From the NCBI GenBank assembly GCA_017532155.1, contig JAFXJP010000010.1, positions 1 through 46,866 of the forward strand: a DNA stretch of 46,866 nt. Reading direction: 5' to 3'. Positions within the stretch are counted from its first letter, which is position 1, and every line of letters begins with the position of its first letter. A model generated the notes under the pieces. That model was not told the DNA's origin. It made no database searches and saw only the letters and a list, made by a program, of their open reading frames with translations. Below, piece by piece: positions 1-46,866 of this stretch. The stretch is from Clostridia bacterium. Its GTDB lineage: Bacteria; Bacillota; Clostridia; Christensenellales; Aristaeellaceae. A program made the translations under genes and the position numbers.

Positions 1-114
1 CAGCATGGCTTTGTGTGCCATTCTGTCCCGTTTGCTATGCTGGGGATGAGGTTGTGGGCGCAGTCAGGGAAGACATTCTCCAAAGGGCCGCCGCGCAGCA
101 GATTCAGCGAGAAG

Positions 115-366
115 TTATTTTCTGAATGCTCCCATAATGCTGTCGCGCAGTTTTTTCAGGCTATCCTTTGTCACCTGAAATTCCAACTGAAAAGGCGTAG
201 GAGAAATCTTGTTTTCCAATTCATGCACGCGTTCAGTCAGTTCTTCAATCTGTGCCTGCTGCTGGAGGAGTATGCGGTCATAGTGCGTTTGCAATTCATA
301 CAGCGAGTTATCTAAACAATCTGCGAATTCATCGATGTGCTGATTGTGGTAGGGATTTGCACCCAT
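115..366 (-). CDS. Small hypothetical coiled-coil protein
   Basis: Codes for 83 residues that I do not recognise. The middle (about residues 30-55) is rich in Gln, Glu and Leu with heptad-like spacing, as in a short coiled coil, and the C-terminus is basic. No clear ribosome site precedes the ATG, and an in-frame TAG lies five codons upstream, so this may be the surviving 3' part of a longer gene. It sits in an AT-rich, accessory-looking patch, transcribed away from the DUF3800 gene. The downstream strand (positions 1-114, minus) is open in another frame, but no start could be assigned. Confidence 0.4.
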   Translation of the reverse strand: MGANPYHNQHIDEFADCLDNSLYELQTHYDRILLQQQAQIEELTERVHELENKISPTPFQLEFQVTKDSLKKLRDSIMGAFRK

Positions 367-544
367 GCTGGCGCGCAGTTTCTATGTAGCACGCAAATTG
401 GATAGAGGGGTTATGATCATTTTCTGTTCATCCTTGAGCGACATACGCTCATGCTTTATACTATATTTTACCTCCAATTCTTGATTTTTTCAAATTTCAA
501 TATCAATAAACAGCGATGTTGATGCTGGCAAATGACAAGAAGTC

Positions 545-580
545 AATTTTGATAACTAAACGCAACTCATCTCAAAACTT
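545..580 (+). repeat. Left copy of imperfect direct repeat flanking the DUF3800 module
   Basis: Matches 2222-2256 at 31 of 36 aligned positions, including an identical 13-base core AACGCAACTCATC. The two copies bracket the DUF3800 gene, its partner and the short RNA region, about 1.7 kb apart. Seen directly; a role as recombination scar or attachment site is inference. The rest of 367-723 holds no gene that I can support. Confidence 0.6.
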
Positions 581-723
581 CATCCAGGACGATCAGGTGT
601 TGAGGAAAGCATGGAAGTCAGGGGGACTACAAAACCTGTGATAGGTGGAAACTTGTATTTTCGCATATGATACACTATAATATAGATGATAAAGTTAGTT
701 ACGGATTGAAGGAGGATGGCCTC

Positions 724-1461
724 ATGCCTGAAATTTATAATGTGTATTGTGATGAAAGTTGCCATCTTGAGCATGATGGTATAAATGTCATGGGATTAGG
801 CGGGGTATGGTGTGTAAAGAACAAGATTTCAGAAATTAACAGGCGCATACATGACATCAAAATTCGCAACGGCATCGATCCAAAAGCTGAAGTGAAGTGG
901 ACTAAGGTGGGGCCTGCAAAAAAACAGCTTTATATTGACTTGATTAATTATTTCTTTGATGATGATGATATACATTTTCGTGCACTAATTGTTCCTGATA
1001 AAAATTTGTTGGAACATGAACGATACCATCAGACGCATAACGACTGGTATTATAAAATGTACTTTGAAATGCTTCGATTTATTTATTCCCCAAAGAATCA
1101 TTACAATGTTTACATTGATATAAAGGATAGTCATAGTAATTCTCGCTCGAAAAAATTGCATGATGTATGCTGCAACGATATGTACGATTTTTCTCATCAG
1201 ATTATACGAAAAATACAACCTATTCGTTCTGAAGAAGTTCAAATCATGCAAATTGTTGATATTTTGTTAGGTGCCGTAGTATATGCAAATCGAAAATTTG
1301 AGGAAGGGTTTAAACAAAGCGAAACCAAATTAGAGTTGATTGATCTCATTAGAAAGCGCAGCAAGTATGCACTGAACAAAACTACTCTTTTACGTGAAGA
1401 TAAATTTAACTTGTTTATTTGGAGGGCTACTCAATGGAATGCAAATGGCTTCCAGAACTAA
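724..1461 (+). CDS. DUF3800 domain protein
   Basis: A 245-residue protein of the DUF3800 family, a nuclease-like family often found in mobile and defence regions; its exact reaction is not known to me. Visible hallmarks are the acidic N-terminal strand with Asp-Glu-Ser (about residues 8-10), a central Asp-rich strand (DIKDSHSNS), and the C-terminal QIMQIVDILLGAV segment resembling the family's Gln...Asp...Gly signature. The start is set by GAAGGAGG about 10 bases before the ATG; an earlier in-frame ATG at 667 lacks a ribosome site. The gene is AT-rich compared with the metabolic genes to the right. Its last 28 bases overlap the next gene, so the pair is probably translationally coupled. Confidence 0.8.
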   Translation: MPEIYNVYCDESCHLEHDGINVMGLGGVWCVKNKISEINRRIHDIKIRNGIDPKAEVKWTKVGPAKKQLYIDLINYFFDDDDIHFRALIVPDKNLLEHERYHQTHNDWYYKMYFEMLRFIYSPKNHYNVYIDIKDSHSNSRSKKLHDVCCNDMYDFSHQIIRKIQPIRSEEVQIMQIVDILLGAVVYANRKFEEGFKQSETKLELIDLIRKRSKYALNKTTLLREDKFNLFIWRATQWNANGFQN

Positions 1462-1946
1462 TACCCTGTACTAATTGGGCCGAGTTTAGTACGTATGAAC
1501 AATTAATCTATTCAATTTTCAAAAGAGATTTTATTGATAGTTGTCCGTCTTTTGAGTCTAAGCCCGTCAATATTCGCCGCGAACCTAAGGTGGACAATAG
1601 AGAACAAGCTTTTTTTCACGTAACAAGTCGTGAGTACAAAGCCGGCGAAGAACGTATGCCTGACAATAAGAGATGTGAGAGAATAAAATGGATACGCGCA
1701 TTTATTGAGCATTACGATTGCGATCCTTGTCTGTGTGAATCATGCGAAGGGATCAAAGTGTGGGAGGAGCCAAAGGGGAATAATCATCGTATCCTCTTAT
1801 ATTTCGAAGAGGAAGACTATGTAGTTGTACTTGAACGTAGAGACAGATATGTTTTATTAATTACTGCCTATTATGTAGACTATTCTCATACTAAGAAAAA
1901 TTTGCTAAAACGCTATAATCAGTATAACAAAACGCGCCGTACATAA
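1434..1946 (+). CDS. Hypothetical protein paired with DUF3800
   Basis: Codes for 170 residues that I cannot name. The start is ATG 1434, seven bases after GGAGGG; the ATG at 1419 has no ribosome site. The gene begins inside the DUF3800 gene, which implies a functional pair. In the C-terminal half an ...RCERIKWI... helix is followed by a Cys-X-Cys-X2-Cys stretch, alternating hydrophobic strands, a LLITAYYV strand and a Lys/Arg/Tyr-rich tail. That order (ER helix, beta strands, ITAY strand) resembles small barnase/RelE-like RNase folds of phage origin, but this is a pattern impression. A hairpin covers the stop codon. Confidence 0.65.
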   Translation: MECKWLPELIPCTNWAEFSTYEQLIYSIFKRDFIDSCPSFESKPVNIRREPKVDNREQAFFHVTSREYKAGEERMPDNKRCERIKWIRAFIEHYDCDPCLCESCEGIKVWEEPKGNNHRILLYFEEEDYVVVLERRDRYVLLITAYYVDYSHTKKNLLKRYNQYNKTRRT

Positions 1947-1989
1947 GTACGACGCGTTCAGGAACTCTTTCTACACTAGTAGATGAGCT
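1926..1989 (-). ncRNA. Candidate short RNA antisense to the 3' end of the preceding gene
   Basis: A near-consensus leftward promoter (TTGACA at 2018-2023, 16-base spacer, TATACT at 1996-2001) is followed after about 30 bases by a 12-bp stem (1931-1942 with 1947-1958, loop 1943-1946). On the minus strand the stem pairs fully with one G-U wobble and is followed by TTTTGTT, so it terminates leftward transcripts best. The product would be roughly 60 nt and antisense to the last codons of the gene ending at 1946. No ORF is visible. Existence of the RNA is inference. Confidence 0.45.
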
Positions 1990-2054
1990 ACTTCTAGTAT
2001 ATGCAGAATTCGGATCCTGTCAATACTTTTTTTAAAAAAAGTTACTTTCACCTC

Positions 2055-2083
2055 TTGACAAATACCGCATCATAGTGTATTAT
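2055..2083 (+). promoter_or_regulatory. Strong rightward promoter
   Basis: Consensus TTGACA (2055-2060), 17-base spacer, TATTAT (2078-2083). It is back-to-back with the leftward promoter at 1996-2023. Confidence 0.6.
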
Positions 2084-2089
2084 ATGCCA

Positions 2090-2168
2090 TTTTGCTCAAA
2101 GAAATTCAAGCAACAATAGGTAATAGGACTTTTTCTTAAAAAAACCACATTTGATTTGTGGTTTTTTA
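2090..2168 (+). ncRNA. Candidate short RNA ending in an intrinsic terminator
   Basis: Transcription from the promoter at 2055-2083 would meet an 8-bp hairpin (AAACCACA 2142-2149 with TGTGGTTT 2157-2164) and T-run (to 2167) after about 80 nt. Only an 11-codon ORF (2085-2120) lies within, and it starts upstream of the expected start site. It could be a regulatory RNA or an attenuated remnant of a lost gene. Confidence 0.4.
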
Positions 2169-2221
2169 TTTCACAATTTCCAGATATTTATATATTGTTG
2201 GCCTGCTCAATCCGCATATTT

Positions 2222-2256
2222 AATTTTGACAACTTAACGCAACTCATCCCCAACTT
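2222..2256 (+). repeat. Right copy of imperfect direct repeat, within AACTNAAC-rich sequence
   Basis: Partner of 545-580. It lies in a stretch (about 2229-2281) where AACTTAAC, AACTCATC, AACTTAAC and AACTCAAC recur at short spacing, like binding-site iterons. Function unknown. Confidence 0.55.
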
Positions 2257-2349
2257 AACCAAACTGATAACAACTCAACAGAAATTGCAATGAACTGTAT
2301 GTCAAGTTATTCAAAGTGAAGCTTTTCTCTTACATAATTTCTTATTCTA

Positions 2350-2378
2350 TTGATTATGCATTGGGATTATGGTACACT
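2350..2378 (+). promoter_or_regulatory. Putative rightward promoter
   Basis: TTGATT (2350-2355), 17-base spacer, TACACT (2373-2378). The only things between it and the terminator at 2666-2701 are a doubtful small ORF and a possible gene remnant. Confidence 0.35.
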
Positions 2379-2534
2379 GCCAATGTATTCTGAATAACCA
2401 GCGAAAAGATGTGGAATAGCCACCTTTTACAGGGTTTTGTTTACAGAATTGCGAGTGTTTTCTGAAAAAAACCGGAGAAAAGAAGCTGAAATACGTGCAA
2501 AAAAGCCGGTTTTGTTAAGAAAAACGGAGGTAGG

Positions 2535-2633
2535 GTGAAGCTCCCTTTACACGGGGGAGTCTATCAAACGAGAACAGCTACACCTCTCAGATGGTCCGCA
2601 CCATCAAGTACTTCGCTGAGCTGGGCTAATTAA
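2535..2633 (+). other. Doubtful 32-codon ORF or gene remnant
   Basis: A GTG at 2535 follows CGGAGG at good spacing and opens 32 codons to TAA 2631-2633. The +1-shifted frame over 2576-2629 reads SYTSQMVRTIKYFAELG-stop, which looks like the natural C-terminus of a larger protein that I cannot name. The stretch may therefore be a decayed gene end. The rest of 2169-2534 shows no gene, only inverted repeats such as AAAACCGG (2468-2475) with CCGGTTTT (2506-2513). Confidence 0.25.
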
Positions 2634-2665
2634 CCGCTGGCAGGTATAAAATGTGAATAACATTT

Positions 2666-2701
2666 ACGCCCTCTTTCCATCTGGAAAGAGGGCGTTTTTT
2701 T
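2666..2701 (+). terminator. Strong intrinsic terminator, possibly bidirectional
   Basis: A perfect 13-bp stem (2666-2678 with 2683-2695), loop ATCT, then T-run 2696-2701. The U-tract faces rightward; from the left-running mal operon the stem is equally good but the tail is weaker. It separates the accessory patch from the metabolic cluster. Confidence 0.8.
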
Positions 2702-2712
2702 GCGCTATCTGT

Positions 2713-3972
2713 TTATTTTCCCAGCGCCTTTTTCGCCTGGCGGATGGCCAGGATGCGCTCCATTTCGTTGTAGACGATCATGTAGCCTTCGTCCACGCCC
2801 ATGCCGGGCTTGGCGAGAATCTGCACGGGCTTGGTGGCCATGGCGCACTGCACGCATACCTGCGCGCTGCGATCGGTCTCATTGCAGGTGCCGCCCTGAT
2901 AGGCGCCGATGCCCTTCTCCTTGCAGTAGAGCACGGCCTCGATGGTGTTGTTCACGCCGCCCAGGTCCGGGGTCTTGATCTGTACCATATGGCCGGCCTT
3001 GTGGTCGGCAAAGAGCTTGATGTCCTCGAGCGTGTTGCACCATTCGTCGGCAACCAGCTCCACGTCGCAGCCGCGGTCGTCCAGTTCCTTCGTCAGGCCG
3101 GCCAGCGCCTCAATCTGCGCTTCGCGGGTGCTGTCGCAGTCCATGGGGCCTTCGATGCGCAGCAGGAAGGGCTTGGCGATGCGGCCGAGCTCCTCGATAT
3201 AATCCGCCATCGCCTTGTAATTGTACGCGCCGAAGATCTGGCCGATGGTGCCGTAGCAGTCAATGTGCATGACGGGCTGGTAGCTGTCATCCGTGCGGAA
3301 GGCGAGGATGCGGTCGCGCAGCCAGGCGACGTAGTCCTTCAGCTTTTCGCCGTTCAGGCCAAGCTTCGTTTCCACATGGTTGATCAGCGCGTGCGGCAGC
3401 ACCTGCGCGCCCTTGATGATCATCTTGTCGGCGTTGTCATATCTGGCGTCGCCCGACTGGGTGAAAATCGGGATGGGCGTGTCGGACACTTCGCAGCCGT
3501 ATTCGTCAGCCACAACCTCGCACATCAGGCGGCCCGAAGCCTTGGCTACCGCATCCAGCAGCGCCTGGGATACGCCGTAGCGGATGGCGGTGTGCAGCCG
3601 CTTGCCGTCAATTTCAATCGCTTCCATATCGGCGGCGAGCTTACGGAAATTCTCCGCCTCCTTGCCGACGAGCTGGGGCTTGATATGCTTTTCAATCAGC
3701 GGGATGAACTCCTCCGCCAGGAACAGCGGATCACGGCCGCCCGCGCCGGAATACTGCACGGCAGCGCAGTCGCCGTGGGCGATCTGCCCGTCCTCCAGCA
3801 AAAGCATCACAGAGATGGCCTCGCCCGCCTGACGGATGGCGCGGAAGCCGGGGGTGGCGGGCTCGCCTACATAGAAGGTGCCGTCGTGGCCGGCGCCCTG
3901 CTTGATGGCGCGCTGATCGTCAAAGTAAAAGCCCGTGCGGCCCTTGGAGCAAATCACATCAATAATCTTCAT
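2713..3972 (-). CDS. mal: Methylaspartate ammonia-lyase
   Basis: Removes ammonia from (2S,3S)-3-methylaspartate to give mesaconate, the second step of glutamate fermentation by the methylaspartate route. It is a 419-residue enolase-superfamily protein, matching the usual length of about 413. The N-terminal capping domain (about 1-160) is followed by the barrel with the His of ALINHVETK, acidic metal ligands (MHIDCYG, LRIEGPMD, ELVADEW) and the catalytic Lys in MVQIKTPDLGG. It is the last gene of the leftward operon, 21 bases after glmE, and a terminator follows at 2666-2701. Identity is clear from family knowledge and from glutamate mutase genes next door. Confidence 0.97.
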   Translation of the reverse strand: MKIIDVICSKGRTGFYFDDQRAIKQGAGHDGTFYVGEPATPGFRAIRQAGEAISVMLLLEDGQIAHGDCAAVQYSGAGGRDPLFLAEEFIPLIEKHIKPQLVGKEAENFRKLAADMEAIEIDGKRLHTAIRYGVSQALLDAVAKASGRLMCEVVADEYGCEVSDTPIPIFTQSGDARYDNADKMIIKGAQVLPHALINHVETKLGLNGEKLKDYVAWLRDRILAFRTDDSYQPVMHIDCYGTIGQIFGAYNYKAMADYIEELGRIAKPFLLRIEGPMDCDSTREAQIEALAGLTKELDDRGCDVELVADEWCNTLEDIKLFADHKAGHMVQIKTPDLGGVNNTIEAVLYCKEKGIGAYQGGTCNETDRSAQVCVQCAMATKPVQILAKPGMGVDEGYMIVYNEMERILAIRQAKKALGK

Positions 3973-3993
3973 GACTTTATCCTCCGAATCTAT

Positions 3994-5442
3994 TTAGCGC
4001 GGTCTGCCGACCAGGTAGCCCTTGCCGATGGCATATACGTCGTCGATGACCATCTGGAAGGAGGCCTTGCGCTTTTCATGCGCGGCGCGCTCTTCGATCT
4101 TGCCAATGTGGAAGTCCTTCAGCTCCTGGCTGAAGGGCAGGTTGCCAAAGTTCAGGATACGCACAGCGCCGTTATTGTCGCGGGCGGGGAGCATGAGGCC
4201 CGCATTGAAGCGGCAGGGCGCAAAGGGCACATCCAGCGCGCCGGATTCCACGCCGCGGCAAACGCCCACGGCGATGTCGCCGTTACCCAGCTCAAAGCAC
4301 TTATCGATGATGGCGCGGGTCTCCAGGCGGATGATCTCCTTTTCGTCCTCGAGATCTTTTCCGACGTAGGTCTGGTCGCGCAGCATGTTGACCACCTGCT
4401 TTGTGCAGCGCAGACCCTCGGCGTTGGCTTCCATGGTGGGAATGCCTACCGCCTCGTGCGGGGTTTTGACGATCACCTTGGTGGCCTTCGAGAGCGCGGC
4501 GATCATCGAGCCCATCGAAATTACGCCAAAGGCCTTGGCCTCGTCCGCCGGGAAGCCGCCCATCCACTGATGCAGAACGGTGGTGACGATCACATCATTG
4601 TAGCCGTACTTATGCAGATATTCGTCGGTCAGTTCTTCCAGCGTCTGGATGGCGGCGATATCCTGCACAAGGTTGCCGCACTGGCCGTAGCCGACGGTGA
4701 TGTTCTTGACGCCCTGCTCGGCGGCCAGCAGCGCTTCGATGACGGCGGCAGCGTGCGAAATGCAGGGCGGCACCAGCGTGCCGGTGAGCGGGCCGTAAGG
4801 CTCGCGGTTGATGGACACGCCCATTTCCTCGTAAAGGCCGGTCAAACGGTCGACGTACTGCCAGTCGCGGATGGTGCGTTCCATGGGAATATTTTTGCAG
4901 TAGGGCAGGTTGTAGGAAATGCCGCCGCCCTCGTAGCTGGTAAAGCCGCCGGCATAGGCAATCTCAGCCAGCAATCTGGCGTCGGGCGTGCCGTGGCGCA
5001 CCTGCACGGGCACATGCACGCTTTCAATCACCTGACGGCACTTCATTACGCCGTGGTTGACGGCGGGAAAGCCGTTGAGCATGGCGCGGTCAAGCTTCAG
5101 CGATTCGTTGATGCCGCCCTCCGCTTCCTTGTAGCGGTTCTGGCGGGTGTAGCTGTCGATGGTGGTGGGCAAAAGGTCGGCCTCGCCCTGATCCTGCAGA
5201 TGCTGCAAAAGTTCAATATGCTTTTCCACCACCGGCACGCCTGCGCGAGGCTGCACCAGCGTCGTCTTTTCCTTTTTGGCCTTGATCAGCTTCAGGGAAA
5301 AGATGCGGCTTTCGTCCATGGCCTTGTGATAGGCGACCGCTTCGTCGAGGTTCACATCCTTGCCCGTGGGCCACTGGGTGAGCACTTCGTTTCTCAACGC
5401 CAGAAACTCGGAATCAGGAATTCTTTTGTTCTGAATGTCCAT
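3994..5442 (-). CDS. glmE: Glutamate mutase (methylaspartate mutase) epsilon subunit
   Basis: Catalytic subunit of the coenzyme B12-dependent glutamate mutase, which isomerises L-glutamate to 3-methylaspartate with GlmS. The chosen ATG at 5442 gives 482 residues, essentially the known length of the clostridial epsilon chain. It is preceded by GGAG at about 10 bases, whereas the in-frame TTG at 5451 almost touches that site. Family signatures include the TIM-barrel segments [15 protein letters not shown] and [16 protein letters not shown] and the adenosyl-binding region around [14 protein letters not shown]. Its 5' end overlaps the 3' end of glmL by 29 bases, so synthesis is probably coupled. 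Confidence 0.97.
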
Positions 5443-6817
5443 TGTATTCAAGCTCCTTTTTCATGATGCGCAGAGCGGTTTGCGGGGCGTATTCGCTAAG
5501 CAGCCCCATGGCTGCAATGATATATTTTCTGTCCACGTGGATATCCGCCTTGAGGGGGCGAAGCGACATGGGCGCAAGCGGAGAAGCCAGCGCATGCGCG
5601 GCGATTTCGTCCGTGCGGCGCGTGCGGATGAGGCTGCCGCCAGTGACGATGATTTGCCGGACAGAACGCAGATCCTTGCCGGACTGCACATAGGTGAGTC
5701 CCATCAGGGTGTATGTTTCCTCCATGCTGCCGGCGTGGCGGGTGACGGCTGTTTCTATCGCCATGGAAGAAAGCGCAAAGTCCAGCTTTTCAAGATCACT
5801 TCCGGGCGCGGGCAGCGTATCGGGCGCGGCGCAGAGCTGATCGATGAGTTCCTCCACGCGGCTTTTATCAAGCCCGGACAATTGGCAAATGCGGCTCAGC
5901 CCTGCCGCCTCCACAATGCCGCGCACGCTGTAGCGCATGCCGATGTCGCCTTCGACTGTGCGCTTGTCGTAGGGCTCGGGCAGGCCCTTATAGACCGTTG
6001 CTGCGTCGCGGGGCATACCGTCCGCCATGGAATAAATATCCGTGGTGGCGCCGCCCACATCGACCGCGATCAGATCGCCGATGCCGCTTTCGCCTTCGCA
6101 GCCTTCCGCCAGCAATCGCATGGCCTTCATCACCGCCGAGGGCGTGGGCATCAGGATGCCGCTGATGAGCTCAGCCGCCTGCGACAGGCCCTTGGCCTGC
6201 ACGATGCGGTGAAGGAAAATCTCGCGGATTTTCTGTCTGGCGGGCTCGATATTGAGGGTGCCGAACTTGGGCATCACGTTTTCGCAGATGTGCACCTCAT
6301 GGCCGGCAAGAATGCGCTCGCACTCGCGCGCCGCCGTGCGGTTGCCGGCAATGATGACGGGAAAATCAAAGTTCGTCGCTGCCAGCATCCTGGCGTTATG
6401 CAAAATACATTCGGTGTTGCCGCCGTCAGTGCCGCCCACCAGAAGGAAAATGTCGGGGTTGATCTGAAGAATTTCAGCGATGTCATCCTCCGTCAGCTGG
6501 AAGGAAAACACCTTGAGTACCTTTGCGCCTGCGCCCAGGCTGGCCTGATAAGCGGCCTCGGCAGTCAGCTCGGGCACCAAGCCGCTGGTGACCATGCGCA
6601 GACCGCCAGCTGCGGAGGAGCAGGCATAGCGCGCGGCATAATGCAGCGGGCCTGTTTGCGCATGCAGCTTTTTAAGCGCGTTTTCAAGCCCTTCGCCCAC
6701 GTCCGTTTCGATGGTCGTGTAGGAATCCGCTGTGCCAAGCAGCCGTTCGCCTTCGATATCCACCGCCGTGACCTTGGTAAAGGTGCTGCCAAAGTCGATC
6801 AGCAGGACGGGCTTCAT
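5414..6817 (-). CDS. glmL: MutL-type reactivating factor of glutamate mutase
   Basis: Encodes a 467-residue ASKHA-fold ATPase of the MutL/GlmL family, which is thought to reactivate or chaperone the B12-dependent mutase. The phosphate-1 motif is [10 protein letters not shown] near the N-terminus, the phosphate-2 motif is [13 protein letters not shown] (about residues 253-265), and a third glycine-rich strand is [10 protein letters not shown]. It starts four bases inside the end of glmS and overlaps the start of glmE, so the three genes form a tight unit. No truncation is seen. Confidence 0.95.
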
Positions 6818-7236
6818 GCTTCTTCCTCCATGTGCAAAAGCTCCTTGAGCGCCTGGATGGTGGTTTCCGGCGGCGTGCCCGGCGGGAAGGCACGGTCAAA
6901 GCCCATGGCCTTGAAGCGCTTTTCCACGTCTTCAAACTTCTGCTTGCCGATGACGATGTTGCCGCCCACCACCAGCGGAATGCCCTTGAGGCCGGCCTCG
7001 TCGCATTTTTCACGCATGCCTCGGCAATCCAGTTCGCCCTGGCCATAGAGCGAGGAAACGACAATGGCGTCGGCAGCCGATTCAATCGCGGCGGCGATGT
7101 ACTCTTCCTGAGAAACCATTACGCCCAGGTTTACCACATCAAAGCCCGCCTCGGTGAAGGCAAAATAGAGAATCCTGTTGCCGACAGCGTGTACGTCGGC
7201 GCCGATAACGCCCATGACCAGCTTCTTTTTCTTCAT
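6814..7236 (-). CDS. glmS: Glutamate mutase sigma (cobalamin-binding) subunit
   Basis: A 140-residue Rossmann-like B12-binding protein that docks on GlmE. The base-off signature D-X-H-X2-G is present as [11 protein letters not shown] near the N-terminus, followed by the conserved [10 protein letters not shown] and [10 protein letters not shown] segments. Length matches the family (about 137). The start has AAGGAG about 10 bases upstream. It lies between the P-loop gene and glmL in the leftward operon. Confidence 0.97.
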
Positions 7237-7258
7237 GGCTTGCGTCTCCTTTGTGTGA

Positions 7259-8221
7259 TTATTTATAGATAAACGGATTCATCATTTCGGGCGCGCGGGT
7301 GCTTTCCAGCAGCCTGCGCAGGCTTTCCTGCGAGTTTTCCCCCACAAAGCCGATCAACAGATAGCGGTTGCGCTGGTTATCAAAGATGATTTCCGGACAT
7401 AGCCGGAAGCCCTCGATCTTGCCGGTGGAGGTAACGTGCGTGCGCGGGCCGGAGCATTCCTGCCGGATATCGCCCACCAGAATATGCGATTCATCGGCAT
7501 AGGTGACGGGCAGATCGCGCTTAATGTCGATATTGACCTTCTTTTCCAATTCTTCCAGATCGATGTGCGGCGGGTATTCATAAAACGCCATCACAAAGCC
7601 GTGGTTGATGTCATCGTGATGACAAACATCGTAGAGCTTGGGATCCATGTGCATGGCGCACAGATCCTCTGCGGTATGCGCCATCAGGCGGTAGCGGAGC
7701 GATTTGTGCACGGTGTCCACCAGTTCTGAGGGCTCAGGGCCAAACATGGTCGGACGCGTGACAATCACCTGCTCGCCCACGCCGATGAGTAAATCGGCAT
7801 TGCGCGGCAGCAGCGGACGGATCAGATCAAAATGCTCCACAATCACGCGCTTTTGCAGGCGGATGGCGTCCATGATGGCCTCGGCCAGGATATGCGGCTG
7901 GGTAAAGCCTGTTTCAAAGCGCACATCCAGATGATAGGTATGCGGCGTGTAAAAGCCTGATTCCTCGGTGACAGAGAGAATGGGCAGCGGGCGCACATTC
8001 ACGCCGTCATCGTCGTTGGTCAGCTCAAGCCCGGGGAACATGCCGTGAATCAGCGCGCTCTTGCCCGAGCCCGCGTCGCCGATAAAGCCGATCAGCCGGT
8101 CGTAGGGGCTTAAATACATCTGGCCCATCTGCATGCCAAGATCGTACATGCGCGCGCGGCCGCGCGGGGCAAAATACGAGGTCTGAATCAGGTTTTTCTG
8201 CATTCGCTGGGAATACGACAT
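7259..8221 (-). CDS. P-loop protein with AlaRS second-additional-domain-like C-terminus
   Basis: Encodes 320 residues of unproven function. Residues 45-55 carry a clear Walker A loop (GDAGSGKS). The C-terminal third holds [20 protein letters not shown], which resembles the CGGTHV..TG.I..FK core of the alanyl-tRNA synthetase second additional domain (SAD). Here the Cys-to-His spacing is two residues longer (C256, H262). I recall proteins of this type being named only for that domain. The start is ATG 8221 with AAGGAG before it; it overlaps the end of citC by 34 bases and is followed by glmS. The context suggests a helper for glutamate mutase or citramalate lyase, which is inference. Confidence 0.75.
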
Positions 8222-9213
8222 GTGAGTTCTCCTTTGATGGCGTTGATCAGCCGAAGCGTGGCTTCGGGCAAAAGATCGGGCAGTTCCGCCCATTTTTCTT
8301 CCTGTATCAGGCGGCGCACGCGCGAGGCGCTGATCACGTCGCCCTGCGCTTGAACGCGCTCAATTTCAATCAGCTCAATGCCGCAGGCGGGCAGCAGGCG
8401 GCGCAGGGTATCGTTATACTGCCGCGTCACAGGGCAGTTTGGCTCGGTGCCCACATAGCGGCGGGTGACAGACAGCGCCGGGGCGATTTTTTCGCCAAAG
8501 AGCTGTACGTCCATCTGGCAGTGAATGTCCTCCGTGCGCTGCTTGTCCTTGATGAAATAGGTGGGGAAGGTAGCCGAGGAAATCATATACGGGCCGGTCG
8601 GGTGAATATATACGTTTTGCAAATCTTTGCAGCCGTCCGTGACCATCTGCAGGCGCTCTTTGGCTGTGAACAGCCCGCGATCCTCCGACAAAACAAACAC
8701 ATGCAGTGCTCCGCAGTCCCTGGCGGCAGTTTCAATCAGATGCCGGTGTCCGCGCGTGAAGGGATTGGCGTGCATCACGATGCAGCCGACAGGCGCGGGG
8801 AGATGTTCAGGCATTTGCAGGGAAGAGAGATATTTTTTCAGCCCGTCGCGCCTGTTTTCCATCAGGAGGCAGTCGCCCGTGCGGATGACGGGATGAAAGC
8901 CCAGCGGCGAGAAGAGCAGCCCGTTGTGCGGCTTGGTATAGAGCATCAGGTGCGATATGCCTTTTTCGGCTGCTCTTTGCACCAGCGCGGTGATGACTTT
9001 CGCAGCCAGATCCTCGCCCTGATGCGAAGGGTGAACGGCCACGCAGCGGATGGTATCGCCGCATAGCGAGCCGGTGGCAATGATCTCATCCTCCTGCATG
9101 ACAAGCACGGTAAAATCCAGCGCTGGATCCAGATCCAGGTGACAGGAAGCGAGGAACAATTGCAGCTTTTCCTTTTCCTTTCCCTGCAGGGGAGAACCTG
9201 TTTTGATATACAA
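8188..9213 (-). CDS. citC: [Citrate/citramalate lyase] acetate:SH-acyl-carrier-protein ligase
   Basis: Acetylates the prosthetic-group thiol of the lyase acyl carrier protein, activating the enzyme with ATP and acetate. The 341-residue protein has an N-terminal GNAT-like part (about 1-120, with RCVAVHPSHQGEDLAAK) and a C-terminal nucleotidyltransferase part with the HANPFTRGHRHLIE motif (HxGH-like) and SASRVRRLI near the end. The start codon is TTG at 9213, supported by GGGAGG nine bases upstream and the promoter at 9240-9268. It opens the leftward operon, divergent from citDEF. Next to a mesaconase it probably serves citramalate lyase rather than citrate lyase. Confidence 0.93.
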   Translation of the reverse strand: MYIKTGSPLQGKEKEKLQLFLASCHLDLDPALDFTVLVMQEDEIIATGSLCGDTIRCVAVHPSHQGEDLAAKVITALVQRAAEKGISHLMLYTKPHNGLLFSPLGFHPVIRTGDCLLMENRRDGLKKYLSSLQMPEHLPAPVGCIVMHANPFTRGHRHLIETAARDCGALHVFVLSEDRGLFTAKERLQMVTDGCKDLQNVYIHPTGPYMISSATFPTYFIKDKQRTEDIHCQMDVQLFGEKIAPALSVTRRYVGTEPNCPVTRQYNDTLRRLLPACGIELIEIERVQAQGDVISASRVRRLIQEEKWAELPDLLPEATLRLINAIKGELTCRIPSECRKT

Positions 9214-9239
9214 TTGTGCTCACCTCCCAGTGTAAACTC

Positions 9240-9268
9240 ATTATAGCGGATTTTAAATAGGTTGTAAA
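9240..9268 (-). promoter_or_regulatory. Promoter of the leftward citC-glm-mal operon
   Basis: On the minus strand TTTACA (9263-9268), 17-base spacer, TATAAT (9240-9245). Start site expected near 9233, giving a leader of about 20 nt before the TTG of citC. Confidence 0.7.
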
Positions 9269-9278
9269 TAAATCATAG

Positions 9279-9311
9279 TTGCGATATTTGAAATATTACT
9301 ATATAATATCG
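9279..9311 (+). promoter_or_regulatory. Promoter and putative operator of the rightward citDEF operon
   Basis: TTGCGA (9279-9284), 17-base spacer, TATAAT (9302-9307). The spacer carries the perfect palindrome ATATTTGAAATAT (9284-9296). A wider inverted repeat, CGATATT (9282-9288) with AATATCG (9305-9311), spans the whole promoter. Such dyads suit a dimeric regulator; the GntR protein encoded at 13325 in the same operon is the obvious candidate. Regulation is inferred. Confidence 0.55.
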
Positions 9312-9354
9312 ATAAATGTACTATAACAAATTGACTCAATCTGAGGTGAGTTGC

Positions 9355-9627
9355 ATGAAAAAGATCATTCGCAGCGCCACGGCGGGCACGCTGGAATCCA
9401 GCGACGCGCTGGTGACGGTTGCGCCGCATGAAAACGGCGTGGTGATAGAAGTGGATTCTGTGGTGCAAAAGCAGTTTGGCGAGGAGATTTTCCGCGCGGT
9501 GGAAGAGACGCTGCGCGCGCTCGAGGTGAAGGATGCGCGCGTGTCGGTGGTGGACCGCGGCGCGCTGGACTGCGTGATTCGCGCGCGGGTGGAAACAGCC
9601 GTGCTGCGCGGAGAGGAGGATGCGTGA
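9355..9627 (+). CDS. citD: Citramalate/citrate lyase acyl carrier protein (gamma subunit)
   Basis: A 90-residue carrier that bears the 2'-(5''-triphosphoribosyl)-3'-dephospho-CoA group on a serine; here the likely site is Ser14 or Ser15 in AGTLESSDALVTV. Length and sequence fit CitD. The ATG at 9355 follows GAGGTGAG. It is the first gene of the rightward operon, and its stop overlaps the citE start. With the mesaconase genes downstream, the complex it serves is probably citramalate lyase. Confidence 0.93.
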   Translation: MKKIIRSATAGTLESSDALVTVAPHENGVVIEVDSVVQKQFGEEIFRAVEETLRALEVKDARVSVVDRGALDCVIRARVETAVLRGEEDA

Positions 9628-10502
9628 TGCTGCGCTCCATGCTTTTTTTGCCGGGCAATACGCCGGGCATCATCATCAACGGTGAAATTCTCGGCGCGGA
9701 TGCGGTGATTCTGGATCTGGAGGACGCCGTTGCGCCGACGGAGAAGGATTCTGCGCGCGTGCTTTCGCGCAACGCCATCAAATACATGGGCTTTGGCGCG
9801 TGCCAGGTGATTGTGCGCATCAACGGCATTGATACGCCCTACTGGCAAAAGGATCTGGATGCGATCATTCCCGTGAAGCCTGATTTTATCATGCCGCCCA
9901 AGGTTTCCTGCGCGCAGGATGTTGAGGCGGTGGATCAGTACATCACCGCGCTGGAAGAAAAGTGCGGCTTTGAAAAAAATACGATCAAGCTCATCCCGCT
10001 GATCGAAACGGCACTGGGCATTGAAAACGCCTTTGCGATTGCCGCATCTTCCAAGCGCATTGCGGGCATATTCCTGGGCGGCGAGGACCTGACGGCCGAC
10101 CTTCACTGCAAACGCACCAAGGAGGGCCATGAAATTCAGTATGCCCGCTGCCGCATGGTGTGCGCGGCGCGCGCCGCCGGCGTGGAGGTGTTTGACACGC
10201 CCTTTACTGATGTCAACGACGACGAGGGCATTTATACCGACGCGCAGTATGCAAAGTCGCTGGGCTTCTCGGGCAAATCCGCCATCTCCCCGCGCCATGT
10301 GCAGGCCATCAACGAGGTGTTCAGCCCCTCGCTGAAGGATATCGACTACGCCTATGAAGTGATGGAGGCCATCCGCATCGGCAAATCGCAGGGCAAGGGC
10401 GCGGTGGCGCTGCGCGGCAAGATGATCGACGCGCCCATCGTAGCGCGCGCACAGCAGACCATCGACATGGCGAAGGCCCTCGGCCTTGGAAGGGAGGAAT
10501 GA
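9627..10502 (+). CDS. citE: Citramalate/citrate lyase beta subunit
   Basis: A 291-residue HpcH/HpaI-family aldolase subunit that cleaves the acyl-carrier thioester of citramalate (or citrate), releasing pyruvate (or oxaloacetate) and acetyl carrier protein. Visible family features are RSMLFLPG at the N-terminus, the acidic metal-binding VILDLEDAV, the strand with Arg in VIVRING, IPLIETALGIENA with the catalytic-site Glu, and LGGEDLTADL. ATG 9627 is preferred over GTG 9624 because AGGAGG is seven bases upstream. Its stop nearly touches citF. Confidence 0.95.
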   Translation: MLRSMLFLPGNTPGIIINGEILGADAVILDLEDAVAPTEKDSARVLSRNAIKYMGFGACQVIVRINGIDTPYWQKDLDAIIPVKPDFIMPPKVSCAQDVEAVDQYITALEEKCGFEKNTIKLIPLIETALGIENAFAIAASSKRIAGIFLGGEDLTADLHCKRTKEGHEIQYARCRMVCAARAAGVEVFDTPFTDVNDDEGIYTDAQYAKSLGFSGKSAISPRHVQAINEVFSPSLKDIDYAYEVMEAIRIGKSQGKGAVALRGKMIDAPIVARAQQTIDMAKALGLGREE

Positions 10503-10504
10503 GC

Positions 10505-11908
10505 ATGGCGGGCAAACTGGTAAAATCCATCCGCGAGGCGATTCAGCTGGCGGGGCTCAAGGACGGCATGTCCATTTCCTTCCATCATCACCTGCGCAAC
10601 GGCGACTATACGCTGAATCTCGTCATGCATGAAATCGCGGCGCTTGGCGTAAAGGAGCTGACGCTCAACGCCAGCTCGCTGTTTGACACGCACGCAGAGC
10701 TCGAAGAGCACATCGAAAACCGCGTGGTGACAAAAATCAACACCAATTACATGTCCTCGGGCCTTGGCCGCCGCATTTCGGAGGGGCTGATGGAAGCGCC
10801 CGTTTCTTTCCGTACGCACGGCGGCCGTCCGCGCGATATTCAGCTGGGCATCACGCCCATTGACGTGGCCTTTATCGCCGCGCCCACGGCGGACTGCGCG
10901 GGCAATTGCTCGGGCAAGTTCGGCCCCTCTGCCTGCGGCAGCCTGGGCTATGCCTTCCCGGATGCGATGTACGCCAAGAAGGTCATCGTCATCACCGACA
11001 ACTTGGTGGATTATCCGCTCAAGGGCTGGTCAATCCCCGAAATCTACGTGGATTACGTCGTCCGGGTGGATGCCATCGGCAATCCGCAGGGCATTGTATC
11101 GGGCACCACGAAGATCACCCGCGATCCCGTAGGCCTGATCATGGCGCAGACGGCGGTCAAGGTCATAAAGCATTCCGGCCTTCTCAAGGACGGCTTTTCC
11201 TTCCAGACGGGCGCTGGCGGCGCTTCGCTGGCGGCGGCGAGCTATCTGAAAAACGTGATGCTCCAGGAGAACATCCGCGGCTCGTTTGCCTCCGGCGGCA
11301 TTACGGGATATCTCGTTGATATGCTGGAAGCGGGCTGCTTTGAATCACTGATGGACGTGCAGTGCTTTGATTTGAAGGCTGTCGAGTCCATCCGCAAAAA
11401 CCCTGCGCACCAGGAGATTTCCGCCATGCAGTACGCCTCCCCCGCCGCCAAGAGCGCGGTGGTGGATAACCTGGATGTGGTGATTCTGGGTGCGACGGAA
11501 ATCGACACCGACTTTAACGTGAACGTGCATACTGACTCAAGCGGCTACATCATGGGCGGCAGCGGCGGCCACAGCGATACGGCGGCAGGCGCCAAGCTGT
11601 CGATGATCATCGCGCCCCTTTTCCGCGCAAGGCTGCCCATCGTGACCGATCACGTCAGCTGCATTTCCACGCCCGGCCGCGATATCGATGTGCTGGTCAC
11701 CCAGCGCGGCGTAGCGGTAAACCCGAAGAATCAGGAGCTGATGCTGCGCCTCAAGGACGCCGGCCTGAACGTGATGGACATCCAGCAGCTTAAAGCTGTG
11801 GCCGAGCGCATCACCGGCAAGCCCGGCCATCTCACGCGCGGCGAGCGTAAGGTGGCCGAGGTGATTTACCGTGACGGCACGGTGATTGACAGCATTTACA
11901 GCGTGTAA
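10505..11908 (+). CDS. citF: Citramalate/citrate lyase alpha subunit
   Basis: Transfers the carrier protein from acetate to citramalate (acyl-carrier transferase). The 467-residue product contains the family segments SISFHHHLRNGD, GLGRRISEGL, SFRTHGGRPRDIQLG, FQTGAGGASLA and GGSGGHSDTAAGAK. The start is ATG 10505, seven bases after GGGAGG; ATG 10499 lies too close. Compared with Escherichia coli CitF (about 510 residues), roughly the first 40 residues are missing, and the protein opens almost directly at the first conserved helix. Since all later motifs are intact it is likely functional. Confidence 0.95.
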   Translation: MAGKLVKSIREAIQLAGLKDGMSISFHHHLRNGDYTLNLVMHEIAALGVKELTLNASSLFDTHAELEEHIENRVVTKINTNYMSSGLGRRISEGLMEAPVSFRTHGGRPRDIQLGITPIDVAFIAAPTADCAGNCSGKFGPSACGSLGYAFPDAMYAKKVIVITDNLVDYPLKGWSIPEIYVDYVVRVDAIGNPQGIVSGTTKITRDPVGLIMAQTAVKVIKHSGLLKDGFSFQTGAGGASLAAASYLKNVMLQENIRGSFASGGITGYLVDMLEAGCFESLMDVQCFDLKAVESIRKNPAHQEISAMQYASPAAKSAVVDNLDVVILGATEIDTDFNVNVHTDSSGYIMGGSGGHSDTAAGAKLSMIIAPLFRARLPIVTDHVSCISTPGRDIDVLVTQRGVAVNPKNQELMLRLKDAGLNVMDIQQLKAVAERITGKPGHLTRGERKVAEVIYRDGTVIDSIYSV

Positions 11909-11920
11909 AGAGGGATCGCG

Positions 11921-12760
11921 ATGAGAAATATTCATGCCGAAGAAATTACAAAGATCGTGCGCAAATTGTGCATTGAGGCCAACTGCCATCTGACGGAGGA
12001 TCTGAAAAGCTGCATTGCCGCCTGCCGCGCTGCCGAGCCCTTCCCGGTTGCGCAGGGCATCCTCGATCAGATCATTGAAAATTATCAGATTGCCGATCAG
12101 CAGAGCGTGCCCGTTTGCCAGGATACCGGCATGGCGTGCGTGTTTGTGGATGTGGGCCAGGAGGTGCACATCGAAGGCAGCCTGGAAAACGCCATTCACG
12201 AGGGCGTGCGGCAGGGCTATCAGGACGGGTATCTGCGCAAATCCGTTGTGCGCGATCCCATCGATCGCGTGAACACGGGCGACAACACGCCTGCGATGAT
12301 CTATTACAATATCGTTCCCGGCGACCAGGTGAAAATCACCGTTGCGCCCAAGGGCTTTGGCAGCGAGAACATGAGCCAGATCAAAATGCTCAAGCCCTCC
12401 GACGGGCTTGAGGGCGTGAAGGCTTTTGTGCTCAAGGTCGTGGAGGAGGCAGGCCCCAATCCCTGCCCGCCCATCGTCGTGGGCGTGGGCATTGGCGGCA
12501 CGTTTGACAAGGCGGCCTTCATGGCCAAAAAGGCGCTGCTTCGGCCCGTTGACACGCGCCACGAAAATCCCTTCTACGCCGATCTGGAAGACGAGCTGCT
12601 GGAAAAAATCAACGCCCTTGGCATCGGCCCGCAGGGCTTTGGCGGCAAAACCACGGCGCTGAAGGTGAATATCGAAGCGTGTCCCACGCACATTGCCGGG
12701 CTGCCTGTGGCGGTCAATATCAATTGCCACGTGACGCGCCATCAGTCGGAGGTGATCTGA
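11921..12760 (+). CDS. Mesaconase (class I fumarase-like) alpha subunit
   Basis: A 279-residue protein of the two-subunit Fe-S hydro-lyase family (fumarase / L(+)-tartrate dehydratase alpha). Three cysteines sit in the usual cluster-ligand places: VPVCQDTGM (about residue 66), GPNPCPP and IEACPTHIAG. Located between citF and mal-pathway genes, the likely reaction is hydration of mesaconate to (S)-citramalate, bridging methylaspartate lyase and citramalate lyase. Fumarase activity cannot be excluded from sequence. It is 12 bases after citF and one base before the beta subunit gene. Confidence 0.9.
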   Translation: MRNIHAEEITKIVRKLCIEANCHLTEDLKSCIAACRAAEPFPVAQGILDQIIENYQIADQQSVPVCQDTGMACVFVDVGQEVHIEGSLENAIHEGVRQGYQDGYLRKSVVRDPIDRVNTGDNTPAMIYYNIVPGDQVKITVAPKGFGSENMSQIKMLKPSDGLEGVKAFVLKVVEEAGPNPCPPIVVGVGIGGTFDKAAFMAKKALLRPVDTRHENPFYADLEDELLEKINALGIGPQGFGGKTTALKVNIEACPTHIAGLPVAVNINCHVTRHQSEVI

Positions 12761-12761
12761 C

Positions 12762-13322
12762 ATGACAAAGAAAATTACAGCGCCCCTGACGCATGAAGTG
12801 GCGCGATCGCTGCGCGCCGGCGACAGCTGCCTGATTACGGGCACCATTTATACCGCGCGCGACGCGGCGCACAAGCGTCTGTGCGAACTGATTGAAAAGG
12901 GCGAAAAACTGCCCTTTGACGTGGAAAATTCCATTGTCTATTTTGTCGGCCCAACGCCGGCCAAGCCCGGCCAGGCCATCGGCTCTGCCGGCCCTACTAC
13001 CTCCTATCGGATGGACGCCTATTCGCCGTCGCTGATCAAGATGGGCCAGACGGGCATGATCGGCAAGGGCAAGCGCGGCAAGGAAGTAATTGACGCCATG
13101 AAGGAACACGGTGCGGTGTATTTCGGCGCCACCGGCGGCTGCGGCGCGCTGCTGTCCAAGTGCATTAAGTCTGCCGAAATCGTCGCCTACGAGGATCTTG
13201 GCGCCGAGGCTGTCCGCCGCCTCACGGTGGAGGATTTCCCTGTGGTGGTCATCATCGACAGCCTGGGTAATAACCTTTACGAAACGGGCAGGCAGGCCTA
13301 TCTGTCCTCCTGCGAGGAATAA
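12762..13322 (+). CDS. Mesaconase (class I fumarase-like) beta subunit
   Basis: The 186-residue partner of the preceding alpha chain. Conserved features of the fumarase C-terminal domain are seen: RDAAHKR near residue 28, YFVGPTPAKPGQ, GSAGPTTSYRMD, MIGKGKRG and FGATGGCGALL. Splitting of class I fumarase into alpha and beta genes is usual in Clostridia. It is followed two bases later by the GntR regulator gene, in the same rightward operon. Confidence 0.9.
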   Translation: MTKKITAPLTHEVARSLRAGDSCLITGTIYTARDAAHKRLCELIEKGEKLPFDVENSIVYFVGPTPAKPGQAIGSAGPTTSYRMDAYSPSLIKMGQTGMIGKGKRGKEVIDAMKEHGAVYFGATGGCGALLSKCIKSAEIVAYEDLGAEAVRRLTVEDFPVVVIIDSLGNNLYETGRQAYLSSCEE

Positions 13323-13324
13323 AA

Positions 13325-14263
13325 ATGCTTCATTATCAGATCAATCCCGACAGCGAAATGCCCATCTACCGGCAATTGGTGGAGCAGATCAATGCCGAGA
13401 TTCGCTCGGGCGCGCTCCCGTGCGGCACGCAGCTGCCCACTGTGCGCGAGATGGCAGAGCGTCTGCATCTCTCCTGCGGCACCGTCAAGCATGTGTATGA
13501 CTGCCTGCAGGAGATGGGCGATATTGAAATGACGCGTCGTCGCGGCACCTTTGTTAAATACGTGCGCCGCGGCGAGGACAGCCGCAAGCATCAGGCGATG
13601 GTAGCCATTGATCACATGATGAAAAAGCTGCTGGAGCTGAATTTTTCCCCGGCGGAAATTCAGATATTTCTCAATCTCAAGATGCGCGAATGGGGTCTGA
13701 AATGGTCGGGCATCCGCATGACGGTGGTGACAGAATACACCGAAATGGCGGCGGTGATGGAAAAGCAGCTGCAGCAGATTGGCAATGTGCATGTGAATGT
13801 GTGCGCGCTTGGCCAGGTGAAGGAATATCCCTATATTATTGATGAGCAAAGCGACGTGATCCTTACCTCTGTTCAGGACGGGCAGAATCTTTCGTATCTT
13901 TTGCCCGACAGCAGCAAGGTGATCCGCGTGGCGTTTCAGCTGGCGGCGGCAGATGCGGCGGCAATAAGCGCGTGCACGGCAGAGAAAATCGGCATATGGA
14001 GCGAGAGCGAGGCGCTGACGGGGCTGATCAGGCCGTTTGTCCGGCAGGGCGCGCAGCTGGTGCGCGTGCATGGCGCGCTGGCGGAGGAGCTGGGCGCGCT
14101 GATTGTGCCCTGCGGGCTGAGTACGGAGGAGCTACCGCCTTTTAACGGCCAGCTGATCAGGATATCGTATCAGCTGGATGCGGGCTCGATGCTGTATCTG
14201 GAAGAGAGAATCAATAAAATCCGCGATGAACGCCAGCAATGGCCCGGCATGCTGCGGCTTTGA
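13325..14263 (+). CDS. GntR-family transcriptional regulator, likely of this pathway
   Basis: A 312-residue protein. Residues 1-75 form a GntR winged helix (QINAEIRSGALPCGTQLPTVREMAERLHLSC in two halves of the typical pattern, then TVKHVYDCLQEMG and RRRGTFV). The remaining 230 residues do not look like the common FadR, HutC or aminotransferase effector domains. They contain alternating strands and helices such as GIRMTVVTEYTEMAAVM, which may be a periplasmic-binding-like ligand fold. Its position inside the catabolic operon and the dyad at 9282-9311 suggest autoregulation of both divergent operons. The inducer is unknown. Confidence 0.8.
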   Translation: MLHYQINPDSEMPIYRQLVEQINAEIRSGALPCGTQLPTVREMAERLHLSCGTVKHVYDCLQEMGDIEMTRRRGTFVKYVRRGEDSRKHQAMVAIDHMMKKLLELNFSPAEIQIFLNLKMREWGLKWSGIRMTVVTEYTEMAAVMEKQLQQIGNVHVNVCALGQVKEYPYIIDEQSDVILTSVQDGQNLSYLLPDSSKVIRVAFQLAAADAAAISACTAEKIGIWSESEALTGLIRPFVRQGAQLVRVHGALAEELGALIVPCGLSTEELPPFNGQLIRISYQLDAGSMLYLEERINKIRDERQQWPGMLRL

Positions 14264-14271
14264 GGGAAGAT

Positions 14272-15588
14272 ATGACGGACGAAGTGCGCCCTGTGCGCGT
14301 GGAAGATATACTGCTGGCGCGCGACAGTCGTGCGGCGCGGCAGCAGGAGTGGCTGGCCAAATATCATCTGCCGCTGATTTCCTTTACGATGAATATCGCC
14401 GGGGAAATCAAAAGCGATGCGCTGATCCACCGCGCCTTTTTGACGGGCGTTGAGCGGATTGAGCGCTTGCTTGCGCGCAGGGGCTTTGCGGTGAAAGAAA
14501 GAATGCAGCTATTTGCCTTTACCGGCTGCGAAGCGCTGTGGGCGGTGGCGGCCGATGCGCAGGAAATCAAAGCGCAGATGCTTTTGCTGGAGGAAGAGGA
14601 CGCGCTCGGTCGGCTGTTTGATATGGACGTGATCGACGCGCAGGGCGCGCATCTATCCCGCGGAACGGAAAGAATGTGCCTGATTTGCGGCGGGCCGGTG
14701 CGCGCATGCGCCCGCGCGCGCATGCACAGCGCGCAGCAATTATATCAGCGGGCGTGGGAGATCATCCGCGCGCATTATGATGCAGAATACCTGCTGCAGG
14801 TGGGCGAGGCGGCGCAGCGGGCGCTGATGTATGAAGCGCTCACCACGCCCAAGCCCGGGCTGGTGGATATGGAAAACAGCGGCGCGCATCGGGATATGGA
14901 CATCTTCAGCTTTGCCGACGCCATCTGCGCGCTGCGGCGGTACTTTGAGGATTGCGCGCGCATGGGGCTTGAAGGCGCATCCGTTGAAAGGCTGCAGCAT
15001 GCCGGACGCCTGGCAGAGGAAAAGATGCTGTCTGCCGCGCACGCCAACACGCACAAGGGCGCTGTTTTTTCGCTGGGCATCCTCTGCTATGCGGCGGGAT
15101 GCTGCGGCGAGGGCGCGGAGATTGCAGACATTTTGCAAAAGGCTGCGGAGACCGGCGCGTATTTCCTCACGGAAATGCAGTCGCACTGCCGCTGCGTGAC
15201 GGGCGGCGAAAAGCAATACGCCGCCTACGGGCTGACGGGCGCGCGCGGCGAGGCAGCCAGCGGCTTTGAGACGGTGACGCGCATTGCGCTGCCCGCGTTG
15301 GAAGCGGCGCTGAGACAGCATAAGCCGCTGCCGCAGGCGGGTCTGGAGGCGCTGATGCACCTGATCATGCAGGTGAAGGACAGCAATATCATCCGCCGCG
15401 CAGGGCTGGAGGGCCAGGAATTTGCTGCGGCGCAGGCAGAAAATGTGCTTCAAAATGGCTGCATGGCAGACGATCTGCGCGCGCTGAACGACTTGTTTGT
15501 CGAAAAAAATATCAGCCCAGGCGGCAGCGCGGATCTCCTGGCGGTGACGTATTTTTTGCATTTTCTTGTAGAAGGAGGCGCATCGTGA
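14272..15588 (+). CDS. citXG: CitX-CitG fusion: lyase prosthetic group synthesis and transfer
   Basis: A 438-residue two-domain protein. Residues 1 to about 165 match CitX, the phosphoribosyl-dephospho-CoA transferase that loads CitD (GRLFDMDVID and a Cys-rich MCLICGGPVRAC). The rest matches CitG, the triphosphoribosyl-dephospho-CoA synthase (TTPKPGLVDMENSGAH, ANTHKGAVFSLG, DSNIIRRAG). ATG 14272 follows GAGGGA and lies just after the GntR stop. Such fusions are known in other bacteria. Together with citC it supplies the full maturation of the lyase, so the system is self-contained. Confidence 0.92.
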   Translation: MTDEVRPVRVEDILLARDSRAARQQEWLAKYHLPLISFTMNIAGEIKSDALIHRAFLTGVERIERLLARRGFAVKERMQLFAFTGCEALWAVAADAQEIKAQMLLLEEEDALGRLFDMDVIDAQGAHLSRGTERMCLICGGPVRACARARMHSAQQLYQRAWEIIRAHYDAEYLLQVGEAAQRALMYEALTTPKPGLVDMENSGAHRDMDIFSFADAICALRRYFEDCARMGLEGASVERLQHAGRLAEEKMLSAAHANTHKGAVFSLGILCYAAGCCGEGAEIADILQKAAETGAYFLTEMQSHCRCVTGGEKQYAAYGLTGARGEAASGFETVTRIALPALEAALRQHKPLPQAGLEALMHLIMQVKDSNIIRRAGLEGQEFAAAQAENVLQNGCMADDLRALNDLFVEKNISPGGSADLLAVTYFLHFLVEGGAS

Positions 15589-15872
15589 TGGCGGAGCGCA
15601 AGCATTTTGCATTTTTTCAGAACCGGGAGTGCGAATATTTTCCCTGCCACGAGGGCGTACAGGAAGAGGATTTCAACTGCCTTTTCTGCTATTGTCCGCT
15701 GTATGCGCTGGGCAAAAACTGCGGCGGCAATTGCACCTATCTGCCGGGCGGCTATAAGGATTGCTCTCTTTGCACCTTCCCGCATCAGGCGGATAACTAT
15801 CTGTCTGTGATTTCGCGGTATGAAGAGATCGTGGAAGTGGTGCGCAAAATGGACAAAAACGAAACGCCGTAA
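15588..15872 (+). CDS. Cysteine-rich small metal-binding-type protein
   Basis: A 94-residue protein with about nine cysteines in the pattern EYFPCH, NCLFCYCPLY, CGGNC and DCSLCTFPH. This fits the 'cysteine-rich small domain' family, whose members are thought to bind metal and often occur near cobalamin genes. ATG 15588 overlaps the citXG stop and is nine bases from GGAGG (GTG 15585 is the alternative). It ends the rightward operon. A link to B12-dependent glutamate mutase or Fe-S mesaconase is plausible but unproven. Confidence 0.75.
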   Translation: MAERKHFAFFQNRECEYFPCHEGVQEEDFNCLFCYCPLYALGKNCGGNCTYLPGGYKDCSLCTFPHQADNYLSVISRYEEIVEVVRKMDKNETP

Positions 15873-15884
15873 TGCCTGGCGACG

Positions 15885-15930
15885 TTTGCAAGGCACGGAA
15901 AAAATTTCACACAGGAAATGCCTTGCCAAA
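15885..15930 (+). repeat. Inverted repeat overlapping the pfl -35 box
   Basis: TTTGCAAGGCA (15885-15895) pairs with TGCCTTGCCAAA (15919-15930) with one bulged base. The right arm contains the -35 of the pflB promoter, so the dyad could be an operator or a weak terminator of the preceding operon. Confidence 0.4.
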
Positions 15931-15951
15931 GTCAAAATACTTTGTTACAAT
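15923..15951 (+). promoter_or_regulatory. Promoter of the pflB leader
   Basis: TTGCCA (15923-15928), 17-base spacer, TACAAT (15946-15951). The start would lie near 15958, just before the riboswitch. Confidence 0.65.
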
Positions 15952-15964
15952 ACAAATGCATTCA

Positions 15965-16036
15965 CATGACTGACGGATTTCGCGGGATACCGCGGGGGAG
16001 TGTGGATACTATGAAAGCCGACCGTCTGGGCAATTC
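15965..16036 (+). promoter_or_regulatory. ZTP (pfl motif) riboswitch
   Basis: The leader carries the two conserved blocks of the pfl RNA. The 5' block is TGACTGACGG followed by a GC-rich hairpin ending in CGGGGGAGTG. The 3' block is GCCGACCGTCTGGGCAA at 16017-16033. GACGG near 15972 can pair with CCGTC near 16022. ZTP signals low 10-formyl-tetrahydrofolate; pyruvate formate-lyase makes formate for that pool, and the motif was named from this gene association. No covariance search was run. Confidence 0.85.
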
Positions 16037-16068
16037 AATTTTTGCATGAAGTTGAATTGTCCTTTTTT
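16028..16068 (+). terminator. Riboswitch-controlled intrinsic terminator
   Basis: GGGCAATTCAA (16028-16038) pairs with TTGAATTGTCC (16052-16062; one G-U) and is followed by six T's. The 5' arm includes the conserved CTGGGCAA of the ZTP aptamer, so ligand binding should block terminator formation and permit pflB transcription. Confidence 0.75.
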
Positions 16069-16084
16069 ATTTGGACAATTCAAC
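16051..16084 (+). repeat. Second perfect hairpin sharing an arm with the terminator
   Basis: GTTGAATTGTCC (16051-16062) also pairs perfectly with GGACAATTCAAC (16073-16084) across a T-rich loop. The terminator's 3' arm thus has two possible partners. The hairpin ends about six bases before the pflB ribosome site. Confidence 0.7.
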
Positions 16085-16104
16085 CGAAAGAAGGAGGATC
16101 AGCC

Positions 16105-18336
16105 ATGGAACACAAGAACTGGCAGGACTTTAAGGGCGGCGCGTGGCAGAATGAAATCAACGTGCGGGATTTTATCCAGCAGAATTATACCGAATACAAG
16201 GGCGATGAGGCTTTCCTTGCGCCTGCGACGGAGCGTACCAACGCGCTGATGAAAAAGGTGCAGTCGCTCTTTGCGCTGGAGCGTCAGTTTGGCGGCGTAT
16301 TGGATATCGATACAGCCACCGTTTCCTCTCTCAAGAGCTATTCGCCCGGCTATATTGACAAGGACAATGAGATCATCGTAGGTCTGCAGACCAACCGCCC
16401 CCTCAAGCGCGGCGTCAATCCCTTTGGCGGCATGCGCATGGTGCGCCAGGCCTGCGAGGCATACGGCTACAAGCTGAGCAACAAGGTGGAGGAGGAATTC
16501 CGCTACCGCACCACCCACAACGACGGCGTGTACCGCGCTTATACCGACGAAATGCGTCAGGCGCGCCGCTGCCATGTGATCACCGGCCTGCCGGACGCCT
16601 ACGGCCGCGGCCGCATTATCGGCGACTATCGCCGCGTGGCGCTGTATGGCGTGGATAAGCTGATCGCCGAAAAGAAAAAGGACAAGCAGAAGCTGGCCGA
16701 CGCCACCTTTGACACCGAGCAGATCCGCCAGGATGAGGAGCTGTATCAGCAGATCGCCTTCCTGGGCTATATGAAGGAAATGGCTGCGATGTATGGCTTT
16801 GACATCAGCGAGCCCGCCAAGGATGCGCGCGAGGCCATTCAGTGGACGTATTTTGCCTACCTTGGCGCCATCAAGGAGCAGAACGGCGCAGCGATGTCGC
16901 TGGGCCGCGTGAGCACCTTCTTTGACATTTACATCGAGCGCGATATCGCCCGCGGCGTGCTGACGGAAGAGGGCGCGCAGGAGCTGATGGACGATTTTGT
17001 TATTAAGCTCCGCATGGCGCGCCATCTGCGCACGCCCGAATATAACGAACTGTTCGGCGGCGATCCCATGTGGATCACCGAGGCTGTGGGCGGTATGGGC
17101 GAGGACGGCCGCACGCTGGTGACCAAGAGCTCCTTCCGCGTGCTGCATACGCTCTATACCCTGGGCTCCTCCCCCGAACCCAACCTCACCGTGCTCTGGG
17201 CGCAGGGCCTGCCGGAGGGCTTCAAAAAGTACTGCGCCAAGGTGTCTATTGATACCGACTCCATCCAGTATGAAAATGACGATCTGATGCGCCCCATTTA
17301 CGGCGACGACTACGCCATCGCCTGCTGCGTGAGCGCCATGAAGGTGGGCAAGCAGATGCAGTTCTTTGGCGCAAGATGCAATCTGGCAAAGCTTCTGCTC
17401 ATCGCCATCAACGGCGGCTATGATACCTCCACCAACATGGCCATCGGCCCCAGAATGGACGTGATGCAGGGCGACACCCTCAGCTATGACGAGGTGATGC
17501 GCCGCATGGAAGAATACATGGCGTGGCTGTGCCATCTGTACGTCAACACCATGAACGTGATCCACTACATGCACGACAAGTACGCCTACGAAAAGACGCA
17601 GATGGCGCTGCATGATACCTCCGTTGAGCGCTTCATGGCCTTTGGCGTGGCGGGCCTGTCCGTCGTGGCGGATTCGCTCAGCGCCATCAAGTACGCTAAA
17701 GTTCACCCCATCCGCAACAGCGAGGGCTATATCACCGACTTTAACACCGAGGGCAATTTCCCCAAGTTTGGCAATGACGACGACCGTGTGGATCTGATGG
17801 CCAGGGACCTGACCCACCGCATGATTACCGAGCTGCGCAAGACCCCGGCCTACCGCAACGCCATTCACACGCTGAGCGTTTTGACCATTACCTCCAACGT
17901 CATGTACGGCAAAAACACCGGCGCTACCCCCGACGGCCGCAAGAACACCGAGCCCTTCGCGCCCGGCGCCAATCCCATGCATAACCGTGAGGAAAACGGC
18001 GCGCTGGCTTCGCTCAACTCTGTGGCCAAGATCAGCTATGACGACTGCCGCGACGGTATTTCCAATACCTTCTCCATCACACCCGCCGCGCTGGGCCGCG
18101 ATGATATGGAGCGCAAAAATAATCTGGTGACCATCCTTGATGGTTATTTCGGCCAGATGGCGCATCACATCAACGTGAACGTGCTCAACCGCGAAACGCT
18201 GATGGATGCGTATGAAAATCCCGAAAAGTATCCTAACCTGACCATCCGCGTATCGGGCTATGCGGTGAACTTCAATAAGCTCAGCCGCGAGCAGCAGCGC
18301 GAGGTGATCAGCCGTACCTTCCACGAGGCGGTGTAA
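16105..18336 (+). CDS. pflB: Pyruvate formate-lyase
   Basis: Glycyl-radical enzyme converting pyruvate and CoA to acetyl-CoA and formate. Length is 743 residues, typical. The adjacent active-site cysteines are in [14 protein letters not shown], and the radical glycine is in RVSGYAVNF close to the C-terminus. ATG 16105 follows AAGGAGG; the ATG at 16042 lies inside the leader hairpin and is not used. It is the natural outlet for pyruvate made by citramalate lyase upstream. Expression is probably set by the ZTP riboswitch. The following activase gene starts two bases after the stop. Confidence 0.97.
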
Positions 18337-18338
18337 GC

Positions 18339-19052
18339 GTGACCGGCCGCGTACATTCTTTTCAGTCGCTGGGCACGCTGGACGGCCCGGGCGTGCGCTT
18401 TGTCGCCTTTTTGCAGGGCTGCCCCCTGCGCTGCGGCTGCTGCCATAATCCCGATACGTGGGATGTGCACGGCGGCACGGAATATACTGCGCAGGAGGTT
18501 GTGCAGCGGGCCAAGCGCTGCCGCGCCTACTGGGGCAAGGAGGGCGGAATCACGCTCTCCGGCGGCGAGCCGCTGCTGCAAAGGGCGTTTGCGGCGGAGA
18601 TTTTCCGCCTGTGCCGCGCGGAAAATATCAACACCTGCCTGGATACCTCGGGCTGCGTGGCTGCGCAATTGTGCGAGGACGTCCTTAAAAATACCGATCG
18701 TGTGCTGCTGGATATCAAGTATACGCAGGAAGCGCTTTACCGCGATCATGTGGGCTGCGAAATGCAGCAGGCGCTTGATTTTCTATCGTATCTGAATGAA
18801 AAAAAGATCCCCGTCACGCTGCGGCAGGTGATCATTCCTTCGCTGACGGATACGGAGGAAAATGTGCTGGCGCTGCTTGGGATTGCCAGGAAGCATCCGT
18901 GCGTGGACAAAATTGAGCTTTTGCCCTTCCGCAAAATTTGCCAGACAAAATACGACATGATGGGAATCGCATTTCCCTTTGGCCATCTGCCCGAGCCCGA
19001 CAGCGCGCGCGTGGAAGCGCTGCGCCGGCTGTTGGGCGAATATGGAGGCTAA
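18339..19052 (+). CDS. pflA: Pyruvate formate-lyase activating enzyme
   Basis: Radical-SAM enzyme that installs the glycyl radical on PflB. Length is 237 residues. The cluster motif C-X3-C-X2-C appears as GCPLRCGCCHNP, with an extra cysteine between the second and third ligands. The SAM-binding TLSGGEPLLQ and the LDTSG and LDIKYT strands follow. The start is GTG at 18339, two bases after the pflB stop, and relies on a weak GAGGCGG. The operon ends with the terminator at 19093-19124. Confidence 0.95.
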   Translation: MTGRVHSFQSLGTLDGPGVRFVAFLQGCPLRCGCCHNPDTWDVHGGTEYTAQEVVQRAKRCRAYWGKEGGITLSGGEPLLQRAFAAEIFRLCRAENINTCLDTSGCVAAQLCEDVLKNTDRVLLDIKYTQEALYRDHVGCEMQQALDFLSYLNEKKIPVTLRQVIIPSLTDTEENVLALLGIARKHPCVDKIELLPFRKICQTKYDMMGIAFPFGHLPEPDSARVEALRRLLGEYGG

Positions 19053-19092
19053 TAAAAAATCCCGGCTTTTGGACGAGGTTCGTAAAACAGTT

Positions 19093-19124
19093 AAAGCCAA
19101 GCTGCAAAATGCAGCTTGGCTTTT
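19093..19124 (+). terminator. Terminator of pflBA
   Basis: A perfect 13-bp stem (19093-19105 with 19111-19123), loop AAAAT, TTTT tail. Confidence 0.85.
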
Positions 19125-19198
19125 ATCATTGTTCGCACTACATGGCAGAGTGCAATGTATAGAAGTGCGCCCTTACTGTTCGACATGTTGGAATTGCC

Positions 19199-19624
19199 TT
19201 AGGTAAAGTCTATTTCGTAGCGTGTGCCATTCGAAAACAGAATACCATTGGTTAATTTAACGCAAAGGATACAAGTGTTTGTGTCATCGAAATTGTTGTG
19301 TCCGTTATCAATCCAAGCGGAAAACACTTGCTTCATTTTGTTTGCGATATGTAAATTATCTGCTTTCCCGAAGTAACCTAAATTAAGTCCTTTGCCTTGG
19401 GCTGTAAACCATTCTCCAGATAGTGCAACAGTAGGATTTTGTTCTATTTGTTTCATTTTACTTGACAAACCATAGGTAAGTACATAAAAGACACCATTCC
19501 AATAAAATGCATTCACACTGCGAACATAGGGAATATTGTCAATAGCAGTTGCCAAAGCAATAATACTATCCTTGCCGAATCGTTCCAATAGAATTGCGTC
19601 TACTTCCTTTGTCAATTTTTCCAT
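19199..19624 (-). CDS. Pyridoxamine 5'-phosphate oxidase-like (flavin split-barrel) protein
   Basis: A 141-residue protein with the PNPOx-like pattern: N-terminal helices, then strands such as IALATAIDNIPYVRSVNAFYWNGVFYVLT, SSKMKQIEQNPTVALSGEWF and GKADNL. Family members bind FMN or F420 and many are of unknown substrate. ATG 19624 with GGAGG eight bases upstream is chosen over the upstream TTG/ATG region. The gene is visibly AT-rich with AAA/AAT/TTT codon choice, unlike its GC-rich neighbours, which suggests recent acquisition. It runs opposite to pflBA and downstream of the MATE gene. Confidence 0.8.
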   Translation of the reverse strand: MEKLTKEVDAILLERFGKDSIIALATAIDNIPYVRSVNAFYWNGVFYVLTYGLSSKMKQIEQNPTVALSGEWFTAQGKGLNLGYFGKADNLHIANKMKQVFSAWIDNGHNNFDDTNTCILCVKLTNGILFSNGTRYEIDFT

Positions 19625-19696
19625 GGACACAACCTCCGCCAAATTCAAGTTTGTTTCATTGATCATATTCTATCATCATTTGAACAAATCTACAAG

Positions 19697-19730
19697 AACA
19701 GTCACAACAGCGCCAACTGTTGTGACTGTT
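19697..19730 (-). terminator. Hairpin after the MATE gene
   Basis: A perfect 14-bp stem (19697-19710 with 19717-19730), six-base loop, followed on the minus strand by CTTGTAGATTTG. It has a weak U-tract but is well placed 40 bases after the MATE stop. Confidence 0.55.
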
Positions 19731-19769
19731 AACCGTCTTATGGCTACCGCTCGTTTGCCGGGATTCTTG

Positions 19770-21194
19770 TTATGCTGTTTTCTTTTGGTCGCGGATTACG
19801 TGCACCCACTTGCCCGAGCGGAAGCGCAGCGTCATGATCAGCGCGCGGCAGCACTGCTCTATGCACATGCAGGCAACGGCCTCGAACAGGCCCATGCCAA
19901 ACACGCGGATGCACAATATGGAGCCCAGCGCACGGATGAACCAGTTGCAAAACGCCGTGCTGTAAAAGGGCCATTTGGTATCGCCCGCGCCGCGCAAGCC
20001 GCCCGCCAGCGTCCAGGAAATGACCTGCATGGGCTGCACGAAGGCGACGAGCTTGAGGCAGCGCTCTGCCAGCGCGACGACGTCGGCGTCCTGGTTGATG
20101 ATGCGCACCAGGGGATTGGCAAATACAAACAGCCCGATGCCCGTGGCAAACATGATCACCAGGCCAACGCCCACCGTATTCCAGGCGTAGCGCTTGGCCA
20201 GGTCGGGCTTTCTGGCGCCCAGCGCCTGGCCCACCAGCGTGGTGCAGGCATTGGCAAAGGCAAAGGCCGGCATATAGGACAGCGATTCGGCGGTGGAATA
20301 TACGGCGTTGGCGGCCACGGATACCGTACCGAGCGAGGCGATGGATTTTGTCACCACAATGCCCGCGCCCGACATACAAAGGCGCTCCAGCATGGCGGGG
20401 ATGGAAAGCTTGATCACCCGGCGAATGATCGCGCCGTCAGGCTTGAAGGAATCGCGGATGGAAATGCGCGTAGGATCCTCTTTTTTGAACAGCAGGATAA
20501 TCAGCGTCATGCCGCCAATCAGCCAGGAAAAGCCCGTGGACAGCGCCGCGCCCTGCACGCCCAGGCCTGCGCCGATCATGGGGATATTCACTTGCGCGCC
20601 CAGGAGATTCAGATGAATGGTGTGCGGATCGTGGATCAGCAGATAATTGCCTGCGACATTGAGGATATTGACCACGATATTCACCCGCAGCGGCGTTTTG
20701 GTATCGCCGCGTCCGCGGAAGACAGAGCCCAGCACCATGATGGCCATGGTGAAAATGCGGAAGGCGGAGGTGATCAAAAGATATTCCTGCGCCTGCGTGA
20801 GATACTCAGCATCCGCGCCCATCCACAGGGGAATCTGCTTATGCAGGACAACAGGCACCAGCGCCAGCGGCAGGCCGATCAAAAGCAAAAGCAGCAGCGC
20901 ATGGCGGATATATGCCCTGGCGGCGTCATAATCCCTGGCGCCCACACTGCGCGCCACATAGGCGGTAATGCCAACGCCCAGCGCGATGACCACGCCGTTG
21001 ATCAGAAAAACAAAGGAATTGGAAATGGATACCGAGGCCGTGGCGGCAGCGCCCAGCGAGCCCACCATCGCGGTATCGACAAAACTGACGAGCGTGGATA
21101 GGACCTGCTCGAGAAAAAGCGGCCAGGCCAGCCACAAAATGACTTTGAATATGGATTGGTTTTCATTGGTCAGATCAAGCTTTTGTTTTGCCAT
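19770..21194 (-). CDS. MATE family multidrug/metabolite exporter
   Basis: Cation-coupled efflux protein of 474 residues with about 12 membrane helices in two related halves. Family signatures include WPLFLEQVLSTLVSFVDTAMVGSLG at the start of the first half (residues about 20-45) and LSIPAMLERLCMSGAGIVVTKSIASLG at the start of the second. GSVFRGRGDTKTP and GGLRGAGDTKWPF are equivalent loops in each half. ATG 21194 is used because it is preceded by GAGGCG and the next 20 upstream codons are unlike a membrane protein. The substrate cannot be told from sequence. Confidence 0.93.
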   Translation of the reverse strand: MAKQKLDLTNENQSIFKVILWLAWPLFLEQVLSTLVSFVDTAMVGSLGAAATASVSISNSFVFLINGVVIALGVGITAYVARSVGARDYDAARAYIRHALLLLLLIGLPLALVPVVLHKQIPLWMGADAEYLTQAQEYLLITSAFRIFTMAIMVLGSVFRGRGDTKTPLRVNIVVNILNVAGNYLLIHDPHTIHLNLLGAQVNIPMIGAGLGVQGAALSTGFSWLIGGMTLIILLFKKEDPTRISIRDSFKPDGAIIRRVIKLSIPAMLERLCMSGAGIVVTKSIASLGTVSVAANAVYSTAESLSYMPAFAFANACTTLVGQALGARKPDLAKRYAWNTVGVGLVIMFATGIGLFVFANPLVRIINQDADVVALAERCLKLVAFVQPMQVISWTLAGGLRGAGDTKWPFYSTAFCNWFIRALGSILCIRVFGMGLFEAVACMCIEQCCRALIMTLRFRSGKWVHVIRDQKKTA

Positions 21195-21228
21195 AAAAAC
21201 GCCTCGGTCAATAAAGATTTTCCTTCTA

Positions 21229-21257
21229 TCTATATCATGTTCGGCAGCGTCTGTCAA
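21229..21257 (-). promoter_or_regulatory. Promoter of the MATE gene
   Basis: On the minus strand TTGACA (21252-21257), 17-base spacer, TATAGA (21229-21234). Confidence 0.6.
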
Positions 21258-21303
21258 TCAAAGTTTCCCAAAGAAACAAATTCATGCAGAGTTTATCTTT
21301 TTG

Positions 21304-21312
21304 TGCTATAAT
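21304..21312 (+). promoter_or_regulatory. Extended -10 promoter
   Basis: TGCTATAAT ending at 21312 fits an extended -10; no good -35 is seen. It would drive the membrane-protein gene at 21335. Confidence 0.5.
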
Positions 21313-21334
21313 TTTAAAAAAAGGAGGCAGGGGT

Positions 21335-21841
21335 ATGAACACATCCAAACGCATTGCCGAGTGCGGCATGATCTGCGCGCTGTGCGTGGTGATCATGATT
21401 GTGGGCGCGTGGATTGGCATCGGGCTGTATGCATCGCCCATGTTTGCGGGGCTGTTTCTTATTCCGCTGGGCAGAAAATACGGGCGGAAATATCATCTGG
21501 CGCTGTGGCTGGCGGTGAGCATCATCAGCATCATTTTAGTGCCGGAAATCGAACAGAACCTGATGTTTTTGTGCTTTTTCGGCTGCTATCCCATCCTGCA
21601 GCCGTATTTCCATCGCATTGAAAAAAAGCCGCTGCGCGCATTGGGAAAGCTCTTGTATTTCAACATACTGATCTTTGCGGTGGAAATGCTGGTGATGTAT
21701 GTGCTGGTGCCCGAGGCCATGCACTGGGCGATGCTGGCGGCGTTTATGGTTTTGTTTAATCTCACGTTTATCTGCTTTGATTTTATTATCCCGCGGTTTG
21801 AATTGCTGCTCAAGCGGTATGTGGGGAAATTCAAGCATTAA
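21335..21841 (+). CDS. Small multi-pass membrane protein of unknown function
   Basis: A 168-residue, very hydrophobic protein with about five membrane segments (for example residues 12-32, 50-70, 75-95, 105-125, 130-150) and a basic C-terminus. The first 45 residues, with a helix-loop ending FLIPLGRKYGRKYH, are faintly like small substrate-binding membrane proteins, but I cannot assign a family. The start is ATG 21335 after AGGAGGCAGG. The gene is monocistronic: divergent from the MATE gene and closed by the terminator at 21843-21867. Confidence 0.75.
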   Translation: MNTSKRIAECGMICALCVVIMIVGAWIGIGLYASPMFAGLFLIPLGRKYGRKYHLALWLAVSIISIILVPEIEQNLMFLCFFGCYPILQPYFHRIEKKPLRALGKLLYFNILIFAVEMLVMYVLVPEAMHWAMLAAFMVLFNLTFICFDFIIPRFELLLKRYVGKFKH

Positions 21842-21842
21842 A

Positions 21843-21867
21843 AAAAGGCCGCACAAGACGGCCTTTT
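21843..21867 (+). terminator. Bidirectional terminator between convergent genes
   Basis: AAAAGGCCG (21843-21851) with CGGCCTTTT (21859-21867). Both strands have A/T tails, serving the genes ending at 21841 (+) and 21876 (-). Confidence 0.75.
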
Positions 21868-21875
21868 ATGATGCC

Positions 21876-22295
21876 TCAATACGGCAGAAATTCGGGGATC
21901 CAGTCTCGTCCGTCATAGCGGTAGAGAACGGAAAGCGTCCTGTCGCCTGCGGCGGTAAACTGCTCAAACAAAAGCTCAAATACATCCGCGCCCGATTCGT
22001 CCTGCGTGCGGCAGGAAATCTCGCAATAGTCGCCGGCGGACTGCGCGGTGAACTCGGCGATTAAAAGCCCCTGCTGCAGATACAGGAAGGTGCACCCGGC
22101 GCCCAGCGAAAAGCTGTTCTGCGCGGCCAGCAGATGATTGATCCATTTGACCTCTTCCTCCGGCACCGATACGCTGACAGTCTGCCCGCCGCGAAGAGAA
22201 GCGGGCGATTGATACAGCAACTCGAACGCGTCCATCTCCTGCGCCATGGCGGGCAGGATCAGGCAGCAAAGCAGGAGACATAGCATTCTTTTCAT
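21876..22295 (-). CDS. Small secreted protein of unknown function
   Basis: Codes for 139 residues. The N-terminus is a classic signal peptide: Lys-Arg, a Leu/Cys-rich core, then a cleavage-like AMA|QE near residue 19. The mature part is an acidic all-beta-looking domain (TVSVSVPEEEVKWI, EFTAQSAGDYCEISC) resembling a protease-inhibitor or immunoglobulin-like strand pattern, with about three cysteines. I do not recognise it. It is divergent from the XRE-membrane regulator, sharing a promoter region, which hints at joint control. Confidence 0.65.
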   Translation of the reverse strand: MKRMLCLLLCCLILPAMAQEMDAFELLYQSPASLRGGQTVSVSVPEEEVKWINHLLAAQNSFSLGAGCTFLYLQQGLLIAEFTAQSAGDYCEISCRTQDESGADVFELLFEQFTAAGDRTLSVLYRYDGRDWIPEFLPY

Positions 22296-22299
22296 GAGC

Positions 22300-22349
22300 A
22301 GCGCTCCTTTTGTGACGTAAGGTTACATTTATATTAGCACAGGAGCGCT
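22300..22349 (-). promoter_or_regulatory. Inverted repeat in the secreted-protein control region
   Basis: AGCGCTCCT (22300-22308) and AGGAGCGCT (22341-22349) form a perfect 9-bp dyad. One arm contains the ribosome site, the other lies in the promoter spacer. This suits an operator more than an RNA hairpin. Confidence 0.4.
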
Positions 22350-22381
22350 TTCTTGGCAAGATGTGCATTTTGCGGTATAAT
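22331..22381. promoter_or_regulatory. Overlapping divergent promoters
   Basis: Leftward: TTGCCA (22354-22359), 17 bases, TAATAT (22331-22336). Rightward: TTGGCA (22353-22358), 17 bases, TATAAT (22376-22381). The two -35 boxes occupy the same TTGGCAA bases, so polymerase cannot use both at once. Confidence 0.65.
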
Positions 22382-22401
22382 CATCAGGCTGCGGCGCATT
22401 T

Positions 22402-22426
22402 GCAACCACTGGTTGCGCAATTGCAA
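22402..22426 (+). promoter_or_regulatory. Palindromic elements, possible XRE operator
   Basis: GCAACCACTGGTTGC (6-bp arms) is followed at once by TTGCGCAATTGCAA. They lie 20-45 bases after the rightward -10 and would suit autorepression by the XRE protein. Confidence 0.4.
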
Positions 22427-22495
22427 GCCACGGCTGGTGGTGTTTAAAGGGCGGTTTTGCTATCATGAGGCCATCAAACACGGGAGGTACTGCAT

Positions 22496-23095
22496 ATGAA
22501 ATTATCCGAAAAAATTATCTATTATCGCAAGCGCGCCGGCATGAATCAGGAAATGCTGGCTGATAAGCTGGGCGTATCGCGCCAGGCGGTGAGCAAATGG
22601 GAAACGGGCGAGGCTGTGCCGGAGCTGAATAAAGTGGTGCAGCTGGCAAAGGTTTTTCAGGTGACGACGGATGAGCTTTTGCTGGATGGGAACGGAGACG
22701 AATCGCCCGAGCCTGCAGCCGCCTCTGCGCCGCAGAGCAGCAACTGGGTGGAATCCGTTCCCGGCGTGCTGGGGCGCCTGCTGCGCCGCTACGGCTGGCT
22801 CAGCGGCGTGTATATCGCCATATGCGGCTTGTTTTTTACGCTCATGGGCGCGGCGGCGCGCGGTATTTCAAACAGCATGATGAACGGCTTTCAGCAGTCC
22901 TTTGGCGGCATGCTGGGCGACTTTGCCGGCCAGACGGTATATATCAACGGCGAATTGGTAAACCCGGCGTCGTCGATGCTGAACAATAATCCCGTAGCCA
23001 TGCTGGGCGGAGTGATTATCATCATCGGCGTAATCATGATGATCGGCGGCGCGGCGTTGGCCGTGGCGCTCAGAAAAAAAGGAAAAGATGCATAA
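22496..23095 (+). CDS. XRE-family regulator with C-terminal membrane anchor
   Basis: Encodes 199 residues. Residues 6-60 are a Cro/C1-type helix-turn-helix (MLADKLGVSRQAVSKWETGEAVPEL). A Pro/Ala/Ser linker follows, then a membrane helix at about 100-120 and a second near 165-190, ending in basic residues. The loop between them is Gly/Met/Asn rich. Membrane-tethered XRE proteins of this layout are common in Clostridia and may sense envelope state; that role is inferred. The start has GGGAGG about nine bases upstream. It is divergent from the secreted protein gene. Confidence 0.85.
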   Translation: MKLSEKIIYYRKRAGMNQEMLADKLGVSRQAVSKWETGEAVPELNKVVQLAKVFQVTTDELLLDGNGDESPEPAAASAPQSSNWVESVPGVLGRLLRRYGWLSGVYIAICGLFFTLMGAAARGISNSMMNGFQQSFGGMLGDFAGQTVYINGELVNPASSMLNNNPVAMLGGVIIIIGVIMMIGGAALAVALRKKGKDA

Positions 23096-23163
23096 GAAAA
23101 AAAGGCTCCCATCTGAAGCTTTTTAGGGTGTCGAAAAAAATCATATCTGACTCAGCGGGATGC

Positions 23164-23191
23164 AATGAAGGGCGGCCAGCCCTTCATTTTT
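23164..23191 (+). terminator. Terminator of the XRE-membrane gene
   Basis: ATGAAGGGC (23165-23173) with GCCCTTCAT (23179-23187), then T's. It lies in the 3' end of the XRE pseudogene. Confidence 0.7.
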
Positions 23192-23200
23192 AATCCGCAG

Positions 23201-23338
23201 CGGCGGCGTGCGCGCCGCGCTCGATGTGTCCGTAATAGGACAGAGACAGCCCGGCAATATGCGCCACAATGCTTTGCGTGAGGTTGAGATTTTCCGCTGC
23301 TGACGGAATTGCTTGCCGATAGAAACGTAATCCAGCAT
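23201..23338 (-). pseudogene. Frameshifted and truncated XRE regulator
   Basis: The minus-strand ATG at 23338, with AAAGGAGG upstream, opens MLDYVSIGKQFRQQRK, a typical XRE start. The helix-turn-helix continues only after a frame change: NLTQSIVAHIAGLSLSYYGHIERG. Further on, the expected R-T-P-P-L is found in yet another frame, and the remainder of the domain is absent. At least one and probably two indels have killed the gene, while a promoter (TAGACA, 17 bases, TATACT) and ribosome site survive. It lies between two intact XRE genes. Confidence 0.75.
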
Positions 23339-23450
23339 AAATGACCTCCTTTTTTGCTTCAGTATATACAGAAAACGGTGCTTTGTCTATGAAAGTAGAC
23401 CTATAAGCAGTATTCGTGCGATAAACTCATCATGCTGGAGGGTTTGTCGT

Positions 23451-23684
23451 ATGGAAGGATTGGATACGCTCGTATTGGGAAAGGTAATCCGGCAGGCAAG
23501 GATACGGGCTGGCATGACGCAGGAGGTGCTCAGCGGATTGGCGGGCATTGCGCGCAGCCATTTGTCGATGATTGAAACAGGCGATAAGCAAGCAAATCTG
23601 GTCACGGTCTGGCGCATTGCACAAGCGCTTGGCATGCGGCCGAGCGAATTGATTTGCCTGGTGGAAGAATATAAAGAAGAATGA
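23451..23684 (+). CDS. Small XRE-family DNA-binding protein
   Basis: A 77-residue stand-alone helix-turn-helix protein: IRQARIRAGMTQEVLSGLAG then IARSHLSMIETGDKQ and WRIAQALGMRPSELI. No effector domain, so it is probably a simple repressor. ATG 23451 is preceded by GGAGGG. It is divergent from the XRE pseudogene and followed by a strong terminator. Targets are unknown. Confidence 0.88.
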   Translation: MEGLDTLVLGKVIRQARIRAGMTQEVLSGLAGIARSHLSMIETGDKQANLVTVWRIAQALGMRPSELICLVEEYKEE

Positions 23685-23721
23685 GCTTTGGCCCGGGAGA
23701 AATCTCCGGGCCAAAGCTTTT
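23685..23721. terminator. Bidirectional terminator
   Basis: A long stem of about 15 bp (23685-23700 with 23702-23716, one bulged G), T-run to the right and A/T-rich flank to the left. It serves the XRE gene and the convergent MocR-like gene. Confidence 0.8.
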
Positions 23722-24802
23722 ACTTATTCATTTCTTTGCGGATGCTTCTGCGCACGCGGTTGATATGCCGCTCAAAGTCGCCGCTGTTGATCAGCTCGGT
23801 CAGCACGTATTGCTCAAAGGTCGGCACAGTGCAGGAGTAAAAGCCCAGCTTTTCTTCAAAGGGCTGGACGAGCTTTTGCGGCAAAACCATATAGCCTACG
23901 CGCATGGAGGGCGAAATGGTGCGGGAAAAGGTATTGAGGTAAATCACATTATCGTGATCTGCCAGCACAAACAGCGGCTCCATGGGCTGCGAGGAAACGG
24001 AAAACTCCGAGCCATAGTCCGACTCGATGATAAAGCGCACGCCGGCACTGGACCAGCGGATGTATTCATGCCGCTTGGAGGCCGAGGCGGTGATGCCGCT
24101 GGGATAGCTGCGGTAGGGCGTGGTGTGCAGCACGTCGGCGTGCGATTGCCGCAGGGCCAGGCTGTCGATGCCGTCGCTGGAAAAGGGCAGCAATTCGCAG
24201 GTGACGTGGGCGGCATGATAAATCCTTTCAATTTTTTCATACGAGGGCGTTTCAATGGCATATACTTTGTCCCGGCCAAGCAGGCTCACAATGAGGCCGT
24301 AGAGATATTCTGCGCCAGAGCCGATGATAATCTGCGCTGTTGAAACGTGAATGCCGCGGTTGCGGGCAAGGTAGGCGCGGATGGCCTCGCGCAGCTCATC
24401 GCAGCCGGCGTTGGGGGATTTATCCAGGATCACGTCGTGATAATCTGTCAGCACTTTGCGGATGGTTTTGCTCAGAATGGCAACCGAAAAGTCGGGGTAA
24501 TCAGAGAGCGGCTGGTGCGCATGCACCCGGGTGCTGGCAGCGGCGGAGACGGCAAAGCCATCCGACGGGCGGAAAATGACAAAATAACCGCTGCGCTCAC
24601 GCGGCTCGGTATAGCCTTCGTCGCTGAGCAAGGCGTAGGCGTGCTCCACCGTAACGGTGCTGACCTCAAGCTCGTTGGCAAGCAGCCGCTTGGAGGGCAA
24701 TTTGCTGTTGTAAGGGAAAATGCCCTTGACGATGTCCTCCTTGATTTGCTTATAGATCTGCAGGTACGCAGGCCGCTGATTTTTGTCGATCACATACTTC
24801 AT
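23720..24802 (-). CDS. MocR-like (GntR-aminotransferase) regulator, lysine-less and shortened
   Basis: A 360-residue protein. Residues 10-75 form a GntR winged helix (KLPSKRLLANELEVSTVTVEHAY); about 100-360 resemble the fold-type I aminotransferase domain of MocR/PdxR/GabR regulators (GSGAEYLYGL, IESDYGSEF). Two oddities are visible. The PLP-binding Lys of the family's F-S-K-T motif is Arg294 (TFSRTISPSMRVG). The protein also ends about 100 residues short of the usual 450-480, with a clean TAA and terminator. It is divergent from an ECF S component, with TGGTTAT repeats between. It may bind ligand without a Schiff base, or be decaying. Confidence 0.82.
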   Translation of the reverse strand: MKYVIDKNQRPAYLQIYKQIKEDIVKGIFPYNSKLPSKRLLANELEVSTVTVEHAYALLSDEGYTEPRERSGYFVIFRPSDGFAVSAAASTRVHAHQPLSDYPDFSVAILSKTIRKVLTDYHDVILDKSPNAGCDELREAIRAYLARNRGIHVSTAQIIIGSGAEYLYGLIVSLLGRDKVYAIETPSYEKIERIYHAAHVTCELLPFSSDGIDSLALRQSHADVLHTTPYRSYPSGITASASKRHEYIRWSSAGVRFIIESDYGSEFSVSSQPMEPLFVLADHDNVIYLNTFSRTISPSMRVGYMVLPQKLVQPFEEKLGFYSCTVPTFEQYVLTELINSGDFERHINRVRRSIRKEMNK

Positions 24803-24803
24803 C

Positions 24804-24868
24804 TGGTTATATTATTTTCTCCTGAATTGGTTATTTTATATCATCAGATATATTGTATACTATAACCA
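24804..24868. promoter_or_regulatory. Putative MocR-type operator: two direct and one inverted TGGTTAT
   Basis: TGGTTAT at 24804-24810 and 24828-24834 and its inverse ATAACCA at 24862-24868. This matches the known PdxR/GabR layout of direct repeats plus an inverted copy. The rightward -10 TATACT (24856-24861) lacks a good -35, as expected for an activated promoter. Confidence 0.5.
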
Positions 24869-24894
24869 CGCAATCGGCAAGGAGGTATTTTTTG

Positions 24895-25443
24895 ATGAAG
24901 AAGACCAGGTTTAATGCGTACACGCTGTCTTTTATGGGCGTGATGATCGCCATTATTTATGTGGTGACGATGTTCCGTTTTCCGCTGCTGGGCTCCAAGG
25001 TGCATTTTGCCAACAGCATGTGTCTGCTTTCTGGCCTGCTTTTCGGGCCGCAGTTCGGCGCGCTGGCGGCGGGCCTGGGCTCGGCGATTTACGATGTGTT
25101 TAACGGCTACACCTTTATTGACGCGCTGATCACATTTGCCTGCAAGGGCGCGATGGCGTATGTGTGCGCGGTGATTGCCCAGCGCAACGAGAGCTTTGTG
25201 CGCGTTTGCGTGGCCTGCGTGGTGGGCGCGCTGACATATGTGGCGCTGTACATGCTCAAAACGTTTATTTTCCAGGCCTTTGTGTATGCTTTCCCCATGG
25301 ATACCGTCTGGGCGACGATGCTGAGCAAGTTCATCCCTTCCATCATCAACGCGGGCTTTGCGATGGTGGTAACGCCCGTGCTGATGCGCGCGATTTTCCC
25401 GATGCTCAAAGCGACGGGCATGCTGGAGAAGATGAAGGCGTAA
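24895..25443 (+). CDS. ECF transporter S component
   Basis: A 182-residue integral membrane protein with about six helices, the substrate-binding S unit of a group II ECF vitamin transporter. Features include the FMGVMIAIIYVVTMF first helix and the long conserved loop HFANSMCLLSGLLFGPQFGALAAGLGSAIYD. The ATG at 24895 follows AAGGAGG. No energising EcfAAT genes are nearby, so it must share a module encoded elsewhere. Divergence from a PdxR/MocR-like regulator suggests a vitamin B6-type or related substrate; that is inference from context only. Confidence 0.87.
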   Translation: MKKTRFNAYTLSFMGVMIAIIYVVTMFRFPLLGSKVHFANSMCLLSGLLFGPQFGALAAGLGSAIYDVFNGYTFIDALITFACKGAMAYVCAVIAQRNESFVRVCVACVVGALTYVALYMLKTFIFQAFVYAFPMDTVWATMLSKFIPSIINAGFAMVVTPVLMRAIFPMLKATGMLEKMKA

Positions 25444-25467
25444 GGAAGAACGGAGGGGGGAACGAAT

Positions 25468-25609
25468 CTCTTTTGCGTCAAAAGAGAAACAGAAAACCTG
25501 CGTTTGGCATTGAAAGTCGGCTTGTTGGGTGTTACGGCAGGCTGATCGAAAAAGGGGCTGGAAAACGGATTGCAAGCAAGCTTGCCCTCCGTTTTCCGGC
25601 CTCTTTTTC
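25468..25609 (+). repeat. Intergenic repeat family R, copy 1 (forward)
   Basis: Starts with the hairpin CTCTTTTG-CGT-CAAAAGAG, then ACAGAAAACC and, 65 bases later, GAAAAAGGGG, GGAT and AAGCAAGCTTGCCC, ending in a T-rich strand. The same order is seen at 43134-43271 and, inverted, at 25805-25950. It begins just after the ECF gene stop. No ORF is supported in it. Confidence 0.75.
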
Positions 25610-25804
25610 TTGCCCGCTTCGCGGGCACGATTGCGCGGAGCGCAATCGGCCTGCCGCATGGTTGGCTTGTGCGCCCGCGGGGGAGCGCCATTTTCCCTGC
25701 GGGGAAAATGAGCGGGAGTTATGTCAGCAGCATCAACGCGCCAACGCCCCCGTACCAAAGCGGCAGGCCGCGGAGCAAAGCTCCGCGGGTTTGCGAAGCA
25801 AACT
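25610..25804. repeat. Cluster of short perfect hairpins between R copies
   Basis: Contains successive small dyads: TGCCCGC/GCGGGCA, GATTGCGC/GCGCAATC, CATTTTCCC/GGGGAAAATG, CGCGGAG/CTCCGCG and TTTGC/GCAAA. No gene is visible; this looks like nested palindromic repeat units. Confidence 0.6.
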
Positions 25805-25950
25805 GAAAAAGGGAAAAACGATGAGCGGGGCGAGCTTGCTCGCATCCGTCTTCGTTTTCCCTTTTTCAACTAACTGCCGCGACAAAGGATCCACCCAAGA
25901 CCCGGCACAAACGCAGGTTCTTTGGTACTTTCTTGACTCAAGAAAGTACC
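25805..25950 (-). repeat. Intergenic repeat family R, copy 2 (inverted)
   Basis: On the minus strand it begins with the hairpin GGTACTTTCTTGAG/TCAAGAAAGTACC (25924-25950), then AACCTGCGTTTG as in copy 1, GGCAG, GAAAAAGGG, CGGAT and GCAAGCTCGCCC. It faces copy 1, making a large inverted pair behind the ECF gene and the acyl-CoA synthetase gene. Confidence 0.7.
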
Positions 25951-25966
25951 GTCTCCCCCTTCTCTG

Positions 25967-28264
25967 TTACAGCTTATTTCTCATAATTTTTCCCGACACC
26001 GTCTTGGGCAAGCCATCGGAGAATACAATAATTCTGGGATACTTATAGGGCGCGGTGCGGCGCTTGACGTAATCCTGAATTTCCTTTTTCAGTTCATCGC
26101 TGGGCTCTTTGCCCTTGAGCACGATCGTCGCCTTGACCACCTGCCCGCGGATGGGATCGGGCGCAGCGGTCACGCCGCACTCGAGGATGTAGGGCAATTC
26201 CATCAATACCGATTCGATCTCAAACGGCCCGATGCGGTAGCCCGAGGATTTGATCACATCGTCCACGCGGCCTACGTACCAGTAGTAGCCGTCCTCGTCG
26301 CGCCAGGCGGTGTCGCCCGTGTGATAGAGGCCGTCCTTCCAGGTTTCGGCCGTCTTCTCCTCGTCGCGGTAATAGTCCGTCGCCAGACCGCAGGGCAATC
26401 CGTCCTCAATGCGCGCAACGATTTCGCCCGTCTCGCCCGCCGCCACCGGCATGCCCTGCTCGTTGACGATATCAATATCATACAGCGGCACGGGCTTGCC
26501 CATGGAGCCCATCTTGGGCTCGGTGCCGATCAGGTTGCCGATCATGACGGTGGATTCCGACTGACCAAAGCCCTCCATGAGCTTGAGGCCTGTCGCCTCC
26601 TGGAACTTGAGGTATACCTCGGGATTGAGCGCCTCGCCCGCGATGGTAGCGTGCTCAATGGAGCTTAGATCGTACTTCGTAATATCCTCGCGGATGAGCA
26701 TGCGGTACATCGTCGGCGGCGCGCAGAAGGTGGTGATGTGGTACTTGCCAAACATCGGCAGAATGTCCGCCGCATCAAAGCGGTCAAAGTCATAGGCAAA
26801 GACCGCAGCCTCGTTCAGCCACTGGCCGTACAACTTGCCCCAGGCCGCCTTGGCCCAGCCGGTGTCGGAGATGGTCAGGTGCAAGCCCTCGGGATTGACG
26901 CACTGCCAGTATCTGGCCGTGATGAAATGCCCCAGCGGATACTTGAATGAGTGGCTGGCAATCTTGGGATTGCCGGTGGTGCCGGAGGTGAAATACATCA
27001 GCATGCGGTCGTCGCCGCAGGCGGAATCCTCCGTGCGGAAGTAGTGCGAGGAATAAATCTTGTACTCCTCGTCAAAGCTGCGCCAGCCCGCACGCGCGCT
27101 ATTGACCATCAGGCGGTTGATAACGCATGTGCACTTGTCGGCAGCCTTCGCGGCCTCCTCCGCCACGTCGCCGTCGGGGGTAATGATGATGGTGTTGATG
27201 CCCGCCTTGTTGAAGCGGTATTCAAAATCCTTTTCCTTGAGCTGGTTGGTAGCCGGAATGGCAATCGCGCCCAGCTTGCACAGGCCCATCATGCAGATCC
27301 AGAACTGATAATGGCGCTTCAAAACCAGCATCACGCGGTCGCCCTTTTTGATCCCCAGCGAAGAGAAATAATTGGCTGCGCGGTTGGATTCGCGGGAAAT
27401 ATCCTTGAAGGTGAAGCGGCGCTCCTCCTTGTCACGGGAGATATGCAAAAGAGCCAGTTTGTCGGGCTGCTTTTTCGCGATTTCGTCCACGATATCAAAG
27501 GCAAAGTTGAAGGTGTCTTCGTAATTGAAGGAGATGGCCTGCAGCGCGCCGCGGCTGTTTTCCACGGCGTTTATGTACTTTTCCCACACGCGCTCGGCGT
27601 TTTTCTGCACGGGCACAGGCACCACTTCGGGTACGGGCAGATCAATCTTTTCGTCCTTGGCGGGCGCAGATTCATCGGTGGGCTTGATGACGATGGCATA
27701 GAACCACGCATCCTCGCCGCCGACTGCCACCATGCCGTGGGGCGTGGAGCTGTCATAATAAATGCTGTCGCCGGCGGAGAGCACCTCGATATGCTCGCCA
27801 ATCTGAATTTTGAGCTTGCCCTGCAGCACGATGTCGCACTCCTGACCGGAGTGGCTGGTCAGCTCGATGTCGCCGTATTCCATCTCGCGGCTGTACTCGG
27901 CGCGCACGAACAGCGGGTCCGTTGCGCGGTTGCGGAACTGGGCGGCCAGGTTGTAATAGATCATGCCGTGCGCCTGCTCAATGCGCTGACCGGCGCCCGA
28001 GCGCGTGAGCGTATAGCGCGACAGACGCGGGCTGGTGCCCTCGATGATGTCCGTTACGTCAACGCTAAGCGCCGAGGCGCAGCGATACAGGAAGGCGAAG
28101 TTCAGGTCCACCTCGCCCGCCTCGCAAGCTATATATTCCGCCAGGGATACGCCGGTTTTCACCGCCATATCCTCTTCCGACCAGCCCTCAATCAGGCGCA
28201 GCTCACGAATACGGCTGGCCATTTCGTGCAATTTAAAGGTAAGGCCTGTCATTTTGCTGTCCAT
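25967..28264 (-). CDS. XRE-cupin-acyl-CoA synthetase fusion
   Basis: A 765-residue three-domain protein. Residues about 15-70 form an XRE helix-turn-helix (MAVKTGVSLAEYIACEAGEVD). Residues about 100-195 form a cupin (SGQECDIVLQGKLKIQIGEH, STPHGMV). From about 235 on it is an AMP-forming acyl-CoA synthetase with the P-loop FTSGTTGNPK, MEGFGQSES, YHTGDTAWRD and the late Lys in PKTVSGKIMRN. The N-terminal half has the layout of XRE-cupin repressors. ATG 28264 follows GGAGGG. It is controlled by a T-box leader, so it answers an uncharged tRNA, probably Val. I infer it activates a branched short-chain acid. Confidence 0.88.
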   Translation of the reverse strand: MDSKMTGLTFKLHEMASRIRELRLIEGWSEEDMAVKTGVSLAEYIACEAGEVDLNFAFLYRCASALSVDVTDIIEGTSPRLSRYTLTRSGAGQRIEQAHGMIYYNLAAQFRNRATDPLFVRAEYSREMEYGDIELTSHSGQECDIVLQGKLKIQIGEHIEVLSAGDSIYYDSSTPHGMVAVGGEDAWFYAIVIKPTDESAPAKDEKIDLPVPEVVPVPVQKNAERVWEKYINAVENSRGALQAISFNYEDTFNFAFDIVDEIAKKQPDKLALLHISRDKEERRFTFKDISRESNRAANYFSSLGIKKGDRVMLVLKRHYQFWICMMGLCKLGAIAIPATNQLKEKDFEYRFNKAGINTIIITPDGDVAEEAAKAADKCTCVINRLMVNSARAGWRSFDEEYKIYSSHYFRTEDSACGDDRMLMYFTSGTTGNPKIASHSFKYPLGHFITARYWQCVNPEGLHLTISDTGWAKAAWGKLYGQWLNEAAVFAYDFDRFDAADILPMFGKYHITTFCAPPTMYRMLIREDITKYDLSSIEHATIAGEALNPEVYLKFQEATGLKLMEGFGQSESTVMIGNLIGTEPKMGSMGKPVPLYDIDIVNEQGMPVAAGETGEIVARIEDGLPCGLATDYYRDEEKTAETWKDGLYHTGDTAWRDEDGYYWYVGRVDDVIKSSGYRIGPFEIESVLMELPYILECGVTAAPDPIRGQVVKATIVLKGKEPSDELKKEIQDYVKRRTAPYKYPRIIVFSDGLPKTVSGKIMRNKL

Positions 28265-28546
28265 TGCAACACCCTCCAGTACATAAGAAAACCGCCTCAA
28301 AGAAGCTTCTTTGAGACGGACAATCAATCCGCGGGACCACTCAAATTGCGCTTATCGCGCCCCTCAGGGCTCCATCAAGCCCTTGGCCTTTTACGCAGGC
28401 TCACGGGAGGCTCTACTCACTTGCGTTTTCTGCACTCCTGCTCGGAAGCGACGGCTTTGAAAAACGATCTGCACAGCCTTGCACCTGCCGGCTGCTCTCT
28501 GAAGCGATCTATTTTCGCCCTCTTCGTCATCGCATTGTTTGAAATT
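28265..28546 (-). promoter_or_regulatory. T-box leader upstream of the acyl-CoA synthetase fusion
   Basis: On the minus strand the Stem I block AGAGAGCAGCCGGCAGGTG (28500-28482) leads to a 3' side containing GTC then GCTTCCGAGCAGGA. The T-box core TGAGTGGTCCCGCGG follows, and then a terminator of 14-bp arms (28292-28305 with 28306-28319) plus TTTTCTT. Nine bases before GAGC, in the same register as the second T-box of this window, stands GUC, a Val codon. The specifier call is by alignment of the two leaders only. Confidence 0.85.
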
Positions 28547-28552
28547 ATATGT

Positions 28553-28581
28553 ATGATACAAAAATATTGGGATGCTGTCAA
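28553..28581 (-). promoter_or_regulatory. Promoter of the T-box leader
   Basis: On the minus strand TTGACA (28576-28581), 17-base spacer, TATCAT (28553-28558). Confidence 0.7.
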
Positions 28582-28632
28582 GAGGAAAGCAAACAAGATA
28601 CAAAATACCATCAAAGCTGCGTCAGACAGTTC

Positions 28633-28661
28633 TTGCCAGAATCGCTTCATTATAGTATAAT
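28633..28661 (+). promoter_or_regulatory. Promoter of darA
   Basis: TTGCCA (28633-28638), 17-base spacer, TATAAT (28656-28661). Confidence 0.7.
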
Positions 28662-28698
28662 TAAATCAACCAATATAGATTTAGGAGGAACTATATCT

Positions 28699-29025
28699 AT
28701 GAAAATGATCGTTGCTATTGTCCAGGACGAGGATTCCTCCCGCTTGATTTCTGCTCTGATGAACGACGGCTTTGGCGTGACCAAGCTGGCCACCACCGGC
28801 GGTTTCCTGCGCGCGGGCAACACCACGCTGCTGATCGGCGTGGATGACGACCGCTTTGAAGCGTGCATGCACATTATCGAAAAGCTGTGCAAGAGCCGCC
28901 GTCAGGTAACCACTGCGCCTCTTACCGGCGCTGCGGTAAACATGTACGCCCAGATGCCCATCGAAGTGACTGTGGGCGGCGCGACGGTGTTTGTACTCAA
29001 CGTCGAGCAGTTTGCAAAATTCTGA
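28699..29025 (+). CDS. darA: Cyclic-di-AMP receptor, PII-like
   Basis: A 108-residue PII-like protein of the DarA/PstA (YaaQ) family, which binds c-di-AMP. Typical segments are MIVAIVQDEDSSRLISAL, GFGVTKLATTGGFLRAGNTT and LLIGVDDDRFE. The ATG has AGGAGG eight bases upstream. As in Bacillus subtilis (yaaQ-yaaR-holB-yaaT) it precedes holB and ricT. yaaR is absent, and a palindromic element occupies that gap. Confidence 0.95.
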   Translation: MKMIVAIVQDEDSSRLISALMNDGFGVTKLATTGGFLRAGNTTLLIGVDDDRFEACMHIIEKLCKSRRQVTTAPLTGAAVNMYAQMPIEVTVGGATVFVLNVEQFAKF

Positions 29026-29032
29026 TTCGGAA

Positions 29033-29193
29033 TACGCCCTCTTTGGAGGGCTACACCTCATCAGGCTCGCTTTGCTCGCCAGCTTCCCCTCGAGGGGAAG
29101 CCTTTAGTACTGCGCAGAGGAAAGCCTTCCCCTTGAGGGGAAGGTGTCATAGCTTTGCTATGACGGATGAGGTGTAGCCGCCGCAGCGGCGTT
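29033..29193 (+). mobile_element. MITE-like palindromic element M, copy 1
   Basis: Left end TACGCCCTCTTTGGAGGGC then CTACACCTCATC; right end GATGAGGTGTAG then CCGCCGCAGCGGCG, forming terminal inverted repeats. Inside are TTCCCCTCGAGGGGAA and a second, related TTCCCCTTGAGGGGAA. It lies between darA and holB, ending about 30 bases before the holB start. Confidence 0.75.
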
Positions 29194-29223
29194 TCCCCTT
29201 TTTTCGAAAGGACTTATCCCCGC

Positions 29224-30207
29224 TTGATCACCCTTGATTCCTTCAGCGCTCTTGGCGAGCCTCAGCGCGCGCTTATTGATGATATTCGCGCGGGGCGTGC
29301 GCCGCATGCTGCGCTGATCACAGGCATTGCCGGCACGGGCAAGCGTACGCTTGCCCGTTTGCTGGCGTGCGCGCTTTTATGCACGGCGGAAGGCAAGCGT
29401 CCCTGCATGCAGTGCAAGGGCTGCCGCCGCGCACAGGCCATGACGCATCCCGATCTTTTGCTCCCCTCCACCAAAGAAAAGGACCGCTCGATCAAAGTGG
29501 AGGACCTGCGCGAGATCATCCGTGCGCTCAGTTATCATGCCAGCGAGGGCACGCGGCGCGTGGTGCTGATTGAAAATGCCCAGCGCATGACGCCGCAGTC
29601 GCAAAATGCGCTGCTCAAATCCCTGGAAGAGCCTGACGGCGAAACCACTTTTCTGCTCACTTCCTCCGGCGAGACGGGCCTGCTGCCGACTGTCCGCTCG
29701 CGCTGCCGCGTGGTGCGCGTGCAGCCCTGGAGCGATCAGCAGATCATCTCTGCCCTGCGGGAGCGCGGCATTGCGCAGGCGCGCGCACAGGAACTGAGCA
29801 AGCTTTGCGGCGGCAGCCTTGGCACCGCCCTTGATATGGACGGAGACGAAAACTATTTTGCCCTGCGGGAAGCTTGCGGGCGCACATTTTTCTCCCTGCG
29901 CTCTATGCAGGATGTGCCTGTTGCTTCTGCGCATTTGAAGGATAAAAAGGACAGTGCCGACGAAATACTCTCTATGGTGGAGCTGAAGGTGCGCGAGTAT
30001 CTGCTGCATGCCATGCGCGCAGCCGATGCGCCCGAGCCCATGGCAGAGAGCCGCTGCCACGAAATGTGGCTGCAGGCTTCGCCGCGCAGTCTGGAGCATA
30101 TCATGAGCGCGCTCATCGATGCGCGCAAATATCGTGCAAGCAATGTATCCTGGCAAGCAATTGCCGAGAAACTACTCTATATCATATCGGAGGATATCAA
30201 TTCATGA
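29224..30207 (+). CDS. holB: DNA polymerase III delta' subunit
   Basis: Clamp-loader subunit, 327 residues from a TTG start. The AAA+ fold shows GIAGTGKRTLARLLACALLC, the zinc cysteines C-X8-C-X2-C-X2-C region (CTAEGKRPCMQCKGC), the sensor-like VVLIENAQRMTPQSQNALLKSLEEP and LLPTVRSRC. TTG 29224 lies about 11 bases after AAAGGA and gives the family-like start ITLDSFSALGEPQRAL; no ATG is available upstream except inside the palindromic element. It is followed by ricT with a four-base overlap. Confidence 0.92.
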   Translation: MITLDSFSALGEPQRALIDDIRAGRAPHAALITGIAGTGKRTLARLLACALLCTAEGKRPCMQCKGCRRAQAMTHPDLLLPSTKEKDRSIKVEDLREIIRALSYHASEGTRRVVLIENAQRMTPQSQNALLKSLEEPDGETTFLLTSSGETGLLPTVRSRCRVVRVQPWSDQQIISALRERGIAQARAQELSKLCGGSLGTALDMDGDENYFALREACGRTFFSLRSMQDVPVASAHLKDKKDSADEILSMVELKVREYLLHAMRAADAPEPMAESRCHEMWLQASPRSLEHIMSALIDARKYRASNVSWQAIAEKLLYIISEDINS

Positions 30208-31136
30208 CGACCATTGTAGGCGTGCGTTTCCGCAACGCAGGCAAGCTGTATTATTTTGATCCCGGCAAGCTGTGGCCCACGGCGGGCGACGCGGTGATTG
30301 TCGAGACCGCCCGCGGCATTGAATATGCCGAGGTGGTGACGGGCGTGCGCGAGGTGGAGGATAACGAAATCGTCTCCCCGCTCAAGCCTGTCATCCGCAT
30401 CGCCACCGCCGAGGACGCGCAGCGTCATCGCGATAATGTGCGCAAGGAAAAAGAGGCGTACGGCATCTGCCAGCAGAAGATTTTTGACCATAACCTCGAA
30501 ATGAAGCTGGTGAGCGTTGAATACACCTTTGACGGCAGCAAGATCCTGTTCTATTTCACGGCCAACGGCCGCGTGGACTTTAGAGCCCTGGTCAAGGATC
30601 TGGCTTCCGTATTCAAGACCCGCATTGAGCTCAAGCAGATCGGCGTCCGCGACGAAGCCAAGATGATGGGCGGTCTGGGCCTGTGCGGCCGTCCCGTGTG
30701 CTGCGCGCAGTTCATGGGCGATTTCCAGCCCGTGTCCATCAAGATGGCCAAGGAGCAGAATCTCTCCCTCAATCCCACCAAGATTTCGGGCGTGTGCGGC
30801 CGCCTCATGTGCTGCCTCAAGTACGAGCAGGATCACTACGAAGCCACCCGCAAGCGCATGCCGCGCGTGGGCCGCGAGGTGATCACCCCCGACGGCAACG
30901 GCACCGTGCAGGAGATCAACGTGCTGAAGGAAACCGTGCGCGTGCGCGTGCCCAAGGGCGACAGCAGCGAAACCAAGGACTATCCGCTGGAAGAGATCAA
31001 GCGCATCGGCAAGGACCGCAGCAATGCCAGCATTCCTGCGGAGATCGAAGAAGTGCCTGATCACGACGAGGAATTCATCGAAACCAATACCGACGAAACG
31101 CATATCCAGGACGAAAGCGTATCGCTGGACGATTAA
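30204..31136 (+). CDS. ricT: PSP1-domain protein RicT (YaaT)
   Basis: A 310-residue member of the PSP1 family, in Bacillus subtilis part of the Ric complex that affects RNase Y-dependent mRNA maturation, sporulation and biofilm formation. The central block GLGLCGRPVCCAQF ... GRLMCCLKYEQDHYE carries the conserved cysteines, and the N-terminus TTIVGVRFRNAGKLYYFDP is typical. An acidic tail follows. ATG 30204 after CGGAGG overlaps the holB stop. Confidence 0.93.
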   Translation: MTTIVGVRFRNAGKLYYFDPGKLWPTAGDAVIVETARGIEYAEVVTGVREVEDNEIVSPLKPVIRIATAEDAQRHRDNVRKEKEAYGICQQKIFDHNLEMKLVSVEYTFDGSKILFYFTANGRVDFRALVKDLASVFKTRIELKQIGVRDEAKMMGGLGLCGRPVCCAQFMGDFQPVSIKMAKEQNLSLNPTKISGVCGRLMCCLKYEQDHYEATRKRMPRVGREVITPDGNGTVQEINVLKETVRVRVPKGDSSETKDYPLEEIKRIGKDRSNASIPAEIEEVPDHDEEFIETNTDETHIQDESVSLDD

Positions 31137-31139
31137 GGA

Positions 31140-31305
31140 TAACGCCCTCTGCGGAGGGCTACACCTCATCCGTCAGCTTACGCTGACACCTTCCCCTCGA
31201 GGGGAAGGCGTTTGCTTGAAAGATCCCCGAAAAAGGCTTCCCCTTGAGGGGAAGCTGTCGCCTGAAAGGCGACGGATGAGGTGTAGCGCGCCGCAGCGCG
31301 CGTTA
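31140..31305 (+). mobile_element. MITE-like palindromic element M, copy 2
   Basis: The fullest copy: left end TAACGCCCTCTGCGGAGGGC then CTACACCTCATCCGTC; right end GACGGATGAGGTGTAG then CGCGCCGCAGCGCGCGTTA. Terminal inverted repeats are about 35 bp, bounded by TA on both sides. Two internal TTCCCCT..AGGGGAA palindromes as in copy 1. It lies between ricT and the GH88 gene. Confidence 0.8.
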
Positions 31306-31329
31306 GCCTTTTCGACAAAGGAGGCCGTT

Positions 31330-32436
31330 ATGTCTCATGAAGCGCAGCGTCTCTGGGCGCAGCAAATGCTGGAAAAGCTCCGCGTAAAAATGCCCCACGG
31401 CGTCAAAAAAGCGCAGGAAATTGCGGGCATTCCCTACACCGTGCAGGATGGCAACTGGCTGGCCAAGCCCAGCATCTGCTGGTGGACAAACGGCTTCTGG
31501 CCCGCCTCCATGGTGCAGATGTATGACATGACGGGCGATGAACTGTATCTGAACGAAGCCCGCCGCGCGGAGGAGCTGCTTGACGGCGCTTTCCGCGATT
31601 ACTACGGTTTGCATCACGACGTGGGCTTCATGTGGCGCATTGCCTCGGGCTTTGACTGGCAGCTGACGGGCGATGAGGATAACCTCAAGCGCACGCTGCT
31701 GGCCGCCTCCCTGCTGGCCTCGCGCTATAATCCCAATGGCTTTATCCGCGCCTGGAACGGCGAGGAAAAAACGGGCTGGGCAATCATCGACTGCATGATG
31801 AACCTCTCCGTGCTGTATTTTGCCAGCGAGCATACGCACGATCCGCGCTTTTCGCTGATTGCGCAGCATCACGCCGATACCGTGCAGCGCGTGTTCATCC
31901 GAAAGGACGGCACCAGCGAGCATATCGTCTGCTTTGATCCCATGACAGGCGAAGTGCTTGAAAAGCGCGGCGGCCAGGGCTGGAAGGACGGCTCTGTCTG
32001 GAGCCGCGGCCAGGCCTGGGCCATTTACGGCTTTATGATCAGCCACCGCCATACCGGGCGTGCGGATTATCTCAAGACCGCGCAGCGCGTGGCAGACGCC
32101 TTTATCGATCTGGTGAAGGACGACTGGCTGCCTGCCTGCGATCTGGTTGCGCCCAAGGAGCCTGAAATCCGCGACGACTGCGCGGCGGGCATCGCTGCCT
32201 GCGGCATGCTGGAGCTTTACGATGCGCTGGGCGATGAAAAGTACCGCGAGGCCGCCTTCAATCTGCTCACCGCCATGGAAAAGCAACATGCCGACTGGTC
32301 GCTGGATACGCCGGCCATCTTCACGCACTGCACCGAGGCCTATTCGAAGGGCCATCATATGTATATGAATTACGGCGATTATTATTTCATCGAGGCCGTC
32401 AACCGCCTGCTGGGCGATTACAAACTGTACTGGTAA
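31330..32436 (+). CDS. Glycoside hydrolase family 88, unsaturated glucuronyl hydrolase
   Basis: A 368-residue (alpha/alpha)6-barrel hydrolase that removes 4,5-unsaturated uronic acid from oligosaccharides made by polysaccharide lyases. Visible features are WWTNGFWPASMVQMYDMTGD, the catalytic-type Asp in HHDVGFMW, a second Asp in AIIDCMMN, WSRGQAW and the C-terminal YSKGHHMYMNYGDYYFIEA. No signal peptide, so it is cytoplasmic. ATG 31330 follows AAAGGAGG. No lyase or sugar transporter lies beside it; the next gene follows 11 bases later. Confidence 0.9.
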   Translation: MSHEAQRLWAQQMLEKLRVKMPHGVKKAQEIAGIPYTVQDGNWLAKPSICWWTNGFWPASMVQMYDMTGDELYLNEARRAEELLDGAFRDYYGLHHDVGFMWRIASGFDWQLTGDEDNLKRTLLAASLLASRYNPNGFIRAWNGEEKTGWAIIDCMMNLSVLYFASEHTHDPRFSLIAQHHADTVQRVFIRKDGTSEHIVCFDPMTGEVLEKRGGQGWKDGSVWSRGQAWAIYGFMISHRHTGRADYLKTAQRVADAFIDLVKDDWLPACDLVAPKEPEIRDDCAAGIAACGMLELYDALGDEKYREAAFNLLTAMEKQHADWSLDTPAIFTHCTEAYSKGHHMYMNYGDYYFIEAVNRLLGDYKLYW

Positions 32437-32447
32437 GAGGGCATGAT

Positions 32448-33485
32448 ATGAGCAACTCCAGAAAAGACGAGATCATCAAACTGCAAAACGAGATCATCCA
32501 GTCCATGGCCAAGCGCAACCTGCGCTCGGTGTATGACGATTTCTGGGGCAAGCCCGCTGCGCCCAAGCAGGAAGCGCCCAAGGCGACGGCGACTGAAGCA
32601 CCCAAAGCGGAAGAACCCAAAAAGGAAGAAAATCCCCGCGAGAATATCGAGGATCTCAAAAAAGAGCTCAGCGGCTACATCGGCCTGACGACCGTCAAGG
32701 AAGAAGTTGATCAGCTGATCAACTGGATCCGCGTGGAGCAGATGCGAAAATCGCACGGCCTGCCCACCAGCGAACTGACGCTGCACATGGTCTTTTCCGG
32801 TAATCCCGGCACGGGCAAAACGATGATCGCCAGACTCATGGCGCGCATTTTCCATTCGCTGGGCATTTTGAGCAAGGGCCAGCTGATCGAAGTGGACCGC
32901 GGCGATCTGGTGGCCGGCTACGTCGGACAAACCGCCATCAAGACCAAAGAGGTCATCGAAAAGGCGATGGGCGGCGTGCTGTTCATTGACGAGGCCTATG
33001 CGCTGACCAACCGCGGCGAGAACGATTACGGCGGCGAGGCTGTCGATACGCTGCTCAAGGCGATGGAGGATCACCGCGACGATCTGATCGTCATCGTGGC
33101 GGGCTACATCGAGCCCATGGAAAAATTCCTGCACTCCAACCCCGGCCTCGAGTCGCGCTTCAACCGCTTCATCGATTTCCCGGATTATACGCTGGAGGAG
33201 ATGCTGGCGATCTTTGACATGCGCTGCGAGGGCGCGGGCTACACGGTGGATGAAAAGGCGCGCAAGGCGCTCAGTGATCTGATCGATCAGGAGAGCAAGG
33301 CGGACGTCAAGGGCTTTGGCAATGCGCGCGGCGTGCGCAATCTCTTTGAAACGGCCATCGCCCGCCAGGCGGATCGTCTGGGCGAGTATGAGGGCGAGAT
33401 CACCCGCGACATGCTGATGCTTTTGACCGAAGAGGACATCACCGGCGTGCCGGACGAGATCGCGCACCCCGAAACTGAAAACTAA
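32448..33485 (+). CDS. SpoVK/CbbX-type AAA+ ATPase
   Basis: A 345-residue protein with a Lys/Glu/Pro/Ala-rich N-terminal linker (about 1-65) and one AAA+ module. It has Walker A FSGNPGTGKTMIARLMA, pore-like GDLVAGYVGQTAIKT, Walker B GGVLFIDEAYAL, sensor 1 in IVIVAGY, and arginine finger LESRFNRF. The family includes SpoVK (sporulation) and CbbX (Rubisco activase); only the general remodelling role can be inferred here. It starts 11 bases after the GH88 gene and ends converging, with a four-base overlap, on the beta-propeller gene. Confidence 0.9.
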   Translation: MSNSRKDEIIKLQNEIIQSMAKRNLRSVYDDFWGKPAAPKQEAPKATATEAPKAEEPKKEENPRENIEDLKKELSGYIGLTTVKEEVDQLINWIRVEQMRKSHGLPTSELTLHMVFSGNPGTGKTMIARLMARIFHSLGILSKGQLIEVDRGDLVAGYVGQTAIKTKEVIEKAMGGVLFIDEAYALTNRGENDYGGEAVDTLLKAMEDHRDDLIVIVAGYIEPMEKFLHSNPGLESRFNRFIDFPDYTLEEMLAIFDMRCEGAGYTVDEKARKALSDLIDQESKADVKGFGNARGVRNLFETAIARQADRLGEYEGEITRDMLMLLTEEDITGVPDEIAHPETEN

Positions 33486-34300
33486 ATAATCAGCATATCG
33501 CTGGGCGAAGCGCCGAGATAGATTTTCTCGGCGCTTTTTCCTATGCCGCAGGGAATGCGCTGCACGCTGCCGTCTACGGGATCGGCAACCAGCGCAAAGC
33601 CGGCATAGGCGCGGATGCTTTGCGCCAGCCCGCCGGGGTAGCGCTGCATGATGCGGCCGTCCGCTTTGATGCGCAGCGTTTCGCCAAGCAGCCCGCACAA
33701 AAGCGATCCGTCCGGCAAGGCGCGCAGCGATCCGGGCAGACCGCGGCGGGAGAGAATTTCGCTTGTCACGCCGCGCGGGGAGATGCGCAGCGCCAGCGTG
33801 GTCATATCGCCGTCCTCCACTGCGCACAGCGCGCAGAGGTCGCGTCCGGCGAAGGCGGCGGCGCAGACGATGCCGGGCAGCGCGCAGCGCGCAAGGAGCG
33901 TCAGATCGTTGGACGACATCACCATCGCCTCGCCTGCTGCGCCGCCCGCGATCAAAAGATACCGCCCGCACGGACTTATATGCATATCGCGCGGATAGCA
34001 GCCGCACTGCGTACACAGCCGCAGCCGTCCTGTCTGAGGGCATAAAAGGCTGACGCTGTCGGCCTCGGAACTGAGGGCATAGAGCGCGCCCGGCAGCGCG
34101 CACAGGCGGCATACGCCCGGCGGCAGCGGATACTGCCCAATCAGCTGCGCACCCGGCGAAAACACATGCGCGCCCTCCTGCGCGGCGCAGATGATGCAAT
34201 CGCCGCACACCGTCAGGCACTGCGCCTGCGGGCATAAGGGCTGTGCCTGCGATCTGATGTGCATGAGCCCGCGCTCGCTGTCGGCGATCCACAGCGCCAT
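33482..34300 (-). CDS. Cysteine-rich beta-propeller-like protein
   Basis: Encodes 272 residues made of repeated four-strand blades of about 40 residues, with recurring patterns such as GRYLLIAGGAAGEAMVMSS, AGRDLCALCAVEDGD and DGSLLCGLLG. This is typical of YncE/WD-like propellers. Unusually, it has more than 15 cysteines, several in Cys-X2-Cys or Cys-X-Cys spacing, and no signal peptide. ATG 34300 is used because AGGAGG is eight bases upstream; the GTG at 34309 overlaps that site. Function unknown; Cys-rich cytoplasmic propellers can be spore-coat related, but that is a guess. Confidence 0.7.
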   Translation of the reverse strand: MALWIADSERGLMHIRSQAQPLCPQAQCLTVCGDCIICAAQEGAHVFSPGAQLIGQYPLPPGVCRLCALPGALYALSSEADSVSLLCPQTGRLRLCTQCGCYPRDMHISPCGRYLLIAGGAAGEAMVMSSNDLTLLARCALPGIVCAAAFAGRDLCALCAVEDGDMTTLALRISPRGVTSEILSRRGLPGSLRALPDGSLLCGLLGETLRIKADGRIMQRYPGGLAQSIRAYAGFALVADPVDGSVQRIPCGIGKSAEKIYLGASPSDMLII

Positions 34301-34389
34301 GCATGCCACCTCCTTTTTGCTTTACAGCGTATGCGAAAGCCGGGAGCGAGGTGCTGAGACAATTGAATTGTATAAACATTGTATTTCTC

Positions 34390-34419
34390 TTGACATGCGG
34401 CCCTTTTTTCTGCTATATT
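34390..34419 (+). promoter_or_regulatory. Promoter of the second T-box operon
   Basis: TTGACA (34390-34395), 18-base spacer, TATATT (34414-34419), with an extended TG before the -10. Confidence 0.7.
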
Positions 34420-34425
34420 TTTTCG

Positions 34426-34692
34426 TATCTAATTGCGATGACGGAACTACGCTTCGTCCTTTGGCAGCCAAGAGAGCCGGCGGTTGGTGGAAGCCGGTAT
34501 GCGGGGGCGAATGCGATCTCCTTCCCGAGCAGGAACCCTGAACCAGTAGTAAGGGCTCCCGGTTTTGCCCCGTTATCATGGCAAAAAGCTTAGTGGAGCT
34601 TGAGTGCCCGCTTGTCGGGAAATTGGGTGGTACCGCGGTATAATGTGTTATATCGTCCCTGAAGCCTTTGGCTTTGGGGACTTTTTGTTTTT
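34426..34692 (+). promoter_or_regulatory. T-box leader of the branched-chain amino acid operon
   Basis: Canonical T-box: AGAGAGCCGGCGGTTGGTGG (34470-34489), the antiterminator core GGGTGGTACCGCGG (34625-34638) and a terminator GTCCCTGAAGCC/GGCTTTGGGGAC followed by TTTTTGTTTTTT (34655-34692). At the specifier position, nine bases before GAGC, stands CUC (Leu); AUC (Ile) three bases upstream is the less likely reading. Low charged tRNA-Leu should switch on the operon from 34714. Confidence 0.92.
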
Positions 34693-34713
34693 TGAGAAAT
34701 GGAGGCGTGCTCT

Positions 34714-36126
34714 ATGAAAAATATATTTGTGATGGATCAGACGCTGTGCCTGGCGGCCAGGGGCGGCGCGCAGACGCTTTCCTTCCGCGAAAAGATGGAG
34801 ATCGGCAAGTGGATTGCCAGGATGCATCCCGATATGCTGGACGCCGGTGAAATCAAAAATGAAAAGGCCGACGCAGTTTTGTTGCATGCCATTGCGCCGG
34901 AATTGAAGGAGATTATGTTGGGCTGCCGCTGCCAGCTGAATGCTGCGGCGATTGACTGCGCGGTCAGCGCGCTGTCTGCGGCGGAAAATCCCTGCATTAT
35001 TTTGACCGTACCCGCCTCCCCCGTGCGCATGGAGTATGACGGACATAAAAAGGCTCCGGCCATGCTGGAGGCTATTGGCGAAATGACGCGCTACGCCGCC
35101 GAAAAGTGTGCGTGCGTAGCGGTGTGTCTGGAGGACGCCACCCGCGCGGAAAATGAATTTTTGCTCTCTGCCATCAAAACGGCTGCCGACAGCGGCGCGA
35201 AGATGGTGATCGTGCAGGATATGGTCGGCTCGCTTTTGTCTGACGAGTTTTCTGCCTTTATTGAAAATGCCAGGGCGGCTGTGCCTGCGGGCGTCAAGCT
35301 GATTGCCGGCTGCAGCAATGACATGGACATGGCGGTGGCGGATACGGTTTCCGCGCTCCTCCATGGCGCAGACGGCGCGTGCACGGCGCTTTGCAGCAAG
35401 GAATGCGCCGATACAGCGGCGCTGGCGCATGCCATGCATCAGCGCGGCGACAGGCTGGGACTTGACTGCACGCTCAATCATACCGAGCTCAATCGCGCGG
35501 CGGGACAGATTGAAAAGCTGCTGACCGCCCGCAAATCGGTGTCCACGCCCTTTGCCGGCAGCATGCCCGACGAGGATGCTGGCAACTCCGTATTGACCGC
35601 CGGCGATGACATCGCCAAGGTCGCCGCCGCTGTCAAGAGCCGCGGGTATGATCTGTCGCAGGAGGACATCAAGCATGTTTCGGATGCTGTTGCCAAGCTG
35701 CCTGTCAAAAAGGAAGTGACCGCCCGCGAGCTGGACGCGATCATCGCCTCCGCCGCCATGCAGGTGCCGCCGACGTATAAGCTGGTCAGCTATCATGTGA
35801 ACTGCAGTAATATCATCGCGCCCACCGCGCATGTGGTGCTCAAAAAGGATGACAAGGAGCTGCAGGGCCTGTCCGTGGGCGACGGTCCCATCGACGCCGC
35901 TTTCCTGGCCATCGAGCAGATCGCCGGACGTCACTTTGAACTGGACGATTTCCAGATTCAGTCCGTTACCGAGGGCCGCGGCGCGATGGGCGATGCGCTG
36001 GTCAAGCTGCGTCATGAGGGCCGCCTCTACTCCGGCAAGGGCCTGTCTACCGATATCCTCGGCGCCTCCATCAGCGCCTATATCAACGCCCTCAACAAGA
36101 TTGCCTATGAGGAGAGCAACGTATGA
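34714..36126 (+). CDS. LeuA-like protein without catalytic residues (pseudo-isopropylmalate synthase)
   Basis: A 470-residue protein with the layout of 2-isopropylmalate synthase: a barrel-like N-terminal part (1 to about 270), a linker, and a C-terminal LeuA allosteric domain (about 365-470, VGDGPIDAAFLAIEQI ... GRGAMGDALVKL ... STDILGASISAYINALN). The catalytic motifs are gone. The usual T-L-R-D-G-E-Q near the start reads TLCLAARGGAQ, and the metal-binding H-C-H-N-D reads GCSND (about residue 203). It therefore cannot work as a normal synthase. First gene after a Leu-type T-box, it may be a leucine sensor or partner subunit. ATG 34714 follows GGAGG. Confidence 0.85.
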   Translation: MKNIFVMDQTLCLAARGGAQTLSFREKMEIGKWIARMHPDMLDAGEIKNEKADAVLLHAIAPELKEIMLGCRCQLNAAAIDCAVSALSAAENPCIILTVPASPVRMEYDGHKKAPAMLEAIGEMTRYAAEKCACVAVCLEDATRAENEFLLSAIKTAADSGAKMVIVQDMVGSLLSDEFSAFIENARAAVPAGVKLIAGCSNDMDMAVADTVSALLHGADGACTALCSKECADTAALAHAMHQRGDRLGLDCTLNHTELNRAAGQIEKLLTARKSVSTPFAGSMPDEDAGNSVLTAGDDIAKVAAAVKSRGYDLSQEDIKHVSDAVAKLPVKKEVTARELDAIIASAAMQVPPTYKLVSYHVNCSNIIAPTAHVVLKKDDKELQGLSVGDGPIDAAFLAIEQIAGRHFELDDFQIQSVTEGRGAMGDALVKLRHEGRLYSGKGLSTDILGASISAYINALNKIAYEESNV

Positions 36127-38627
36127 AGATTGCATTTTCCACTTACGGCTGGCAGCGCCTGAGCTGGCAGGAAATCTGCGCGCTGGCGCTGGAGATGCAC
36201 TTTGACGGCATCGAAATTTATGATGTGGACGCGCCCTGCTTTGAGGGCGTGCTGGGCGCGCAAAGCGCGCGCACGGCGCGGAAGCTGCGCGAAAAAGGCC
36301 TGGAGATTGCCTGCGTGGACGCCGTGAGCAACCTTTCAGACCCCGATACCGAAAAAGTAAAAGACGATATTTTGCATGTCATTGATATGGCCGCGCGCCT
36401 GCACGCGCCCTATGTCCGCCTGCGTGCGCAGGAGGGCCAGGCGGATGAAGAGGGCATTCGCGCGCTGATTGCAAGCGTGCTGCCCGCTGCCGAAAGTGCG
36501 CGCGTGACGCTGCTGGTGGAAACCGCCGGCGTATACGCCGATACCAAGAAGCTGGCGCATCTGCTGGATTCCTTTGCGGATGACAGCCTGGGCGCGCTGT
36601 GGGATATTCACCACACCGTGCTGCGCGCCGGCGAATCGCCGGATGAGACCGTCAAGAACCTGGGCGCGTACATCCGCCACACGCACATTAAGGACTCCTG
36701 CCGCAACGCTCAGGGCGAGATTGAATACTGCCTGATGGGCGAAGGCACGCTGCCGGCGCAGGAGGTGTTTGACGCGCTGCGTTCGCTCAATTACGCGGGC
36801 TTCTGCTCGATGGAAATGCGCCCCGACTGGCTGGGCGAGCTGGGCGATGAGGACATTGTCTTCACGCACTTTGCCGCCTTCATGAAGCGCTTTGACCGTG
36901 TGCCCGAGTGGCAGAATCACCTGTACCGCAACAAGGCCGGTACGGGCCGCTATGTGTGGAAAAAGGACACGCTGATCCCCGAAACCTTTCCGCAGGTGCT
37001 GGACCGCATGGTGAAGGAATTTCCCGATCAATTGGCCTTCAAGTATACGACGCTGGATTACACCCGCACATATTCCCAGTTCCGCGACGATGTGGATGAA
37101 TTTGCCCGCGCGCTGATTGCCCTTGGCGTAAAGCCCGGCTACAAGGTGGCTGTGTGGGCCACCAACGTGCCGCAATGGTACATCGCCTTCTGGGCAGCCA
37201 CCAAGATCGGCGCGATTCTGGTGACGGTCAACACCGCCTACAAAATTGCCGAGGCGGAGTATCTGTTCCGGCAGTCCGATACGCACACGCTGATCATGGT
37301 GGAAAGCTACCGCGACAGCAATTATGCCGATGTTATGCGCCGCCTGGCCCCCGAAATGATGGATACGCAGCCCAGCAAGCCCCTGCACTGCAAAAAGCTG
37401 CCTTTCCTGCGCAACATCATCACCGTAGGATTCACCATGCCCGGATGCCTCACCTGGGAGGAAGCGCTGCCCTACGCCGACAAAACGCCCATCGAGGAAG
37501 TATACCGCCGCATGGCCGCCATCCGCGGCGACGACGTGTGCAACATGCAGTACACCTCCGGCACCACAGGCTTCCCCAAGGGCGTGATGCTCACGCATTA
37601 CAACGTGGTTAACAACGGCAAATGCATCGGCGACCGCATGGATTTAAGCACCGCCGACCGCATGATGATCCAGGTGCCCATGTTCCACTGCTTTGGCATG
37701 GTGCTGGCAATGACGGCCTCCATGACGCACGGCGCGACGCTTTTCCCGATACCGTACTTTTCGCCCAAGCCCTCGCTGGCGTGCATTCACAATGAGCGCA
37801 TCACCGCCTTCCACGGCGTGCCGACGATGTTCATTGCCCTGCTTTCGCACAAGGACTTTGAAAAGACGGACTTTTCCTACATGCGCACGGGCATCATGGC
37901 GGGCTCGCCCTGTCCCATCAAGGTGATGCAGGAAGTGGTCGACCGCATGCACATGAAGGAAATTACCATCGTGTACGGCCAGACCGAGGCCTCGCCCGGC
38001 TGCACGATGTCCTCGACCGACGATTCGCTTGAGGTGCGCGTGAGCACTGTGGGTCGTCCGCTGCCTGAGATCGAGTGCAAGATCGTCGATCCCGAAACGG
38101 GCGAGGAATTGCCCGACAACGTAACGGGCGAGTTTGTCGCCCGCGGCTACAACATCATGAAGGGCTATTACAAGATGCCCAAGGCCACCGCCAGCGCCAT
38201 TGATAAAGACGGCTGGCTGCATACGGGCGATCTGGCCTGCCGCACGCCGGAGGGCAATTTCCGCATCACGGGCCGCCTCAAGGATATGATCATTCGCGGC
38301 GGCGAAAATATTTACCCCAAGGAGATTGAGGAATTTATCTACACCCATGAGAAGGTCAGCGACGTACAGGTCATCGGCGTGCCCGACCGCCAGTACGGCG
38401 AGGAAATCATGGCCTGGGTGATCCTCAAAAAGGGCGAGGAGATGACCGAAGCCGAGCTCAAGGGCTTTGTCGCCGCCAACATGGCCAAGCACAAGGTGCC
38501 GCGCTATGTGACGTTTGTGGATGCTTTCCCCACCAACGCCGCCGGCAAAATCCTCAAATACAAAATGCGCGAGATGGCTGTGGAGATGCTGGGCCTCAAA
38601 AAGGACGCGGCTATTGAAACGGCGTAA
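36123..38627 (+). CDS. TIM-barrel isomerase-like / acyl-CoA synthetase fusion
   Basis: An 834-residue fusion. Residues 1 to about 265 resemble the xylose isomerase-like sugar phosphate isomerase/epimerase barrel. The metal-site acids and histidine look intact: LLVETAG, ALWDIHHT, RHTHIKDS and CSMEMRPDW. Residues about 275-834 are a complete AMP-forming acyl-CoA synthetase (MQYTSGTTGFPKGVML, YGQTEASPG, LHTGDLACR, NAAGKILKYKM). ATG 36123 overlaps the preceding stop, so the two genes are coupled. In this operon it probably supplies an acyl-CoA to the oxidoreductase downstream. Why a barrel is attached is unknown. Confidence 0.9.
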   Translation: MKIAFSTYGWQRLSWQEICALALEMHFDGIEIYDVDAPCFEGVLGAQSARTARKLREKGLEIACVDAVSNLSDPDTEKVKDDILHVIDMAARLHAPYVRLRAQEGQADEEGIRALIASVLPAAESARVTLLVETAGVYADTKKLAHLLDSFADDSLGALWDIHHTVLRAGESPDETVKNLGAYIRHTHIKDSCRNAQGEIEYCLMGEGTLPAQEVFDALRSLNYAGFCSMEMRPDWLGELGDEDIVFTHFAAFMKRFDRVPEWQNHLYRNKAGTGRYVWKKDTLIPETFPQVLDRMVKEFPDQLAFKYTTLDYTRTYSQFRDDVDEFARALIALGVKPGYKVAVWATNVPQWYIAFWAATKIGAILVTVNTAYKIAEAEYLFRQSDTHTLIMVESYRDSNYADVMRRLAPEMMDTQPSKPLHCKKLPFLRNIITVGFTMPGCLTWEEALPYADKTPIEEVYRRMAAIRGDDVCNMQYTSGTTGFPKGVMLTHYNVVNNGKCIGDRMDLSTADRMMIQVPMFHCFGMVLAMTASMTHGATLFPIPYFSPKPSLACIHNERITAFHGVPTMFIALLSHKDFEKTDFSYMRTGIMAGSPCPIKVMQEVVDRMHMKEITIVYGQTEASPGCTMSSTDDSLEVRVSTVGRPLPEIECKIVDPETGEELPDNVTGEFVARGYNIMKGYYKMPKATASAIDKDGWLHTGDLACRTPEGNFRITGRLKDMIIRGGENIYPKEIEEFIYTHEKVSDVQVIGVPDRQYGEEIMAWVILKKGEEMTEAELKGFVAANMAKHKVPRYVTFVDAFPTNAAGKILKYKMREMAVEMLGLKKDAAIETA

Positions 38628-38641
38628 GAAAGTGATATAAT
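38614..38641 (+). promoter_or_regulatory. Internal promoter before ilvE
   Basis: TTGAAA (38614-38619), 16-base spacer, TATAAT (38636-38641), partly inside the end of the fusion gene. It could express ilvE independently of the T-box. Confidence 0.5.
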
Positions 38642-38677
38642 AAAGAAGTGTTGATAAAAGGATAAGGAGGAACTCCC

Positions 38678-39745
38678 ATGGAAATCCGTATAGAAAAAGC
38701 ACAGAACCTCAAAGTCAAGCCCGATGAATCTGCCCTGGGCTTTGGCCGTCATTTTACTGATCATATGTTCCTGATGGATTATGATATCGACAAGGGCTGG
38801 TACGATCCCCGCATCGTGCCCTACGGCCCCATTGCGCTGGATCCCTCCAGCACCGTGTTCCATTACGGCGCGGAGATTTTTGAGGGCATGAAGGCCTACC
38901 GCCGCGCCGACGGTCAGGTGCAGTTCTTCCGTCCGATGGACAACTTCAAGCGTCTGCAGGATTCTGCCGAGCGTCTGTGCCTGCCCATCGTCGATCCCGA
39001 TTTTATGCTGGAAGCGATGAAGGCGCTGGTCAAGGTGGATGAAGATTGGGTGCCCCATAAGGAAGGCACCTCGCTGTACATCCGTCCCTTCATCTTCGGC
39101 GCCGATCCTTTCCTGGGCGTGCATACGGTGCACCACAGCCTGCTGGTGATCATTCTCTCCCCCGTGGGCAGCTACTACAAAGAGGGCATCAACCCCGTGC
39201 GCATCATGGTGGAAGATGAAGACGTGCGCGCTGTCCGCGGCGGCACGGGCTACGCCAAGTGCGGCGGCAACTACGCCGCAAGCCTTCGCGCCGGCAAGAA
39301 GGCCGAGGAAAAGGGCTACAGCCAGGTGCTGTGGCTGGACGGCGTGGAGCGCAAGTACATTGAAGAAGTGGGCGCGATGAACGTGATGTTCAAGATAAAC
39401 GGCACCGTCGTCACCCCCGCGCTGCTGGGCAGCGTGCTTCCCGGCATCACCCGCCGCAGCTGCATCCAGCTGCTCAAGGACTGGGGCGTACCGGTGGAAG
39501 AGCGCCAGCTGAGCGTAGACGAGCTTAAGGAAGCCATTGCAAACGGCACGCTGGAAGAAGCTTTCGGCTGCGGCACGGCGGCGGTTGTTTCGCCCATCGG
39601 CGAACTGAACATCGAGGGCAAGCCCTACGAAATCGCCGGCAACAAGATCGGCCCGCTGACCCAGAAGCTCTACGACACCCTCACCGGCATCCAGTGGGGC
39701 AAGATCGCCGATCCCTACGGCTGGATTGTGCCGCTCCATGACTAA
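38678..39745 (+). CDS. ilvE: Branched-chain amino acid aminotransferase
   Basis: PLP enzyme of fold type IV, 355 residues, interconverting Val, Leu and Ile with their 2-oxo acids using glutamate/2-oxoglutarate. Family features include HYGAEIFEGMKAYR, the catalytic Lys in GVERKYIEEVGAMNVMF, FGCGTAAVVSPIG and the N-terminal FTDHMFLMDYD. It matches the longer, mammalian-like BCAT subgroup. The start has AAGGAGG. It connects 2-oxo acids of the VOR enzyme to amino acids, and the next gene overlaps its stop. Confidence 0.96.
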   Translation: MEIRIEKAQNLKVKPDESALGFGRHFTDHMFLMDYDIDKGWYDPRIVPYGPIALDPSSTVFHYGAEIFEGMKAYRRADGQVQFFRPMDNFKRLQDSAERLCLPIVDPDFMLEAMKALVKVDEDWVPHKEGTSLYIRPFIFGADPFLGVHTVHHSLLVIILSPVGSYYKEGINPVRIMVEDEDVRAVRGGTGYAKCGGNYAASLRAGKKAEEKGYSQVLWLDGVERKYIEEVGAMNVMFKINGTVVTPALLGSVLPGITRRSCIQLLKDWGVPVEERQLSVDELKEAIANGTLEEAFGCGTAAVVSPIGELNIEGKPYEIAGNKIGPLTQKLYDTLTGIQWGKIADPYGWIVPLHD

Positions 39746-40415
39746 GCTTTTTGATCGCAAGCCCCATCGCGTGACGCTCTTTGCCGGGCACTATGGCAGC
39801 GGCAAGACCACGGCGGCGGTCAATTATGCGCTGTGGCTGAAAGCGCAGGGGCATGACACGGCGATTGCGGATCTTGACATCGTCAACCCCTACTTCCGCA
39901 CGCGTGACAGCCTGGATGCACTCAGCGCTGCGGGCGTGCGCCTGATCGCATCGCCCTTTGCGGGCAGCAATGTAGATGCGCCTGCCCTGCCCGGCGAAGC
40001 GTATGCCGTGGTGGAGGATACATCCCTTCACGCGGTGATTGACGTGGGCGGTGATGACCGCGGCGCGCTGGCGCTGGGCCGGTATGTGCCCGCGATCAAA
40101 GACGAGGGCGATTACGATTTTCTGTGCGTGATCAATCGCTTCCGCCCGCTGACGCAGGATGCTGACAGCACCATCGAAGTGCTGCGCGAGATTGAGACGG
40201 CCTGCAAGCTGCCCTTCACCGGCATCTGCGCGTGCTCGAATCTGGGTGATCTGACGAGCGCGGAGGATATCATCGCCTCGCAAGCGTACACGCAGGAAGT
40301 GGCAGAAAAGATGGGCTTGCCCATTGTGATGACCTGCGTGCCGGCGCATTTGATTGATAAGCTGGAAGGAATGGAGAATATCTTCCCCATCCGGCATCGT
40401 ACAAAGTTTATCTGA
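39738..40415 (+). CDS. P-loop ATPase associated with the 2-oxoacid oxidoreductase
   Basis: A 225-residue nucleotide-binding protein of the MinD/ParA/CobQ-like group. It has the Walker A FAGHYGSGKTTAAVNYAL at residues about 15-32, ADLDIVNPYFRTRD as switch-like segment and AVIDVGGDDRGA as Walker B. The body lacks a helix-turn-helix or membrane helix. ATG 39738 lies inside the end of ilvE (ATGACTAA), so the genes are coupled. Placed just before the VOR genes, a maturation or Fe-S/cofactor-loading role is plausible; I know of no proven function. Confidence 0.75.
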   Translation: MTKLFDRKPHRVTLFAGHYGSGKTTAAVNYALWLKAQGHDTAIADLDIVNPYFRTRDSLDALSAAGVRLIASPFAGSNVDAPALPGEAYAVVEDTSLHAVIDVGGDDRGALALGRYVPAIKDEGDYDFLCVINRFRPLTQDADSTIEVLREIETACKLPFTGICACSNLGDLTSAEDIIASQAYTQEVAEKMGLPIVMTCVPAHLIDKLEGMENIFPIRHRTKFI

Positions 40416-40419
40416 GGAT

Positions 40420-40500
40420 TACGCCGACTGCGGTCTGCTACACCTCATCCGGTGCGGTAAACCGCACCGGATGAGGTGTAGCGCCTCGCAAGGCGCGTTA
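40420..40500 (+). mobile_element. MITE-like palindromic element M, copy 3 (short form)
   Basis: Left end TTACGCCGACTGCGGTCTG then CTACACCTCATCCGGTGCGG; right end CCGCACCGGATGAGGTGTAG then CGCCTCGCAAGGCGCGTTA. The internal AGGGGAA palindromes of copies 1 and 2 are absent, so the two long arms now form one nearly perfect hairpin. It splits the operon between the ATPase gene and the oxidoreductase genes. Confidence 0.75.
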
Positions 40501-40545
40501 CCCTTTTAAAACAACAAAACTCACCACCAGAGAAAGAGGTGCGTT

Positions 40546-40761
40546 ATGGCAAAAGTAACCTTTGATACCGAGCGCTGCAAGGGCTGCGCGCTGTGCGTGG
40601 CAGCCTGTCCCAAGGGCATTGTATCCCTGTCTGACAGCGCCATCAACCAGAAGGGCTATCGCCCTGCGCAGGTGACCGATATGGAAAAGTGCATCGGCTG
40701 CGCGTCCTGCGCAATCATGTGCCCCGATTGCGTCATCACTGTGGAAAGGGAGGCCAAATAA
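40546..40761 (+). CDS. vorD: 2-oxoacid:ferredoxin oxidoreductase, ferredoxin-like delta subunit
   Basis: A 71-residue protein with two [4Fe-4S] motifs, CKGCALCVAACP and CIGCASCAIMCP, carrying electrons between the TPP site and ferredoxin. Its ATG follows AGAAAGAGGTG. It is one base from vorB and forms the first gene of a four-gene set. A read-through or a promoter within the palindromic element upstream must express it. The name vor rests on the ilvE context; kor would be the alternative. Confidence 0.9.
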   Translation: MAKVTFDTERCKGCALCVAACPKGIVSLSDSAINQKGYRPAQVTDMEKCIGCASCAIMCPDCVITVEREAK

Positions 40762-40762
40762 C

Positions 40763-41830
40763 ATGGAAAAAGTGCTCATGAAGGGTAATGAAGCCCTGGC
40801 TGAAGCCGCCATCATGGCTGGCTGCCGCCATTATTATGGCTATCCCATCACCCCTCAGACCGAAGTGGCCGCCTATATGGCCAAGCGCATGCCCAAGATC
40901 GGCGGCGTGTTCCTGCAGGCAGAAAGCGAAATTGCCGCCATTAACATGGTGATCGGCACCTCTGCCGCCGGCAAGCGCACGATGACCTCTTCGTCCTCCC
41001 CCGGAATCTCGCTCAAGAGCGAGGGCATTTCCTACCTCGCGGGCTGCGATCTGCCGGCGCTTGTTGTCAACGTCCAGCGCGGCGGCCCGGGCCTGGGCGG
41101 CATCCAGCCCTCGCAGTCCGACTATTTCCAGGCCACCAAGGCGCTGGGCCACGGCGATTTCCGCCGCATTGTGCTGGCGCCCGCCTCTGTGCAGGAAATG
41201 GCGTCGCTCACCTTCCTGGGCTTCGACCTGGCGGACGAATACCGCATGACGGTTATGATCCTCACTGACGGCACCATCGGTCAGATGATGGAGCCCGTCA
41301 GTCTGGACTTTGGTGAGCCCTGTGAGGCCGTCAAGGATTGGGCGACGGTGGGCCACAAGTGGGAGCGCAAGCCCAATATCATCACCTCCCTGTCGCTGCA
41401 GGCCGAGGAGCTTGAGCGCCAGAACGTCGAGCGCTACGAGCGCTATAAGGTTGTGGAAGAAAACGAAGTGCGCTACGAAGAGTATCGCATGGAGGACGCC
41501 GAAATCTGCGTGGTAGCCTTTGGCGTGTGCGCGCGCGTCGCCCGCAATGCCATTGAAGAGGCGCGCAAGATGGGCCTGAAGGTGGGCATGATCCGCCCCA
41601 TTACGCTCTGGCCCTTCCCCAAGGATGTGCTCAAGAAGGCTGCTGAAAAGTGCCACACCTTTGTGTCGGTGGAAATGTCCATGGGCCAGATGGTGGAGGA
41701 TATTGAACTGGCGATCCGCTGCCAGCGTCCCGTACTGTGCTGCTCGCGCGTGGGCGGCATCATTCCCTCGCCCGACGAGGTCGTTGAAAAGCTTCAGGAA
41801 GCTGCGAAGATGGGAGGTAAGGCCGAATGA
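40763..41830 (+). CDS. vorB: 2-oxoacid:ferredoxin oxidoreductase alpha subunit (2-oxoisovalerate type)
   Basis: Encodes 355 residues: the pyrimidine-binding and transketolase C-terminal domains of the alpha chain. Typical stretches are MKGNEALAEAAIMAGCRHYYGYPITPQTE, FLQAESEIAAINMVIG, VNVQRGGPGLGG and MIRPITLWPFPKD. These match the VorB/KorA group rather than pyruvate oxidoreductases, which are usually single-chain in Clostridia. The start follows GGGAGG. Its stop overlaps the beta gene start (ATGA). Confidence 0.93.
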   Translation: MEKVLMKGNEALAEAAIMAGCRHYYGYPITPQTEVAAYMAKRMPKIGGVFLQAESEIAAINMVIGTSAAGKRTMTSSSSPGISLKSEGISYLAGCDLPALVVNVQRGGPGLGGIQPSQSDYFQATKALGHGDFRRIVLAPASVQEMASLTFLGFDLADEYRMTVMILTDGTIGQMMEPVSLDFGEPCEAVKDWATVGHKWERKPNIITSLSLQAEELERQNVERYERYKVVEENEVRYEEYRMEDAEICVVAFGVCARVARNAIEEARKMGLKVGMIRPITLWPFPKDVLKKAAEKCHTFVSVEMSMGQMVEDIELAIRCQRPVLCCSRVGGIIPSPDEVVEKLQEAAKMGGKAE

Positions 41831-42576
41831 TCGTTTTTGAAAAGCCCAAGGCGCTGACGGATGCGCCCATGCATTACTGCCCCGGCTGCACGCACGGCAT
41901 TATCCATCGTCTGGTGGCCGAAGCGCTGGACGAGCTGGGCGTCACCGGTGAGACCATCGGCGTAGCGCCCGTTGGCTGCGCGGTGTTTGCCTACAATTAT
42001 TTTAATTGCGATATGGTGGAGGCGGCGCATGGCCGCGCGCCGGCGGTAGCCACCGGCATCAAGCGCGCTGATCCCTCAAAAATCGTCTTTACCTATCAGG
42101 GCGACGGCGACCTGGCGGCCATCGGTACCGCTGAGACTGTACATTCCGCTGCCCGCGGTGAAAACATCACCGTGATCTTTGTCAACAACGCCATTTATGG
42201 CATGACCGGCGGCCAGATGGCGCCAACCTCCCTTCCCGGCCAGGTGACGCAAACTTCCCCCTACGGCCGCGATCCCAAGACGGTCGGTTATCCCGTGAAG
42301 GTATGTGAGCTGCTTTCCAATGTGGACGGCGCGACGTACCTGGAGCGCGTAGCGGTCAACAACGTCAAGAACGTGCGCGCCGCCAAGAAGGCCATCCTCA
42401 AGGCTTTCCGCAATCAGCTGGAGGGCAAGGGCTTCTCGCTGATTGAGGTGATCTCCACCTGCCCGACCAACTGGGGCATGACGCCGCAGCAGGCGACGGA
42501 ATGGGTGGACAGCAACATGATCCCCTACTACCCGCTGGGTGTGTACAAGGATAAATACGGGGAGGCGGCAAAATGA
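41827..42576 (+). CDS. vorA: 2-oxoacid:ferredoxin oxidoreductase beta subunit (TPP-binding)
   Basis: The 249-residue thiamine diphosphate-binding chain: YCPGCTHGIIHRL with a cluster cysteine at the start, the TPP motif GDGDLAAIGTAE ... VNNAIYGMTGGQ, and the C-terminal WGMTPQQA. It forms the catalytic site with VorB. Both ends overlap neighbours by four bases, giving strict co-translation. Confidence 0.93.
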   Translation: MIVFEKPKALTDAPMHYCPGCTHGIIHRLVAEALDELGVTGETIGVAPVGCAVFAYNYFNCDMVEAAHGRAPAVATGIKRADPSKIVFTYQGDGDLAAIGTAETVHSAARGENITVIFVNNAIYGMTGGQMAPTSLPGQVTQTSPYGRDPKTVGYPVKVCELLSNVDGATYLERVAVNNVKNVRAAKKAILKAFRNQLEGKGFSLIEVISTCPTNWGMTPQQATEWVDSNMIPYYPLGVYKDKYGEAAK

Positions 42577-43115
42577 AAGGTACCAAGCAGATTCTGATCT
42601 CGGGCTTTGGCGGTCAGGGCGCGCTGTTTGCGGGCAAATTCCTGGCCTACGCCGGCCTTTTGCAGGGCCTGGAAGTCAGCTGGCTGCCCTCCTACGGCCC
42701 CGAAATGCGCGGCGGCACGGCCAGCTGCTCGGTGATTATTTCCGACAGCCCCATCGGCTCGCCCATCATTACGCATCCCGATGTGCTGGTGGCCATGAAC
42801 CTGCCCAGCATGGATAAGTTTGAGCCTCAGGTGAACGCCGGCGGCACGATCATTTATGATTCTTCGCTCATTTCCCGTGCGCCTGCACGCGAGGATGTGA
42901 ACAACTGTGCTGTGCCCGCCACCAAAATGGCTACCGACGCAGGCGTTAAGACCCTGGCGAACATGCTGCTCATCGGCCGCCTGCTGCGCGAAGTGGATCT
43001 GGCGGACGACGAGATGGTGAATCAGGTGCTCAGCAAAGTTGTATCTGCCAAGCACGCGGATTTGCTGGATCTCAACAAGCAGGCCATCAAACTGGGGTAT
43101 GAGTACAAAGAATAA
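42573..43115 (+). CDS. vorC: 2-oxoacid:ferredoxin oxidoreductase gamma subunit
   Basis: A 180-residue gamma chain with [20 protein letters not shown] near the start, then [21 protein letters not shown], both hallmark segments of the CoA-contacting gamma domain. It completes the four-subunit complex, which links a branched 2-oxo acid plus CoA to acyl-CoA, CO2 and reduced ferredoxin, or runs in reverse. It is the last gene of the operon; a copy of repeat family R starts after its stop. Confidence 0.93.
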
Positions 43116-43133
43116 GGAACGAAGGTGAACGCT

Positions 43134-43271
43134 GCTCTTTTGAATCAAAAGAGCAACAGAAAACCAGTCGTTGCGACTGCTGACGGCCTTGCTGTCGCGG
43201 CAGTCTGTATGAAAAAGGGTTTGGAATCGGATGAGAAAGCAAGCTTTCCCGTCGCTTCCAAGCCCTTTTTC
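43134..43271 (+). repeat. Intergenic repeat family R, copy 3 (forward)
   Basis: Hairpin GCTCTTTTG-AAT-CAAAAGAGC (43134-43154), then AACAGAAAACC, GGCAG, GAAAAAGGG, GGAATCGGAT, AAGCAAGCTTTCCC and a final CCCTTTTTC. Same order as 25468-25609. The remainder of 43272-43381 holds nothing I recognise. Confidence 0.75.
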
Positions 43272-43381
43272 TGTTTGTTGCAAAGCAAGCTGCGCGGGGT
43301 GTCACTGCGTAGGGTTTGTGCTTTGCCCTTAAGATCATTCCTTCTGCTACCCTCCCTCATTGTATCTTCTCTGCATCCGCA

Positions 43382-43410
43382 TTGACCGCATCTGTCCAAA
43401 ATGATACAAT
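43382..43410 (+). promoter_or_regulatory. Promoter of the AlaX-protease group
   Basis: TTGACC (43382-43387), 17-base spacer, TACAAT (43405-43410). Confidence 0.65.
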
Positions 43411-43439
43411 GAATGCATTCCACGGAAGGATGTTTTTGC

Positions 43440-44627
43440 ATGCAAATTACAAACAGATTGTATTATGATAACGCCTATCTGACGCAGTTTGACGCAGTTG
43501 TTGTCGCTGCGCGCGAAAAGGACAGCGCGATGGAAATTGCGCTGGATCAGAGCGCATTTTATCCCACCTCGGGCGGGCAGCCGTATGACACCGGCACGCT
43601 CAATGATTGCCGCGTGACGGATGTGACGGTGGAGGAAAACGTCGTCTGGCACCGCATTGCGGGCAGCCTCAAGGTAGGCGAGAAGGTGCACGGCGAGATC
43701 GACTGGCCGCGCAGGTTTGACCACATGCAGCAGCACGGCGCAGATCATGTGCTGGCCGGCGCGTGCTATGAGCTCTTTGGCGGCGAAACGATCGGGCTGC
43801 ATCTGGGCGAGGAAGTTTCCTCCATCGATATGACGCTGCCCGGCGGGCGCACGCACCTGTCGGAAACGGAAATTGAGCGCCTGGAAACGCTGGTGAATGC
43901 GCGCATCCAGCGCGATGCGCCCGTGCGCTGCTGGTTTCCGGATGAAGACGAGCTGAACGCTCTGCCGCTGCGCAAAAAGCCCACGGTGACCGAGCATGTG
44001 CGCATTGTGGCCTTTGGCGATTACGAAATGGTTGCCTGCGGCGGAACGCATCCGAATACTGCCGCACAGCTGGGCGTCATCAAGGTCATCTCCTGCGCGC
44101 CCGCCCGCGGCAAAATGCGGCTCACCTTTGTAGCCGGCATGCGCGCGGTCAAGTATCTGCAGCAGTGCGCGCTGGCGGCGCAAAAGATTGCCAAAGAAGT
44201 TTCCAGCGATATTCCCGGCGCGCATGAAGCCTATCTGCGCGAGAAGGAAGCCGCCCGCGAAACACGCCAGCAGCTGCAGCAGAGCCTGACGGAGGCGGCG
44301 GTGGAGATCACCCGTGCCGGCGGAACTGCGATGGCGAACGGAGGCGTCCTCTATGTGCGGCACCTGCCCTTCCTCGATCGCGCGCATCTGACGCATACGG
44401 CAGCTGTGCTGGTGAAGGACGGCAACGCCATCGCGCTGCTGTCCTGTCCGGATAAAAACGGCTGCGCGGTGGTTTTCCTGCGCAGCAATGACCGCAGCGA
44501 AGACATGTCGCAGCTTTTGCGCCAGAGCGGCGCGCGCGGCGGCGGCAAACCCGACATGGCGCAGGGCAGCGCGGCGGATGAAGGCGTATTGCTGGCCGCC
44601 AGAGCGCTGCTGGAGAAAAACGAATGA
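43440..44627 (+). CDS. Alanyl-tRNA editing protein (AlaX type with DHHA1 domain)
   Basis: A 395-residue trans-editing protein that hydrolyses mischarged Ser- or Gly-tRNA(Ala). Order: a beta-barrel region with SAFYPTSGGQPYDTG, the zinc-site H-X3-H in DHMQQHGADHV, the second-additional-domain VACGGTHPNT, then a helical linker and a C-terminal DHHA1 segment ending in GARGGGKPDMAQGSA. ATG 43440 follows GGAAGGA; an earlier ATG at 43413 lies close to the promoter and has no ribosome site. The next gene overlaps by four bases. Confidence 0.92.
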   Translation: MQITNRLYYDNAYLTQFDAVVVAAREKDSAMEIALDQSAFYPTSGGQPYDTGTLNDCRVTDVTVEENVVWHRIAGSLKVGEKVHGEIDWPRRFDHMQQHGADHVLAGACYELFGGETIGLHLGEEVSSIDMTLPGGRTHLSETEIERLETLVNARIQRDAPVRCWFPDEDELNALPLRKKPTVTEHVRIVAFGDYEMVACGGTHPNTAAQLGVIKVISCAPARGKMRLTFVAGMRAVKYLQQCALAAQKIAKEVSSDIPGAHEAYLREKEAARETRQQLQQSLTEAAVEITRAGGTAMANGGVLYVRHLPFLDRAHLTHTAAVLVKDGNAIALLSCPDKNGCAVVFLRSNDRSEDMSQLLRQSGARGGGKPDMAQGSAADEGVLLAARALLEKNE

Positions 44628-45703
44628 AAAAGAGACGCATTCCGCGAAAAATCAAGAAATATCTGCCGCTGATCATCGCTGTGATCGTCGGCGCGGTGAT
44701 CGGCGTAGTTTGCGCGGTATATGGCGCATACGGCACGCTTTTATGGACAATCGGCGCGCTGTACCTGAGCTTTTTCCTGCAGCTGATATTGCACGAGGGC
44801 GGGCATCTCATCGGCGGGTTGCTCAGCGGCTACAAATTCGAATCCTTTCGCATCGGCGGCGTGCTGCTGACCAAGCTCGAAGGCAAACTGCGCATCAAAT
44901 GGATGCCGATTGCCGGCACGGGCGGCCAGTGCCTGCTCTCGCCGCCGGACTTGGCGCCCGAGGATGCGCCGTATCTTGTGTATCATGCAGCAGGCAGCGC
45001 GATGAATCTGCTCATGGCGCTTTTGCATATCCCGCTTGCCTTTATGCCGGGCGTTCTGCGGATTTACGCCATTTGCATGATCGTGGTGGGCCTGTACTTT
45101 GGCATTCTCAACGGCGTACCGATGCGCGTGCAGGGCATTGACAACGACGGCATGCACATCAAAAACATGCGCCTGGATCCCACGCTGCGCACGGTAATTT
45201 TCAGGCAATTGCAGATCAACGCTGCGCAATCGGCAGGGCGGCGGCTGCGCGATATGCCCGAAGAATGGTTTGAAACCTATGCGCATGCGCATTTGCACGG
45301 CGCTATGCAGTTCTGCCGGTATATGGATCAGGGCGCGTATGACGAGGCGCTGCGCTACGGACAGATGCTTTTAAGAGATAAAAGGCTCAACCGCATCCAC
45401 CGCGGCGCGATTATGAGCGATGTGGAATCGCTCAAGCTGCTCGGCGGGCAGAAGGTGTATGCCGAAAGTGAATTTTTGATCCAGTACCGCCGGCAGATGG
45501 CCTATGATCCCGCTGTGCAGCGGGCCAGGTTTGTCCGCGCGCTGTTACACGACCGGGATGAAGCAGCTGCCGAAAAAATACAAATGCAATTTGAGCGTGC
45601 CTGCCGCCGCTCGCCCGTACCAGCCAGCAACGCGTCGGAGGAGGAGCTGATCATCGCCGCGCGTGCCAAATATGAAGAAATGAAACAAACGGAAGGAGAA
45701 TAA
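44624..45703 (+). CDS. M50-like membrane metalloprotease
   Basis: A 359-residue protein. A basic N-terminus precedes membrane helices at about 13-35 and 40-60; the second runs into the zinc motif HEGGHL (H-E-X2-H), and two more helices follow (about 120-160). The second M50 motif resembles GILNGVPMRVQGIDNDGMH, where the Asp could be the third ligand. The C-terminal 170 residues are soluble, helical and Arg-rich. No PDZ domain is visible. The substrate is unknown. Overlaps the AlaX gene by four bases and is followed at once by an M28 peptidase gene. Confidence 0.8.
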   Translation: MKKRRIPRKIKKYLPLIIAVIVGAVIGVVCAVYGAYGTLLWTIGALYLSFFLQLILHEGGHLIGGLLSGYKFESFRIGGVLLTKLEGKLRIKWMPIAGTGGQCLLSPPDLAPEDAPYLVYHAAGSAMNLLMALLHIPLAFMPGVLRIYAICMIVVGLYFGILNGVPMRVQGIDNDGMHIKNMRLDPTLRTVIFRQLQINAAQSAGRRLRDMPEEWFETYAHAHLHGAMQFCRYMDQGAYDEALRYGQMLLRDKRLNRIHRGAIMSDVESLKLLGGQKVYAESEFLIQYRRQMAYDPAVQRARFVRALLHDRDEAAAEKIQMQFERACRRSPVPASNASEEELIIAARAKYEEMKQTEGE

Positions 45704-45708
45704 ACACC

Positions 45709-46866
45709 ATGGAAGTATCTGTACGACGCGCGTATAACCTGCTCAAGGAACTGGGCTTCGAGCGTGTTTCCTGCTCCGCGGAGGAGAAAAAGGCGGCCGA
45801 GCGCCTGCTGCAGGAAGTGAAAGCCTGCGGTGTAGACGGCCAATTGGAAGAATTCACCGTGAAATGCGGCAAGGTCAGCCACGCCAAGCTGGTTGTCACC
45901 GCGCCCTATGTAAAGGAATACGAAGTGACGGGCTATGAGCGCTCGCTGTCCACGCCCGAGGGCGGCATGGATGCGGAGTTCAAGTACGTTGAAAACGTGC
46001 TGCCGGTCAATCTCATCGGCGCAAAGGATAAGATCGTGATGATCAACGGCCGCCTGGGCATGAAGGACTATGAAAAGCTGCAGAAGGCGGGCGTGAAGGG
46101 CATTCTGACCTTCTCCGGCACGACGATCGACCGCCGGAGCGAAACAGACTGCGATATCCGCAAGCTGCGCGAGACGCTGACCGATCGTCATGGCTTTACC
46201 GTAGCGCTGAACATGCGCGCGGCCGATGCGGCGGAGATCGTTCGCCGCGGCGCCACCCACATGCACATTGAGGTGGAGAGCGAGTGCTATGACGGCACAA
46301 GCCAGAACGTTTGCGCGGTCATTCCCGGCACGAAGTATCCCGATGAAATCATCTCCTTCGGCGCGCATTATGACAGCGTATATTTCTCCACCGGCGTGTA
46401 TGACAACATGTCCGGCTCTGTGATCATCATGGAGCTTTTGCGCTACTTCGCCGCACATAAGCCCGCCCGCACGATGAAGTTCAACTGGTACGGCTCGGAA
46501 GAACAGGGCCTCCTGGGCAGCAAGGCGTGGGTGAAGGCGCACGAAGAAGAGCTGGACAAGCACGTTTTGATGATCAATGTGGACGTGGCCGCCGCGACCC
46601 TGGGCAAGAATATCGCCCCCACGCTGGCCACTGAAGCGGCCGTTGGCTACATTGATGCGCTGATGCGCGAAATCGGCGTGGCGTGCGACGTGAAGATGGA
46701 TATCTACTCCAGCGACTGCGTGCCCTTTGCCGATCACGGCGTTCCCGCCGTCAACCTGTGCCGCTTTGGCACCATGGGCGCAGGCTATATCCATGACCGC
46801 CGCGATAACTTCAAGAGCAATTATCTGGATGAAAAGTCTCTGGATATTACCCTCCGTCAGGCGCTG
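45709..46866 (+). CDS. M28-family zinc aminopeptidase, 3' end cut by the window
   Basis: The first 386 codons are present and the frame is open at the window end. The N-terminal 90 residues and a PA-like insert (VENVLPVNLIGAKDKIVMING) precede the peptidase domain. The zinc ligands are all visible: His in FGAHYDSV, Asp in VYDNMSGS, the Glu pair in YGSEEQGLLGS, Asp in INVDVA and the last His in YIHDRRDN. No signal peptide is seen, so a cytoplasmic peptidase is likely. ATG 45709 follows GGAAGGAG and lies five bases after the M50-like gene. Confidence 0.92.
   Translation, partial: MEVSVRRAYNLLKELGFERVSCSAEEKKAAERLLQEVKACGVDGQLEEFTVKCGKVSHAKLVVTAPYVKEYEVTGYERSLSTPEGGMDAEFKYVENVLPVNLIGAKDKIVMINGRLGMKDYEKLQKAGVKGILTFSGTTIDRRSETDCDIRKLRETLTDRHGFTVALNMRAADAAEIVRRGATHMHIEVESECYDGTSQNVCAVIPGTKYPDEIISFGAHYDSVYFSTGVYDNMSGSVIIMELLRYFAAHKPARTMKFNWYGSEEQGLLGSKAWVKAHEEELDKHVLMINVDVAAATLGKNIAPTLATEAAVGYIDALMREIGVACDVKMDIYSSDCVPFADHGVPAVNLCRFGTMGAGYIHDRRDNFKSNYLDEKSLDITLRQAL

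Follow-up and report, generated by a model that had tools for sequence, protein, structure and literature searches.

In the rumen, isovalerate, isobutyrate and 2-methylbutyrate have been named as precursors of leucine, valine and isoleucine, respectively (Allison and others, 1960s, as cited in the available part of PMC7356843). As far as that part describes the route, the enzymes encoded at the locus reported here (for activation, 2-oxoacid synthesis and transamination) fit such carboxylation, with the same acids and the same products, whereas the literature searched yielded no description of the genes, the control by tRNA, the use of one synthetase per acid or the pseudo-LeuA. The T-box leaders at this locus share with the family RF00230 a Stem I, a specifier, a UGGN antiterminator, a terminator and transcriptional wiring. 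In Geobacter, a leucine T-box precedes a true leuA (excerpts of PMC2494555 and PMC2700814), and the accessible sections of the T-box survey PMC2494555 do not mention CoA, acyl, oxidoreductase, ketoisovalerate or ilvE. Here, in contrast, T-boxes precede acid-activating synthetases and a 2-oxoacid synthase rather than canonical leu or ilv genes. The initial annotation had remarked that this arrangement looks undescribed, and we too found no description of a T-box-linked isoacid route among the literature matches listed (titles and beginnings of abstracts). The route is known biochemically; no account of this gene wiring turned up in the literature searched.

Three known enzymes provide further points of comparison. 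The closest solved relative by sequence of the synthetase XCA is the 2-methylbutyrate-preferring MacsMa of Methanosarcina acetivorans (PDB 3ETC, 615 bits). A conserved tryptophan of XCA aligns near its Trp259, and the GW[G]K motif is conserved; XCA differs in its N-terminal XRE and cupin domains, its T-box control and its alanine version for the valine arm. MbcS of Staphylococcus aureus, the top NCBIfam match of XCA, activates isobutyrate and 2-methylbutyrate but isovalerate only poorly, according to the available part of PMC10026030; it differs in acting in fatty acid synthesis and in being a single enzyme for both acids, and XCA falls under the MbcS cut-off. Finally, 2-isopropylmalate synthase LeuA has its domain order and LeuA_dimer domain in common with the pseudo-LeuA (pLeuA), which differs from it in the loss of catalytic motifs across the 41 proteins compared.

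The leucine T-box operon

The window, the whole stretch of 46,866 nucleotides that was analysed, contains the following features of the leucine operon:

34390..34419, +, promoter-like TTGACA-18-TATATT before the leucine T-box; sigma-70-like, 11/12 consensus matches, TG before the second hexamer
34429..34663, +, T-box leader (Rfam covariance model), specifier CUC (Leu), discriminator-pairing UGGU, P1 stem GGAA/UUCC
34655..34681, +, intrinsic terminator, 12 pairs and a T run, overlapping the antiterminator 3' arm
34714..36126, +, pLeuA, degenerate HMGL-like domain and conserved LeuA_dimer regulatory domain
36123..38627, +, fusion of an AP_endonuc_2 TIM barrel (about residues 1-270) with an AMP-forming acyl-CoA synthetase (AMP-binding), proposed isovaleryl-CoA synthetase
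38678..39745, +, ilvE, branched-chain aminotransferase (NF009897, 487.8 bits, cut-off 307)
39735..40415, +, P-loop NTPase, CbiA/ParA-like, below Pfam cut-offs
40546..40761, +, vorD, 2x[4Fe-4S] ferredoxin-like subunit
40763..41830, +, vorB, 2-oxoacid:ferredoxin oxidoreductase alpha subunit (NF005507 VorB, 523.7 bits, cut-off 399)
41827..42576, +, vorA, TPP-binding beta subunit
42573..43115, +, vorC, gamma subunit

This order of a leucine T-box, a pseudo-LeuA, a synthetase fusion, ilvE, a P-loop gene and vorDBAC had been proposed in the initial annotation and is confirmed by the specifier, the gene models and an RF00230 score of 96.3 bits, over the gathering score of 93 (E 5e-20). The element comprises a specifier, a UGGN box and a competing terminator, and is predicted to bind its cognate tRNA and to sense its charging. 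Chance placement is unlikely, because 35 of the 41 family loci have a T-box core ahead of pLeuA. A leucine specifier was read by script, from the position of the P1 stem, in 33 of these loci and by eye in two more, the other six having no motif. Among the 80 named pLeuA loci, at least four of which, judging from the length of their contigs and their place on them, duplicate family loci (L168, L177, L181 and L218 are G037, G074, G099 and G104), 42 read leucine and none reads as another amino acid; the motif is absent from 28, about a third, a count that includes L182, where another scan read a leucine specifier. Seven of these 28 and one edge locus have no Rfam match at the gathering level, a level that also misses the script-read elements in L164, one of those loci.

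How far the T-box governs the distal genes is less clear. Immediately ahead of ilvE there is a promoter-like TTGAAA-16-TATAAT (11/12), so that this gene may have a separate promoter of its own; five such sites occur in the operon region, where shuffles give 3.7. An inverted repeat of 44 nt separates the P-loop gene from vorD. Leucine T-box control of ilvE and vor in the source genome is therefore uncertain.

The activating enzyme, the 2-oxoacid synthase and the aminotransferase are encoded together, as one would expect of a carboxylation route from isoacids to branched-chain amino acids. IlvE has a second curated match (TIGR01123, 411 bits, cut-off 250). Membership of the VOR family is indicated by VorB, which exceeds its model cut-off, and by the four-subunit DBAC operon; VorD, VorA and VorC match the listed models only below cut-offs. 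We predict that the complex is specific for branched 2-oxoacids and coupled to ferredoxin. The TIM-synthetase fusion is intact in 115 of 118 loci (TIM match above 80 bits), the other three being interrupted by contig ends; it is presumably the isovalerate enzyme, by elimination. In relatives, the P-loop gene frequently adjoins vorD, VOR and ilvE are co-clustered with synthetases in many loci, and superclusters such as L163 combine an isoleucine T-box with XCA, a valine T-box with XCA, the P-loop gene, vorDBAC, ilvE and a leucine T-box with pLeuA and the fusion.

pLeuA has lost its metal site and active-site motifs and has kept the leucine regulatory domain. It scores 139-237 bits with bacterial LeuA models (cut-offs 517-748), under every LeuA cut-off compared, whereas its LeuA_dimer domain, conserved across the family, reaches 110.8 bits (PF08502, cut-off 24.9). 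In a comparison of 41 pLeuA proteins with seven true LeuA, from which L077 was left out because it had been read in the wrong frame, no pLeuA has the complete HxH pair (L044 retains one histidine), the GERAGN motif is missing throughout and the metal aspartate of LRD persists only in L035. The HMGL-like fold is still detectable (65 bits), and the DATR stretch is largely retained. Such a protein might well serve as a regulator.

XCA synthetases and their specifier codons

A second T-box unit lies on the other strand of the window:

28553..28581, -, promoter-like TTGACA-17-TATCAT before the valine T-box; sigma-70-like, 11/12 matches
28309..28539, -, T-box leader, specifier GUC (Val); 79.5 bits, E 1e-15, below the gathering score of 93
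28292..28319, -, intrinsic terminator of the valine T-box, 12 pairs, overlapping the antiterminator 3' arm
25967..28267, -, XCA, XRE HTH, cupin and acyl-CoA synthetase with Ala472; proposed isobutyryl-CoA synthetase of the valine arm

The valine-type T-box enzyme noted earlier at 25967 is thus borne out. We call the element a T-box because of its structural parts (specifier, UGGN box and competing terminator) and its conservation in relatives, rather than by the Rfam threshold. To this earlier reading a third arm is added: elsewhere in the source genome, an XCA paralogue with glycine at residue 472 stands under an isoleucine (AUC) T-box, its substrate being probably 2-methylbutyrate.

Of 99 XCA proteins, 38 are under valine and 48 under isoleucine T-boxes, the latter including one G115 gene twice (L053, L135); six specifiers (those of L083, L086, L113, L114, L116 and L122) were assigned manually. 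A CTC label at L160 was rejected as spurious, the gene there lying at the edge of its locus. The proteins form a valine clade and an isoleucine clade (SH-aLRT 99), with one lineage having switched. Residue 472 is alanine in 38/38 valine and glycine in 48/48 isoleucine proteins, so that all 86 readable cases follow the codon, a match that represents about two independent events at a pocket position derived from motif rather than structure; the switching lineage changed both codon and residue.

Several comparisons suggest that residue 472 is probably an acyl-pocket residue. In Salmonella Acs, V310, next after W309, lines the acyl pocket, according to a partly available source, and the 2-methylbutyrate enzyme 3ETC, by far the nearest PDB structure by sequence (614.9 bits; next 348.7), has glycine at the aligned position. 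Trp454, conserved in 99/99 XCA proteins, likely corresponds by alignment to MacsMa Trp259 as described in the available part of PMC10455477, the chain numbering differing by one from that of the paper. The best NCBIfam match, MbcS NF047394, reaches 425.8 bits against a cut-off of 850; XCA is related to MbcS but is not filed under that name.

Canonical leu and ilv genes in genomes with the system

The initial annotation had suggested surveying whether genomes with this cluster lack ilvC, ilvD or leuCD, and the outcome is largely as predicted. leuB exceeds its cut-off in 3 of 42 pLeuA genomes against 33 of 78 without pLeuA, and LEU2-type leuC gives the same counts (3/42 and 33/78). The prediction did not hold throughout: among named pLeuA genomes, ilvC occurs in 14 of 47 and leuB in 6 of 47, and the system thus does not stand in for the canonical genes in every genome. 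Two pLeuA genomes, G086 (352 bits) and G108 (351), carry leuB fragments just below the cut-off of 353.2. With related genomes treated as independent, the leuB contrast counting these two is 5/42 against 33/78 (p 8e-4), the leuC contrast including a LEU2-like group of 430 bits is 12/42 against 35/78 (p 0.12), the ilvC contrast is weak (9/42 against 32/78, p 0.04) and that of ilvD is not significant (11/42 against 29/78, p 0.31).

For XCA, ilvC was found in 3 of 38 genomes with the gene (XRE-cupin-type match of at least 54%, no inner stops, contig-end fragments included) against 38 of 82 without, and under a broad definition (any XCA match at E 1e-150 or better) in 8 of 69 against 33 of 51. Within pLeuA genomes, XCA is present in 1 of 11 with ilvC or ilvD and in 28 of 31 with neither. 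Among cultured carriers, Neobittarella massiliensis has a pLeuA whose T-box, inspected by eye, reads leucine with one mismatch in P1, and a synthetase whose T-box, likewise inspected by eye, reads isoleucine; neither ilvC nor leuB exceeds its cut-off there. The leucine arm hence occurs mostly where leuB and LEU2-type leuC were not found, and the valine and isoleucine arms where ilvC and ilvD were not found. The source genome is 82.5% complete.

The 430-bit LEU2-like gene, carried by nine pLeuA genomes, was considered as a hidden LeuC. In our judgement it should not be counted, because leuB exceeds its cut-off in none of the nine, although two of them, G108 with its leuB fragment and G091 with a full-length relative at 250 bits, keep this short of proof. 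Of five such loci retrieved, the two annotated (L223, L225) both carry a gene of the hacA/IPMI_arch type together with one for a LEUD_arch small subunit, and one adjoins malic enzyme.

A proposed tRNA-gated route and its alternatives

AMP-forming synthetases use ATP to activate acids, and T-boxes turn on when their amino acid is scarce. We envision, with considerable confidence, a route gated by tRNA in which isovalerate, isobutyrate and 2-methylbutyrate undergo reductive carboxylation on their way to leucine, valine and isoleucine. Uncharged tRNA-Leu would cause antitermination at the leucine T-box and thus production of the operon; the fusion would convert isovalerate to isovaleryl-CoA, VorDBAC with reduced ferredoxin would carboxylate this to 2-oxoisocaproate, and IlvE would transaminate the product to leucine. 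Isobutyrate, activated by the XCA with Ala472, would pass through the same VOR and IlvE and emerge as valine, and the XCA with Gly472 would direct 2-methylbutyrate to isoleucine. pLeuA would be a dead enzyme retained as a leucine-binding regulator of the leucine arm, and the cupin and XRE domains may regulate the other two arms likewise. Roles for the TIM domain and the P-loop protein are presumptive, as are the substrates and the direction of flux. The anabolic direction, already favoured in the initial annotation, is supported because the synthetases of all three arms in the source genome sit behind T-boxes for the amino acid that each acid would yield. That reading had passed isovalerate or isobutyrate through the leucine operon; we retain isovalerate there and assign isobutyrate probably to the XCA under the valine T-box. 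Somewhat more tentatively, we favour a complete replacement of branched-chain amino acid synthesis, with three synthetases under T-boxes for their own end products, a single pocket position whose Ala/Gly exchange sets the substrate and evolved together with the codon, a shared VOR and IlvE, a dead LeuA as leucine sensor and no isopropylmalate chemistry.

Alternatively, the synthetases might provide the branched primers from which membrane fatty acids are built, the part that MbcS plays in S. aureus, with T-boxes switched on when amino-acid-derived primers are exhausted. MbcS, the best NCBIfam match of XCA, indeed channels isobutyrate and 2-methylbutyrate into fatty acids (available part of PMC10026030). 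We nevertheless consider this unlikely, given that XCA does not reach the MbcS cut-off, that the co-clustered VOR and IlvE would have no role and that the system tends to occur where ilv and leu genes were not found. Fermentative breakdown, in which branched-chain amino acids pass through transamination and VOR oxidation to acyl-CoA and leave the cell as acids, would agree with the reversibility of VOR and IlvE and with the usual assignment of VOR. This direction is rejected as very improbable on T-box logic, the elements responding to scarcity of the amino acid, and on enzyme type, the synthetases being AMP-forming activators; moreover, no phosphotransacylase, acid kinase or ADP-forming ligase is among the nine annotated window proteins.

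One might also suppose that pLeuA is still catalytic and makes a leucine precursor by other chemistry, the operon being a variant isopropylmalate route. The detectable fold, the DATR stretch and the LEU2-like/LEUD_arch gene pair in some pLeuA genomes speak for this, but the loss of HxH, GERAGN and, outside L035, the metal aspartate, together with leuB not being over cut-off in 39 of 42 pLeuA genomes, leaves us giving it almost no credence.

Under the proposed carboxylation route, a use of isoacids by rumen bacteria reported since the 1960s, for which no assigned gene system was found in the literature searched, would acquire a genomic signature, in that T-box-linked synthetases with vorDBAC and ilvE are recognisable in genomes. 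The gene wiring could allow direct testing of the branched-acid-to-amino-acid chemistry, riboswitch codons could annotate enzyme substrates, and XCA would offer a natural case of joint change in a regulatory codon and in a residue that probably belongs to the active site. Branched short acids are products excreted by other microbes, and relatives of the source bacterium inhabit animal guts. The signature predicts which gut Clostridia rely on isovalerate, isobutyrate and 2-methylbutyrate obtained by cross-feeding; this would bear on the feeding of isoacids to ruminants and on the consumption, alongside the production, of branched acids in the gut.

T-box-linked operons of the window and its genome

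Because an isoleucine-type copy of XCA (a protein with XRE helix-turn-helix, cupin and acyl-CoA synthetase domains) also occurs elsewhere in the genome of the window, Leu, Val and Ile T-boxes are present in one genome, each 5' of an acyl-CoA synthetase gene:

From 34390, + strand: promoter-like site 5' of the Leu T-box
34429-34663, + strand: Leu T-box leader, 96.3 bits, with a 12-pair terminator
3' of this leader to 43115, + strand, in this order: pseudo-LeuA (pLeuA), TIM-acyl-CoA synthetase fusion, ilvE, P-loop NTPase, vorDBAC
28539-28309, - strand: Val T-box at 79.5 bits, below the gathering score (E 1e-15), then XCA; this leader too has a promoter-like site and a terminator
G000 (own genome), contig C9, 761-3007, - strand: Ile-type XCA gene, T-box 80.6 bits, specifier AUC

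The initial annotation had placed a leucine-type T-box at the head of the pLeuA-synthetase-ilvE-P-loop-vorDBAC series and a second, valine-type one before the enzyme at 25967, and both assignments are borne out: four-pair P1 stems (GGAA/UUCC and GAAG/CUUC) place the specifiers as CUC and GUC, respectively. The T-loop of both window elements holds UGGU, which we take to fit a discriminator A by the pairing rule.

Within the leucine operon, a promoter-like TTGAAA-16-TATAAT at 38614-38641 (+), just 5' of ilvE, hints at extra transcription of ilvE and vor. Between the P-loop gene and vorD lies a 44-nt inverted repeat (40415-40504; 77% complementary), a possible attenuator or mobile palindrome; its 17-nt perfect core has no other occurrence in the window. 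Together with the loci that lack a T-box, this possible promoter and this repeat are weak points of the route proposed below.

Elsewhere in the window, a ZTP riboswitch (15956-16038, +; 61.9 bits) stands before a 764-aa frame (16042-18336), and a strong palindrome with 26-nt arms, 88% complementary, occupies 29080-29146. A GntR/aminotransferase (MocR-type) regulator (23720-24802, -) adjoins a riboflavin-type ECF S component (24853-25443, +), a possible vitamin uptake pair.

Pseudo-LeuA and the leucine arm across genomes

Strong matches to pLeuA (E <= 1e-71) occur in 42 of 120 genomes of the same family, at 38-49% identity outside the genome of the window and with the gene in pieces in two of them; weak matches typical of true LeuA occur in 35, and four genomes, the doubtful G079 among them, have both. 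When 41 pLeuA proteins were compared with seven true LeuA, the HxH pair was intact in none (one His is kept in L044), the GERAGN stretch was absent and the LRD aspartate was lost in all but L035. The regulatory domain is kept, with GDGPIDAAF...HHYELDDFQIQ in most, and from these features we infer that pLeuA may bind leucine and regulate the Leu arm.

The pLeuA-TIM-synthetase unit is constant: a TIM match above 80 bits was found in 118 of 121 family and named loci, 115 in one frame with the synthetase and three cut by a contig end. The TIM barrel of the window (36123-36930, +) is xylose-isomerase-like, and such barrels are fused to the synthetase wherever the frame could be followed; most members hold HxH and one Asp, and metal-site residues are not all kept.

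Among 41 family loci (the window and 40 of the 41 others), 35 have a T-box core 5' of pLeuA, with 33 script-read specifiers, all Leu (CUC or CUG), and two read by eye, both CUG. The remaining six show no such motif; one of them lies at the edge of a contig, and in another pLeuA is part of a vor-ilvE-pLeuA operon. In six family genomes (L118, L122, L125, L128, L130, L135) the P-loop-vorDBAC block lies directly 3' of the Val XCA, so either the Val or the Leu T-box can govern the common VOR (2-oxoacid:ferredoxin oxidoreductase). L132, L133, L136, L141 and L142 have a vor set that is less closely related (VorB 46-49% identity) and divergent to a T-box-linked XCA, which is Ile-type in four of them and, in L133, the switched Val-type copy described below.

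Outside the family, at least 566 stretches of named genomes encode a pLeuA relative, true LeuA possibly among them. We read the best 80, many of them in MAGs of Clostridia from rumen and gut, and including the isolate Neobittarella massiliensis. Among these best 80 of at least 566, 42 pLeuA genes have a readable Leu T-box, six an unread one, four lie at a contig edge and 28 have none, and no amino acid other than Leu was read; the same loci contain 57 XCA-like gene starts (17 Ile, 18 Val, 5 unread, 2 edge, 15 none). Several carry the complete supercluster of T[Ile]-XCA, T[Val]-XCA, P-loop, vorDBAC, ilvE and T[Leu]-pLeuA-fusion, including L163 with T-boxes of 73.8, 100.1 and 133.6 bits. At the Rfam gathering level, which is blunt here in that script-read Ile and Val elements of L164 are also missed, no match was found in seven of the 28 motif-less loci and one edge locus. 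At L171 (9763-9895) and L209, tandem T-box cores precede pLeuA in N. massiliensis; in L209, an unchecked script reading gives UUC (Phe) upstream of the Leu element. Three clusters without a T-box motif (L195, L206, L211), in MAGs titled Lentisphaeria/Lentisphaerae, may reflect transfer or misbinning; in the XCA tree, the proteins of L195 and L206 fall far from all others.

A codon switch in the valine and isoleucine arms

How are the Val and Ile arms related? Family genomes frequently hold two XCA copies and, by script reading plus hand checks, the specifier is Val where the copy is nearer the window enzyme and Ile (AUC) in the other, one switched lineage excepted. In a quick maximum-likelihood tree of 99 proteins, the Val clade has 42 rows (36 Val, six none or unread; SH-aLRT 99) and the Ile clade 54 (47 Ile, two Val, five none, unread, edge or artefact; SH-aLRT 99); neither clade includes L123, an Ile row on a long branch, or two rows that lack a T-box. 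Three specifier label groups require 10 changes on this tree, compared with 40.5 in shuffles. The XCA of the window (25967-28267, -) and of L109 carry XRE and cupin domains N-terminal to the synthetase, which may serve in ligand sensing or autoregulation; in two Neobittarella homologues the match begins only at residue 227.

Within the Ile clade, the two proteins with a Val specifier (L107 and L120, in G069 and G094) are sister sequences from a single genus; each joins an Ile-clade enzyme to a GUA (Val) T-box and has Ala at residue 472. Both genomes keep a second, Ile-type copy, which argues that the T-box switched after duplication. Nine alignment columns separate the clades (>85% on both sides); the sole one in the catalytic domain is residue 472, in the motif GW[A/G]K, and it alone of the nine is Val-type in both switched enzymes, whereas among 20 columns chosen less strictly both are Val-type also at 75, 80 and 757. 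All 38 Val proteins have Ala at residue 472 and all 48 Ile proteins have Gly (one G115 gene enters the latter count twice), an agreement that represents about two independent events rather than 86.

Immediately before residue 472 stands a Trp that motif alignment equates with W309 in Salmonella acetyl-CoA synthetase; V310 of that enzyme lines its acyl pocket (PMC8511477). The closest solved relative by sequence, PDB 3ETC, has Gly at the equivalent place and prefers 2-methylbutyrate (PMC10455477). From the T-box codons one would expect the isobutyrate enzyme to have the smaller pocket and the 2-methylbutyrate enzyme the larger, and Ala/Gly at this probable pocket residue matches; in L107 and L120, regulatory codon and probable pocket residue have changed together. 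The best NCBIfam match of XCA is MbcS of S. aureus, which uses isobutyrate and 2-methylbutyrate, and isovalerate poorly (PMC10026030); this agrees with the Leu arm having an enzyme of its own.

Canonical genes and the proposed route

The initial annotation had proposed a survey of whether genomes with this cluster lack ilvC, ilvD and leuCD. Over curated cut-offs, ilvC occurs in 41, ilvD in 40, and LEU2 and leuB in 36 each of the 120 family genomes, distributed as follows.

Gene contrasts among family genomes (all p-values ignore kinship among genomes)
LEU2 and leuB, each: pLeuA genomes 3/42, others 33/78, p 4.7e-5
leuB with two near-cut-off fragments included: pLeuA 5/42, others 33/78, p 8e-4
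leuC with 430-bit LEU2-like genes taken as LeuC: pLeuA 12/42, others 35/78, p 0.12
ilvC: pLeuA 9/42, others 32/78, p 0.04
ilvD: pLeuA 11/42, others 29/78, p 0.31
ilvC: XCA genomes 3/38, others 38/82, p 2e-5
ilvD: XCA genomes 4/38, others 36/82, p 3e-4
ilvC: any XCA-like match 8/69, others 33/51, p 1e-9
ilvD: any XCA-like match 8/69, others 32/51, p 4e-9
XCA among pLeuA genomes: 1/11 having ilvC or ilvD, 28/31 without, p 2e-6

Absence is borne out for leuB with pLeuA and for ilvC and ilvD with XCA; with pLeuA, the contrast is weak for ilvC and not significant for ilvD. Taken by itself the leuC contrast is fragile, so that the leucine case rests on leuB; what is lost there is made up by the broad XCA set, in which the contrast is stronger. 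Replacement is not universal either, since 14 of 47 named pLeuA genomes, chosen from the 80 loci, have ilvC and six have leuB. In the genome of the window (82.5% complete), matches to ilvC, LEU2 and true LeuA are absent, an IlvD relative scores 515 bits (cut-off 618) and a leuB match 20 bits; across five genomes of its genus, ilvC, ilvD, LEU2 and leuB are all below cut-off.

T-boxes, VOR, IlvE and the chemistry of the route are already known, as is a Leu T-box before true leuA in Geobacter (PMC2494555, PMC2700814). Among the papers listed in the literature searched, which covers few subscription papers, we found no description of T-box control of an acid-to-branched-chain-amino-acid route, of the three-arm wiring, of pLeuA or of the Ala/Gly switch, which is no proof that none exists.

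The sequences themselves show the leaders with their codons, the gene content, the two clades, the residue that follows the codon and the canonical genes not found. What route might join these observations? We envision that a branched acid would be converted to its acyl-CoA by an AMP-forming synthetase, that VOR would combine the acyl-CoA with CO2 and reduced ferredoxin to give the 2-oxoacid, and that IlvE would transaminate this to the amino acid. Rumen literature (PMC7356843, citing Allison and others) names isovalerate, isobutyrate and 2-methylbutyrate as rumen precursors of Leu, Val and Ile, respectively. Within the family, the gene contrasts indicate that the Leu arm goes with the absence of leu genes, and the Val and Ile arms with the absence of ilv genes.
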